Under the pieces are notes generated by a model that made no database searches, was not told the origin of the DNA, and was given only the letters and a program-made list of their open reading frames with translations. Positions 1-64,000 of a stretch of DNA of 64,000 nt are shown in pieces (within the stretch, counting starts at the first letter, position 1; the number at the start of each line of letters is the position of its first letter). Source of the DNA: Morchella semilibera (lineage: Eukaryota; Ascomycota; Pezizomycetes; Pezizales; Morchellaceae); contig CM018603.1 of assembly GCA_009192285.1 (NCBI GenBank), positions 4,624,062 through 4,688,061 on the forward strand, read 5' to 3'. The position numbers and the translations under genes are program-made.

Positions 1-315
1 GTTGGCGAAAGTGGTGTTGGGGTGATGTAGTTATCGAATATAAATGGTCGGGCAACGCCAACTCAGGTACTACGTTGAATTTCATAGAAAGTAGGAGACA
101 GGAGATAGGCATTGTATATCATGGTATATGTTAATTTAATGTCTACTCGCAGTAAAAAATAAAATTCTAGGTTTAGTTGATTAATTAATTAGGAAAACTG
201 CGACCCCACAGGTCCGACAACACACGAGGAAGAAAAGAACTCTAGCACCCACTCCCAAACTTGCTCCTCCGATCCCCGACTTGGATATATATATATATGG
301 CTAACTAGGCAAGGG

Positions 316-630
316 TTAACTAAGAGCACAAAAGTCCCAAACAACCCACTCCTTAATGGGCGTCTCGGTTCCATTCACTAGCACATGCGTCACCGTTTCC
401 CTGCAAAACGGACACGGCATCGACGACGAGTAGGTGGGCTGACGGCTAGGCGGCGGGGCGCTGAACGGGCGTGAGATCACTTCCAAGTATGACTTCATTA
501 GGCAGTCGCGGCACAGGCTGTGCGCGCACTGCACAAACTTCATGGTGGCTCTGTGGCAGTGGCAGACGCCGCAACAGTCTGGGTCGGTGGAGGTGCAGGA
601 GCCCACGGATGCGTTGCGCGTGGTAGACAT
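316..630 (-). CDS. RING-type zinc-finger protein, short divergent member
   Basis: Single-exon ORF of 104 residues starting at a real ATG. A C3HC4 RING pattern is visible: C20-x2-C23, C35-x-H37, C40-x2-C43, then C73-x2-C76. The first six ligands match the other RING genes of this window exactly (11 residues between C23 and C35), but the loop between C43 and C73 is 29 residues, Pro/Ser-rich, and lacks the WW...HHWP signature. The tail (V..V..G....I..WV) aligns with the tail of the RING protein at 4788-5752 and then stops, so the conserved C-terminal RL...P box is missing. RING domains of this type normally act as ubiquitin E3 ligase modules; E3 activity here is inferred. It could be a truncated paralogue rather than a working gene. 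Confidence 0.7.
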   Translation of the reverse strand: MSTTRNASVGSCTSTDPDCCGVCHCHRATMKFVQCAHSLCRDCLMKSYLEVISRPFSAPPPSRQPTYSSSMPCPFCRETVTHVLVNGTETPIKEWVVWDFCALS

Positions 631-1667
631 AATGAGGGATTTGTTGGTTTTTTTTGGGTGGTGTTGGGGGGGGGGGGTGGTTATTTGTAGGCCGTAGTTG
701 TTGGTGGTGGTTGTTATTTCACTGGGTGGTATGGGAGTGGAATCAATGCTAGCTTTTTGGGGAATTTATGGTTGTGATAAAGTGTACCCTGGGAAGGTAA
801 GTATGGGGCAATTGAAGAAGGGAAGGAAACAAATATCATGAGGATCGACTACCACGGTTCCACAATAAACCCCATACTACGGGCCTAGTTATCGCCAGGT
901 TACTCTCCATCCAGGCCAGAATATAATCGTCCATCTCCCCACAATAGTACTACTGCCCCAAGAGGCTAGGCGGGTATTGATGTTGGGGACGGCAGACCCG
1001 TCGATATTGAATGGGATAATGGGGATTTTGGGTGGTTGTGTTTGTATATTGTGTTGCTTACACGGGTGGTGGTTTGCTGGATAGAAAATGGGAAGGAGTG
1101 GTTTGTGGAGTCTATAGTTGCTGCATTTCGAGAGTATATGGTGGTAGAGCATGCTTTGGACTGGCCTCTACGGTGTAATAGAAGTAGGAGAATGAGACAA
1201 TATAACGTGACCTGAATGCTGCCGGCGCGTGGCATACGGAAAGGCTTTAAAAATGTAGTATATTACATTTCGACAATAGGTAGAATAGTAGGTGGGGCTA
1301 TCCTTGAAAGAGAAAGGTGGGTGTTGTGGTAGTATTTGGTGGGTCCTTACGCAAGAGCGCCTTTGGAGGTATGGGGAGGTGGCTGCACGTACCGGACAAA
1401 TAGCCTGGGGAATGATGCATGGTAACCAAGTACTATTGGGTCACTGATCATCATTCGGTCTTGGCCTGGAGGTCTCTGGTCTTTTTTTTTTTTTTTTTTT
1501 TGTTTACCTCATTACATGTATGCAGTCTCTCGGCTACGACGTGATCACACCATTTTATCCCAGAGTACCCTCCCTCCATCGCCATCTCAAAGAAAGACGG
1601 GGGGAGGCCGTGTACATGTCGTCTCTTCCCCAAGACTAACCAACCTAGTGCGCTCACTATCTCGAGC
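631..1667. other. Intergenic, no supported gene
   Basis: Upstream side of the minus-strand RING gene. It holds a G run (about 668-677) and a 20-base T tract (1482-1501). Short ORFs on both strands overlap one another and show no domain or convincing splice structure. Confidence 0.5.
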
Positions 1668-2092
1668 CAGTGATTCCAACGGTTGAAACTGGTTGTATTC
1701 GGAGGTCATACCATACCGAACTGAACTGAATTACATACATGTCCAACTGAACTGAACTGAACTGGACTGAATATTGGTTCTCTAAGCCGGTTTAAGAGTT
1801 CTTTTGTTTGGTTTGCAAGTCCATAAATTAGATGTCTTTTCAGAGTCCTACTCTTGATTTATCAGGTGTAATCAAGCTCGCCTAAAAGCGGTGAAGGCGG
1901 GAAATACGTCCTCTATGTGATGGGTACCTGCATGATAGAACCGGTTAGTAAGCCGGTTTGAAGCAGTATTTGACTGTGATGAACTGTTCAAACCAAATTA
2001 GCTCAAAGACAGAAACTCAACCGAAATATTAGCTGAACCGGTTTACCAAAACCAGTTTGTTTGGTAGAACGGGTGAACCACTGGAAACCCTG
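1668..2092. mobile_element. hAT-like non-autonomous MITE, copy 1 (full length)
   Basis: A 425-bp element flanked by an identical 8-bp target duplication TCTCGAGC (1660-1667 and 2093-2100). The ends are imperfect inverted repeats: CAGTGATTCCAACGGTTGA on the left and CAGGGTTTCCAGTGGTTCA as the complement of the right end (14 of 19 match). An 8-bp duplication and CAG-starting ends are typical of the hAT superfamily. There is no coding capacity. Inside are repeated AACCGGTT-type motifs and short GAACT repeats. A second, internally shortened copy lies at 51569-51834. The transposase that moves it is not in this window. Confidence 0.85.
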
Positions 2093-2100
2093 TCTCGAGC

Positions 2101-4181
2101 CTTACCATTCACTAAGCAAGTACCGTGGAAACATCGGGTCTCTGGCTACTGTTATTTCCTTACAGGCGTTCGGTGGAGAGGGGGGCTTACCTGCGTCTCT
2201 GTGTACGTGCAAATTCTTGGCTGTAGTGGAGCAATGTGCAGTACTGCTTGGGTCAATAAATCAAATAAAGTAACATACTCCGCGATCCGGGAAATGCTAA
2301 TCGGTACTAGAAACGCGACCACTAGCTAGTACAGCGGTAGCCCTCATGTTCGTGTGTATAGGGGAGGGGTGGTAGTGCCACTGTCAAGCCTGGAGACATT
2401 GCGCCGCCCCCGCACCCGTAGGCGCAAGAAGCTGTCCGGTTCCTGAGCATTGCGGTCCGCTGTGTATGTAGCCGGGATTTTGAGCCTGTGACTAGGAGGT
2501 GTTTGTTGTGTGAGGGCTAATTATCAATACAAGGATTACGAAAAGGTATAGGGTTCTGGGGGTAATGCTTTGCATGGTATTGGAATACTGGTACTTGGTT
2601 GCTCGATATAAAGGACCATAAGCACGGGCACGGCTATCTTAGTAGGAAGCGTGATTGAGACTTTCAAAGCGATACAGATACCCTGGAAACGCTGACCTCT
2701 GCCTCTAATATAGGGGTGTTGTTGAGAGCAAGTCCTCTAGTCCCACTAATCTCGTGGCTTTATAGAAACTCGGGAGGATGTTGGTTTTGGTATTTCTTCT
2801 GGCACGGTGATGGTGACCTATACCCCGAGGGGTGTAGAGGCTATGGTGTGGGAGTATCTCAATTGCCCCTATATGCAAGACCCATGTCCCACCACGCCTA
2901 TCAGGGCAGAAGGCAATATTGGCCAATTCAGGGTTCTCAATGATAATGCGGCGTTGTAATACATATCGATAAAACTCGCTGGTAGTACAATGAGTAGAGT
3001 ACGATATGATGATCTTTTAGATAATAATAGGTAGGATATGGATTTTATCTGTATCGATAATAGCATGAATATCATGGTAGGGACTTGGCACCCAAATAGG
3101 TCTTCATTTACCTTTACTAAACTCGATTTATGCAGTTCATAAATCAGGAAGAGAAGAAAAGACCTGGATTTTGCCCTGGAGAACTTGGAGGAGCATAAGA
3201 CATCACTCGTTTACAGTAATGATATATTATAGTTGGTATGATAAGGAGTCTTCAAAGTATCATACAGTTCGATAACCACTGCAGTATATAACAGTGGGTA
3301 CGATATGACATGAAAATCATACTGATACGTACTATTGAGAACCCTGGGCCAATTTGACTGACGGGCCGGAGTCTTAACGACCACGGGGTACCTGCATACG
3401 TAGCCATTTGCACGGTAATCCCCAGTCTACCGGCTACCACAGCGGGGATGCACAGATTTGCACAGCTTAGATTAAAGTCCAGCCCAAGGGGGAGGATTTG
3501 CGTGACTGTCCTTGTAGTGGCCAAGCTGGAGTTAGGGTCTGACCTGAGCACGGATAGGTCGGCTGTCTCCCCCACAGAGGGAGCCGACTGCATAGTATCT
3601 AGCCCAAGGGTTCACTCTCCCAAAGACCTCGTTCCTTCTAAACATTCCCTTATTCTCTCTATCACCACCCAAACCCCCCTCTTCTCTGACACTCATCCAT
3701 AGCCCAAACTGCATTGTCTTTATTTCAGGTGTTGGGTCGCGTTCTCGAAACGAGGAAGGCTCTTCCTCTGATCATCGTCCTTCATCTCCACGTCTAGCAC
3801 CGAAGAGGTTTTGTTGTTTTGTTTGCTCCGGCACAATATTCTCATATTATCTTGCCGCTGCTGAGAAAAGAACCCCTTCCTCCCCCACTATCTCTTTAGT
3901 CGGGATCTTAAAGGAAATACTTTCTTTGGCAGTCGATTAACATATTTCTCCTTCTGCTGGTATGTAGTAGGCTTCCTGCAGTTCTGTTGGAGAGGTTATG
4001 CTAATTTCTACTAGCACTGGGTAGGGCCTGTTTTGTTTTACACACCGGAAGCGTGTTGACCTGGATCACTCCCTTCTTAAGTTGAGTGCAGTAAGTACCC
4101 ATTGCCTGGCTGTCCCCGTTGTGAGATACAGTTAGGTTAATACTTTTAGTTTTTCCTTACCAAACTGCAGTTGCCTTCAGC
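2101..4181. other. Intergenic, no supported gene
   Basis: Only short conflicting ORFs are seen. A pyrimidine-rich segment at 3600-3720 and several GT/AG pairs hint at possible unannotated exons near 3450-3700, but no continuous model could be built. Confidence 0.4.
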
Positions 4182-4640
4182 TTGGTGAGGGGTTACTCTC
4201 GGTATCAAGGAGCATTCTACCGTCCTGTGATTAAAGAGACCGGTTTGAAAATCTACAAGATCTCCGAGGGAAATTTGTCAACCTTTCTTTCAGTCCTTTA
4301 TCCACTTCCAAACCCCGAGAGGCCATCAACATCTTCCGAGTTAGAAAATTTGGGAACCTCTCAGATCCTGAAACAGGTGGTAAGAGAGCTCATAGCTGGG
4401 TTCGGTAAGCAATCTCCCCCGCCGACTAGAGATGTCCTTGACTCGTCTGACCTGGGCTTAGTCGACTAGATCTTCGAGTACCACTCTCGTTCTGCAGTGC
4501 TGAAGCCACCACGGTCTTAAACGACTTCCACCTCGCCTTAGGTGACGAGGGTATAACGAAACCACATTCACCCTTGCGTATTTCTATCTTTCCTCCGCTG
4601 CGACCCCGAGAGCTGCTGAGCGGGTAATAGTTGGTTGAGG
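4182..4640 (+). other. Coding-looking segment, possible 5' exons of the next RING gene
   Basis: An open frame at 4182-4469 has protein-like composition but no ATG. In another frame, after a plausible acceptor (TTCTGCAG near 4496), a second open stretch runs to about 4626 and ends next to a GTAATA donor-like site. Both lie on the strand of the RING gene at 4788. Good splice sites joining them into one frame were not found, so they may be extra 5' exons of that gene, a separate small gene, or decayed sequence. Confidence 0.3.
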
Positions 4641-4787
4641 AGCTATCGGGTCTCACTGCTTGGTTAGCGTTTAAATCTTGCCCTGGCGAGATAGGTCTCT
4701 GTGATACCGGTTTGCCGAGTTTGCATCAAGCCCGATACCACCGTAAGCAGCATTTGAGCGTCGTACCTCTCGCTCATAATCAAAATC

Positions 4788-5752
4788 ATGTCAGGAGGGT
4801 TGACAGGGCCAGGTAAGTGCTCTCATAACCTACCAAACGTGGTGGAACCATAAACTAAAATGTATGCCCTCCGCAGCGACGACACTAGAGGAGGGGGATA
4901 GTGTTCTCCAATGGTTAGTGGACAGCGGAAATGCCCGTGTCCTGGATTCCTCGTCGCCCATTACAGATACTGGTAGGTCATGCTATTAAATCATACCTCT
5001 CTAATGGTCTCTAACATTAGCGTTTAGATACCCCCAGTCGAGGTCCCCTCGTCATACGTGTGTTAGATAACGGAAATGCGATTATCGAAAACCCCCGACC
5101 ATCGGATGACAATGAGAGCTCCGACTCGCCTACCGAATTACCTGTCACACTTGAGGCTCGAGCAGCTGCGCATCGAGCCGTATATGGGACCCGTCCACCA
5201 AGCCCCCACCCTGGTGTGCCTGAGTTTTGGAGATTACCTCCTGCCCGCCCAGCAGCTGCTACATCCCACAGCTCGCAGGTACCGCCACAAACACCGGCGC
5301 ATAGACGGATTGCCCATGGCGATATACGCTATAGTGCGCTCATGAGAAATATGACTAGTGGGGTTAGCCAACCCACGGCCCCAACGTCAAGGTCTACTTC
5401 ACCACCGGACACCAGCCCAGCACACCCCCCTAATGATGGTGTCAACATCTGCGACGTCTGCATGTCAAATGCTTCGACTATGCTTGGTTTTGTGGGGTGC
5501 ACCCATCGCCTGTGCGATGCATGTATCAATTCAATTTACAATAGCCATGTCACTGGGGCCCATGTTTGGCCCCCCAGCATCCCGTGCCATATGTGTAGGA
5601 ACCCGGTCCACATGGTCATCGATCGTGGTGAGCGTATTAGTTTGCCGACGTGGGTGCTCGGGTATTCGTTGGATGCCCGAATGAGATTGGTTGCGACTGA
5701 TCTAGAGAGGTCAGAGCCAGCAATTATGCGCCGTTGGATCCGCTATCAGTAG
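4788..5752 (+). CDS. RING-type zinc-finger protein (three exons)
   Basis: Model: exons 4788-4812, 4877-4972 and 5028-5752, with introns of 64 and 55 bases (GTAAGT...CGCAG and GTAGGT...TTTAG, the second with a CTAAC branch). It encodes 281 residues. The N-terminal two thirds is Ser/Pro/Thr-rich and probably disordered. The RING domain lies at about residues 182-226 with C-x2-C-x11-C-x-H-x2-C-x2-C-x20-C-x2-C spacing; the loop has HVWP in place of HHWP. The C-terminus carries the family box (RL...EP..MRRW). Likely a ubiquitin E3 ligase by domain, substrate unknown. Coding-looking sequence upstream (4182-4640) means the true start may be further 5'. The last exon is secure; the first, of 25 bases, is the least sure. 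Confidence 0.72.
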
Positions 5753-6757
5753 GCCTCTCTCTCCATACTAATTTGATAAAACACTAATAGTGTTGTAGTC
5801 AAACGTTACTTAGAAGGGGACTATGATGCATGGAGTGGTGCCGGATCAGAAATATTCCGGAACGTATTCTTTGTAGGGGTTTTGAGGGAGTGCGGGCTCA
5901 TTTCAGTGATGGTAGGTATGCGGGGTATTGGGTTTTTATCTTGCTTCCCTGTGCCAGCTTTGCAACCCTTCGCGGCGAGTCCTGAGGAGGTTCCTGTCAT
6001 ATGTTTTCTTTCCCATCTCGTAGCCATATTTCCCGTACATGTTGTTGGGTCTGGACTACTTGATACAGCGAATTTCTTTCCCTCCCTGTTATGTTGTGAG
6101 ATATTAGGTGAGTATGTCTTGGAGCACATTGCCTGGTGGATGTTGTTGTTACTTTTCCCTTCCACATATGGGGCCCCTGCGGAAATCTCGTGGCAAGGTG
6201 GAATATGGTCGCGTTTTTTTCCTTTGATTTCGTCCCCTTCAAGTAGAGCTTGAGACCCGCTAGCAATATTGTGGACAGTTGGTTGGGCATGGCCCCCTTC
6301 CCTTTCGCCGCCTTGAGACACTTCTTTCGAGGGTCTATATATCCGGGTGCTGCCGCGTTTGGTTCCTGTCGTTCTGTTTTCTTTTAAAATATCGAAGATA
6401 TCGTTCCTTGTTAGCTTGACAAATATAATGAGAAGGCCTACGGCCGATTAGCCTGGTTGAGAGGTATTCCATGTACCTGTGTCTCCTTTTGGCTCGGCAT
6501 CTTGTAGGTGAGGGTAATATTTTTGCCCTCCTTCAATCACCGATTTTCCTTGACGATACTATATGTGAATACCGGCTGAAGAACACACAACCCGTGAATC
6601 AGATGGAAAGTATGTGTCGAGACAGGGAAGGGAAATGTCCTTTCGATTACACAGTGCATCCTTCTAAGTAGACAAAGTATTTAGCTAGAATATTCAAGTT
6701 TCTCGGAAATTGATTTGTACATATTTGGAGCGGCTATAATACAAGCCCAATGATCCC
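5753..6757. other. Intergenic, one weak minus-strand ORF
   Basis: A 166-codon open frame on the minus strand (5821-6321) has no ATG at its 5' end, no recognisable domain and ordinary composition. A hydrophobic plus-strand frame mirrors it. Neither is supported as a gene. Confidence 0.35.
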
Positions 6758-8021
6758 ATGGATCCATTGCCCCCACCCGTGGCCACAGGTATGAAGAAAA
6801 ATTCCATACCTCAATCTCTTTATGGATCATCGTTAGATCATTTTTCTACTTCCAACACTGGGGACCCAGATTTGGGGCCTGTTATCGACCCCCCCTCTCG
6901 GTGGGCTGTGTGCCGGCTGGGAGCCATTGAGTTAAGCGGGTCCGGCCTGAACTTATTCCTATCGTTTGCTCCTCGTGATCAAATGCATATTTGTTTTGTA
7001 CATGCAGTTGAATCGAATCGTGTCCCATCCATGGGGGTCTGGATTAGTTCAAAAGTGCTCACTTGGAAAATCCTTCATCAACGTACCCGGGCAGATACAA
7101 GCAGCTCTATGCAGCTGGATTAGTCCCAGGACAGTAGACGGGGAATACCATAAACTGAGAGCCGAGGAAATATCCTCGTTGGACAAGTGGTTATCAAAGG
7201 CGTAGGAAGGTGGAAGGTATGCCTTGTCGATGGTGTATAGATGTGGCAGACGACACCTCTCCTCTCCTTTCCCTCCGTGTGGAATGTTGAGGCTCGGCTT
7301 GTAGGCTGGGCTTGGCAGACAAGGGTAACAGAGTGAATTCTTACAGTATCGCCCCTTCTTTTTTGCCCCTTTTTTTTTGCCCCCTTTTTTTTGCCCCTTT
7401 TTTTTTGCCCCTTTTTTTTTTCCCCTTTTTTTGCCCCTTTTTTTTTGCGGTTTTATTCTTGGATGTAGAAAGTTACGTACAGTCATGAATTATGGGTTAT
7501 AGCATGTGTGTAAACTTCTGTATTTGTTTCGGTGGAGGGTATAGGATATAATTTTGCTGTTAATTCTAATATTTCCATAGGGGATGTTCTGGAGGCGGGT
7601 GCTGTGTTACAAATCTCAGCAATGGACTCCAGTACAGCTAGCCTTGCATTTACGCGTTTAGATCCATTGAAATTCTATTCCGGCCGATACTGGATTCCAG
7701 TACCAAAAAGAGAGATAGGATCACTACGGCGCTCCCGTTGACACACTAAAAATGCGACAAGAATATGATATATCTACAAGACTCTTCTTGAAATGCCGCT
7801 GTAATTCGGTTTTTGTCACTAGATTTCGTGGTCCTGTGGTAGCGATTTCGCCCCATCTCTTTCATACTGTGTTTCTACGTTTTCCTTAACACTTTACAGT
7901 CGTATGTGGATGTTCGAGGCCCTCTTGGAGCGTATGTTCCCGCCGAAGCCATTAAACTACGTACCTCTGCTCATGGGTGCAAGACAGGTCGGCTCGGGGG
8001 GCGCCCTGGTGGTTCCCCTGA
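6758..8021 (+). CDS. Possible multi-exon hypothetical gene (structure unresolved)
   Basis: Three separate open stretches on the same strand look coding: 6758-7123 (starting at an ATG), about 7532-7741, and about 7901-8021 after a CTTTACAG acceptor. They are separated by a T/C-rich minisatellite (7351-7447). No domain was recognised. Donors and acceptors that join all three in phase were not found, so this may be an old gene broken by the repeat, or chance open frames. The weakest kind of call. Confidence 0.22.
7351..7447. repeat. GCCCC(T)8-9 minisatellite
   Basis: About seven imperfect units of roughly 13 bases, each a short C block followed by a run of about eight T. Read on the other strand it gives a Lys/Gly-rich frame, which is an artefact of the repeat. 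Confidence 0.9.
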
Positions 8022-9695
8022 GTAGGAACCTAGAGATATTCCTCACTTTTTCTCCCACCTGAACAAATACTACCGCTACGCCTCAACGATGAGATCAAGA
8101 AAAAGCGGACAGCTTTGACTATTATTTGTATCACTTACATAATTGCATAGCCTTCCAGGCCCGTGGTTACATGAAAAAGCCGAAATGTTTAGGATTAGTG
8201 GGGGCGGGGGAGCGTATGGAGGTCTGGATCCTCTCGCCTCATGCGCATCATTACTTTCATCCAGGCTAGATGAAAAGTTCGGTGATGGCAGGGAGGTCAG
8301 ACAGGAGAGAATTGAAATGTTCTGCAAATTCTTGATGAGGTGGGGTATCATGATATTTTGGGCAAACGAAGCTCGTACATGGAATAGCTCCCAGTAAAGG
8401 GACATGTAGGGGGAATGAATGTAGGGAAACTGAGCTTAATGTTACTTGCTTCATTCGAGAACTTCCAAAAGAAGCTCTTTATTTGGAGGATATAGAGAGT
8501 GCGGATGTGTGACCACAAAAAGAAGCAAATTAGTATAGTACACAGTAGACCCGAAAATCGGTGGCATCAAAAGGGAAGAATTTAGGGGACATCTCATACC
8601 TATAACACAACCCACAGCTCTACCACAGCGGCTGCGCAACGTCCGGAGACGCGAACGGGACCGGTAGTCTCTGACCCTCCCTCCCATTGCACTTGCCGGA
8701 CGGCTCCAGGGCCTCAGTCGTGTCCCTCTTTCCGCAGCGGTCAGTGAGATCGAGGCTTTGACCCCCACTCGGGAATTGCTCCGACATGGGATGGGGCACC
8801 GCCCGGTTGAAGACCAATGGTCCGGGGTCAGGACCACCCTTATTTAACGGCTAGGATCTCAATGTTAGCGGAGGAAGACAAAATGGTATTAAGCAAGGGG
8901 AGAAGGTGGGAAGGGGGAAGGGGAGACTCAGATTTGTGTTGCTGTAGTGGTTGCCGCGTGAAGCGGCAACCATTTGGGACATTTTTCGGAGGTGTTTGGG
9001 GGTATCAAAAAGGGGGGTATCAAGTAAAAGTATGGTATGGGGTATGGAGATGGCATGAGGCTTGTGCGGGTAATGGGTAGTCTCCTAGTGGATTGTATTT
9101 GTGAGTGTTTGTGGGTTAGTGGGAGCCCTTGCCAGTCACTCTACCTAGGGTTCGTGTAGTTCCCTAGGGCTACCTGCCAATCAGTGAGCGTTTTTGAAAC
9201 CCAAAGTGGCTAATCACATGTAGTAGCGAGTGTGAAACACTAACCAATCCAAGGCACGCTAACCGCATCCTCTGATGTCCAAGTTTCTCTGATCTTCCAC
9301 ACCATCCCATGTGCCGCCAATCCCTGCTCCACCACAGCCCAGTGAAATGAATTACCCCCCAATGGAAACGTTAAACCCAGAAACCCGCGCAGGAGTAGCC
9401 AAAGAGGGCTATTTCTACACCCAAAAATGGCGGGTGTTATATGTCGAAGCTCCCATAGTCTGATCTGGTCCGTGCCATGCGCAGGTCAGATCCGAATTTT
9501 TCTCAGCCAGCCTATCTAGCAACTAGAAGAATCAGATGGATACATGTAGTCAGGTATGTTTGCAAAACGCAGTCAGAAGAGTGGCTACGCTAATCGGTCT
9601 TCTAAAGATCCCCCCTCATTGTTCTGTGCGTCTTGTATTCTTTCTCCTACGCAGGACATCGGTATCCATTCTCGCACACCAGTAATACGAGCGTG
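8022..9695. other. Intergenic, no supported gene
   Basis: Short overlapping ORFs only. A small perfect hairpin is present at 8948-8972 (10-bp arms TGGTTGCCGC, 5-base loop). An acceptor-like pyrimidine tract ending CTACGCAG at about 9654 lies just before the next gene and suggests a 5' untranslated intron there. Confidence 0.45.
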
Positions 9696-11229
9696 ATGAA
9701 TGCCTCTATTCCCGCCTTTTCCCCTCAATGGCATACACCATTGGGTATACATCGGACCTCTAGTCCTAGTCCCGCAGTCTGCCGCTCTGCCGCAGATAGT
9801 CTCCCCGAGTATGAAGGGTGGGGTGGTTACGCCGCTGAATTGGCCTCACTCGACAATGATTTTCTAGCTCCACCATTCGCTCCCAATGGTAGTGAGGGAT
9901 ATACCAGCTTCCTAGATGCAAGCCGTGTAATCGGCCAAAGCTTGCGTCATCCTTCCCGCGATCACAATTTTCCCACTGGGGTGGACCGGGGTGTGAACTA
10001 TGGCGAGGAATGCATGGATCCGTTTCCGCGTCCCGTGTCTGCTGCAGATACGGGGATCACTGAAGCGGATTGGCACAGCCTATCAGCGGTGTTACGTGAT
10101 GTTGACGACGGGAAATTCATCAGGGACGGGGAGATTAGAAGGACGGAGGAGACAGACCAACGAAGTGAGTTCAACAGCTGCTGGAATCAAACAATGTTCG
10201 CTGAGCTAATTAGGACTATAGGAAACAACGCAACCCATGCTGACCCCGCACCTATCTTAGCTGATGCTGCCAACAGTTGGCACCACGGTAACGATGTCAA
10301 CTGGCTACCTAACCTAGGTTTCAGCCCCGATGAAGCCTTGGATAGCGTTGAGGGACGTTAGTATGCCCATATTTATTCCACCCTTCGTATAGCAGACCGG
10401 GGCTAATAGGATTTAGAAGTCACGTCGTCTCACTCGCAGCTGGCTTGTGCAAATGCACCCACCAAGAAGCGCCTCGGGCGGCCACCCGGTGCCCGTAAGC
10501 GTAAGCCTTCGAAGGCTAGAGCCTGGAAGTCTACAGTAGCCCCCGGATCTACCTCGAATGGATCCCAAGCACCAAAGAGGGGTACCATACATGTGGACAC
10601 CTCTAAAGCACCACCTGAAACTCAGATCCTGGGCCACATCGGGAACCAGGTGGACCCCTGTTGGGTGTGTGACATCTCCGGGATGGTGTCTGGACTCGCT
10701 GGCCAGGCGCAGGAGGCTGGACGGAGACTACCCTACACCGATCCGGACGCGGGCCTAGGTACCGGAACAGGTATAGACGAAGAACGAGCTCTCAAGAAAA
10801 GAAACACCGCCTGGTTCCACGACGCAATTCGGGCCAGCATCGAGGAAAACAGTAACTGTGGAACTGGGGGTGGGCAAGACGTGGCTGCCAGCGGAGCTAC
10901 CAGTGACGTGGTCAGTAAACGAATCCCGTCTTAGCTTTAATGATATGTACCGCAGTGACCTAACTCTCCTTACCTTGCAGAATGATGACCACGCCGTTGC
11001 GCAGATCGACAAGCTACGCGATGCCTGCGGCAGATCACGCCGTAGTTGGATCTGCAGTATCTGCAACAAGGAGTGCCATTTGAAGAGCCGGCTCCAGAGA
11101 CATCTGTATGTCCACCTCAAGCATGTGAAGTTCATTTGCAGTTGTGGGCAGAACTTTGGGAGGTGGGATTCGATGAGCATTCACCGCAAGAGAGCTGGGT
11201 GTGTGGATAAAGCTGCCCTAGGCAAGTAG
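9696..11229 (+). CDS. AT-hook and C2H2 zinc-finger DNA-binding protein
   Basis: Model: exons 9696-10356, 10417-10910 and 10981-11229 (introns of 60 and 70 bases, the first with GTTAGT, branch CTAAT and TTTAG), giving 467 residues. The long N-terminal part has no known domain. A basic AT-hook-like stretch with core GRPPG lies at about residues 237-250 (KKRLGRPPGARKRK). At the C-terminus is a textbook C2H2 finger, C410-x2-C413-x12-H426-x3-H430, followed by a degenerate finger C438-x-C440-x12-H453-x5-C459. This combination suggests a nuclear DNA-binding regulator; its targets are unknown. The start is uncertain: the frame is open upstream of the ATG to an acceptor-like AG at about 9654, so an extra 5' exon is possible. 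Confidence 0.75.
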
Positions 11230-13146
11230 AGCCTAGAGGGGGATTTTCCGCCGTTAATCCGGGCTCCTTGATGGTGGAGTGGGGCACGATTTTTGAGGTG
11301 GTACTGCTTGCTGAGGAGGGAGGGGGGAGAAAATTGGGAGACTGCTGTGTACAGCCTTTACGGGGGGGAATAAAGTATAAAATTGATGACGAATTTCCGC
11401 AGATTCCTTTATATTGAGCGTTCATAACAGTGCAGGGTACAAAGTTACAAATGGGTTTGTGGTGGTATAGAACGGATAAGCCTGTTAGCCGGGTAGAATC
11501 CGGAGTAATCTGAGTTCGTTTTTGCTACTCGTCTTGCTTGGTCTATAGCATCGCTACATTGCCTTGGACTCAATGAAGAACTCCAAAGAACATGCTCAGA
11601 GCTAGCGTTGTCTGTAACCTATGTTCATGATGAACGGACGTCTATAGAGAGATCTTCCTTCCTGTACTGAGAAAGAGGCATTGTCTACTATTTTCAAAAT
11701 CCATGGGTTGTTCTACCCTTAATAGTTCTCAGCGTATTACTATTGGAGTTATATTCTTTCTACTAGTTACTAACTCGCGCGTTAATTAGATGCCCGGATA
11801 TTGTTGGAGCCGATCATTGCGGCCAAATGCTTACAAGGGATTCCTGATCTTCTAATCAACGACTGTGTAGAACCAAATAAAAAGGAAATATCTAACACTC
11901 TACGCATGTTATTATTTCCCGCACTATTTTCCCTTTCTCCCTTCCGTTACTCTCAATATGCCTCTCGACCCCGTGGTTTACACACAATACTTGCTTTTCG
12001 TGCTGCACCGACGTGGATCTAGTGGCAGGCTCGACACACACGATCAACGCAGTTGGAGCCGCAAAAGATCTAGATATCTGATGTTCTCCGATAGTTCGTT
12101 GCTTCTTATACCAACGGCCCACACTGTGCCTGGTATCCCAAGCGCCACCACCGCGTTGTAACTACCCCTGGTGATTGGGGGGGGGGGGTGAAAAAAATCC
12201 TGACCACCGCCGGCTGGTAATATCCCACCTCGTCCCTCCTGGGTGCGAGCGACATTATTAGTTGGCCTTGGGTGGATCCAGAGTTTGGGCGGAAGTGATG
12301 TGGGCCAGCATAGTTCTGCTTACCTTAACTTTCCGTTCTTCCATGGAGGTTGCGGGGGTGGTAGGTGTGTGGATGCTGGTGTGTGGATGCTGCCTTCCAC
12401 ATAGCACCGAAGGGTGCATTGTTATGACGAGGTACAAAGGCTCACATTTGCTTCAGCAAATGTCCCAGGGGGTCAAGAAGGATTCCGAACTTCCTCCATG
12501 AATATATACTATCTATCTCCGCCCTCGCTAGACCTATAGTGGTCACTCCACCTGCGTAGAGTAAGGTGAGTACTTCACAATCGCTAGTGGGGTCCGGGGG
12601 GTAGGAAAGGGAAATGGTAAACGGGGCACTCAGGGACTAAAATGAAAAAAAAAAAAAAAACTCAAGATGTAGTAGCTGTAGAGTTCGTACTAGGTTGCGG
12701 TAGTTGTAGGAATATTTAAACGGCCATTATATAAAGACACAAGACGGGTGAAGCGCTGGGAGCGGTGGGATGTTTATTGTGGTCAGTATGTACAAGAGTG
12801 TTTGTGTGCGAGATGCCATAGTTCCACCGGAGAACTCTGCATAATTGGTAAAGGTGGGAAAAGAAAATCCTTGATCAATGTGAATAAGCCAATGCGTTAA
12901 TTTGGCTACCGGCAATGCACCTCGACCCACGTCAAAATCATTCCTCATATACGCGCGGGTGGTGTAAGGAAACAACCTCGGGAAACCAACAAAGCGCGGT
13001 CATGGTCTAGCACTCGACCCTTTCTAAGGCGCTATGAAAACGAGAGCGTACCCCGCACCTTATCTACTCGAATAATATGGCACTGCGCTGCTGTTACGGC
13101 ATTACTACGGCATGATGGCTAAGCAGCGATTCAATTCTGAAGTCCT
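11230..13146. other. Intergenic, no supported gene
   Basis: No convincing gene. It contains a G run (12178-12188), a 16-base A tract (12645-12660) and a small inverted repeat around 12445-12464 (CATTTGCT...AGCAAATG). Short ORFs lack domains and splice support. Confidence 0.45.
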
Positions 13147-14109
13147 TTACGATGCCATATCCATATTGTACGGGTCGCCCCCGCATTTTGTATATACTGC
13201 ACACGTCTGTCCCATCAAAGTTGCTTCCACCCAGCTTCCGCATACACTGCGTAGAAAAGTGATCGGTGGGCTGAAGTCATGAATATATCACCCGAGGTCG
13301 TGATGTGACATTGAAATTACCTCCTGCACCACGCGCACACTTGCCCCCGTAGGGGAAGTATGAGCTCCTAGTAGGAACTAACCTTAACGAGATTGTCCCC
13401 CACAGGGTCCACATTTCATAGCCAACCGCAACGGCTACTAAACAAGGTTGGAATGCAACATAGTGACCTGAGTTGATTTTGACGTACACTGAGCCGGACA
13501 AAACTGGTGTTTTCAACACCTGTGATGTCGCCGAGTAGAGCAAGTCACTTTTTGGCATCCCGCAGAGTTTGAGCTGCGGAGGTGGGAGGTGGAGTCTTGC
13601 GCAGGCGCCGCTGGCCGTCTGATGGGATTGGCCCTACACCAATTTGATGTCTATAGCTGGCTGACTATATACATTCCCGCTCTTCTTTCTATACCAAAAA
13701 TCAGGGATCTGCGCCTCCCAAGGGGACGCTAGAGGGGGTCCTGGTGTTTGGGGAGGTCCTACCGCGTGCTCTCTCGAAGGAGGTCAGTATTAACTCTTTG
13801 CTTCCCTTAGAGAGGACTAGGACGGTTACCACATGAAGGCTCGGAGGCCCTCCAGAATAAAATTCTATTCTGCCTGTTGACGATCCATATACACCTCTTG
13901 ATATGTATGTAAAGCTCAAATGCGGGAAGCATTCCAATGGTCTGGGGCTGTAAGCAACATGTTCTGTGGACCCCACATTCACATGTGTCTCCGCATGGTA
14001 GCACCACAGTGATATTAAAGATTGCTTGTGCATGGCCATAGATCGATGGTAGAGTAATGGACACGGTTAGGCCTGGTAGTGTGAGTAGGTGATCTATGGT
14101 TACATCCAA
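13147..14109 (-). CDS. Possible multi-exon hypothetical gene (low confidence)
   Basis: Minus-strand open stretches at 14109-13807 and 13558-13383, and a possible last exon 13246-13147, look coding. A good donor (AAG then GTTAGT at 13382) and an acceptor (TCTACGCAG before 13246) join the last two in phase across 136 bases. The last exon is open in two frames, so the stop is not certain. No domain was recognised and no ATG is fixed beyond the one at 14109. Confidence 0.25.
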
Positions 14110-14691
14110 CTTTGGTCACTTACGAGCTTATGCCTTGTTCGGGTTCGGGCAATCAAGTGCCTGGTAGTGGGGTCGAGTTTTCTTTATTCAGTCACTAAAT
14201 TATTAAACTCCGCAGCGCAGAGAGAAACAAACTCTGAGACATCAGGCCGGAGTAGGGGCGGAGGTAGCGTTAATGATGAACCCCGCTTCCATGTGTTGTT
14301 GATATTGGGCCGGGTCAATCGAATGTCGCAAGGACATCGGTGCACGTGTCAGGAAATAAACGGTGGCTAAGAACACAAAACAGTGACTCCTGCCCTCTGC
14401 ATCGTCTGTGAAATCACCGCTCACTCCTATCAGACCACTCTGGCCACAACACATTTGCTTGACCACGAACACGGGCGCGAGTTGTTTTTTTCATTCCTTC
14501 GGTATTTCCCCCAGCGCTGTAGGCAGAAAAACAGCCTCTACCAACGGAACCAGTTGCCCTCGATACAGAGCTCTCCAAAAAGTTTCGTCTCTTCCAATCA
14601 TCCTCTTTTATCCTGTCAGGACAGGATCTTCATCGTTACACACCCCAGCGAACTCGATATCACTCCCGTCACCGAACGAACTCTGCTGAAA

Positions 14692-15159
14692 ATGTCTTCA
14701 CAGACTTCACCCCCGTCTGTCACTGCTGTTGTATCCCGGATCGATAGCATCAAGCATCACATCCGTATGCTCCAAAACGTGCACGGCCAGCGCTTAGCTG
14801 AATATCACGCTCTATGCAGCATCAGTTCCTACCAGCACGACGAGGCGTTCGACTCCTTCGTTCTCGGTGGCCTGCGGATCCCGAGCGGCGTGGTGAATAG
14901 AGCTGTCCGTACTGCCTATCTCCAGCATGCGATGAGCAATGACGTATACTACATGAGGGTGTTGGAGCGAGAGTGGAAGGACCTTGCCTGGGCTGAGCTG
15001 GAAAGGGTGGATGCCGAGAGGAGGGAGAGTGAGCGCAGGAGGGAGGAAGAGGTCAACAGGAACATGGTACAGGGATGGAAGCGGAAAACGGAGCACGGCC
15101 GGGAGGTCCGTACTGGGAAAAAGGGCAGACAAGGGGGGAAGGCGGCTGGAGCCGCTTGA
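14692..15159 (+). CDS. Small helix-rich protein, array member 1
   Basis: 155 residues from an ATG that follows a long pyrimidine-rich leader; the frame is open upstream, but this start fits the Ser/Thr-rich N-termini of the neighbours. Residues 10-110 are predicted by eye to be mainly amphipathic helix. The C-terminus is a charged coiled-coil-like segment (ER...ERRREEE) ending in a Lys/Arg/Gly-rich tail that could bind nucleic acid or act as a nuclear signal. No known family was recognised. It is the first of a run of similarly sized proteins to 28.3 kb. Confidence 0.6.
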   Translation: MSSQTSPPSVTAVVSRIDSIKHHIRMLQNVHGQRLAEYHALCSISSYQHDEAFDSFVLGGLRIPSGVVNRAVRTAYLQHAMSNDVYYMRVLEREWKDLAWAELERVDAERRESERRREEEVNRNMVQGWKRKTEHGREVRTGKKGRQGGKAAGAA

Positions 15160-16213
15160 TCTTTGGTGGAAGTTGTATCTCGGTACAGGCCCACTCGCGC
15201 CGAGGCACCGCAATAGGGCCTGGCCGAGAAGGGTAGATGGGAGTGTGAAAAGTCTCTACAATAGATAGGAGTAATCCAAATTAATCAAAGGTTTTCCCAC
15301 ACTTCAGGAGCTTGCTTGCGGGTTTGATATCATGGGCAAGGGGCAGAAAAGCTTTAGCGAGAACGGTTTGTCGGTGATCATATATTAAAGCGTTTAGGTT
15401 ATTTTTACCATATAAAACTCGTTATTTCTCTGTGAGAAACAGCTATTCTCCAAAAATATTTTGCTTGCCCGCCGAAGAGGGCATTTTTCACTCAAAGTAA
15501 AGTATTACAAATGCCATACTAAAAGGATAGTAAAGAAGGTGGGGACGATGTATGTAGGGTTTGGTCAATGCACGAGAGGTTTACCATAAACTTGCTGGAG
15601 CGGTGGGAGAAACCATCAATCTATATCTATTTCCAGTTGGGTCCCAGATGAGTGGATTCTGGACTGATCAGGGTCAGAGTGATAACATATGATTCGGGCC
15701 CTCCTGCGCCTCATAAATTAAGAAGATTAATAAATTAAAAATGAAATTGAAATTGAAAATAAGTTAGAGTAGGTGTAGTATATGGGGACGGAAGTGCTGG
15801 GGGTGGTGTCTACCCTAGCTTGTATACCGTGGTAGGGCGGGCAAATGATGTATCTCGCTCGGTAGGTGTTATCAAGAGCTCTTGGGCATAAACTCTACCA
15901 AAGAATAAAGTCCAGGCTTTTGTCGGCGGCCGAGTTCGGCTCCAAAATAGAAAATATTCTCTTAGGCCGGGGACCTTATGGAGAACGAAGGCACAGGCCT
16001 TTGAGACCAAATTAAAAAAAAAAGGTTTTAGAGGGCTATGTGCCGGTGGCTCAACTTGGAGAGTTCATACACTCCATGCCCTGCCTCGCCGCCGAAACGC
16101 TCAACCTACCTACCATAGCCCCACCTCCCGAAAATCTGCTACAATCCCGATCAGATGGAGAACACAAACCCTTACAAATCCTTATTTTACCAAACAACAC
16201 AACGCGTCTGGTC
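15160..16213. other. Intergenic, no supported gene
   Basis: AT-rich in places (about 15380-15500 and 15710-15780). No gene, structured repeat or RNA signature was recognised. Confidence 0.4.
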
Positions 16214-16582
16214 ATGTCTGCCTCATCGGAGACTGAGGGACTCGAGCATTCCGTGGGTCCCGCACAGGAAACCCATTTACCCGTCAGCCTCTAGTCCTTT
16301 CTTTTTTAGGCTTTTCTTCTAAACCGGCGGACATGTATAGGAGCCTCCCATCCTCCGCTCCCTCGACATGAACTCTGCATCCCATGTCGTGTCCCATCGG
16401 GGATCTCACTCAACAAGCCCAGTGCTGCCCTTCCCACGAACCACGTGATGACCCGTATGCAATGCCTCATCGGCACCTGCGAGAAGCTGTTTGTGGCCTA
16501 CAACGGTCACCGAACCGGGCGCGACGCCCACAAGGCCATAGGGCCCCACAGCGGCCATCACATAGCGAGCTCACCTGAGTAA
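16214..16582 (+). pseudogene. Decayed member of the small helical protein array
   Basis: Two disconnected pieces resemble the neighbours. At 16214 an ATG opens 26 codons rich in Ser/Glu, like the start of the protein at 17519. At 16448-16582 a second ATG opens 44 codons with a helix of similar character (CEKLFVAYNGHR). A stop and a frame change separate them and no normal intron fits, so this is read as a broken paralogue. The relationship is judged by eye only. Confidence 0.35.
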
Positions 16583-17518
16583 AGAACGAGTCCCTTAAGG
16601 CGAGAGAGGTATTAGGCATCCACTAGTCCCCATTGACTATCTTTCATCCGGTGACACCGACGGGAACTGATCACTGGGAAATCACAGATAGGGCGGATTG
16701 CAGCGCCAGAGGATTTATCTCGCCGCATCGTATAACAATGGACGAATATCATAGATAAATTAGTACTATATCGTCCAGCTCTCCGGCCACGGAGTTCCCA
16801 GATGATTGTGTTACGCACTGACACCCATTAAATTCTGCTGCTGCCCAGGTAAATATTAATGCTGGGGGTGCTATCATTTCCATAGTCCAGGCTTCCTCAA
16901 CGACCATCCGAGTAATATTGGATAGAATACTAGTACAAGAAAGGATGATGTAAGCATCAAGCAGACCTTAAAGGTATGCTTTGTCTTGCCAATGCTGACT
17001 TTTGACACGAGCTAAGATATACATTCTATTGCACCCTAATCTCTGCTAGGAGGATTTCGACGCAACCAGACCTTACGACGCAATATAGAAAAGCAAAACT
17101 TGCTATTCACTACCTACAATTCCAGTATTACCCTTTTCCCTGACCGCAAGATTCTAAATCCAAGATGAAGGGCCACAAGAATATTTGGCCTGCCGAAATT
17201 GGGCCGGATAGGGGCGATGCGGTACGTTGGTTTCCCTACTTGTGGCATTAGTTTGCCAGTATTTTCTACGTGGAAGTGTCTATACATATTAACTGACTGG
17301 TGGTGTTTTTATTTTCAGGCAGCTGCGGAAACCCCAGGGACCGCTTCTCGTAGTAACGTCAGTACGTCGATGATGCATGATAGAAAGCACTTCTCATCAC
17401 TAGGGAAAATATTGGTAAGCGCAACATATCCTATCCAACTATTCGTGCGCGATCTCAAGAGCCTCCGGTAGCTAATTTAACTGCCGCGTACCCCATATAG
17501 GCTCGTGAGAGCGACACC
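16583..17518. other. Intergenic / leader of the next gene
   Basis: No gene seen. GT/AG pairs such as ATTTTCAG (about 17318) and CCATATAG (about 17500) suggest 5' untranslated introns of the gene starting at 17519. Confidence 0.35.
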
Positions 17519-17950
17519 ATGAGCAGCGGGTCTGAACCTAGTAGCTCCGACGAAACCTCCAAGAAAGATGTCGATGAGCGCTCTCTTACGCCTGAGGGAA
17601 GCGCCATCCTCGTCCCAGATACCTTACGCTTTCCAACCTCAAAAATCACTCTCGACCTTCAACAGATTCAAAAGGTTCTGGACAACCCAAAAGCCTTGAT
17701 GGGTCACAGCAAGATATGGGCATTGACCAAAAGGTACAACCGGGTTTTGATAATTGTGAACGGGCTCCGCGCATCTCGCACCAGATACCAGAAGATGATT
17801 AACGATAAACGAGGGGTGAAAGCGGCCCAGGGACCATTTCACCGCGCTATGTTGGAGGGGGAGGTGGCGAGAATGGGGAAAGAGTTGGGATATGCGGTGG
17901 TTGTTCAGATGGAACTGGAGGAGGTGATGCTTACTGCTGCTGGTAGGTAG
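17519..17950 (+). CDS. Small helix-rich protein, array member 2
   Basis: 143 residues, single exon, ATG start. A Ser/Asp/Glu-rich N-terminus of about 35 residues is followed by helices. A motif shared with other array members is seen at residues 107-121: F107-x2-A110-x4-E115-V-x-R118-M-G120-K. Similar text occurs in the proteins at 18834 (F62...E70AVR), 19910 (E68VVRIGK) and 26156 (E65FDRIG). No known domain; function unknown. A cytosolic or nuclear protein is likely, since no signal peptide or membrane segment is seen. Confidence 0.65.
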   Translation: MSSGSEPSSSDETSKKDVDERSLTPEGSAILVPDTLRFPTSKITLDLQQIQKVLDNPKALMGHSKIWALTKRYNRVLIIVNGLRASRTRYQKMINDKRGVKAAQGPFHRAMLEGEVARMGKELGYAVVVQMELEEVMLTAAGR

Positions 17951-18833
17951 GAGCTTATTATCTGGGTTGTACTTTATTTTCTTTTCTGCGGAGGGGGGCG
18001 GGGATAACTTTTAACCTTAAAGTGCTTTAATGAATAATTGTCCTAACGGAGTTACTTTTTAAAACAAATACATAGTTTCTCTTGGCTTCATTAGATGAAT
18101 TGGAAAGCGGCGCATCGCTACGTAACTTGTCTCGTGAAGCATGAATCACCAGTTAGTTCAGTTGCACGACGGTTCAACGCGCATATATTCGAGGACGGAG
18201 TGATTTTGGAGAGAGTTGACTATCAGTAAAAAGGTGCACGAATATTTTTCATTTCCGGGGGCGGCTTCCGAACCACCACCACATACGTCATAGGTACCTC
18301 TTTTCCCACTACATTCAAATCCACCCACAACAAAACGAGTACTAAGTCAAAGCAATATCCAACGGGATGGCGTTTTTCCTTCCTTCAGATTTCCTGCCCT
18401 CGTCTAACGCGCCTGTACGTCTCTCCTCCTTAATGGCAGAGCATTCGTAGTGTTCCTACTTGATTTGAGGCCCACTACTAACTTTGGATCCTTACGGAAT
18501 TCTAGCTTCACCATAAGCCTTCTACTACCAGCCCCCACCGCCAACAGATTTTCTGCCACGACATGACTGGGCTTCCCCCTCCTGCTGACAAGAAAGGGAC
18601 TGTGTGTTACCAGCAGTAGTTATGATTAAGGAAGAGGGTTATTGTTACTGGGCTAACTTCTTTAGGCCTCTCAGGAGCACGCGCTCGGCCACCTACACGA
18701 CCCAGCCCGGCGTAACCACCCCATCTACAAGCCGTGCAGTCAATGGCACGAAGCCCCCTACACCAGCCCAGACATCCCAGCCTTATGCCCGGAGGCCACG
18801 GCAAGAAAGGTAACGTTTCCAGTAAGCCCACAC
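17951..18833. other. Intergenic, no supported gene
   Basis: A Pro/Thr-rich open frame at about 18604-18813 ends just before the next gene and could be a 5' exon, but no usable intron was found between the two. Confidence 0.35.
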
Positions 18834-19148
18834 ATGCGCGAGATCAACGCCATTGGGAACCACGTCTCGACGAGGACCGCGTCCAACAACCGGAATTTCA
18901 CTCTGCGGGTGAAATGCAGTAGGTTGGAGGAGATCAGGTCAGAGCTGCAGGGTATCTATGCTGCGCACTGCAGCATCATGAACCAGCTCCCGGATAGGAG
19001 ATACCGCGGACGCTCCTTCTATATAGCTATGATGGAGGGTGAAGCGGTGAGACAGGAGAACCAGCTCTCGGTGGTGGAGTCTGTCAGGGAGCAGATCATT
19101 TTGGATATCTGTTTTTCTTCGGCGCCTAGTTTCTCCTGTGGGCTATGA
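18834..19148 (+). CDS. Small helix-rich protein, array member 3
   Basis: 104 residues from the first in-frame ATG. Residues 24-80 are strongly helical and contain the array motif in the form F62-Y-I-A65-M-M-E-G-E70-A-V-R73, closest to the protein at 17519 (FHRAMLEGEVAR). It lacks the acidic N-terminal region of that protein and may be missing a 5' exon. The tail ends with a short hydrophobic stretch. Function unknown. Confidence 0.55.
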   Translation: MREINAIGNHVSTRTASNNRNFTLRVKCSRLEEIRSELQGIYAAHCSIMNQLPDRRYRGRSFYIAMMEGEAVRQENQLSVVESVREQIILDICFSSAPSFSCGL

Positions 19149-19909
19149 GGGGGGTGGGTGTGTGAATTTTAGGATCTAGGGCTGTTTAGGCCGCCTTATA
19201 GTTTCCAGATAGAAATGAAGGATTTGTTTTAAATGATATCAATATGTGTGGATTATGGTATCCAGGAAATCAACAAATGTGCCAAAGCCCAGGACCAGAA
19301 GCTCACATCTGTTCCCCGAATACAAGAACCAGTTGCCCCCTTAGCTACTATCCCAATCGCCGATCTTGTTCCACCTTATAACTTCAAATGCCAAATGCGA
19401 TTCATCCCTTCAGTTACTAACGACCATCCTCTTCCCTGATTCTACCATTGAACCCCCGAGAGAGGCAACCATGATGGGCTCGACAAGATGCAATCTGGCC
19501 TCAAGCCTCAAATTAGCTGCGATAAAATTGTAGAGTAAAGATATTAAATAGTTTAAACTTCACGCCAATGGCGCTTATAAGTGATATCAATTAACAGGAG
19601 TGCCATGTTTAAGTGTACCCAGAAATCTGGCCAGAGGAGGGCATCGTCATGCTTTCCAGAAACTGAGTCATGAGGTCCTCAGACCAAACAACCTAAGTAT
19701 CAGACTAGCAATTTAACATTGGTACCCAAGGGCACCGGCCTTTGTCGGTAAAGGTATAAATGCTCCACTTCGCCTCTGCCCTGACCACTCTCAGTCCACA
19801 TCCCAGGGCATTCATCACAACCATTCAATCCTCATCAACCTAAATTACCTCCTCAAGACTTTCAAGTCTTCCTCAAGACTTCCAAGTCCTCCTCAAATCT
19901 CTCTCGAAC
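19149..19909. other. Intergenic / promoter and leader of the next gene
   Basis: No gene. Immediately before the next ATG (about 19851-19896) a unit of roughly 18 bases (CCTCAAGACTTCCAAGTC) is repeated about three times, so it lies in the presumed 5' leader. Confidence 0.45.
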
Positions 19910-20290
19910 ATGCTTCCACCATACTCAGTCCGCGGTCAGATCCGCACCCTCCTAGAAGAGTACAACCGCCTCGGCAGCTTCTACCGCAAGAATAAAGAGG
20001 CATTCGACAGGAACTACTTCTTGTTCAAGGTTGTGTACGACCTCATTGGGCCGTCCCGGTGGGAATCCGGAGAGTGGAAAACCGACGCTGCCTTTGCCAG
20101 GGTCTCGGCGGAGGTTGTCAGGATCGGGAAGCAGGACGCCTATTTGAAGGAGGAATTAGAGAGTATCGAGCTGGACGCTTACAACTGCTACTGCTCTATC
20201 TCTGGGTTGATTCGCGAGTTGGGGGAGAGGTGTGAAGGGTCGGGTCGGGATCTCCTTCGGGGCAATGCACAGGGTTTTAACTTTGAGTGA
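19910..20290 (+). CDS. Small helix-rich protein, array member 4
   Basis: 126 residues, single exon. Almost wholly helical by eye, beginning LLEEYNRL near residue 14. The array motif is at residues 62-74 (F62..V..E68-V-V-R71-I-G-K). It has no signal peptide, membrane segment or catalytic motif. It is the most compact of the array members and a good query for finding the family elsewhere. Confidence 0.65.
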   Translation: MLPPYSVRGQIRTLLEEYNRLGSFYRKNKEAFDRNYFLFKVVYDLIGPSRWESGEWKTDAAFARVSAEVVRIGKQDAYLKEELESIELDAYNCYCSISGLIRELGERCEGSGRDLLRGNAQGFNFE

Positions 20291-21029
20291 TAAGGAGGAG
20301 CCGGAAGAGTAGGAGATGGATGGGGCCGCGGGGCGGTCTGAGATGCAATGCAAATGTTACTGAGTGCACTCGATGATCTTGTACCAGTTCTTCATTTCTG
20401 TTACCTCTTGAAGTTTCATATAATGCATGCTTGGGTTGGGGATCTACACAGAATAAATACCACACTGAATACACAATTATGCATCGTGCCTTAGCCACCA
20501 GGAAATGAACATAGGACTAGCTGCAGCCATCAATAATGTCGTGAGTTTAGTTGCGAGCGGTGCCATAATATTTTGCTACCCAACAGTGGGAGAGTAGAGA
20601 TTGTGGATTTCTTCGCCGCAAGGCCCCTTTTACCGGAGAGACTGTGGTACATGTAATCAGTGGGCGCGTGACTGACAGAATCAGGTGAGTCTTTTACTTA
20701 ACCATCTTTCATCCTTAGCCTAGGGAGCATTTCCCAAAGTAATTCCATAGCCTACTACATCCTCATGCGTCTCTCTAGACGCTACGAGCATCCTGTTGCA
20801 TCTCTCCCGATCACAATCTACCTCACCCATATATTAACTTCCACAGTTAGACGCTACGGGCCATCATTGACTAAACACGCTCTTAGCTTCCTAAATCCAA
20901 ACCGCCCAACCCCCACCCCGAAAAAGAAAAAGAAAAAAACCCACCAAAATTCACTTCTCTGCTAAAAAATCAACAATAGCAAGCACCCTCAACGTCTACT
21001 TCCTGCAGTCCGACACGCATTTCCTCAGG
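20291..21029. other. Intergenic, no supported gene
   Basis: No gene recognised; A-rich tract near 20922-20939. Confidence 0.4.
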
Positions 21030-21332
21030 ATGCGCATGTCATTTCTAAAACTCCAACTGCATGTCGGAGAGAGGATGCGCGGGTGTTACATGCATCAGTT
21101 GATGGATATCCACATCAGGTTCCTCCATAACTGCACCGTTCTCGCTCATAGCGACGGTAGTTGTGCTAAGAGGGGCTCGCCGAAAGACATGCTGCTAGTA
21201 TGGTACGAATCCCCTCGTCGGGGATGCGAATTAAGGCTGCCATGGAGAGGTTCGAGAGAGGTGGGCTCTATAAGATACCTCCTGTTTCTGGGCGTTGCCA
21301 CTGTGTGTATGAGTACTCTGGTTCAAAGGTAG
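21030..21332 (+). pseudogene. Decayed member of the small helical protein array
   Basis: A helix-like piece in one frame (beginning KLQLHVGERMRG near 21049) is followed in another frame by a segment starting near 21200 (MRIKAAMERFERGGLY) that recalls the FxxAMxEGE motif of the array. The two frames cannot be joined by a normal intron here, so it is read as a frameshifted paralogue. Homology is by eye and weak. Confidence 0.3.
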
Positions 21333-22093
21333 GAGGACTACATTTCATTAGGAGCGGGTCCAGACTTAGTACTATCTGGGAGTGGAGGGCGTCAGCGGTG
21401 GGCATCGGGCGCAGGAGTGGTGCGTGGTCCGGCAACAAACAGAAATTAAGGAGAAGGGGTGAGAAGAATTTGCTTGCCTGGGTATTAAGGGTTTTAACGT
21501 ATTCTTGTCTCAGTCTTGTGCGTGTCACCGAGCCGAGCCCTAGACAGAGGGCGCGAGGGAATTGGTCTCCTTCTACTTTCACCGCCCCATCCCCTCCTTC
21601 CTTTGCGGATATTACATCCCCTATTGCTTGTTGCTCCATATTTCTAAATTTCATCGACTTAAACATCTGCGAGGTGGACCCACTGCCTGTTTATCAAAAG
21701 AGCATTTTCAACATGTTCTATAGCTAAGAGGCTGCACAATAAATTAAACGAAACAAAAAAAGAAAGCAATGCTAACACTAGATCATAAAGTATCACTCGC
21801 TGGAATCACTTGTCATGTCTTGGCGAGTTCCAACTTCCCGCCATGGTGAGGGTGATACCGCCAGGCGACAGAAACTGGTAAGAAACTATCTGCTTTATAT
21901 TGAAACCACCATCTCACGACTGAATTTAAACCTTCACCTCACGCCGGTATACCCCACCACCACCAATACCAATATCTCTACATACGTTGGAAATATATTA
22001 TCCGCTATCTGTATGTTGAACCTCGTTGCCCAAATACCCAAAAGACTCCAAAGACTGATAACCTCACCCTATCACAGCGTCATAATATCTCCA

Positions 22094-22612
22094 ATGCAAG
22101 ATCAAGGACCCCCATACCCAACCCACCAGACCAGGCCCAGCGTCGCCATGCCTCCTGCTCCCCGTTCCCTCCTCCCCCAGACCAGGTCACCATATAACGA
22201 ACCACTCATTCCCACAGCCACCGTGCTGATCCCACAACTCCCGGCCACCTTCAGCGACCTGGACGTCACTCCGGGCATGAGTTCTGATGCCTATAGGATC
22301 TCTCTCTACACCAGGCATGGCATCCTCCGCGACGAGTACATTGCCCTGCTCAGGCGCCACACGCAGCTCTCAAACGCCTACTCTGACAGGCTGAGCCCTG
22401 GGAAAAACCCGACCCGGTATTATAGCACGGGTGTCCCTTGCGTCGTTGGCTTGACCGGTTTCTTGGAGAGCGCTGCCGAAGAGATGCAGCTGCTGCAGGC
22501 TGAGACGAATCGCGTGGGGGACATTGCGGCGCGCAAATATGTCGAGTTGATGGAGGTGGATAGGATGTTGGATTTGTTGGCAGACTTGGAGGCTGAGGAA
22601 GGAAGAGTGTAA
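22094..22612 (+). CDS. Small helix-rich protein, array member 5
   Basis: 172 residues from the ATG at 22094; the frame is open further upstream to 21815, but the upstream part looks like leader. Residues 1-55 are Pro-rich and disordered. Residues 62-172 are helical, with a Tyr/Arg-rich first helix and a long acidic, Leu-rich last helix that could form a coiled coil. The spacing of the helices resembles the other array proteins, while the EVxRIG motif is degenerate. No domain recognised. Confidence 0.6.
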   Translation: MQDQGPPYPTHQTRPSVAMPPAPRSLLPQTRSPYNEPLIPTATVLIPQLPATFSDLDVTPGMSSDAYRISLYTRHGILRDEYIALLRRHTQLSNAYSDRLSPGKNPTRYYSTGVPCVVGLTGFLESAAEEMQLLQAETNRVGDIAARKYVELMEVDRMLDLLADLEAEEGRV

Positions 22613-23173
22613 TATGTGAGTAACATATGTGGAAATCTTTCAAGGCTGGGGATCAGTTGATCTGGCAAGAGAGAGGTTCCTCCTTTAATTCTTCGGTAAA
22701 ATATCTTGAAATTCAATCTCACCATATTTCACTTCTACAGCATATCTATATAGATAGTTTCTTCCGGCGGCAAACCGCCCCCTCAGCTACCTCTCTCATC
22801 ATACAAAGGTCTCATATATTCCCTCATTTCATGTCAAGAACCTTAAGATATCCTTTTTTTTTGGTTTCAAAATACCCGTACGCTTTAGATTGATCATTAT
22901 ACTACTATGTATGGCAGGGCTCACCGTACTAGCCAGAGCGGAGGTCCTCAAACCAGTTTGTCGTATCTCCTAATATATCTCACACTTCAAAAGTTCGTTC
23001 ATACACCTCTCTGCTCCTCGCTCCGAAAAAATGAGGGTTTAGCACAAGTTTACCACGTATTCTTTTATTTATTTCCACAGGGATCGACCAATCTATATGG
23101 ATCCTGACTCGTCCCTGTTCTCTAATCCTATCCTAGCTATCATCCTCATGGGTCACTATCTCTACTACTCGAC
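22613..23173. other. Intergenic between convergent genes
   Basis: Lies between the 3' ends of genes pointing at each other. AT-rich, no gene seen. Confidence 0.4.
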
Positions 23174-23779
23174 TCACTCCTCATCATCGTCGTCTTCCCC
23201 AATCCAGTAGCCCAGGGGATACGGGACCTCGTCAAGTTCCTTCAATCTCCCCCAATATGGTGCCATCCATCTCTCCCTTTCCTCAGGACTCACTGTACCC
23301 CACTGTACACACCTCTCCCGGTGTTCTCCACCCCCATTGGTGACGCAGATAGAGGCGCTAAGAAATGCATCCTCCGCGAGGTCCGGATACGTATCCTCAT
23401 ACTCCTCCCACATTAGGTCCAACGTCCACCAGAGGTTATCTCTCCTGAGATTTAGAAGGGATCTCTCTGCCACAAGTAATGCGAGACCAGAGGGACACAG
23501 TGTTGCTGCGCTGCTAGGGCGGCAAGGACGAATTAGCTCATCAAGGGACCCCAACCGGCGTTCGATGCGCGTTAGTTCATCCTCGATGGATGCGACTGTC
23601 GCAACGAGTTGAGGGTAGCTGTAGTCGTCCTCGGTGTCAACGCCGTTCACAGTCCAGTTCTGGCCCGAGAAGTGCTTGATGGCGATGTTGCGGAGGGCTC
23701 GGTTTTTGGCACGGATGGTGGCTTTGGTCGCGGCTGTCTCTGCCGGGGCGGGGCTGCTGGTGGTGGTATTTGGATTCAT
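23174..23779 (-). CDS. Helix-rich hypothetical protein, array member 6 (divergent)
   Basis: 201 residues, single exon with ATG start. An Ala/Thr-rich N-terminus is followed by a helix with heptad-like Leu/Ile (about residues 60-85, IEDELTRIERRLGSLDELI) and a long Trp-containing central helix (LWWTLDLMWEEYED). The C-terminus is strongly acidic (GEDDDDEE). It is the only member of the run on the minus strand and is longer than the others; membership of the same family is uncertain. No known domain. Confidence 0.65.
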   Translation of the reverse strand: MNPNTTTSSPAPAETAATKATIRAKNRALRNIAIKHFSGQNWTVNGVDTEDDYSYPQLVATVASIEDELTRIERRLGSLDELIRPCRPSSAATLCPSGLALLVAERSLLNLRRDNLWWTLDLMWEEYEDTYPDLAEDAFLSASICVTNGGGEHRERCVQWGTVSPEERERWMAPYWGRLKELDEVPYPLGYWIGEDDDDEE

Positions 23780-25381
23780 ATTCTTTTCTGGGGGTCCGTT
23801 TTGGTTTGTGGGACTGCTAGGATTATTTTCTTTGCTATCAATGTTTGTGTTGGTGTCGAGGATAGTTCTCGAAGTGAAGACTGTTGGGCTGATGGGAGTG
23901 AAAGTTGAGAGGCGAGGGGTGAGCTATTTAAATGCAGGACGAATTATCAACATTCGTAATCCGAGGTATGCTTTCCTTTCATGTTCCGCTCATGGTCCAG
24001 CTGAATGGTTTCATGAAGTTCGCGGGAGATGTCATGATAAGTGGCAAGGCGTCTAGGTTTCTTTCAAGTGCCGCCATCGGTAGACATCTGCTCGCAATTC
24101 GTTTAGCATTAGCTATCCTTGTTGAATGATTGAGGGCTGGTTGGTGCATGTATCCACCTCCATCTCCGTTTAGACGGCGCACTTCATTTATCCCCTGCAA
24201 TATATCGAGAGTTTTGGTATATACCTATTTTCCTATTATCTCTGCCTGGATTCCTTGTATTCGGGGCGGGGAGTGTGGGAGGCGTCAGGTCAGGTGTTTC
24301 TCGGCGTTTGCTGCGACTTCGTGTACATCTGATGGCATTGCCTAGCTGTAGCTTTCGCTCAACGGGGCTGTAAGGGATCCTTCATTTCGGTGCGGCGGTG
24401 CTGGGCCGGCGTCATGTACTTTTAACACCCTTTTTACACCGTAGGGTATATGGATGTCTTTGAAGGCGCAGCTGTCGTACTAGCCGCACGTGGGTAGAAT
24501 TTGATTGGTACCGGGATTCGTACTCCCTTAATAGGTAATATGGTTATATGATTACTAAAAAGAGTTGTGAATTGATGGTAGACCCCATATTTTTATAGAT
24601 TAATGAAAGAAATAAGGTCAGTACAAAGAAAATAATCAACAGATGAAGAAAACAAAAGGAACCATACCTCGAATAGGGAAGATAAATCCAAATAAGGAAA
24701 CTAGCTTTCCGATACAGAAAGAAGCTGATGGGTCAGCTTTCTTTATCTGGAAAGCAATGTCCAGCAGACCTCAGGTCGTCCTGGCTCTGGGCATCACATA
24801 GATTCTAACATCTGTTTCGTAAGGGTTGTAAGGTTCCACCTTCTAGGGGTTTTGGTCTCTACAACGGCCCATGCAGTGTTCCAGAAGTTACAGGCCGGAC
24901 AGCCGCCGTCTATTTAATGGAACTTCGCAAAATCATAGCTTGGCGGTGCACGAAAAGGAATCTTATGGGCCCCAACGAAAGAAATGAATGAATAAAAACC
25001 ACACGGATCTTGATCAATGAATCCGGGAGAAGAAGAGGTACCATGAACGTCCGGCAGCTCTTTATGTTTGCTCAATCTCATATGCCCTGACACTGATTTG
25101 AAGAAGTAGATAGACCCGCCCATGAGAAACCGCAGATACATTACATCTCTAGCTAACGAAATATTTAGTTATCCGATTTTGTTCTTCACGGGCACCCAAC
25201 ATTCTGCGTCTAGAAAGATCGAATTTTATTTGTCTCAGCTCAAATCTACTTCTATGGCAAGCATCATCCTTCTCTCCAAATACCAAACCGTATCCCGCGT
25301 AGGGCAGCAATCATATCGTTGCCATACCGGGCCTTCCAATTCCTTCCTCCCTGCTCACTCGGCCATTCCTCCTTTGTTACT
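23780..25381. other. Intergenic, no supported gene
   Basis: No supported gene. An imperfect inverted repeat lies near 24716-24752 (AGAAAGAAGCTGA...TCAGCTTTCTTT). Short ORFs on both strands conflict. Confidence 0.4.
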
Positions 25382-25618
25382 CTACTCACTAACCGCCTCA
25401 TGATCTTTCATGCGCTCGCAATTATCGCACTTGTGATGATCGCAGGTCCTGCATGTCTTCGGAGTTACCCACTGACTCCTGCAATTACAGCAGATCCAGT
25501 ACCTCCTGTGCTCCACAAATGGAGCAATAGTTCCGAGGTTCGAGCTGTCGTTGGAAGGGCCCAGCGCCAACTCTGCATTGGAGAGGATGTCTTCAGGTGT
25601 GAAGTAGGTATGAGACAT
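25382..25618 (-). CDS. Small Cys-rich zinc-binding protein
   Basis: 78 residues, single exon, ATG start. The second half carries paired cysteines: W-I-C-C-x-C, then C-R-T-C-D-H-H-K-C-D-N-C. This resembles the small zinc-ribbon/zinc-knuckle motif (WxCC-C...CxxC-H-C--C) found in many filamentous-ascomycete hypothetical proteins. The most likely role is protein or nucleic-acid binding. It sits within the helical protein array but shows no sequence relation to it. Confidence 0.6.
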   Translation of the reverse strand: MSHTYFTPEDILSNAELALGPSNDSSNLGTIAPFVEHRRYWICCNCRSQWVTPKTCRTCDHHKCDNCERMKDHEAVSE

Positions 25619-26155
25619 GGTGTTGCACTGTAGGGGTTAATTCTGAGTTGAAAGTTGTTGATATAGTGTGTGCTTCGGATAAGGCTCACTTGCTCTTGGG
25701 GGTTGTGTATGTTTGATGGTTGTGGGGTAAAGGTGGGATAAAAATGCTCTGGTGGTTCTTTCCTCTGTTCTATGAACCTGTTAAGTGCGGGATGATGCTG
25801 ATTGTAGGAGGAGCGGACCACGGACTTCTATTTATTTGCCTGTTCATGAAATCCAAACGAGGGTTGAATCAGATAAACAAACATTCATGAATAGGAATAT
25901 TTGATACAAGCACAACCCTACGGACCGTTAGCAGATCGTCCCCCCACGTTCGGACGACTTGAAAAGGGGGCTTGGAACCCTCACAGTCGGGGAACTTGAA
26001 TTCTCCGTCATTATAATCATCATGGAACCACTCTGCTCTTGAATTTCATGGACATAATCCCTTATAAAAGAACCTCGTTCCGTTATCGACAAGAAACATC
26101 ACCTTACCATTCCCAACAAACCCAATCGCATATACAACACCTAAGAATATCCACG

Positions 26156-26461
26156 ATGCCCCGGAACATCTCTCTAGATATCAACCACCCGACTGACTAT
26201 CCAATCCGTCTTTTCATCCTGCAGACACGATTGACCGCAATTGAGAAATCCACGATGGCCCATAGACTGGTCTATGAGAACCTCGAAGAACTCCAGGTTG
26301 TAGCGCGCTCCAGCATCAGCAACGTCTTTTTGGATGCTGTGTTGGTTGAGTTTGACCGTATCGGCCGCGTGCTCGCTGATCTGGCTGCTGAGTTGGACAA
26401 GGTGAGTGGAGAAGTAGTGAAGTGGAAAGAGGCGGAGAGGAAGAGGTTGAGGCAAAACTAG
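26156..26461 (+). CDS. Small helix-rich protein, array member 7
   Basis: 101 residues from the ATG at 26156, which follows an A/C-rich leader. Mostly helical, with the array motif at residues 58-70 (F58...E65-F-D-R68-I-G70) continuing into a Leu/Ala-rich helix and a Lys/Arg-rich end. Upstream open frame to 26039 is probably leader. No known domain. Confidence 0.6.
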   Translation: MPRNISLDINHPTDYPIRLFILQTRLTAIEKSTMAHRLVYENLEELQVVARSSISNVFLDAVLVEFDRIGRVLADLAAELDKVSGEVVKWKEAERKRLRQN

Positions 26462-27783
26462 AGGTGGAAAAGGTGTTTGTAGTCGATTGAGGTTATGTGT
26501 TGGCGGGGTATGGCAGCTAGTGTGGAACGGAGTCTAGAGTAGGAAAGAATGCGTAGTTAGATGATAGATAAAGCAATTGATCATTACTGAACTATGAATC
26601 AATCAATATCCCATTTCTGCTTGCGAAATGCAATGTATCAGGTGCCGGGCAGCCCATGAGTTGCCACCCGCGTAGGAAGGGCGAGGAGGGCGAAGAAGAG
26701 AAGGAAAGGAAAAGAGAGTTAGGCGAGGATGGGTAGTATTAGAGAGGTCAAAGAAGGGGCGAAAAGTGGGAGGATAAGGAGCGATAGGAAGTAGTCATGT
26801 TTGGCGTTAGTATTATGTACCTTCATTTGTTGACGTGGATAGTTTTTATTTTCCTTTGTTGAAGATGGCGGCGGAAGGAAAGGTAGTTCTGGGTGCGATA
26901 TTGCCATAGGCTCGGGGCTGGATGCGATTAATGGTGTAAACGAAAAAAAATGTTTGCCACCCGCGAGAGAGATTTGCGCGTCGAGTGATGGCTCATGATT
27001 GTTACGTAACAGATTAAAAGGAAAGCTATGGAACAGAAGTGTACAACATCATCCATCGTATTCACTCTTACATCGAGACAGCACACAGGACACCACAACA
27101 CACCAGGCCAGGGGCGACATAGACGGACTCTTTTCGCTTCCTCGACGTTCCTCTATCTGCGCGTTTGCTTTTGTTTTTGCATTTGGCTGGACCGCCACCT
27201 AGTTCCGGAGCTTGAATACCATGTTAGGGAGCGTGGATGGATATTTTTTGGACTATTATCATGGTGAGGATGCAAGCATATAAAACCGCGGTTTAAACAG
27301 TTGGTACAGTTGGTAAGTCTAAGCTCCTTGATTTAGTGGTCGGTGCTGATTTATGTTATACAACCGGTTTCTACCATTGGAAAACTTGTACGAGACGAAT
27401 GGGGCGGGAAACCCCCCGATATACTGTTATGCGGCGCAGCCCAATGAAGCAACATGACTGGGATATTAAATCAACAGCTTTGTGTTGGTGCGTGGACCGG
27501 ACCCCGCGAGGGGTGGAGGCTGTCGGTATGGGCATCACTAAAACATCTCCCCCAGACAACTTTTTCAAGTGCGGGGTGCCGATCGATACCTTTATCCAGT
27601 ACTTGAAATATATGTCCAGGTAAATATTTCAAGTAATCACTGCTATCATGACACATGAAATACTTGAAATGGATTTGAGCTGCTTTTATAACACCCTTCC
27701 GACTCTTTTCCATAATCACTACCACATCATTATAACTAACGCACCTACACAGAGTTAGAAATATACCACCACCTTTACTCATC
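26462..27783. other. Intergenic, no supported gene
   Basis: Short ORFs only. Purine-rich around 26680-26790. The segment before 27784 is A/C-rich, as in leaders of neighbouring genes. Confidence 0.4.
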
Positions 27784-28302
27784 ATGACATCCATCACCCA
27801 CCGCCGCGAGAACGAAGACCTCCTCAACAAGAAGCGCACCTTGAGGTTTCTCCAGGGCTTCAGGAGGTCCTATCACTACCGAAAGTTCAGCATAACAAGG
27901 CTTCTGGATATGCACGAAGGAAACAAAAACGCATCAAAGCTTATCTTGGTGCTCTGGAAAGAGCTCAGGACCGTGGATGAAAAGCTTGCCGAGCTTGACC
28001 TCGAGTGTCAGCAGGCAGAGAGGTCGCTGGACAGGGCTGCGCAAGGCATCGATGCAAGACACGATGAGGTGGGATGGGCGAGTTTGAGCCCTGAACACAT
28101 AGCTGCCCGGAGCAGGCTTGCGATGCGGGGGGGTGGGGGAGATCTTGATCCCAATATATTCCAGCCCCCGGAGGCTAACGTTGAGGGACCTCAACCGGAT
28201 TTTCTGTGTCTTGGTGATGCGGTCACTGTGCTGCAATTGGGGACCGCCTTTGCAGCGGCACCTACCTGGTACTACCTTGTGCTCGGGCTCCTAGATATTT
28301 AA
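27784..28302 (+). CDS. Small helix-rich protein, array member 8
   Basis: 172 residues, single exon, ATG start. Residues 1-50 are basic. Residues 50-90 form a helix with regular Leu (VLWKELRTVDEKLAELDLEC), a likely coiled coil. A Gly-rich loop follows, and the C-terminal 30 residues are hydrophobic with Trp and Tyr, possibly a membrane-associated or core helix. Last gene of the run. No known domain. Confidence 0.6.
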   Translation: MTSITHRRENEDLLNKKRTLRFLQGFRRSYHYRKFSITRLLDMHEGNKNASKLILVLWKELRTVDEKLAELDLECQQAERSLDRAAQGIDARHDEVGWASLSPEHIAARSRLAMRGGGGDLDPNIFQPPEANVEGPQPDFLCLGDAVTVLQLGTAFAAAPTWYYLVLGLLDI

Positions 28303-29330
28303 ATGGGGGGCTAAATAAAGTGCCATATCTATTGGGAATGACAGGTACAACCAACGATAATAAGAGTGCAAAGGAGAATATGAGCCTAATAAGAGGGTTT
28401 GAATCGATGCCGGGGTTGATAAACCTATCTTAGTCGAATAAGTAAAGTGGAATGTATTACTAGTGAGATGTCGCACGCATATCGAGCCCCTAGCCAGAGT
28501 ATCCAGGCAAATTTGAGAATTGAAATTTGATATTGTATAGCATTCTGAAAAGAAGCACCCCACTGAACAAATCTATGCCCGATCTCGTGGCTGTTCTTAT
28601 TTATAGGTGCGAATCGCCTTTCTGAGTTCACTGCATGTATTCAAAGAATAGTTTCATGATTCACAACCGCTGTAAGGAGGTATGTCGATTTGCTCCATCG
28701 GTGTATATGGCATGGTCGGCAAAAGGAATGCAGAGGTTGGTTTTGTGTTCCTGTTCGATGTACCTGTGCATATTTCCATAAGTTCCGGAAGCTCAAGAGC
28801 ATTTGCTTTCTCTGACGCTAGGCAAAGAGTCCATCATATTGCAATTCCTGTTCTAAACAGGCGGTCCCATCCAGAAAGGATTTCGATATTGGTGCGATAC
28901 ATATCTATCGACAATAGTAAAGATTATGTTTTTCCCCCAACGTGTAGATAACTGTTAAGTATTAACCTATCTTGCAATATTCCACGATCCCATCTTACGC
29001 CGATTGTATTTCCTCACACTATGATCTAAGTCTTCGCGTGGTGGTGGCGTGCACAACAAAGCTAGATTCCTGGTCATGCATTAGGACTCGGAAGGGCTCT
29101 CTGAATCGTGGTTTTTTTTTTTTTTGTTTACGTCATTCCTGAATTGTGGTTGGTAGGGGATTTAATGCATTGAACAGTAGATAAAACATAAACTACTCTC
29201 AACCCCGGCGAGGGCCGTCGTGCTGAGCAATACCCTAGGCGCGGTGGCTCGCCCCCAGTGCGGGGGAGGTAGCGTAGATTACGATGGGTTGTAATCTTGA
29301 GACTTTAATATAATAGCTGATAAGGTCATT
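28303..29330. other. Intergenic, no supported gene
   Basis: AT-rich, no gene. A 14-base T tract at 29112-29125 is followed by GTTTACGTCATT, nearly the same as the sequence after the T tract at 1482-1501 (GTTTACCTCATT). A GC-rich segment at 29237-29270 (GGCGCGGTGGCTCGC) looks faintly like a Pol III A box but has no clear B box. Confidence 0.4.
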
Positions 29331-29843
29331 GGTCATTAGAGCTACCTTGCTGCTCACCCCTCCTGGATGCGACCGGACGATCCCGTTATCTGCCCTAGAT
29401 GCGAGGAGGAAGCCGAAGACTTTCAGCACGCTATTCTTTCATGCCCAGCCCGCGCTGATGCAAGGGCTTTGCTTATTCCCTTTGCTTCTCCATTGGAGGA
29501 CCCCCCTGCTTCCTCTCAAACAGTTTACAATTTGAGTCAATATATTACTGTTACTCGAACAGCTTTTCCTATTAAGGAGCACGTTCCAAAGTCTCCTCTC
29601 TATTCTCTCTCTTCAGCTTCTTCAGCTTCTTTGTCTTCTCTTTCGTCTTCTTCCTTAAGTCTTTCCTAGACTCCGAGGTGTAAGGGTTTCTTTTCTCTCA
29701 TGATGTTATGATATTGGCGGGTTTTCTTATTTTTGTTTAGATTGGGATAGTTTTTGTTTATGCCATGGGGACTCCCTGCACGCAACATTCTTGTGCCTAG
29801 AAGTCAATGAAATTATGATATAAAAAAAAAAAAAGGTCATTAG
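29331..29843 (+). mobile_element. 5'-truncated LINE (non-LTR retrotransposon) 3' end
   Basis: About 495 bp (29340-29834) ending in 13 A and bracketed by a 9-bp target duplication GGTCATTAG (29331-29339 and 29835-29843). The open frame in it encodes the C-terminal end of a LINE polyprotein: a C-x2-C...H-x4-C zinc-knuckle-like motif (CPRC...FQHAILSCP) as found after the RT/RNase H region of fungal Tad/I-type elements. Poly-A tail, target duplication and severe 5' truncation all fit target-primed reverse transcription. Too short to be active. Confidence 0.85.
29339..29669 (+). pseudogene. LINE ORF2 C-terminal fragment
   Basis: About 110 residues, open from the truncation point to the stop at 29669. 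The first 45 residues hold the zinc-knuckle-like motif (CPRCEEEAEDFQHAILSCP). The rest is Ser/Leu-rich low complexity from TCT/TTC repeats. Reverse transcriptase and endonuclease are absent. Confidence 0.75.
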
Positions 29844-30932
29844 TTATCGGTTATTTCTTTTCAAAATCTGAAGACCACGATCGGGGCGCTCGCTGCGCAC
29901 CAAATGGGTTTTGTCTCTTGGGTGGGGGTTTACTTAACCAATTTAATCCCTCCTCCGTAACCTGGTGCCCTATCGAGGCGAGGTTTAAATGTTCTTTTTC
30001 TGCATGTGGGTTACTTCATTCAGCGTTTGATTAAGGAAAATGTCTGACCTGCGGTCGCCTCGGGGGGATACAATGATGGGGTTTTTTACGAGCACAGTAG
30101 TTGGAAATTCTACCTTGTTCTCAGCGTTACAGCGGTCAATACGTACTTGAATTTCATATAGGCCCATTGGACGATCCCGTCCACGCCACTCACCACGCCC
30201 GGCAGATCTTGTCGTTTTCGAGGGCTTTTGCGCCTTGATCTGCTTTCGTCCTCATCAACTCTGAAACGGCAGGTTTTTTCGACACTCTGTCACAACCACC
30301 TCGGAGGTTTCAAGTGGAGGTAAAACCCCCTCTTCGTTTTCCAGGCAACAAACTGAATTCACCCTTCCATCTCCAAAGGTCGAACTGATAGACGCTTAGA
30401 TCTTGTTGAACACGCCCGGGCCTTAAGCTGTTGACCATTTTATCTATCTTTCCAGTATCAGCAATCAGTGACAATCAGGCGGGTCGGGGCGGTGGAGGTT
30501 GGCGAGGAGAGGCTGTCCTTCGTTGTTGAATGCTGCTTGAAAGGAATACTATGGAGGATTCAATTCACTACTGCAATTCGCCTTTCGGCTCTTTACCAAA
30601 AGTTGAGGTCAGATCACCTAGTCAAAAATCCTCCCCTAATCCCATAACCTGCTGAGGGTTGTTCGCTGTTGTAGCGGCGGGCAAACGATTGCAGGCCGCG
30701 AACCGAGTTCGCCGGTGCTGCTGGAACTGGATTTGGCTGTTGATCGGGAACAAATGGGTAAGCGACTATTCAACAAGAGGGACCAGTAGGCTCTTTACCT
30801 GCGCGCGGATAGACTCAGATATCGGTTCTCGTTGAGAACAGAGGCATAGACAAGCCGGCGGGGCCACGAACCCAGCTCCCAGTGTTCCTCTATGTATGTT
30901 CGGATAGATGCCATGTAGCGGGGATCAGGTAG
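29844..30932. other. Flank of the CACTA element; possible remnant gene on the minus strand
   Basis: Beside the transposon end, a minus-strand open frame (about 30932-30799) looks coding (RYMASIRTYIEEHWELGSWP). It ends at a GTAAAG donor; about 60 bases later a CAACAG acceptor opens another stretch. Its 5' part would lie across the transposon, so the insertion may have hit a gene. No domain was recognised. Confidence 0.3.
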
Positions 30933-30974
30933 CACTACAGTACCGGAAAACGGGGTATTTTTAGTGCGGTAGCA
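30933..30974 (+). repeat. Left terminal inverted repeat of the CACTA element
   Basis: Starts CACTACAG; pairs with 40553-40594 at 34 of 42 positions. Contains TACCGG, a motif also present in the subterminal regions. Confidence 0.85.
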
Positions 30975-31983
30975 ATAATTTATCTTGTGTGCCACGGTAT
31001 CCTTACCGCATTTTATGCAATAAATGATTCTATGAAATAATTATTACCCACGCTGCGCATTACATCTGTTACCCTAGTGCTATTGTGTTATTGCCAATAC
31101 GAATTATCCTCTCGGTGCTCGTTCTATGGAATACGCAATGTATCAAATGAAATATTTCAGGGAATACGTATTTTTTTGGGTATCGCTAAGCTTCTGTACT
31201 TTGTTGGTTGTTGTATTAATTTCGGTTGTAGTATCGTGTCGCTTGTGACATGGTATTAAAATCGTTGTCAACTGGTCGCCACATGTTAACTGTTGCATGT
31301 GAAACACTATAGGAATACCGTATCAATACTGTATTTGCCAGCTCACTGCACCGGTATTTTATTGGATAGAATATTGTATCGATATCGCTCCGATGTCGTC
31401 TTGTATTGGCTACTGTATCAGTATCGAATTTTTTTAATTATCGTATTGATACTTGCTTACGACCGTTGCTCATCTACTGCCGTATTGATACGATTCTATT
31501 TCCGCATTCGTTATAATTTTTTCCTGGTGCTGTGTATATTACAGTATCGGTACTGTATTGTGCTGTGTTGTTGGTATAATACAGTATTGCTGGTAATGTG
31601 CATGAGGTATTGCTTTGTAATAGCGAAACTTTATGTGATGTTTTATGTTTGAGCAATAGTCGTAATCATTTATTAATATTACATTCAAGCGATGATATTT
31701 GTGTGTATACATGTACTGTATTTGTGTATTCTCATGTATGAACCGTTTTTCTGGTATTGACGCATGAAATAAAAAAAGCCAATTTCAATATAATAAAAAA
31801 AGAAAAGAAAAGAGGGGGGGAGGGAGGAAAGGATTTAAGTACATGTAACCATCATCCGATATTCGAATCGTTGTCATAAGAAGAAAAAAAAAGGCATTTA
31901 CTTTAAGATTGTCTCGTTGGACTCATCTGCTTCTATTGGTGTTAGGGTTATTTGTGTTGTTTCCGGTGATAATAAAGTCGTCT

Positions 31984-33497
31984 TCAGATAATGAATCTCG
32001 TGTATCGTCTTGCACGATTTGGGAATCGTATAATTCTGGGTCTATCGTATATCCGGGGGCGACCGGTGCCACTCCCCGGTGTATTGGGAATATTTGGTTG
32101 ATTATTATTCTCTAAGCCGTCGCTGAAAGGTACGAATGTGCTGTCTAATAGGAGGATGTCGTTTATTTCGGCTTGCTTCTTCCTGACTTTTTTGGGTGGT
32201 TTAACCGGGCGAAGGATTAGGTCGTCAACCGTAATGTTTTCGTATGCTTTTGTGAATAGAATCAATCTAATTTTATCTTTTGCCCTTTTCCTTGATGTCT
32301 CTGTCGGATTGTGGCGAGCCTGGTGTGTGTATCTATAATATATGTACGTTTGTTAGTCAAGAAAAAATCAAATGGTGATATGTGTATAGTCACGGGTTGT
32401 TTACATCAGAGAGTATACGAATAGTGTCTTGTATAGAGACAGCATTTTGGGAATCTCTAGAGTCGCCCTCCAGTCGACCACTGCGCATGTTGTCCCCATT
32501 AAACCGTAGAACGCTTCGTATGAGAATTTACGCATATATGCGTCTCTTAATGCTTCGTCTGGTAGACCCGCGTACCCAGCATTATTGTTTTCTATGTCCA
32601 GTTGCAGTAGTTCAACTTGTTTTGTGAACTGATAATACCAATTCTTTCTCCATTCGAGTATTTTATCGTAGCTCTTTGTGTATTGATCTGATGTGTGATC
32701 GACTGGTTTCCCGGCAGCCTCTCGAATAAGCTTCGGGATCCATTCATCTTTAACGTGAATGTATCTGCAGAACGTCAAGCGAGTTATCGAGATGAGTTTC
32801 GCCCATGTTTCACCTTCGTCGTCATATTCGGTCCTCATTCTGGCGCTATCATATTTACGCCCACGACGCCTGGATTTTTTTGCCTCTTCGTCCGCTTGTA
32901 TTGCTTTATCCAATAGTGTTTGCAGGCGGGCCCTTTCCATCCCGGACGGAGCCTTTATGTATATGTTAGTTTAATCTGTTGTATGTGGTTGGTATATAAT
33001 CATACCAAAATCGTGTAACGCTCTTCGTCTTCATCTGGCTCCCCTCCTTCTCGTGGGTGGTTGTCTACTCCCTCTATACCTTCCTCATGATCGAGTTCAT
33101 ATAATTCTGATTGATATCGACCGGTTGGTGTTGGGGGGCGTTGGGGTTGTCCAGCAGGGACATGCTCGTATTGGGATTGAGTTGCGGGGGTCTGAGATTG
33201 GATCTGAAACTGTGACGCGAATTGTGGTGCAGTTATATTTTGCGATTGGTTTACTGTTTGCTGTGTGCTGAATTGTGTTGCGAGTATATGATCCGCATTG
33301 TCGGTATTTGTGTGCATAGGTGTTCGTCCCAATGTTTGCTGTGATGAATCGTTAGAATTATGGTCTGTAAAGAGTCTACGACGTGGTAATGGCGTGGGAC
33401 TGACAGATTGATGTCTCGGCCTAGGTGTTATTGGGTCGTGTCGAGTCCTATTGGCATTTTGGCGGCGATTTGCTGAAACTCTCACTGGTCCAGACAT
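31984..33497 (-). CDS. Second CACTA-encoded protein (possible DNA-binding TnpA-like role)
   Basis: Model: exons 33497-33006, 32952-32419 and 32319-31984, about 453 residues. The first intron (GTATGA...ACTAAC...AAAG, 53 bases) is convincing. For the second, an alternative donor at 32404 (GTAAAC) with acceptor TATAG ends the protein early at 32273. The N-terminal 150 residues are Gln/Thr/Pro-rich and disordered, ending in an acidic stretch. The middle is charged and helical (RARLQTLLDKAIQ, then Trp/Tyr-rich), and the C-terminus is basic (RPVKPPKKVRKKQ). No known domain. Plant CACTA elements encode a second protein that binds subterminal repeats; a similar role here is inference. A pyrimidine tract and TTAACAG at 33546-33570 suggest an upstream untranslated exon. 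Confidence 0.55.
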
Positions 33498-34810
33498 CGT
33501 TGATTCTGTTGCAGTTGATGGCAATGATCTGATATAGCGAAGCGAGGCCCTGTTAAAAAAAAAAAAACCGCTATGGGGTTCGGCAGGTTGTATTGAATGT
33601 GGCAATGCCGAGAATGGTAGCAAATTCTGATGATGATACAATATAAGTGGGATAAGGACGAAGTTGTGTCTACGGTACGATTGTTATATTTTAAAATTTT
33701 TATAATATGAGGTTAAATGTTTGATACACGTGTATTCTTCGGTACTGTTGTTCGTACAATGTACTCTACAGACAGTACATTGGAGCTTACAATTGTAAGC
33801 TTAGACCCTGTACTCTAATCCCTGTCTATATGTGTACATCCCTTACGCGAAACTTTAAATTTTGACAGCCCTTATTTTGAGCCTCGTTACCCCTGTCAAT
33901 CCCTTTAAGCGAGTTCAAAGTCTTTTATTTTCTTTTCTCATTTTTTAATTATAAAACCACTGTACCGCGGTTTAATAAAACATGAATCATGCCATTACAT
34001 TATTCTATTTCAATCCACCATTCAACCCTTCCCCACATGCAGGCCTCACCATGCCATATAAATTCCCTGAGCTCAATCACACGGCTGAAAATGACGTTGC
34101 CCTCTTCAATACATGCGGCAATCGGTGCTTTGTCATATTCTCTAATCCATCCGCATTTGAACCTGCCCCTCCTCAATTGGATCCCGTTGAAGATTCCATT
34201 GTTACTGTATTCGGTGTGGGTAACCAGCATGTAATGATGTCCTACGACAGGGTCTCGACCCGGTACCAGATCTCCACCGATGACTGTATTATCAAATGTG
34301 TTTTAATATATGAGATCATAAGATGTCAGTTTTGTATGATAAACTCACAAACAATATCGGCTTGTTGGTTAGGCATTTCGGTTCGTCTTGAATTTATGTC
34401 GGATTGATTGAGGTGATTTTGTTTGATGGTATTTTGTGAATGAGGGGAGATTGTGTATGTGACGGCGCGAGGAGGCCTTATAAACCTCTATATTTGATAC
34501 CACTTGTTTACATTGTGTATATTACACGGTACCAGTACTGCAGGTACATGTATTGTACAGTACAGTATGGTATCCTAAGCCCGTTGGTATATGTGTGCAC
34601 TCAAATATTATATTCAGCCGCATTATCAACCGCGCTAGTGCCAAACTTCAAAACCGATATCGATTGTAGTATCATTTTATTATAAGGTCTTTATATCAAT
34701 ATGAGGCGGAGGGGTTTGTTAGAGGGTATTCCTCGAGTGAATAATCGCGCCAGTATGTATGCCTCCTCAATTAATGTCGCACATGTACTAAACTGGACTT
34801 TATAGGGCGT
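33498..34810. promoter_or_regulatory. Divergent promoter region inside the CACTA element
   Basis: About 1.3 kb between the starts of the two element genes. It includes an open frame at 33982-34407 with some coding character (possible first exon of the transposase or a third small ORF) and an acceptor-like CTTTATAG just before 34804. TATA-like AT-rich stretches occur near 33680-33710 and 33940-33960. A TACATGTA palindrome lies at 34545-34552. Confidence 0.35.
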
Positions 34811-37800
34811 ATGCGATTGGAGGCCGCCAACCATATCACAGCTGATATGAACGATATTCGGATATATGAAGATATGATCGATGAGCGCGTGGCTGCAGTG
34901 GAGGATGATGTTGAGCCGCCAGATATTGGCGATGATTCCCGACAGCCGTTTCGAGATGTTAGCATTAATCTCTTGGGGGTGAACTACAACCATCAGCCTG
35001 ATGATGGAGATGAAAACGACGAACGAGACGATAACACAGACACGCCAGCTGTTTCTACTGGAACAGTTGAACAAAAGGGTGTGACAACTGTCGGTGCAAC
35101 TGATGCTGGTATGGCCATGTCGGACACGGTTCAAGAGCCGATAGTCTCTATGGCGGAAAAGTCGCAGACACCCGCATTTGATATTCAACAAGAGCCACAA
35201 GAGACTGTGGCGGATGGGCCACATCCAACGCATATCGATTCGCCGGTTGATGAGTTCCATCTAGCGCTGATGCTTTTTGCGACCACCGCCGACCTTTCGA
35301 GGAGTCAATACGACGCCCTTATAGAGGTATTGAGCCTGGCTACGATGGATAGCATTCGCACACTTCCCAAGTCTATACGTACTCTACGCGAACGATGCAG
35401 GAAGTCTTTCCCTTTAATGCATATCAAATCACGACAAATCGACATCAACCTGGATTCGACACCTCCTAAAACACAGACCCCTGGTTCGGCGTATTATTTT
35501 GATATAACAGAATATTGTCGTTTGTGGCTGAGCGACCCGGATATAAGCCGCAAATTCCATTATGGATTCGGAGAAATAGTCGATACACCATGTGAAATCT
35601 GGCATGGGGACATTTGGATGGAGAGTGTACGCTCTACTTCAGGGAAATTTGCAATGATAAGCGAAAACAATCAGATGAGAATACTCATGCCGTCTGATTG
35701 TGTGAGATATACAGACTCAGATGGTAGCGAAGCCATCGGAAGGGTCAAATGTATAGCAGTGGACCGTCGGGGTGGTATAGAAGTGTTGAGTGCGATTATA
35801 AACCGTCTAATTCCACGACACAATATAATAGCTACTATCAACTCGATTTTGTTAACCCCAACTAAACCGGCTCATGATAACGAATCAGTTTATCCTTCTT
35901 TCGATTTATACGATGGCTTAGAAGAGCTTGTTTTATTCGAATCGCGTGAGATCGTTCCTGTATCATGTGTTATATCCCGAGTATGGGTATATTTCACAGA
36001 CTATCAGTCTCCGGAATACCTACGCAATAGCCTGCTACCATATCCCCCTACATATTATGTTAAAAATATCGTTTATATTCATTCAGACACAACTGGTGTG
36101 AATATAAGATGGCGGGAGGTGTCTAAAAGACACAGAGTGGTTGCAGAGGACGAGCTTGTCCAATTAGGACGTGCTGCAGTCATTTCCTCGTTCGTACAAC
36201 GTCCCGGTGATGGATCTCAACGGCCAATCCGACGCATATCAATCCCTTTCTCGATCTTTTTAGATGGTTTCGGTTTATACAGGAATGCATATCATTCGTT
36301 GAAAGGGATGTATGTTACACCTGCATGCATGAACGTGGACGATCGAATGAAATTGTCAAACATGTATGTGCTCATGATTGGCCCGTTTGGTACGAGCGAG
36401 GTTAATATGGCTGCGTGTCTAGAGAAAGATAGTCTGGCAGCAGGCGCTGGGGTTGTGATGACGATGGATAATGGCGAGAAGGTTATGATTACAGCCTTCC
36501 CAATAATGTTCACCGGAGATATGCCACAACAGAATCAAAATTCGGGCAACAAAACACATAATGCAGAATTCGGATGTAGGTTTTGTTTCGTTGGGAACAA
36601 ACAGAGAGGCGAATTGAATCTCGACGCAGTATCGACAGGGAGATATAAAGCGCCAATTAAATGTCTATACACTCAATCGACAAGTCTCAACAGTAAAAAG
36701 TCATGTGCGGACGCCCTCCAGAGGTACGGACTTACCCCAGAAGGTCCATACTTTCGGAAATGTTACCCCATGATGGATACCCACCGGGCTACCCCCAACG
36801 ACCCCTTCCATGCAGAACTGAGACTATGCAAATATTATTCCGAGGCTTTAATAGATGGGCTCCTATCTCCGGCTGGGATATCCGCATACAGAGAAGCGTG
36901 GAATAAAATCAACGTCCCTTTCAGATGGGGGCAACCACAAAATCCAGTTAATCACAAAGGCTCCATGGTTTTTAGCGAACACGGTAAAATGGCGATTATA
37001 AATCCGTTCATACTCATGAAACTCTTTTTGGATCACGACGGACACCAAACAACTACAAAATCATACTTCAAAGCAGGTGCTGAAGAGCGGATAAAGAGAG
37101 CATTTAGCGACGTACAAAAAGACAGACAAAAAGAGCCGAAACACCATATAATGCACACCGCTTTCCTCTTAGCGAAAGTAACACATCTAACCTTGAAGAG
37201 ATGTCTCACCAAAGAAGAGAGGTTCGGATTTGCGATAACATTGATTGAAATGAGAACCATGCTTCGCTGCTTTTTTAATTCTACTATAAGCTCCAAAGGT
37301 GGTTTCCAAAAATACGCAGACGTCCCGAATATCCACTTGGGTATACACTACATGAAAGACATAGAAAACTTTGCCACGACATTCAATGCCACGACGATGT
37401 TAGGGGAGCAGAAACACAAGATATTCAAAATGCACGCCGGTCACACCAACTCTCAAGAGAACGATCTGCAATTGCTCAAAGTCATAAACACACTACAAAC
37501 CGTGAGATTCGTTCTACAAGGGGCATTCACAATATCGTCTCCCAGGCTCACTACACAAATGAGATCAGTCATAAGCAAATGCCCAGTGTTAAAAGAACGT
37601 TTTTTGGGAATGCACGAAACAGTCAATAAACCAGGGGATATTCACCATAGTACGACGTACGTACCCGATATCGACATCAGAGATTCTCTCCTGTTATCAG
37701 CAAACACTGGATGCCAGTTAGCTTTAAAGAATACACAAAACAAACAACTCGATCGGGACCTATTAACACACAAATACGGCATAGAATACAACTCTCCAGT

Positions 37801-38116
37801 GACACTACAAACACACGCGAAGATAAAAATCCATTATTGGAATTATTTCGCTGGAAATCCATCAATTAAAAATAGAGAGTTCGACAGGAATCACAAATTT
37901 CGGGCTGTGACAGGGGATATCATTCGCGTCAAAAGGGATATAAGCGGTGATGGCCATATATACTGTAGGATCGAACGGATATTCACAGTATATATAGGCA
38001 CATTGACAAGAGTTTTCTTTGCGGCTCGGTTCCTAGAAAGAGACAACACACAAGAAGTAGAATACATACCATACGAGGTATATAAAGCTACTAAAGAGAC
38101 AGATGTCATAGGATAA
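34811..38116 (+). CDS. Tnp2-type transposase of the CACTA element
   Basis: Uninterrupted ORF of 1101 residues. Residues 1-150 are acidic and disordered. The catalytic half carries landmarks of the Tnp2/Plavaka-like transposases of fungi: G569-D-M-P-Q-Q573ff followed by C589-R-F-C592, and about 65 residues later D656-T-H-R-x-T-P-x-D-P-F-H667-x-E669, an acidic/His block in the position where relatives have a DTPVE...H motif. Around residues 840-900 lies another conserved block (HLGIHY...GEQKHKIFK...HTN). It likely cuts and rejoins the CACTACA ends. No stop or frameshift is seen, so it may be active. The ATG at 34811 follows an acceptor-like CTTTATAG, so a 5' exon may be missing. I could not assign the DDE residues with certainty. 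Confidence 0.85.
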   Translation: MRLEAANHITADMNDIRIYEDMIDERVAAVEDDVEPPDIGDDSRQPFRDVSINLLGVNYNHQPDDGDENDERDDNTDTPAVSTGTVEQKGVTTVGATDAGMAMSDTVQEPIVSMAEKSQTPAFDIQQEPQETVADGPHPTHIDSPVDEFHLALMLFATTADLSRSQYDALIEVLSLATMDSIRTLPKSIRTLRERCRKSFPLMHIKSRQIDINLDSTPPKTQTPGSAYYFDITEYCRLWLSDPDISRKFHYGFGEIVDTPCEIWHGDIWMESVRSTSGKFAMISENNQMRILMPSDCVRYTDSDGSEAIGRVKCIAVDRRGGIEVLSAIINRLIPRHNIIATINSILLTPTKPAHDNESVYPSFDLYDGLEELVLFESREIVPVSCVISRVWVYFTDYQSPEYLRNSLLPYPPTYYVKNIVYIHSDTTGVNIRWREVSKRHRVVAEDELVQLGRAAVISSFVQRPGDGSQRPIRRISIPFSIFLDGFGLYRNAYHSLKGMYVTPACMNVDDRMKLSNMYVLMIGPFGTSEVNMAACLEKDSLAAGAGVVMTMDNGEKVMITAFPIMFTGDMPQQNQNSGNKTHNAEFGCRFCFVGNKQRGELNLDAVSTGRYKAPIKCLYTQSTSLNSKKSCADALQRYGLTPEGPYFRKCYPMMDTHRATPNDPFHAELRLCKYYSEALIDGLLSPAGISAYREAWNKINVPFRWGQPQNPVNHKGSMVFSEHGKMAIINPFILMKLFLDHDGHQTTTKSYFKAGAEERIKRAFSDVQKDRQKEPKHHIMHTAFLLAKVTHLTLKRCLTKEERFGFAITLIEMRTMLRCFFNSTISSKGGFQKYADVPNIHLGIHYMKDIENFATTFNATTMLGEQKHKIFKMHAGHTNSQENDLQLLKVINTLQTVRFVLQGAFTISSPRLTTQMRSVISKCPVLKERFLGMHETVNKPGDIHHSTTYVPDIDIRDSLLLSANTGCQLALKNTQNKQLDRDLLTHKYGIEYNSPVTLQTHAKIKIHYWNYFAGNPSIKNREFDRNHKFRAVTGDIIRVKRDISGDGHIYCRIERIFTVYIGTLTRVFFAARFLERDNTQEVEYIPYEVYKATKETDVIG

Positions 38117-38305
38117 GGAGGTTGATACCTGTAGTTCTCCACTTTGTACCAAAGAGAGACGATTGCTGGTACTTCAACCCATTCGTACCCCACTTTCTTT
38201 GACAAGACAACGCAACGATACACTACATATACAATACCGTAGTATTATCAATAAAAACCAGTATAAAAAAGATAACATATTATATTTCGTGGAAAAACGC
38301 CGAGA

Positions 38306-38330
38306 AAAATGTTTCGAAACGAAACATTTT
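38306..38330. repeat. Hairpin 1: 11-bp perfect inverted repeat
   Basis: Arms AAAATGTTTCG (38306-38316) and its complement (38320-38330) around a 3-base AAA loop, about 190 bp after the transposase stop. Imperfect pairing extends the stem outward. Confidence 0.85.
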
Positions 38331-38350
38331 CGGCAGCTGCGCGGGGCTCC

Positions 38351-38397
38351 CGTTTTGGTTGGGCTACCTCCCGTTGGGAGGTAGCCCAACCAAAACG
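38351..38397. repeat. Hairpin 2: 22-bp perfect inverted repeat
   Basis: Arms at 38351-38372 and 38376-38397 pair perfectly around a 3-base GTT loop. The stem is GC-rich (core GGGCTACCTCCC), in contrast to its AT-rich surroundings. Its position after the transposase gene fits an RNA 3'-end structure, a cruciform, or a site for a host or element protein; which one cannot be told from sequence. Confidence 0.9.
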
Positions 38398-40552
38398 ACA
38401 CTAAACCTCAGCAAGTTGACAACTACACATACCCTCAAATACGGCAACAATACCACACCAACACCTAACCAATACAACACCACTGCGGGACTGATACTAT
38501 ATCACAACACAACCCCATAACCGACAACTGGCTTATTATAGCCTCTAGCAATATAAAAGAGGCACCATCACACAGGCGAACCCTCACAACTCTCCAGCAC
38601 CACCTCCCACCACAACAACTACAACACAGATACTATAAGAAAACATCCCCTCCACTCAAAACATAGATGTATCTACGAGAACAAAGCTAACCGTTTGAAA
38701 GCGAACACCAAAACCAAACACTACTACATGTATCCACCCAAAGGAACGCAACACGGTAAAACCACAATCATACATGTAGTAACGAGATTCCACATCTAAC
38801 ACCACACACAGATAGAACACATACAGTACATGTAACCACGACATAAAGCCCTCAGACCATACAATGTATACACATACAAGCAAGATAAGCGCCAGAAACC
38901 CCATACTACTACACATTTATTCATAGCTTACTTAATACAACGACAGACGGCACACATACACGTAATAACCATAGCCTAAGATACAGTATCAACTAACAAT
39001 GCGCTTCATACTAATATATTAACACTAACAGGGATATACTAGAGCCTAATACATACAATGACTGGAACCGGAGGAGCTGGAACCAGTGGGAACTGGAACT
39101 GGGAACTGGAACTGGAACTGGGAACTGGAACTGGAACTGGAACTGGAACTGGAACTGGAACTGGAACTGGAACTGGAACTGGAACTGGAACTGGAAACAA
39201 ACACTACGGTACTATACATCTGCAATACATGTATTGTATATGTAACCGTCCTTACATGTATTTACAGACAGAATTCGTATATATGCAGCAAAAATCATAC
39301 CATAGGCTATAATACATATATGTACATATACATAAGCTCGTATCATAAAAAATATAACAATGAAAGTATAGTACCGTACCGCACGCTACCAATGTGATTA
39401 AAAAGAAAAAGAAAAAAGAAAAAAAATAAAGAAACAGGGGAAGAAAAGAGAGAAACGGACATTTTTTTTAAAAGAAACCAAGGAAAGAATTATAAAAAAT
39501 ACCGGAAACCTACAGAACCATGACCGCACAAATAACGGCAACAGAATAGTATTATTACCGAACCAAATCACAAATACCTATGACACGAAATAAAAATGGG
39601 CTGCGGTTTGGCTACGGCATCAACATAATAATCACAACAAAAAATTATTCTATTAGATATCATAGGACTACCAGACTCAAGCGGTATTGCGGGAACTACG
39701 CATGAATATAAACAACATAGGGATACGGAATAAATACAGTACGAGCAAGACTATTAATTCTCCGTGGAGACCATACGAACATGATATAGAAACGGTATGA
39801 TAAACAATACGGATTAACAGCACATTCCGAATCACGACAGCTTAAACACAAGACGACCCGAAATATTTGATCCACCAGAACGCGATACCGATGCACCATT
39901 AATACGACACCACCAACAAAACGTACTTGGTAAAATCACACAAGACACTGGTAATAATACGGAATCAAATGAAACTTTTCTCTAAACAGATTTCAACACT
40001 ACTACTGTTTCACAGAAGTATCGACTACAATACATATTCAAGGAAATAGAGTAAAAATACAGTAGGAATAAGGGATTTAATGAAGTTCCTGCTTTTTAAT
40101 AAGTCAGGCACTACGACCACAGCACGACAGTCGCGCGATTATTACGCACTGGCCATTTAACCGCGACCACACCGTACCAATACAAGAGGCAAAAGAATTA
40201 TTTGTTTGCCACAACCCCACATCGCTACCATATCATCGTATTATGAAAATAAATACATAGTTTAGGCGATACGGTATTAATGTGGTATTGCTGAGGTATT
40301 ACATAAGAGGCGGTACTTACAGCGACACAACAACAACACCCTAGTACACCAGCACCAAAGCAAATACGCATTGCGTGCGATAATCTATAAATGAAGCAGT
40401 CCAACAGTATGTAAAAGAATATGGTAATAGGCGAAGCAAGTATCCAAGCGACAATAATTATTGCAACTAATAAAGCATTCTCAACACTACTGGTTTAACT
40501 TCGCATCTCATAACAATGGAATATTTTAATTAACACCATAGCGCTACCGCCT
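38398..40552. other. Right subterminal region of the CACTA element, no gene
   Basis: About 2.1 kb, AT-rich, without credible coding sequence. It is scattered with AATACGG/GGTATTG-type motifs in both orientations and five of the TACATGTA palindromes found in the element. Comparable motifs fill the left end (30980-31850). Dense subterminal repeats are typical of CACTA elements. Confidence 0.55.
39088..39196. repeat. GGAACT hexanucleotide repeat
   Basis: About 18 units of GGAACT, with a few interrupted copies at the left end, inside the right subterminal part of the transposon. Open frames across it (Thr-Gly or Leu-Glu repeats) are artefacts of the repeat. Confidence 0.95.
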
Positions 40553-40594
40553 TACTACCGGATCAAAAACACCCCATTTTCCGGTATTGTAGTA
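40553..40594 (-). repeat. Right terminal inverted repeat of the CACTA element
   Basis: Complement begins TACTACAATACCGG and pairs with 30933-30974. The outermost base is T where C is expected; that change (CpA to TpA) is the kind made by RIP, though one base proves nothing. Confidence 0.85.
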
Positions 40595-42178
40595 AAATAA
40601 GTTACCTCACATGTAAGGTTGCTCGGCCCTTTTCTAAAGGTAGCACAACTAACCGTTTTATTAGTAACTTGGGTTTCGGCCGGAGCTACATCACATGTAT
40701 GAAGCCCCCCGGATATGTTCAATGCTGCGGGGTATGAAACCTTAGACGGACCATGCGCGATGAATGTAGGGGAGGGGGTGAATGTAGATGCCTCGTGGGG
40801 GGCGGGGGGCGGTGGGTAGATGGGTTGGTCAGGATTGGGGTGGTGGTACGTTGGGCACTGATTTATCCCAATATCTTAGATCCTGCCCGTGTGTAGAACT
40901 AAACTTAGATTCTGTAACGAGTGCTGCTCGCGTGTAGCCTAAACAATCCAAGTAATGATATCAGTATCATAAGATATTATAAAGTTCCTTAAGGGATCTC
41001 TGGGCAACATTGGTGGGGGAGTGTATAAAATAATAATGGGAGGAAACCTTTTTTACTCACCGGCGGAGTTTGGACATACTGGCTCACATTAGATTAAATG
41101 ATAGCGGGTGTATCTTGCGGGAGGGGTCGTCTCCTCTACTAGAACCGAATAGATGTCCTGTCGTGATATCCTATCCCACGGAATTTTCGGCTTGCGGGAA
41201 CCGCCCAAAATGGGCTGATCTAAGTTGATTGTGGCGGCAGGGGGTGTGTAAAGGGATATCTCAGAAGTCACTAAGATATGGCTAATGCTAAGCGATAGTT
41301 CTGTAGCTTTTAAACTTGTAATATTGTAGACCGGATTCCGTTCGCTTGAGAGGATGATGATTCCCCTAAGACGACGGGAATCCTACTAGCTATTTATACA
41401 TGAAGAACCCCCTTTAAACCCGTTAACTCCTCCAATAGCAAATCTCCCGCAATGCCTCCGCTACTGCTCCGACTTTCTACGAGGTGGGGTATCCAGGGGT
41501 CCACTCATAAGGTGTGGTAGTGGTTGCCGAGTTGTAACCGAACCCCGCTTCTGGGCGTACGTCACTCTTCCCTCGTGCCGTCATACTAGGACAATCCCAT
41601 TGTACTACTAGTACCGCACTTCCAGGCAATCCTGTAACAGGGTGGGTGCGGAGGGAGGCCACTGGTTAAGGACAAATCGTGTGTACTAGCCTAGCGTACA
41701 GAGAGTGGGGGGGGGGAGTTGGAGGAGGGAGGGAGAGAGAAAGAAGGCTTGGTGAAAGATTCTAGTGAGGGGATGCGCAAGGGAAGATCAAGCTCAATAT
41801 GGAATGAGCTCCCACCAAGGTATGAAGGGACTTGGAGCGATTCAGAAAAAATCTCATCGATGGAAAAACCAAGACGTTCTTCTCTGGATCATGTCAGATG
41901 CCCGGATCCTGGGGCTTTTTTGAAAATGTCAATTGTTGAGTCCAAAAGAAATGGAGAGTCCAATTCTACTGTGCCAAGCGCCTGCCCTCGCTACTTTCCA
42001 TTCTCCATCAAAGACTGATCCGCGGCACCACCCCCTACAACTCCTACATCCACAGCAAGTATAGTTGTCGAAATTCCAAAACCATTCACACGGTAAGTGC
42101 AGCTGACAGGAATCTAATTTATCCATTTAGCCCACCCCAAAACATCTAACACCACCAGAAATAGGGTACTTCACGGTT
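40595..42178. other. Intergenic, no supported gene
   Basis: Right flank of the transposon and leader of the next RING gene. G-rich tract near 40796-40814. Minus-strand ORFs at 41089-41271 and 41477-41662 are short and without domains; either could be an exon of a gene hit by the transposon, unproven. Confidence 0.4.
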
Positions 42179-44108
42179 ATGCCACCACGCGCCAAACCAC
42201 CTACCTCTACCGGGGAGTCTGGGTCATCCTCAGTAGGAGCTCATTCGGAGGCTGCTGAAACACAACGCCTAATTGGCGCCGCAAGGGGGGATACTCGCGC
42301 TGGGCCTCGGAGCCTGGCCGCGACAGACGGAGACCGTAACGGAAACCAGCGTTCCAGACGCCGTGCAGGTCGTTCCCTAAGCACCAGTCACGCACCCTCT
42401 GCAGCTAATGGACAGATAACCCTTCCTTCTGGAAGGGTCTTTAACCTAAGAAGCTCAACTACTCAGCCGGTTATTCGTAGGCAAAGTGAAGGAGTGCAGT
42501 CTAGAAGGGTCCGGGGTTGCGGGAGCTCCGCTCTCCAGTCAGCAAAACGTGCGTTGTCGTCTCGTTACCCCTCACTTGGAAGTCCGGAAGGTCAAAATAA
42601 ACCTACGACTGAGTTACCCATGGTGAGGGAGGCCTCCCAGGCCCCCCTACCCCTAGAGTGTTTCAGGGAAACTGATCAAGACAGCCCCAGAACGTCGAAT
42701 ATTGTGGGAGAAGGGCCCTTACCCACCCCAAACTCTGATATTGTGGACAGATGCACCCAAGAAACCCAACAAGGATCAGCATCCGAGGAAATAATTCACT
42801 CCAACTCTCCTCCTTTACTTTCAGTTATTATCGCAAAGGGTGATGCTCAGAGTGCGAAAATAAATGAATCCGGCAAGAGTGGTAAACGTTTTGCAAAGAG
42901 TTTGGCAAAGCTGAATCGATTTTACAACTCTGGTATGGACAACGTTGAGGCCTGGGTACCTAACATAGAGGACAAAGAGTACTATAGTTGGAAAAAAGAC
43001 ACCCCCGACCCACCACGTACTATATCCCCCAAACCCCATCTTACGCCCAAATACTAACGCGGATAATAGCGAGATGGGGGCCTGGCGAGTCGCTAGCGAA
43101 CGTTTTAACGCTCCCAGACTCATCTGGTTCGGAGGATGAGGAGGGCCCCGTTAACAGATCGCAGATAATGGGCATAAGGATCGATAATCGATATGAAGCT
43201 GATGCCAGGGAACCCAACCCCCTAGAAGGATCCAGCTCTGGTAGCGATGCAGGCAGTAATGATACTGTCAGGCGTGTTGGACATGATTTTGTGTATCCCA
43301 GGGGGCAGAAGCCGCCTGCTCGTCAAGCGGGAAGTAAGAGCTTACGCAGTGATGATACTACCGATGACGGTTATGCTGCTGTCGTAGCATTCAATAACGC
43401 TATGGTTGCAGCCCAGAGAAGGGCCGTAGGGACTCGACACATGGCTAGCCACTACCAAAAAGAACCTATCCAACACGAAAAGGAAGAGTTAGATTCAGAC
43501 TCAGAAGAGGGTAGCGAAGAGAGTGGGGATGAAAGGTATAGATTCCAGACATTGTCCGTCATCTGCTGATACTGGTTTTTCCACCCGTTGGCAGAAAATA
43601 GCTAACCTCTTGTAGAACACCAACTCCATCCAAGCAGGAGAACGAGGATAGTGATGAAGATGAGTATTGGGAGCAGTCTTCAATGCGCCATAATGATGAC
43701 TGTCAACGCTGCCGAAGCCGCTACGCGAATGTCTGGCTTGGCGGCTGCCGCCATTGGATTTGCGAATCCTGTATCGAGGCTTGCTGGTGGGACCAGGTCG
43801 AGGGGGAACATCACTGGCCCACATTTATTAAATGCCCACAGTGCACCAAAGGGGCTTCCTGGGCTCATAAGAGTGGTGCTCATGGGACGCCACTTGACTA
43901 TTTCGTGGTCAATAGGAGCGCAGACGCTATTAAGCGGTTGAGGAACGAGACCCTGGATCTTGTCAACCCCCAAAGCATGCGCCAATACATTGTGAGGATG
44001 TATGATCCCGAATCCTATCTGGCCTCTCGTGGCTTTGAAATGATACTGACATTGCTATCCAGGAGGTTCTACTTCGGGATTGATGGAGGGAATCCGAATG
44101 TCTCTTAG
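42179..44108 (+). CDS. RING-type zinc-finger protein, long N-terminus (three exons)
   Basis: Exons 42179-43016, 43070-43535 and 43616-44108; introns of 53 bases (GTACTA, branch TACTAAC, AATAG) and 80 bases (GTATAG, branch GCTAAC, TTGTAG), giving 598 residues. The first 460 residues are Ser/Arg/Glu-rich, without a domain and probably disordered. RING at about residues 464-508, spacing C-x2-C-x11-C-x-H-x2-C-x2-C-x20-C-x2-C with the WW...EHHWP loop. The family C-terminal box follows (KRLRNETLDLVNPQSM), then about 30 extra residues not found in the relatives. A ubiquitin E3 ligase role is inferred from the RING; substrate unknown. Largest member of the cluster. Confidence 0.8.
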
Positions 44109-44515
44109 AACGACGTCATGAGGATTCGGCGAAGTTAGGCTTTATCGTGAATCCGAACGTGGTGACCTGCCTTGATTTATCATGAGCACTGGTGCAAGTT
44201 CAGTAACTTACTGTTCATTATGTGCTCAATTACCTTCTTTTATTTCCTGAAAAAGCAGTAAAGCACTGTCGACTAAGTCTAAATAAATACTCCCTACTCT
44301 CTTTAACAATCATATCCCTCCTACCATTTTATTCTTGGAACTAATTGAAGAACGCACTATTTGTACACACATAATTACATGTTCTTCGCGCGTTGAATAA
44401 GCTATATGCTTAGATAGCGGATTGATTCACTTATGCATTGAATAGAATCACATCCATTTTTGCCAGCTGTCCCACTACTATTCCCTCCTAGAGGGGCCTA
44501 TATATTGTTTTCTGT

Positions 44516-44962
44516 ATGGAGTCATCGGGCCTCCTAGCCACTGCTATGCCTGCAGATGTATACCCTGGCGACATCCCGCCTGAAAACTACCCCCAGCACT
44601 GTAGGTACCAGGTATCTCAGGGTGGCGATGGGATCCAGGGACTACCGCAATCAGTTGCAGATTCCAAAAAATGCGAGCTTTGTGCGGCCCCCTGGTCCCA
44701 ATTCCCCCCCACAAGCTCAATTCTAAAAAAATCATACCGACTACCAGCCTTCTTTCTAGCTGGTTCCACAAGCGGGGAAGCTGGTCAGGATGGTAAGGCC
44801 CGCCACTCCGGCAACAAAGTGCACCTGCACGCAGAGGGTCCTACTCCTGGGGAAGGCGCTGAAACGAATTGGGCGGAAAGAACTGTGGTTGGAGGTCTGC
44901 AATTGGTAGAAAGCGGCCTGGTACCTGCTAGAACGAGCTCCTTTATCGGGAGAAGACTCTAA
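44516..44962 (+). CDS. Hypothetical protein (low confidence)
   Basis: 148 codons from an ATG, single frame, Pro/Ser/Gly-rich with two Cys (CELC). A TATA-like ATATATTG lies about 15 bases before the ATG, which is close for a promoter. No domain, and composition not far from chance. It may be a small gene or a remnant of another RING-family N-terminus. Confidence 0.3.
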   Translation: MESSGLLATAMPADVYPGDIPPENYPQHCRYQVSQGGDGIQGLPQSVADSKKCELCAAPWSQFPPTSSILKKSYRLPAFFLAGSTSGEAGQDGKARHSGNKVHLHAEGPTPGEGAETNWAERTVVGGLQLVESGLVPARTSSFIGRRL

Positions 44963-45812
44963 GACGTGCTCACAAACAAACCAATACACAGTCTGGATGA
45001 GCATTTCGGGTTAATGCGTTTGGTGATTCCTTAACTAAGCCCGTTGGGTGCCCAATGGACTCTAGAACAAGGTTCATTCGTTGTAGGTATCTCTAGAAGG
45101 GACCCATTTGGCCTTGCGTTTGCTGGTTTTTGCCTTGCACCGTGGAGGTTGGCCGCAATTATTCTATCAATACATTTCATATATCATTTGTTAGCAGGTT
45201 AGAGTGCAGGAGAATACCACCAGCCTAGTAGGTAAGGAGTCGGATTGAACTTTTGTCCACAAATAGTAAATAGTAGGAAGACTCGTATCTAACTAAGTGA
45301 TATATTAAACTCTTGATTGCTTTCCCGGTGTATTACCCCAGGACACAGCAATACGATTCCGTTCTCTGGTTTAACAAACCTGCCATTTGATCCATCATGT
45401 TATGATAGATTTCCACAGGTAGGAAGTAGGTGCCAAATATAATTCACTGCCGATGATTTCCCGTTGCTTGTGCGGGGGGATCGGGATGCAGTCACGAGAT
45501 ATCACTCGGAAGCCACAATGTGACGAGCAGGATGTTGGCTAAGAAAAAGAAGAGAATGTACAAGTAGGGACTAGTGCCCCCCCCCCCCCTCCTGTCCAGA
45601 GATAGGTACTTGTGGGCCAACACCAACTCTTCTCATCCCATCCCACCAACCACACACAACGCTACATTCATTCCAACCAACTCTTCATCAAAGCAATCGA
45701 TAGGTACTCTACCCCCCCCCCCCACTCCCCCCGCAGCCCCCCTAAACCAAGCTGGCCACATTCTAATACCATATCAACAAACCCACAGAGTGACGGTGGG
45801 GGCATAGACAAA
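44963..45812. other. Intergenic; leader of the next RING gene
   Basis: No gene. Two runs of C (about 45577-45589 and 45713-45724) lie in the pyrimidine-rich leader just before the ATG at 45813. Confidence 0.45.
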
Positions 45813-47319
45813 ATGTCACCCTACTTCAACTACAGACCCAGTAGCCGCAGGTCACACCACGGCTCAACTGGCAGCTCAAACTCCAATCCATGGCGCAGAA
45901 GCCCGCCCGGGCGCGACCGCCAGCCCCATTTCGAGATCTACGAAGACTCAGTGGAAGAGCAGATCAGCAGTGGTGCGGACATCAATCCACTACGTCCAGG
46001 AGTAAGTACCTATGACCACTCCAAGAGTGATTTCTTGGGCTTGCGTTAGTTGACGGTCACTCACCTTCATTGTCACCAGGTTGCCTCTGGGCAAGAGAAC
46101 ATCTTTACGCCCGCTCGCCCCTCCCCCAGGATCTCTGGCGAGAGAGTCCCTCTTCAAGATATCACGCCAGAGAGAGCACCGCTAGGTGGATTCTCCCTCG
46201 GCGGTAATGCTACCTTTAGAAGACCTTCGCTCCAAGCCCTTGATATTGAAACCCTTAGCCTCCGCGATCACAGAGGTGACAATAATGTAAATGATATGAG
46301 CAGTGGTCAACACCGCATGGGTAATAGCAGGGCCTCCACCCCCTCTCATACCTTGACGCCAGGACCCCTCATTGTCCTCGGGCCTCAAACCCCTGTCAGA
46401 GGCGTTCCTTACCATGCTGGTGCAGGTACTATTCCTCCCACTCCCCGACCCCCCCAGGCCGGCGGGGATGGCGGTAGCAGCTTGCAACAGCGGTTTCAGG
46501 AGGCGATGGGACTACTAAATCCGGAGGTAGATCAGCGCCCGAGACTTGGATATATCAACTACCGTGAAGTAGATTTTGGTACTGCAAACCATCAGCGTCC
46601 AATTCGGAGAGTAGTCGACAGATCTACAGGTACTGAGTATGGGCAGGGGAACAATTCATCAGCTCATCCAAACCAGGCGCCAGGTTAGAACTCCAATCAC
46701 TTATTTTTTGACAATAAAGATTGCTAATTACCCTATAGGAAGAAATGAAAATAGGCGGAGTCCTGATGAGCATGGGCAATCTGGAAATTGGAGCCCCGAT
46801 CCTCAGCACCAACCACTGCCCAGGCCCGGCTCAAGCTTCTCCTACCGCCCCCACAGGGCCTACCTGAGCGAGTTGGATGTAGAGCGCATGAATCTCTCTC
46901 CTTTCAGTTACTACTACGACCGGGACCCCTACGACACCGTATCTAGCACCAGCACCTACCACTCCACTGCCGACGCCTCCGACGCAACAGACATGGAGGC
47001 CACCAACCCACTAGTCTGCCTCCTCTGCACTCGGCGCGAGGCCACCCTTTCATTCACAGTCTGCGCTCACAAGATCTGCCCCTCCTGCATGGTGGGCACC
47101 TGGTGGGGGTCCATCAACCGCCCCAACCAGTGGCCAGGCACTGTTAGCTGTCCATTCTGCCGCGCTGAAATTACAGAAATTTCGGATGCGGGGAGCCCAA
47201 TGGTCGCGCTGTTGTATTATGTCTGCCATAAAAGCAGTCGCGCGAGGCAGAAGCTCAGGAGAGAGGAACTCGAGCTAGTTCAGCCGCCTGTAATGAGGGT
47301 GTATCTGGCGAACATGTGA
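45813..47319 (+). CDS. RING-type zinc-finger protein (three exons)
   Basis: Exons 45813-46001, 46080-46683 and 46739-47319, introns of 78 bases (GTAAGT...CACCAG) and 55 bases (GTTAGA, branch GCTAAT, CTATAG), giving 457 residues in closed frame. N-terminal 350 residues are Pro/Ser/Gly/Arg-rich. RING at about residues 358-402 with the family spacing; loop WWGSI...NQWP, so the first His of HHWP is replaced by Asn and the second by Gln. The C-terminal box RQKLRREELELVQPPVM is the clearest version in the cluster. Same strand as the gene at 42179. Likely E3 ligase by domain; substrate unknown. Confidence 0.82.
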
Positions 47320-48584
47320 GATTCAAACTAGGCCCCTTTTGAATTATAAGAGCTGACACTGTACTGTAGGAGGGTACATTACCATGGGGTTGTTTGAATG
47401 CAGTGAGTGGATCGATCGGCATATCTCTCTTGATACTAGCGATCATTCATTAGAAAAATAAAAGGTGATTTTTGTGGAGTCAGCTAGTGAGGATTTGATT
47501 GTCAAGTTACCTCTGCTCTCATAGAGTGTATTCTGTATACTGTTGATGTTAGTTTTGGTTGTAAATTAGCTCAATTCAACTCGATCTTCATCTTTCTTTG
47601 TGCCATAGTGCGCGGGTCCAAAGACGTAAGAAGCTCAAAGAAACAGCGATCATTGAAGCTTGAATAGCTGCCTAGCACATCTATATGACCCTATTTTGTT
47701 TTTGTTGAAGCTCAATTGTTTGCCTATAGCTAGAGTAGTGAACGAGATCGACGGGGAGGAGGGGAGGAGGAACAAGGAACACTTATTTAACTCCCTTTGG
47801 CTAATCTAAACGATAATAATGATCGAGTGATACGTCATGATTGTGCAATAGCAGGGGGTAGAACGACTGAGTAGCCAGACGAGAGAAAAAGGAACATGAC
47901 AAGAGAACAGGATATAAGCGTTCAAGAATGGTAGAGTGGGGATAGCGGAGTCGTCGTCGGCCATGAAGTGCATGAGGCTTGATCCACTTGCCCACAAAAG
48001 CACTGTGGCATTCCTGAAAAGGAATCAAAGAAGTGAATCGTGTCCTTTGGGTAAGGACTGTAATGTAATGTACTCCAAACCAAAGTCCCGTTGGCCGGTA
48101 GGTTGAGAGGCATCGACGTTACAATGGAAGGTGCATTTGAGTTCTTTTTTGTTATCACAACATCACACGTTTATGGTGGAATATGAAATCCCACTGGGTC
48201 CTCACAACATGATCGAAATAATGATAAAGACCAAATTGCTAAAACAGCCTTGAATTGAAATCTACTGAAATTGTAGACTAAAGATTCAAACACAGGTGGG
48301 AAATACCCAAGGAGACCGCCCGCATACCTTCCCCCCCCCCCTTCCTACCAATCCCCCAAACCCTGCGCTTTGGCCTTTGGACTCAGCATGCCATGTATAA
48401 AAGCTGCCACAAGTTCATAACCCGCTTTTAGGAGGCATACTAGGAAGGGAAGGGCCTAAGGTCCTGAACTCCCGTCCCACGAGCCCGGGCACTTTGCGGT
48501 ACCAAATGTGGTAAAAAGAGCTCACGATGCCTATTAAACTCATTAGCCCACTTTTATCCAGCTTCCATCACCAAATAGACAAAC
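47320..48584. other. Intergenic between convergent RING genes
   Basis: Lies between the 3' ends of two RING genes. No coding region; short C run near 48331-48341. Confidence 0.45.
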
Positions 48585-49493
48585 CTACTTTGCCAGAAAC
48601 CACAACTGCAATCTCTTAGGGACCACATTGCAAATCCTCTCCCACCCCAGCCGCTTCCTGACCGACCTGCTACTAGAAAGCAGCCAGTCCAACAGCCCAT
48701 GTTTTTCTCCTTCCACCACAACCTCCTTCACTACCGCCCTACACAGAAAGCATGGCACCTCCTCCGGCCAGTGGTGTTCGCTTTTGATCCGACCCCACCA
48801 CACCCCCTTCAAGCAAGAAGCGCAGAGGCTGTGGGCGCACGTGGCGAAACGCACTGTGGCCTCTCGGCGTAAACACAGTAGGCAAGCACTTTCGTCATCC
48901 TCGTCGCAGTCTGAGATGTCAGAGGTGTCGCTGCTGGCCTCGGTGTACTCGGGGATCTCGCGGGGCACCGTGGAGGTTTCAGATTCCGTGTCCGTATACG
49001 GCTCTGTGTCGGCCTCAGAGGTGGTGTGCTCTGGCTCTGCAGGGGGAACATCGGTGGCGGGACTCGGGTCTGGTTCGGTGTCGCTGTCTGTGTCGTTGGC
49101 GATGGCAGGAGCTGGGTTGCGATAGGTGTCTGGGAATATGTTAGCCTTGAGAAAGGAGCGGTGGGATTATGCTTACGGAATGGAAAGCCATTTCCCACGC
49201 CAATCGGGACCAGCAGCGCCTCAAGATTCTGTGGCACTCTAGCCCACGGGTTTAACGGGTTGGCTATCGTATTGTCCGTCCCAGGCCACTGCCCGGTCCA
49301 CTGCCTGGTTGGCGGAGGCAGGGGCTGCGAGTGATTTTGTTCCTGGAGTCCCCGGCTTTGGTGGCGGTTGGAGGACACTCCTAGGAGTTAAGTTAGAGTT
49401 AATAGCGGATGATTAGTGAGGGGATAGTGGGGGAGGGCTAGGAGGAGGTAACAAACTACGACGCAATGAGCCGCGGGGGATAACGGTGGGCAT
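48585..49493 (-). CDS. RING-type zinc-finger protein (three exons)
   Basis: Minus strand: exons 49493-49460, 49380-49177 and 49129-48585; introns of 79 bases (GTAGTT...CTCCTAG) and 47 bases (GTAAGC, branch GCTAAC, CCCAG), 260 residues in closed frame. N-terminus is Gln/Pro/Asn-rich, then a strongly acidic Thr/Ser/Glu/Asp stretch (about 100-160). RING at about residues 162-206 with the exact family spacing and the loop WWGRI...EHHWP. C-terminal box RKRLGWERICNVVP. Opposite orientation to its neighbours, so the cluster is not a simple direct tandem array. The first exon (34 bases) is the least certain part. Confidence 0.78.
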
Positions 49494-50491
49494 TCGGATC
49501 GGTTCCTTGAGTGTTGAGAGTGGCGTTAGAGCGTGTTGTGTTTAGGATTAGGGAGACTTGGATGGGTTACTGAGCTTGGTGATTGCGGCTCTGGAGGAGG
49601 AGGAGGAAGGATGGGTGGGTGTCGAGGTGTAGTTGATGGCTTACAGGATGACCTAGTTTTACGGGTAAGCTTTATCGTTACCTTACTTAGAGCTGGATTT
49701 CAAATGTAAACAATATCACGGTTGAATCTTTCATGTAGTGGAGTTTCTGGATGCTGCTGTTCTACCAACCTGAAAGGAAGATGGGATCTACCTCTATCTG
49801 ATCTTTTCTATGTTGATAATGTTGATAATTATTGGTTTGGTAGGAAGCACCAATCAACACCACCACAATATCTGATTACGTTCGATAAAGACCTACCACC
49901 CCACTACCTACCGCTAAGGGCAGAGTTTGGGTAACCCGCTTTTGCTGCTGGGCACAGGCTTCTCTCCCAAGGATAGGCTCACCACCTTTGACGCTGGCTG
50001 TTCTATTTCTTCTTAGCCACCTAATTAAATAATCATCTCGTTCCTTCTATAATCATACACCCCTTCATGTGAGAATACTAGAGGAGGGACCGCTCCACTG
50101 GGGAGACGTAAAAGTAGATTACGGCCCATTAATGGACTCACACCCACTCCAGGAATCTCCAACTTGCGATATTACGGTACTTGAGCTGTGGGTGGAATGG
50201 AACAAACCCAGATGGGTGTTGTGCGAAATGAAGTCACGTCAAATGTAGCAAGTAACATAGAAGATCGTCTAATCCAGTGAAATGTGTTTCCCTGAAAGGT
50301 TTACTGGCTAACTCTCAGCCGCCGGAATTACTTTCAACTCGTCCCAGTACACGCTCCTCTAAATACTTTCAATAACGTCACCATCTCCCGCAATCAAGTT
50401 TCTCCAATTACCATCAAAAACAAGCAAGTAACCTGCACTTTTTTTCTCCTTTACCGTATTGGATATAGCATAACAACTACCTCCACCAGAA
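49494..50491. other. Intergenic between divergent RING genes
   Basis: About 1 kb shared upstream region of two RING genes on opposite strands; a bidirectional promoter is possible. No coding region. A/C-rich just before 50492. Confidence 0.45.
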
Positions 50492-51217
50492 ATGTCTCAA
50501 CTTCCCACCTCCCCTCACGCAGGCCATCCTCCAAACACCTGGAATTCTGGATCTGCCCTCCCCGCTCACGTCGTAACCAATGACCCAATTACCCACATAT
50601 CAGACCAAGCAGCCTCTACCTCTAACGCCGAAGATGAAAACGGCTATGCGGCCCCTACGGACGGACAGTATAACACTGACGATTCCGAGGTTGGTGAACC
50701 TAACGAAGACAGCGAAGAAGATACATCATCCGACGAAAGCAGCTCCAGGAGCAGCAGTGCCTCCCCAGATCTACCCACGGCCGCCGAAGACCTGACATAC
50801 CGAATACAAGTTCTCGAAAGCACTCTCCAGGACCACCAAGAATCTGGCTACTTATCCGAAAGCGACATCGACCCCGACAGCGATGACGATGACGAAGCGC
50901 GCGAATTTAGTACTTGTGCGATCTGCTCCCGCCGCCTGGCAAAGATGTGCCTGTTCCCCTGCGACCACTCCCTGTGTTCCCCATGCCTGATTGGAATGTG
51001 GTGGGCCAGGATCACCATGCCGCACCACTGGCCGGAGGAAATAAGCTGTCCGTTCTGCCGCTCTGTGTGGGGGGATGTGATGGACGGCGAGGGGGTGGCT
51101 TTCAGTGTGCTGCTCTGGGTGTTGCTGTATAGTAAGAATGCGATGTCCAGGCTGCTGGCAGAGGAGGTTGGGGTGGGGGAGCCGGCGACTGTCAGGCCTC
51201 TTTTGCTGCAGATGTAA
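50492..51217 (+). CDS. RING-type zinc-finger protein (single exon)
   Basis: 241 residues, no intron needed, ATG in an A-rich context. The N-terminal 140 residues are dominated by Ser, Asp and Glu, with acidic blocks (DSDDDDE just before the RING). RING at residues 142-186 with family spacing and the loop WWARI...PHHWP. C-terminal box SRLLAEEVGVGEPATV. E3 ligase function inferred. Because it has no intron it is the safest gene model of the family. Confidence 0.85.
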   Translation: MSQLPTSPHAGHPPNTWNSGSALPAHVVTNDPITHISDQAASTSNAEDENGYAAPTDGQYNTDDSEVGEPNEDSEEDTSSDESSSRSSSASPDLPTAAEDLTYRIQVLESTLQDHQESGYLSESDIDPDSDDDDEAREFSTCAICSRRLAKMCLFPCDHSLCSPCLIGMWWARITMPHHWPEEISCPFCRSVWGDVMDGEGVAFSVLLWVLLYSKNAMSRLLAEEVGVGEPATVRPLLLQM

Positions 51218-51568
51218 GGCTCGCTAGGCTGAATGTGAGATTGCTTGATGCTAATGCTTTTTCTTTGTGGTATAGACGTACCCCGCTTGCCTAAACCCAT
51301 GGGCAGCCTACAATGGGCTTGATGGAACTACTGCGGAGGGGTTCAGGGACGGTTTGGGAGAAAGGAGGATTGGGATGTGCTAGGGGTTTATCTTGTTTGA
51401 TATTCTTGTACTTTGCCCTGCACTCTGAGAATCTTTGAGTACCGATAGTCCATGAATTATAGGGGTCCTGTGGGAAGGAAGTAGTTTCCCCTCTAGATAA
51501 TTTGACAGCGGGTGTAGAAAATTTAACCCTGGTTCTAGTCACTGGGGCGTCAAGCATATGTTTGTAGG

Positions 51569-51834
51569 CAGTGATTCCAACGGTTGAAACTAGTTGTATT
51601 CGGAGGTCATACCATACCGAACTGAACTGAATTACATGTCCAACTGAACTGAACTGAACTAAACTGAATATTAGTTCTCTAAACCGGTTTAAGACGCAGA
51701 ACCGTTCTTCTGTTTGGTTTGCAGGTTCATAAGCTGGATGTGTTTTCAGAGTCCTTTTCTTGATTTATCAGGTGCAATTAAGCCCACCCAAAACCGGTTC
51801 GTTTGGTAGAACGGGTGAACCATTGGAAACCATG
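51569..51834. mobile_element. hAT-like MITE, copy 2 (internally deleted)
   Basis: 266 bp matching the element at 1668-2092 at both ends, with about 160 bp of the interior missing. Same left end CAGTGATTCCAACGGTTGA; right-end complement CATGGTTTCCAATGGTTCA. The flanking octamers (TTTGTAGG and TTTTTGGT) no longer match well, so this copy looks older than copy 1. It lies between two RING genes. Confidence 0.85.
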
Positions 51835-52778
51835 TTTTTGGTGGATGTGCACTTTTGAGGGCTACAAGACATCTCCATGATGATAAACTATGACGATGTT
51901 GTTATCGCACTAATGGGGAGATTGGGACCTATCTAGCAACTGATATCTCACCTTTTAACACAGATATATAGGAATGTCCCCTCTGCGGCGGTGCGGAAAG
52001 GATCCTGTGGCCTGGAGTGAGATCTGATGATCCAGGTACCGCGGGCCTGCAAAATTAACCGGACGCTCACGTTGCAACCATGCAAATGGGCTACAATAAC
52101 CAAATTTCAAATTGCTTCAATTGAGTCCACATTGGAATATATGATAATATGAGTATAGAGAACACCAAAGATGAAATCTCATACATTTATCTGTTTTGGT
52201 TGTGGTGTAGTTGATGTTGAAGTTGCTTTCCCATACAAAATTTGGTTACAACGCGGTGTCCGGTTAATTTTGCAAACTAGCAATAGTATCTTTTTTCGTC
52301 TCAGGTGAAAGACTAGGTAGTACAAACATAAGGGCCAGCTGGGACTAAACTTCATTGAAATACAAAACGAAACTAGCTACATTGCTCCGAACATGGCACC
52401 AATGAAATCAAAAAATAAGCTTGAGCCGGGCGCCGAGGTACACAGATATAGGTGGGCGGTGGAATACTGAAATGGCGTGATACTGTTGCAAAAGATTGGT
52501 AAGCTACTGGACCAAGAGATGCTCCAACGGAAGTGTAACTAGGATTGATTACCCCGCGTTCTAAGGTGACTCCGAGGTCATTTTTAGTATAAAATACAAC
52601 GTCTTCCCCGTCACCCCTCCAGTTCACATTCATCCCATAGCTTTACCAAACAAAACAGCTTTCAGCCAAGAACTCTGCGTCAAACAAGGTGAGAATAAGG
52701 TCTTGTTTAGGCCCGTTGAATCATTAATCTACGACACACTGACACCACCACTCCCCGCCCCCTGGCTAATAGTTGATA
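51835..52778. other. Intergenic, no supported gene
   Basis: No coding region. A minus-strand ORF at 52373-52633 has an ATG but no domain. Confidence 0.4.
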
Positions 52779-53702
52779 ATGGCTGCAAACTCTCCTCACC
52801 AAAACCAGGTTGAGGTTCCGGCCGATGCCCTAAGGGTTCTTTATAGCGTGTTGATTGCTCAACAACATCGTAGATTCAGCCCCATGCACCAGGATCCTCT
52901 TGTTGGTGAGAGGGCTTTATCTGTGCTTATTATCCGTCTCAACTAACAACTCGCAGGCTCTACCCAGCAGAGTATGGATCTCATTGCTCCTCAGGCAGAG
53001 GATACAAGCCTGGCTAGCGAAGCGATTGAGAGCTCCAATGAAGATAATTCCATCAACAACTATGATGTGGATGATGAATATCATGGAGCAGAGTGCAACA
53101 CGCCACTTCATCGCCTCCGTGGTGTTGCCGAGTGCCACATTAATCAAGTTGATGTTGCAAACCCTGAAGACAATCAACAACAGCAGCGTAGTCTCGTTTC
53201 TTCTACCAGATTCTCTGAGCATCAGGCTGGTGAGACATCCACAAGCCAGGTAGAAGACAACGAAGAAAACCAGGTCGACACTGGCGAGGACCAGGAAAGA
53301 GATCTGCAAGGGGAACACCAAGCTCAAGAGGATTATGCCGAGTCAGCCGGGGCCTCCGACGAGGAAGGCGACTTGCATGCACCTCTCGTTTCCAGTTTGG
53401 AGCTCGATATCAGTGAAGAATACAGGTGCACCATCTGTTACCGCCGTATCGTGCAAGTGACACTTGTTCCGTGCCGGCATAGGATGTGTAGACCATGTCT
53501 TATCCGGATGTGGTTTGCCAGCATCCGTTTTCCACATCACTGGCCTGAGTACATTCGTTGCCCAATCTGTTACTCGCGCCACCGTGTGCGTTTGGTCACA
53601 CAGGTTCTGGTTGCGAACCAACGTGCTAGACGGAGGTTGGCACTGGAGGATATTGAGTTGGTTCAACCATCTTACCTCCAGCCTTTCATGCGCAGAGTGT
53701 AA
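52779..53702 (+). CDS. RING-type zinc-finger protein (two exons)
   Basis: Exons 52779-52905 and 52957-53702 with a 51-base intron (GTGAGA, branch ACTAAC, TCGCAG), 290 residues in closed frame. The short first exon forms a helix-like segment (ALRVLYSVLIAQQ). A Glu/Gln/Asp/Asn-rich acidic region follows. RING at about residues 200-244 with family spacing and the loop WFASI...PHHWP. C-terminal box RRRLALEDIELVQPSYLQ. E3 ligase role inferred from the RING; substrate unknown. Confidence 0.82.
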
Positions 53703-54441
53703 GCTATCCTTAGATAGTTGAGAAGATTGAGATTCCATCTGACAGGTGATTAAGGCAGGAATTATTTCGTCGTATCGGGGAATAGATTCATCTCATTTCT
53801 CTTCCCCTAAGATACTGGCCAATGGGAGGTGTTTTAGGCGATAGGGTGAGAATTAGCTGGCTGCCTCCAGGTATTGCTAAGCTGCTGGGTTACAAGGCGT
53901 TTCTGGAATTTTCATAGCATAATCCCACCTGTAGAGAGACCAAGAAGGTCCTCAGGATCTATTTCTATTTTAGCACTAGGCAATAAAGACATTTGCTTTC
54001 ATGAGAAGATCAACGGTTCCACGTGGCTATATCTTATTTCTCAATCTTCCATTCTATTTAATAAAATTTAATACTCAGTCGGCAGAAAAACACTAAGTAG
54101 GATAGGTTGCGGTTTTTCGTGGCTAGGTCACATGACAGAGCAGGAAAGACGTTATTTAACCTGTGAATTTCAAAACGACACAGGTTAAAACAGGTTACAG
54201 TGGTGAGAGTACTGATACAAGAAGCTAACTCCCAATCATGAAAAATTGAACCACCACCCCCCGTACAACGCCTATCACAAGAGTAGGCAAAAATAGAACC
54301 TTGACCTATACGAAAGCTCCGTGGAAAAAAAGGGGTATGGATATCAAAACCACCCAAATACTAGCTATTTGAGACCCTTAATGGAAATTCTCCCGGTAAT
54401 TGGCTGTTTCGTCTTCCCTATTTAAAATCTCAGTATTCTAT
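53703..54441. other. Intergenic between convergent genes
   Basis: No gene seen; AT-rich around 54050-54070. Confidence 0.4.
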
Positions 54442-55213
54442 CTAGCCACCTTTGGCACAGTTATAAGACGATAACACATACTGACTGGAATCCTCGTCAT
54501 TGCTCGATCCTGTGAGGTCAATAACCTCACGTTCGTTCTCGGCTAGCAGATCAGCACGGGTAGTAGGCATGGTTCTAGACCTGTAGCGAAATCTATACGA
54601 ATGACATTAATACCTATTCCGGTCGATATGAATTGAAAATGTTCTAGTTACCCGGCATAAGCTACTCCTCGACCACGACGTGAGATTCTTGCAGAGTTGG
54701 GTGGGAATTGATCAAGAGTGGTCGTGTCTAAATGGCGGTTGGATGGCGTGGGGTTGGACAGCCGGACAAAAGGACGAGACCTTCTTGCAGTTTGAATTCG
54801 CCTGTGAACTGTGACGCCAGGCGGGCCATCCGCTTGCCCGTTGGAGGTGCCCTGGGATGGACTATGGCGATGCTTAGTAAGCTGGAAACATCCATCACAC
54901 ACAATGGGGGGAAAACCTACATGCTGATACTTGCACCAATTGTCTGGAATGGCGTATGCTGAGCGGGGTCAAGAGAGGTGGAGCGCTCTTGAGTTTGGAT
55001 GGGGCGTGGAGGGAGGGGGAACCTGACTTCGCGTCCGGCGGGATTGGGGATGACTTCCCCGGCGGCCATGCTGTTCCCGATATCAACGGCCTCACGGTCC
55101 CCGTTGAGAGAGGAGAATAAGACATCCTGATTCCTACCTTGAGTTCTATGATGAGGCTCTACCGCCGGCGCGGGGCATGAGCCAGAGCCAGGAGACTGGG
55201 CTGGTAGAGACAT
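54442..55213 (-). CDS. SUMO-interacting-motif protein with a Cys/His cluster (three exons)
   Basis: Minus strand: exons 55213-55096, 54958-54652 and 54580-54442, 187 residues in closed frame. The second intron (71 bases, GTAACT...GCTACAG) is good; the first (137 bases, GTGAGG...CGCTCAG) is longer than usual here. Exon 2 begins with a Cys/His-rich segment (W-C-x-Y-Q-H...C-D-G-C...H-x-H) that may bind one zinc. Near the C-terminus (about residues 154-166) is E-V-I-D-L-T followed by SSNDEDSS: a hydrophobic core plus acidic/Ser tail, the classic SUMO-interacting motif. This suggests a partner of SUMO or SUMOylated proteins. It sits next to the RING cluster, but no RING is present in it. An upstream exon is possible because the frame is open beyond the ATG. 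Confidence 0.6.
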
Positions 55214-57120
55214 TGGAAATTGTTGGATGTTGGATGATGACAAGATGAGCAGGAGAGGGGTTGAGGATTCAGCTGCATTAAATCAAAACAAGAAGCAGGA
55301 AACACAGTGCTGTTACCCTCTCCTCTAGAATTTGGTATAGTGCAGTTTTCAAAAAGGAGCCCCCTTGCCCAACTGCTTTGGGAGATCGTTGAGGGAATAT
55401 GGTTAGTGCCTGTCGTCTCAACATGTGATACACGACCTGGATCATTGAGCTATATGATAAGAACGAGCTTTCTTGCGGATATCAGAAGGATGAAATGAAA
55501 ATAAGTAACATACCTGAGACCTTCTCGTATCCGGGGGTAGATGTGGAAAAGGTGGCAGACGCCGGCTTGCGGGCCCTTTTTTCACATGTCATTCGACTTG
55601 TACGAAACATGTGCAAGTGTAATCAGTGACAGACTCTGCATACTATTGGGATAAGAATGACATTTCCACCACTCTTTAACTAGATTACTAAGAGCTAAGA
55701 CAGACTTGTTCAGGATAAGGCGGCGAATGATTAAGGATCAAAGATATCGCTTTTACTACTTTTCAAACCCTACCTATTTCCCGCGGCGTCCAGATGGTGA
55801 GGGACAAGACGGTTGTCGGCCCATTAGCCAGGATGATACTCAGATAAGGGCACATAGCTCCCCGCTGGAGGAGGTAGAGAAACCCTGGCTAGCCCGGCGG
55901 GAATACGATATGTCATTCCATAGCCACTGGAGTTATGCCTGTACCATTTTCTGTACTCTATATTCCGATTCGGAGGTCTCCGCCGGCACGCCTCGCTCCC
56001 CGTGAGTCAGGACCTTACAGGATCTTGTGCAATTATCGGTGTCAGGACGTGCATGTATATCAATACAAGAATTGTCTCAGGGTCACAAGATGTCACTCGC
56101 TGAGTGGGTTAGGGTTATGGTTATTGAGAATGGAAGTTCCCAGCATGGGACACACACCCACCAAACACACAATATAAAACTTTATCTATGGGAAGAGGGT
56201 CGCTGCGTCGGTCTTAAGACTCTCAACAACTCAATAACTCTTCACTCCTTGCCGACCTTGGCTGTGATGTGGCTGATCTATGCCCTAACTAATAGCTTAC
56301 GCTAGGTCTGCTCATCGCAAAGTTAAACTAAGGGCACCTCCACCAGCTGCCAAACAGTGGGAAGGAAAGCGAATCTGCATCACGCAATACGAGTGGTACG
56401 TAACCCTCCCTTGGCAGAGGTAGAGGGCCTCCGAAAGAAGTAAAAACAGTCCTGTTTCACCGCCTCTGGGCTCTGGGAGTATAAATCGACGGCTACAAGA
56501 TCAGGCCACAAATACCCCTTGACGAGCTAGCAAGGGTGTTCGTAAGTCAGGAAAGTGAGAAATATATTTGACTATTCCTCTTACCTTCCTTCCTTCTCCC
56601 TCTCGACCTCCGTCTCTCATAGAAGTCATCGAGACAATTGTCATAGTTATCGACATCATTACTTCCAATCACCGTCGTTGATAACGATCAACAGTAGCCT
56701 CGAGGTTAGAAGCACCCTCCCCCTCTATCACTCCATTCATGATCATCGTAGAATTGGTCAATATCGTGTATCTCACTGCTAACAATAACTACCTTTAGCA
56801 TCCATTGAAGTGGTTGTTGGTAACCGCTCTTGATAGGCTTCAATATCAAGTACGAACAGTTAAAGTATTAACCTCTGCTCTGCTCTTCAAACGATCAAAA
56901 GCTAAATCGTCTTGCAAAAAGTTCACCACGCCTCTTAACACGATCTCCAGCCCAGAGCTCTAAAAAGAATACGCTGTCCCCTCCTCACAGCTCTACCAAT
57001 AATCAGTCCTAAGGTAAGAAACCTCTCACTAAGCGAACCGCTTCTTCTAAATTGTAAGTAGCTAAAGATTATGTTTAACAACTCTAACCCTACTGTTATT
57101 AGGCACTATCAGCTACAGGA
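55214..57120. other. Intergenic; leader of the next gene
   Basis: No supported coding region. Just before the next gene, GTAAGT (about 57054) and CTGTTATTAG (about 57101) mark a likely 5' untranslated intron. Confidence 0.45.
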
Positions 57121-57837
57121 ATGCCTGCTTCAAAAAATACCCCCGAAGGGGACACCATGCCTCTTCGCCGCGTGAAGAAGCGCCCAGCCCCTACCCGCCC
57201 GCTCCCCCGCTTTACCGCAAATAGCCCGGCGTCCCAAGGTCTTCCCGTCCCTGCTAAGGAACTTCCTCCCATCATTCTTGATACCCTCGAACAGAGACAG
57301 GCACGCATTGCCGAGCTCTTTGTGTCTGTCCAGGATCTCGCCACTGCCCCCATCGTTATTCGCAGCACTGATCCCAATGCTACCGACAGCCTGTGCAGCC
57401 TTAAGCCTGCAAAGGACCAGATTGCTTACGGCTACCTCGATGATCCAGAGGTTGTCCAGGCTCGTGCTGAGCAGAAGGAGCTTGCACTTGCAAAGCAGGG
57501 CGAGAATGAGCAACCCCATGAACGTGGAAGGACTAGAGTCAAGAGGGGCTCCGTCTATACTGGTGGTGCTTGGAGGAAGTCAGGAAGTATCAGAAGGCAC
57601 ATGGAACATGGGAATTATGCGGATGGCGGGGTTGGGCCAAGTAATCTTAACGTCTCTGCTGAAACTGATGGTGCTGGTGATCAGTCCGCTGATGATAAAA
57701 AGGATGATGATGATGATGATATCGAACTAATTCCGGATGAAGTGGAGGAGGATGAAAAAGACGAAGACACTTATAGTGGTGAAGATGATAGTGACTTCGA
57801 GAGGTTCGTCAAAGCCAATCGTGCCGCAAAGAAGTAG
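57121..57837 (+). CDS. Hypothetical protein with basic N-terminus and acidic C-terminus
   Basis: 238 residues, single coding exon after a probable 5' untranslated intron. Residues 1-35 are Lys/Arg/Pro-rich (RRVKKRPAPTRPLPR). Residues 50-75 form a helix (LDTLEQRQARIAELFVSVQDL). The C-terminal 60 residues are strongly acidic (KKDDDDDDIELIPDEVEEDEKDED). Such charge segregation is common in nuclear proteins, for example histone-binding or scaffold proteins, but no domain is recognised. Codon use and length look like a real gene. Confidence 0.65.
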   Translation: MPASKNTPEGDTMPLRRVKKRPAPTRPLPRFTANSPASQGLPVPAKELPPIILDTLEQRQARIAELFVSVQDLATAPIVIRSTDPNATDSLCSLKPAKDQIAYGYLDDPEVVQARAEQKELALAKQGENEQPHERGRTRVKRGSVYTGGAWRKSGSIRRHMEHGNYADGGVGPSNLNVSAETDGAGDQSADDKKDDDDDDIELIPDEVEEDEKDEDTYSGEDDSDFERFVKANRAAKK

Positions 57838-59535
57838 AAAATTATTGTGGATAAAATAAAGGTTTTTCTTTGGGTGGAGGTGCAGGCTTGTACTTCAAAA
57901 TATGTTGAATAGTTAAACTACTTCACATAATGGACTCGATTCTCTGGCTGTAGACATCATTTTCTCTATCCTTCTCCTTGTGGTTCCTTTTTGTGGTGCC
58001 AAAACATTGTTAATTCGAATCCGAGAACAAGTTCCCCAACTCCCGATGTGCCCCTGTGTAGGAGTTGTTGCTGGTGTTGAGGCTTAAAATCAACCCCACG
58101 CTTTTTTCTTCTCAGGACAATCCGCCTCCAACTATCAGAGAACCCTCAGAAACATTCCCACCCAAGACAGGCTCTCAACTTCCAGCATCAACTTCTTCCA
58201 AGTCCCATAATTTATCAGCAACATGACACCTCATGGTCTACCCCACCTAATTAGCACGGTGGCCACCGACCCGAACCCAAACATCACCCCAAACAATAAC
58301 TACCACGTCAATCACAGCTAAATGCAACGCCGATCCTTTGCCGCTCCACCTCGCGCCGCCGAGAACCCAAAGCCATAAGGGCCGCCCCACCATAAAATCC
58401 CCAACCCGGGCCTCCTGGCTGATCTCACCTACTATACGATGCCCCCTGCAATTTAATGCGCCAGGCCCTACCCACACTATCCACGAGCGCATAGCAGGTT
58501 ATGGATACTGCCCTCTGGATAACATGTTCTTCGATGTGATCGAGCCTCTACGCAACCAATCCCAAATCCCAGCAACACCGCGGTACATGACCAGCACCGC
58601 ACACATGAGTACCTCCAGCACAACCGTTTCCAGACTTTCAGGCAACGGATATTGTCTAAGTCCACCATTCCAGTATCGCAACCTAATGTATCTTGCTCGA
58701 AAAGGGACACATGGAGTACGGAAGTGTGGTAGGGGGGGGGGTGCAGTTGCCTCCAGAATATTCAGCCAGATACACTGGTTATGCGGTGGTTGCTGGGCGG
58801 TGGGGAAACTGTCACAATGCCCGATGGTGGAGATGTCGGCCGGTTCTTTGTGAGTATTTGCATGCACATTACCTATAGCTGCCGTTATAGATAGGAAGCT
58901 AACTGCTAGGTACTTTAGGTATCTTATTTTTCCCCGGATATGCTATACGCTCTCACCTTGTTCCGCTATCCTTGTTTGGCATGCAAGAGGCCTATGAAAT
59001 ATACTTGTGGCAGGAATGTTGTGGGAGATGGGAGAAAGGCTCCCGATGATCTCTGGAAACACTAGAAATGGGGACAACGAAGTCAAACAAGGTTGTCTCT
59101 TTGTTGCCTCTACCAATCTTGTGCGCGCATATCAGGCCTACCTCTGCATAGACCATCCTCTTATATCCATAGCTTTCCAACAGATCCTTTGAGAACAGTG
59201 GCCACGAGATGCAAACCCGTATTCTCAACAAAGGTGAAGGCAGCCGGGGGCTACCTGCATACCGATGGTATATCCGGTGGTTATGATAATTGCAAGCAAC
59301 CTAGAGAATATTGCTGAAGACACCAGTCGGAATCTGGACAGACCAGGGCACTGAAGCTGGAAACGAAGCCCGCATATGAACCAAGGAACTATTCTCACTG
59401 TATCTCTCTCACACCTTACGATTCAAAGATCAGCTATAAAAGACGGGGGTCTGCCCTCAGACTGAATACCAGAAAACGAAACAAGCGGAGATCGTTAAGC
59501 TAGAGTTGATTTCATATCTCCCACGAACACACCCA
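57838..59535. other. Intergenic, weak ORFs only
   Basis: A plus-strand frame at 58338-58853 (171 codons, no ATG at its 5' end) and minus-strand frames compete over the same bases; none shows a domain. Confidence 0.4.
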
Positions 59536-60251
59536 ATGTCTTTTTCCATTCAAACAGCCCCAGGTCCATACGGCTCGGGCTCAGCTGCCCCTACCCAACC
59601 CATGCATCGGTCCTCCGACCAGAGGGCGCAGCAGGGGCGATCTGCCGATTTGACACTCCACCTCCGCGTCTCGCTTGCCCTAGCACCCTGCGAAAGTCTG
59701 ATTATTGACTTCCAAAGCACCCACATCTCCGTCCACCACACGCCAACACCGGGGACTAATGGCGTCGCCTCCGTCGAGCACCGGCAAAGTGACTCCGCAT
59801 CGCCGACACACACAAACGTGCCAGCCTCCTCCCCCAGGGCCATGAGCCTGAGGTCATTCATTTACCATCCAGCTTCCGCAATCGTGTGGCGGGAACCGCG
59901 GGGAGCCTTCGTCCTACTGGCCGGGAAAGCCCATTCCCCAATATCTCCCCCGATGAGTCTCATATGTTTCATGCATCGGTACAGGATATCCAGGAGCCAC
60001 AACTGCCTGCGAACGCGGCTCGGTCCCCTGCCCCCTCTCCACCTGGATCTGAGCGCTTTGGTGGTCAGCGCTATACGCATGCAGGGTCTACTAGAACCGG
60101 CTCTAGACCCCTTAATCCGTTTAGAGTCCGCCCGACAACTATTACTCTCAATGCCAGTGATTTGGGGATCACGCCGCGGTTAACTACAACTATTGAAGAT
60201 GATCCCTTTAAGAGTGATGAAGGGGTATCAAGAGAGGAGGAAGAGGAGTAG
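59536..60251 (+). CDS. Hypothetical protein, Ser/Pro-rich, intron position unresolved
   Basis: An ATG at 59536 opens a frame with a Ser/Gly/Gln-rich start (MSFSIQTAPGPYGSG). From about 59795 a second frame (offset by two) is open to the stop at 60251 and has better coding character: Pro/Ser-rich, ending in an acidic tail (DDPFKSDEGVSREEEEE). A join between the two frames is implied, but no intron with both good splice sites and the right phase was found. The gene may have an unusual intron or a frameshift. No domain recognised. Confidence 0.4.
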
Positions 60252-61449
60252 GAGGCAATAGGCTTGACAGGGAAGAGGGCAGTGAAAGGGAGGAGGAACA
60301 GTGAACAGAGGGGTTCCCTAGTTTGGAGATTGACCGGATATCCAGTGTACTAGTCTCTAGCCTTCTTTTGTTGGTGGATCTTTTTGTTTAGACCCGCGGG
60401 TGGCGTGGAATAGAGCTAAATTAACTTTCCAAAGTTTAGCATTCACCCACAAAAGCTGAGTGTGGAGTTATCTTTGATTTTTGCGCACCTCCAATCATGA
60501 TGATCGTAGACACGATATAAAGAGTTGGTTCCAGATGACACGATATTGCAAACATAAGAGACATCCAGATCACATATAATAATAGATACTGAAGGTAAAT
60601 TGACTCGATTTAAATCATGCTCCACCCAATATTTCCCCATTGTTCATGTCAATTATCCGTTATCATCGAAAAGAAGGAGGAGATGAAGCCGACCCAGACG
60701 GTGCACCTGGAAATGGAACTCTGGGTAATGGGCCTTTCCTGCCGGAAGATTCGCAAGCCTGAATTTGCCTCCCTTGAGGTGAGCTCTTAGTATAGTATCG
60801 AAATATCCTAGTTATCGGTATCCCTCTTGGACCATTTGCTTAACTATCTGGCTAGTATATAGGATGATGCTATGAGGGACCTCATTCCTATAATTAATTC
60901 ATCTTCTCCTTCACAAGCTACTTCCATACTGTGACCTCATCTGGAACAGTTGACTGAATGCTAGGGACGGTGATGAACCCAGAAAGGCGCTTCAATGACT
61001 CCAGAGATAATCAGATACTAAAGGAAATACTCCCCTCTACTCTACCAGATGGGTATTGCCCCCTTCATTGTGACTTGGCGTATTTACAATAAATTAATAT
61101 TAATTCCACTCATTGATCTTTAAGTATGGTCAGAATGGTGCTGACCTTAGTTTCGATATATGTGAGCCAAAGGAAGTGACATAGATGAGGTTTTGAAATA
61201 ATAAGAATGGAATCTTCTATTCATATGCACAACAGATCTCCATTCTATTTTCGAAAGACTCAACCCTATTAGATGTCTAAACTTAAATCCCAGCTAGGAG
61301 TAGTCCTGCTGCAGCTTGTCCCATACATGACCGAGGTGTACCCCTTGGTTACCCCTCTCTATACACACCAAAGTGCCTCACTCCAACCCCATCCCTCAAC
61401 ATCAAAGGGAACAAAGTACCAGAACCCCCAAGACCCACAACAAGTCACA
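60252..61449. other. Intergenic, no supported gene
   Basis: AT-rich, no gene, repeat or RNA signature recognised. Confidence 0.4.
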
Positions 61450-62031
61450 ATGCGTCGCCCAAACTACCGCACCGACCATCCCCGCCGCACCGCGTCCCCG
61501 CCCCTCAGCCCGCGCTCCACGGTCCCCGCCAGAACCGTCAGCATCGGAACCAGCACCGCCGACGACATCATGATGACCGACGCCGAACTACCCCTTGATC
61601 CGGGCACCAACGGCGGCAGAACCCCTCTAGCCACCCTCCACTGGGACCTCCGCTCCTACCTTGATGCCGAAGATCCAGTGGCCCCAGCTCCGCGTGTCCA
61701 GCCTGCCCGCCGCCGCCGCCAAACAGACTTTGAGCCCGCGGGCACAGCCAGCACCACCAGGGTTACCCCTCCGAGGGCAAGAAGGCCTAGGCTGCCGCCG
61801 ACGGTGCCGCCGATGGTGCCGGAGTGGATGTTGGATCCGGTGACTTGGATGGAGGAGGAGGAGTTTGCGAAGAGATCCTGGCCGGAGGCTAGGAATATGA
61901 GTGTGCAGGAGGTGGCGGAGTATAATAGGAAGGCGGTGAAGGAGGATAGGGAGGAGAATGAGAGGCTGAGCAAGCCGAAGAAGGGGAGTTGGTATTTGCC
62001 TGGTTCTTTTGAGTTATTCCACGATATGTGA
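61450..62031 (+). CDS. Hypothetical protein, Arg/Pro-rich with charged C-terminal helix
   Basis: 193 residues from the ATG at 61450, which follows an A/C-rich leader like those of other genes here; the frame is also open upstream to 61273. The N-terminal half is Pro/Arg/Thr-rich and disordered with basic runs (ARRRRQ). Residues 125-193 are helical and charged (WMEEEEFAKRSWPEARN, then AVKEDREENERL). No domain recognised. The GC-rich coding stretch contrasts with AT-rich flanks, which supports it being a gene. Confidence 0.6.
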   Translation: MRRPNYRTDHPRRTASPPLSPRSTVPARTVSIGTSTADDIMMTDAELPLDPGTNGGRTPLATLHWDLRSYLDAEDPVAPAPRVQPARRRRQTDFEPAGTASTTRVTPPRARRPRLPPTVPPMVPEWMLDPVTWMEEEEFAKRSWPEARNMSVQEVAEYNRKAVKEDREENERLSKPKKGSWYLPGSFELFHDM

Positions 62032-63091
62032 GATATCTCTTCTTTCTTGTTTCGTTGTCCTAACAACGTTGGAAATGATAAAATGACGGGAAAAACAATA
62101 CTTTCTCACGCTTGTGAATTATGTGATCCTTTTTTTGATATGGTGAAACGTTATGATTTTCGTGATAGGTCCAGCTAGCCATCAACACTGCCATGGTAGA
62201 TCCATAAATCGTCCCAATAGATCTCCCAAATGTTGTTTTCCCCTATTACTTAATTTGCACTCCGTTTTGGCGACACTCCGCTCATGTTCCCGGTTTGAAC
62301 TACAGGGCTGGTCGGATAGACGGGTAGTATTTGTGGGGAGAGATATTCCTTCTCTATGAGCGTAAGTATGAGAAAAGAGGAACTGAATAATACTACATTT
62401 CTCCGAATATTTTCTATAGACCCTTTAAAAATTCTAGCCCTGTAGTTATCAATAATATTGGGCTTGCTAAATCTGGAAAGACTTGTAAAGAAGGATGATG
62501 TTTACTAAAACTCCAGTTATATCATCCCTATTTTAAAAAAATCCGTGGGAGCACGAATTATCACTCGACCCAAGAATTGTGGCTTGATGCCGGTAATGCA
62601 AACCTCAACCTCAATCACCGCTAACCAGACCGCCAAAGAAGAACCATACAAAAGAACGATCAACGCACTACACATCCCTACGAAATTCCTTCTCCGACCC
62701 CGCCATCGTGGGCATCGAGAGGAACAACTCCCGCTTACAGTCCCCACCAGGATCCCCCTGTCCAGGGTTCTCAATAGTACGTATCAGTCGGAGTTTCATG
62801 CCATATCATATCTACTGCTATGTGCTCGGGTGGTTTCTTTTATATATCATAATTTAATTCGTTTCTAGGTAGAAGAATGTTGCGTATAGGTACAAATGTG
62901 CTCAGGTGGTTATCGAACTGCATGATATCTTGCAGACTCCTTATCGCACCAACTATAATACATCATACAGTAGTCGAGTGATCTCCTACGTTCCTGCGAT
63001 CTTATGAGTTGCAGAAATCCACCTTAGAAAAAGCAAATGAAGATCTGATTGGGCGCCGGCTGCCTACCGCATGATATCCATGATATAATCA
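62032..63091. other. Intergenic, no supported gene
   Basis: AT-rich. Short ORFs on both strands around 62517-62868 overlap without domain support. Confidence 0.4.
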
Positions 63092-63676
63092 ATGAGGGCA
63101 AAGTCCATATCTACATACTCTTACCTAAACATTATCACCAGCAAATATTATCGATGCGTATCACAATACCAGATTATCATTAAGAACCCTGCGCATACCT
63201 GCAGGCGGTCGAACAGTCCAGAACGAACCACAAACTTCCTTTGGACAACCCCTCACCCCACGTTTGTCTGTCTTCTTCGATGCGACCAAAAAGATAAAAT
63301 TCCCAGCCGGGCGAGCGAGCATATGCTACCTGGCCTAGCCGCCGCCCCCAGAACACATTGCGGGCCGACGGGTCCAGCGCGAAGGCTCAAAACAGGACAC
63401 CTCCTCCCTGCTGGCTGCCTGCCGGAACGTGCTACAAGGAATGCTGGTATCCAGGCTGACCTCCCATTGTCCGGGCTTGTTACTACGGAACGTCAAGGAT
63501 CAACTATACACACTATGAACTATGCTAGTGCCCAAACGGAAACTATGGGAACCAACAAGAACACCCGGGGTGATTCCTCGGAGCTATCGGCCCTTCCACC
63601 AGCTACTACATCCTCCGCAGTACCTCTACCTGCTGTAATGGTGTTGCTTCTGGGTGCAGTCAACTGTGGTGACTAG
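63092..63676 (+). CDS. Hypothetical ORF (low confidence)
   Basis: 194 codons from an ATG. The first 60 residues look like translated AT-rich spacer; the second half has more ordinary composition (Thr/Ser/Ala-rich) and might be a real exon. No domain, signal peptide or splice support. Confidence 0.25.
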   Translation: MRAKSISTYSYLNIITSKYYRCVSQYQIIIKNPAHTCRRSNSPERTTNFLWTTPHPTFVCLLRCDQKDKIPSRASEHMLPGLAAAPRTHCGPTGPARRLKTGHLLPAGCLPERATRNAGIQADLPLSGLVTTERQGSTIHTMNYASAQTETMGTNKNTRGDSSELSALPPATTSSAVPLPAVMVLLLGAVNCGD

Positions 63677-63947
63677 GACGGTATGTCCGGTATACATATA
63701 TGTGACAGTCTTACATGCCTATATAAGGCATCTCTTTTGTACTCAATATGTTAAAAGTAACGAAGTCTACTACATTTTTTTATATCATATATTTATCATT
63801 GTTACAAAACTACCTCTTATAGAGTATAGTACGAGACCCAGGACATCAGGAGCGTAGCTCCCTCAACCTTCGCTTTCAGTCCAGCCTATATCCGGACTCC
63901 CAGTTGCTGCTAGGGCTATTATCCTGTATCCAGTCACATTCACAATC

Positions 63948-64000
63948 ATGCCCGACCCCACACCTCAAAACCCACCATACACGGACGAGCACCTCTGTGT
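63948..64000 (+). CDS. Start of a gene cut by the window edge
   Basis: An ATG in an A/C-rich leader opens a Pro/Thr-rich frame (MPDPTPQNPPYTDEHLC) that runs off the window. The leader and start resemble those of other genes here, but 17 codons are too few to name it. Confidence 0.35.
   Translation, partial: MPDPTPQNPPYTDEHLC

Follow-up and report, generated by a model that had tools for sequence, protein, structure and literature searches.

At least 16 loci in the genome of a single morel, 15 of them unbroken and one with a broken frame, form what looks like a real family of modest size whose members, variable at the N-terminus, are probably RING-type E3 ubiquitin ligases. The window, i.e., the 64-kb stretch of DNA analysed here, holds seven of them, and the first-pass annotation had described a family of seven; it is larger, with eight loci within 72 kb at the cluster (the eighth, C1:4695825-4696070, lies 7.8 kb beyond the window end) and eight more on C1, C11, C15 and C20.

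A six-frame scan of the whole window confirms that the five genes named in that annotation carry C-x2-C-x11-C-x-H-x2-C-x2-C-x20-C-x2-C exactly, at 43701-43844 (+), 47017-47160 (+), 48741-48884 (-), 50915-51058 (+) and 53427-53570 (+). These five matches compare with none in 100 random windows generated from the first-order base transitions of the window, and a relaxed spacing pattern gives seven against none. Gene 4788 had been credited with the same spacing, but it has C-x2-C-x12-C, that is, x12 and not x11, and thus falls outside the exact set. The kinship of the relative 316(-) stands, with the reservation that its last loop is x29 instead of x20 before the final C-x2-C and has no WP. The loop described as H/Q-H/Q-W-P holds in part, being HHWP in four of the five exact genes, NQWP in the fifth (46615-47319) and HVWP at 4788. 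All seven window members align, with nine invariant columns that include the eight zinc ligands in C3HC4 order, and the homology among window ORFs is beyond chance (BLASTP E down to 1.4e-22). The conspicuous loop of the family is the long second zinc loop, and its RING spacing falls within the general C3HC4 consensus.

The start codons named at 42179, 45813, 52779, 4788 and 50492 are found in the sequence. Furthermore, the RING and the part downstream of it form one open frame in all seven window members, which makes them independent of intron models. Those models (at most three introns, each 45-110 bases long and bounded by GT donors and YAG acceptors from a restricted set) are possible and not unique, since 93, 450, 562 and 194 open multi-exon versions exist for 42179, 45813, 52779 and 4788, respectively. 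The gene starting near 42179 has its last exon at 43602..44108 (+), with RING and tail, and probable upstream exons and introns in 42179..43615 (+), whose borders are not unique; its first open frame gave no above-cut-off Pfam match. The gene starting at 45813 ends in an exon at 46615..47319 (+), likewise with RING and tail, whose frame is the first sequence in the RING-tail structure model, and its probable upstream exons lie in 45813..46688 (+), again with intron borders that are not unique. On the opposite strand, 48585..49166 (-) carries RING and tail in an open frame without Met, so an upstream exon is required. The 241-aa gene at 50492..51217 (+), in which the tail reaches the C-terminus, requires no intron and is the member with a full-length AlphaFold model, and the gene at 52974..53702 (+) has a shorter tail start and a possible upstream exon from 52779. 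The relative starting at 4788 has its last exon at 5021..5752 (+), with the RING at 5450-5596 and a conserved tail, and 316(-) occupies 319..765 (-), with the RING at 403-573 and a shortened tail.

Six window members have in common this C-terminal tail of about 50 residues. AlphaFold predicts it as two paired strands and three helices that pack against the RING and form a single domain with it (pLDDT 91.5, pTM 0.82; 107-residue model). Pfam has no match at E<=0.1 over the tail in any frame scanned, and none of the matches listed in structure searches with the RING-tail model covers it well; the longest, HOIL-1, stops at model residue 95. Beyond the window, the tail is detected weakly or not at all: apart from the training set of six frames, a tail search of ORFs has a single frame that passes the inclusion line, that of C11 (E 0.00088), C15_241 reaches E 0.02, and further matches are intermingled with unrelated ORFs. 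In a lenient search of ten tails, eight are under 0.01, the doubtful C19 row included, and the C1:3553/3556 pair gives no score. Judging from these searches, the tail is not a clean mark of the family. Two candidate members, C19:295 (L026) and C11:439, came from Pfam searches only, were missed by protein queries and have been left out of the count; C19_295 is odd in composition, yet its tail has E 0.0057 in the lenient search. A DNA pattern for W-P-x4-C-x2-C matched the genome 132 times and its reversed control 72 times. The matches listed include seven of the eight cluster loci together with C1:5183 and C11:843, but the pattern is too loose for counting the family.

The RING-tail model shows a cross-brace RING fold (Foldseek probability 1.00 to RING structures) and resembles the E2-binding RINGs of IDOL, Cbl, Bre1 and IAP. 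In RING E3s, a hydrophobic residue on the E2 face and a linchpin Arg/Lys have E2-related roles. Among the 15 unbroken members, the E2-contact hydrophobic residue (C1+2) is found in 14 and the Arg after the last Cys in 12, both features being kept together in 12. Against the ligase reading stand the best PDB Foldseek E, only 2.5e-3, VIA Z values below 8 for structural neighbours, and the lack of the Arg in three of the 15 members and of the hydrophobic residue in one. Gene 42179 has lost both features, with an Arg at the E2-contact position and a Thr following the last Cys, for which reason its E2 binding is doubtful; gene 52779 (52974..53702), where Tyr replaces the Arg, and C15_241 have lost the Arg only. 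To go by these residues, genes 42179 and 52779 may be weak or regulatory.

We infer the following mode of action. Each member combines a variable N-terminal part with a C3HC4 RING that has a long second zinc loop, and the tail (in six window members; weaker in others) extends the RING and, in the model, packs against it. The RING would engage an E2 of the UBE2D type, whose bond to ubiquitin the Arg behind the last Cys would keep in the closed state, and the variable N-terminus would either select the substrate or serve as a regulation site.

Are these proteins ligases at all? RING folds are known also in proteins that are not themselves ligases, and the family could consist of scaffolds that bind zinc or of dominant-negative partners of active E3s, as the three members without the Arg (one of them also without the hydrophobic contact) and the absence of a known substrate domain would suggest. 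However, 12 of 15 members keep both E2-face features and the best structural neighbours of the RING are active E3s, and we regard a family of inactive RINGs as unlikely. And what would the ligases be for? They might be a lineage-restricted family with fast turnover that serves in nonself recognition or genome conflict and recognises through its N-termini. The N-termini are indeed unlike one another, as had been noted, while the RING (plus the tail in six window members) is shared; the packing of eight loci in 72 kb and the tail without a Pfam match in the frames scanned point the same way, and so does the surrounding island, which holds a Plavaka-like transposase ORF and is poor in known domains (Pfam matches at E<=0.001 in 1 of 13 non-RING island ORFs of at least 230 aa versus 7 of 10 background ORFs, a comparison biased by the shorter island ORFs). 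Nonetheless, such a turnover is hard to reconcile with the lack of recent duplicates among the matches listed, where the closest pairs (the C20 pair and the C1:3553/3556 pair) share 50% identity over most of their length, or 61% and 55%, respectively, over the RING and following residues. Window-member pairs listed have 23-41% identity over RING and tail, and the median end branch of the family tree is 1.38 changes per column. Because the genome matches listed, which give at least 16 loci, include no close copies, the earlier description of the family as fast-expanding is unsupported. Moreover, no NACHT, HET, WD or ankyrin partner appears among the window ORFs scanned, the single modelled N-terminus (50492) is mostly disordered, unlike a recognition domain, and the analysis covers one genome; we consider this reading quite improbable. 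An acidic stretch precedes the RING in 7 of 15 members. Little probability can likewise be given to a morel- or Pezizomycetes-specific E3 class marked by a composite RING-tail module, in which clustered genes within an orphan-gene island have fast-changing N-termini and each member thereby sends ubiquitin to a partner of its own (e.g., in heterokaryon or parasite recognition).

A considerable possibility, if somewhat short of even, is that the loci are old paralogues that dispersed slowly and belong to a general RING family of fungi with ordinary functions in the cell. This is consistent with their deep divergence with protein-level constraint, with the generic Pfam RING models that match members and with the dispersal of loci on C1, C11, C15 and C20, but a tail covered by no Pfam match in the frames scanned speaks against it, and the packing of eight loci into 72 kb suggests that they duplicated locally. 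Third codon positions are near saturation (34% identity). Only 1 of 14 inner branches of the tree is well supported, and the cluster members do not group as a single clade (3 changes, a value as low in 9 of 500 shuffles); we therefore draw no duplication history from it. Duplication driven by repeats was rejected: those of at least 25 bases in 41500-54500 comprise only one 31-base family, of which two copies lie in RING coding sequence and a third, 65% alike, directly beyond the end of gene 48585.

A viral or bacterial origin was rejected, as peptide-pattern scans gave no confirmed relative: six patterns of the 46615 frame were unmatched in viral contigs, and those of 50492 gave 17 pattern matches and no confirmed relative in genome contigs (both scans use exact short peptides, are insensitive and have little bearing on fungi). 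At E values up to 10, BFVD returned 447 matches, the best with E 8.8e-4 at rmsd 10.8, and the best 50 of the 447 are mostly named RING, CG30, PE38 or IAP proteins of insect and giant viruses, some being unnamed.

If active, these proteins would be small E3 ligases of a group not yet named, in which a structured extension is joined to the RING, in an economically valuable edible fungus, and the compact module (107 residues in the model) is suited to studying the effect of a C-terminal extension on RING activity. A role in conflict, if true, would matter far more. In the literature, as covered by titles and the beginnings of abstracts of the papers listed and with most subscription journals outside that scope, no morel or Pezizomycetes family of this kind is described, and the main text of PMC7014384 and PMC13208314 contains no word beginning with "ring".

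The predicted C3HC4 fold, the zinc ligands and the E2-face residues are those of IDOL/MYLIP, c-Cbl, Bre1/RNF20, MUL1 and the IAPs, whereas the 20-residue second zinc loop with WP and the tail of about 50 residues set the morel RING apart, and the frames scanned have no BIR, FERM, TKB or other known domain. Twelve members were covered by the Pfam scan, with 316(-), C1:4695, C1:5183 and C11 outside it. RING_XB3-XBAT31 (PF24921) is the best or second-best match in all 12, but its cut-off of 50 bits is reached by none of 28 genome matches (best 45.7) and, unlike XB3/XBAT31, the morel frames scanned have no ankyrin repeats. In contrast to RBR ligases (HOIL-1, parkin, RNF144A; RING1), no IBR/RING2 lies downstream of the RING in the 12 members and the doubtful C19 frame. 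Gene 42179 has one short sub-cut-off IBR_1 match over its own RING. TRIM/RBCC proteins have a RING of similar spacing whose second loop is also long, they tend to expand, and TRIM RINGs appear among the PDB structure matches; however, the 12 members scanned have no B-box, and only the tail follows the RING. The morel family is probably a new RING E3 subfamily of a kind that is already known.

In a six-frame scan of the window (C1:4624062-4688061), whose GC content is 47.5%, the exact C3HC4 RING spacing C-x2-C-x11-C-x-H-x2-C-x2-C-x20-C-x2-C is found five times, all at genes 42179, 45813, 48585(-), 50492 and 52779 and nowhere else, against 0 matches in 100 Markov-1 random windows. The first-pass annotation is right about the spacing of these five genes, but not about that of gene 4788, which is off by one residue (x12); gene 316(-), to which it ascribed the first half of the spacing, has a longer last loop. 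The members have the RING in common and, in six window members, a tail of about 50 residues behind it, and both parts are homologous among the window ORFs (BLASTP E as low as 1.4e-22). Folded together with six window relatives, the RING-tail module of gene 45813 reaches a pLDDT of 91.5 and a pTM of 0.82, and its tail forms two paired strands and three helices in the model. Of ten other tails, searched by themselves, a profile of the six window tails detects eight at E <0.01 (one of the eight being a doubtful row from contig C19, kept outside the family count); in the ORF collection, only the C11 frame reaches the inclusion line beyond the six training frames, and the C15_241 tail stands at 0.02. 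Because of these profile results, the tail can be considered solid within the window and weak outside it; in the C1:3553/3556 pair, the same profile detected no window-type tail.

Across the genome (56,756,124 bases in 23 contigs, 7,341,407 of them in C1) there are at least 16 family loci, a lower bound because the search scores best candidates only. All were recovered with the single query C1:5183, the weakest being C1:4624422 (E 0.012); in a smaller BLASTP, this locus and its nearest relative, C1:4695, match each other at 9e-15. Gene 50492 as query gives 10 loci at E<=0.001, while C20:3764 and C1:3553, run at E<=1, give 15 and 12. The Pfam profile PF24921 has 28 genome matches, including all 16 loci, every one of them under its cut-off. 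Eight loci form the cluster at C1:4624422 to 4696070, seven of them in the window; the others are C1:5183, the pairs C1:3553 and C1:3556, C20:3747 and C20:3764, and C15:239 and C15:241, and the broken-looking C11:843. The latter (C11:843202-843466; 4500-5400(-) of locus L019) is spread over two frames inside its RING region, which probably reflects either pseudogenisation or an error in the sequence. In locus L017 (C1:3553619-3556624, minus strand), two adjoining relatives are 50% identical along most of their length, including the N-terminus. Part of the single-spore assembly also seems to be present twice, whether through aneuploidy, a second haplotype or an artefact of assembly: the contig pairs C9/C10, C12/C13 and C21/C22 give the same matches at almost the same coordinates, C12 and C13 having 1,576,628 and 1,575,470 bases.

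The family had been proposed to be fast-expanding, which the comparison of its copies does not support: the closest pairs among the matches listed are 50% identical, the end branches of a 17-row tree (16 loci, with C11 represented by its first piece only, plus the C19 row) have a median of 1.38 changes per column, and no recent burst of copies is visible in it. The history of the family is unreadable from this tree, in which 1 of 14 inner branches is well supported and the members of the window cluster are not one clade (3 changes; one clade in 0% of bootstrap trees). When aligned codons are compared over all pairs of 13 members (the C15 pair, C11 and C19 being left out), the first, second and third positions agree in 46, 50 and 34% of them, the pattern expected for protein-coding genes under constraint. 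As for the N-terminal parts, no convincing alignment could be obtained, in agreement with their earlier description as unrelated in sequence, and the pre-RING part of the sole full-length protein modelled is mostly below pLDDT 60, except for one helix (97-118). The acidic character also ascribed to them applies to a part of the family: 7 of the 15 unbroken members have at least 10 D/E in the 40 residues preceding the RING, so that such a stretch is common but not general, genes 4788 and 316(-) having 2 each.

A bolder claim, which we hold to be unlikely, is that of a lineage-restricted E3 family for conflict or nonself recognition; the positive evidence for such recognition goes no further than the clustering of the RING genes, the dissimilarity of their N-termini and the scarcity of known domains in the surrounding island. 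Of 13 non-RING ORFs with a length of 230 aa or more in the window and 10-20 kb of flanking sequence (one of them the upstream frame of gene 42179), a single one has a Pfam hit at E<=0.001. In the background sample, made up of the ten longest of 33 listed ORFs after an overlapping antisense ORF was passed over, 7 have such a hit, of which two belong to the same gene. This contrast is biased by ORF length and by our own choice of background loci, namely regions flanking other RING matches. No relative was found in scans of collections of viral and prokaryote sequences, which has no bearing on lineage restriction.

Mid-island, a 1113-aa open frame at 34775-38116 (+) is a probable DNA transposon, with a Plavaka transposase match under the cut-off (E 0.0021, 17.8 of 26.3 bits). 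Six short ORFs (14371-15159, 18666-19148, 21782-22612, 23174-23923(-), 26000-26461 and 27736-28302) look helical and coiled-coil-like by eye and may belong to a second family of orphan genes that has diverged very far; they showed no Pfam match above cut-off and no mutual BLASTP match at E<=1e-3, and a genome search with that at 21782 returned itself only. Outside the RING genes, 1709-1858(-) and 51294-51764(-) are 62% alike across 53 residues, perhaps as remnants of one repeat.

The RING subfamily is real and of a known kind; no name for it was found in the searches made, and it is moderately interesting because of its composite RING-tail module and its clustering. In the simplest reading its members are predicted E3 ligases, whose rear half would be the enzyme and whose front half would serve substrate choice or regulation. 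The structural neighbours of the module are the RINGs of IDOL, Cbl, Bre1/RNF20, MUL1 and IAPs. Two features with roles in E2 binding and the activation of ubiquitin are widely kept: of the 15 unbroken members, 14 carry a hydrophobic residue (I, L, V or M) two positions past the first Cys, and 12 carry an Arg after the last one. Genes 42179 and 52779 have lost E2-face residues and, judging from sequence, may be weak or regulatory. The loop described as unusual does carry the WP motif, but its W, six residues ahead of the seventh ligand, lies close to the site of the E2-contacting tryptophan in c-Cbl, so that the loop is probably the usual E2-binding one in a variant form.
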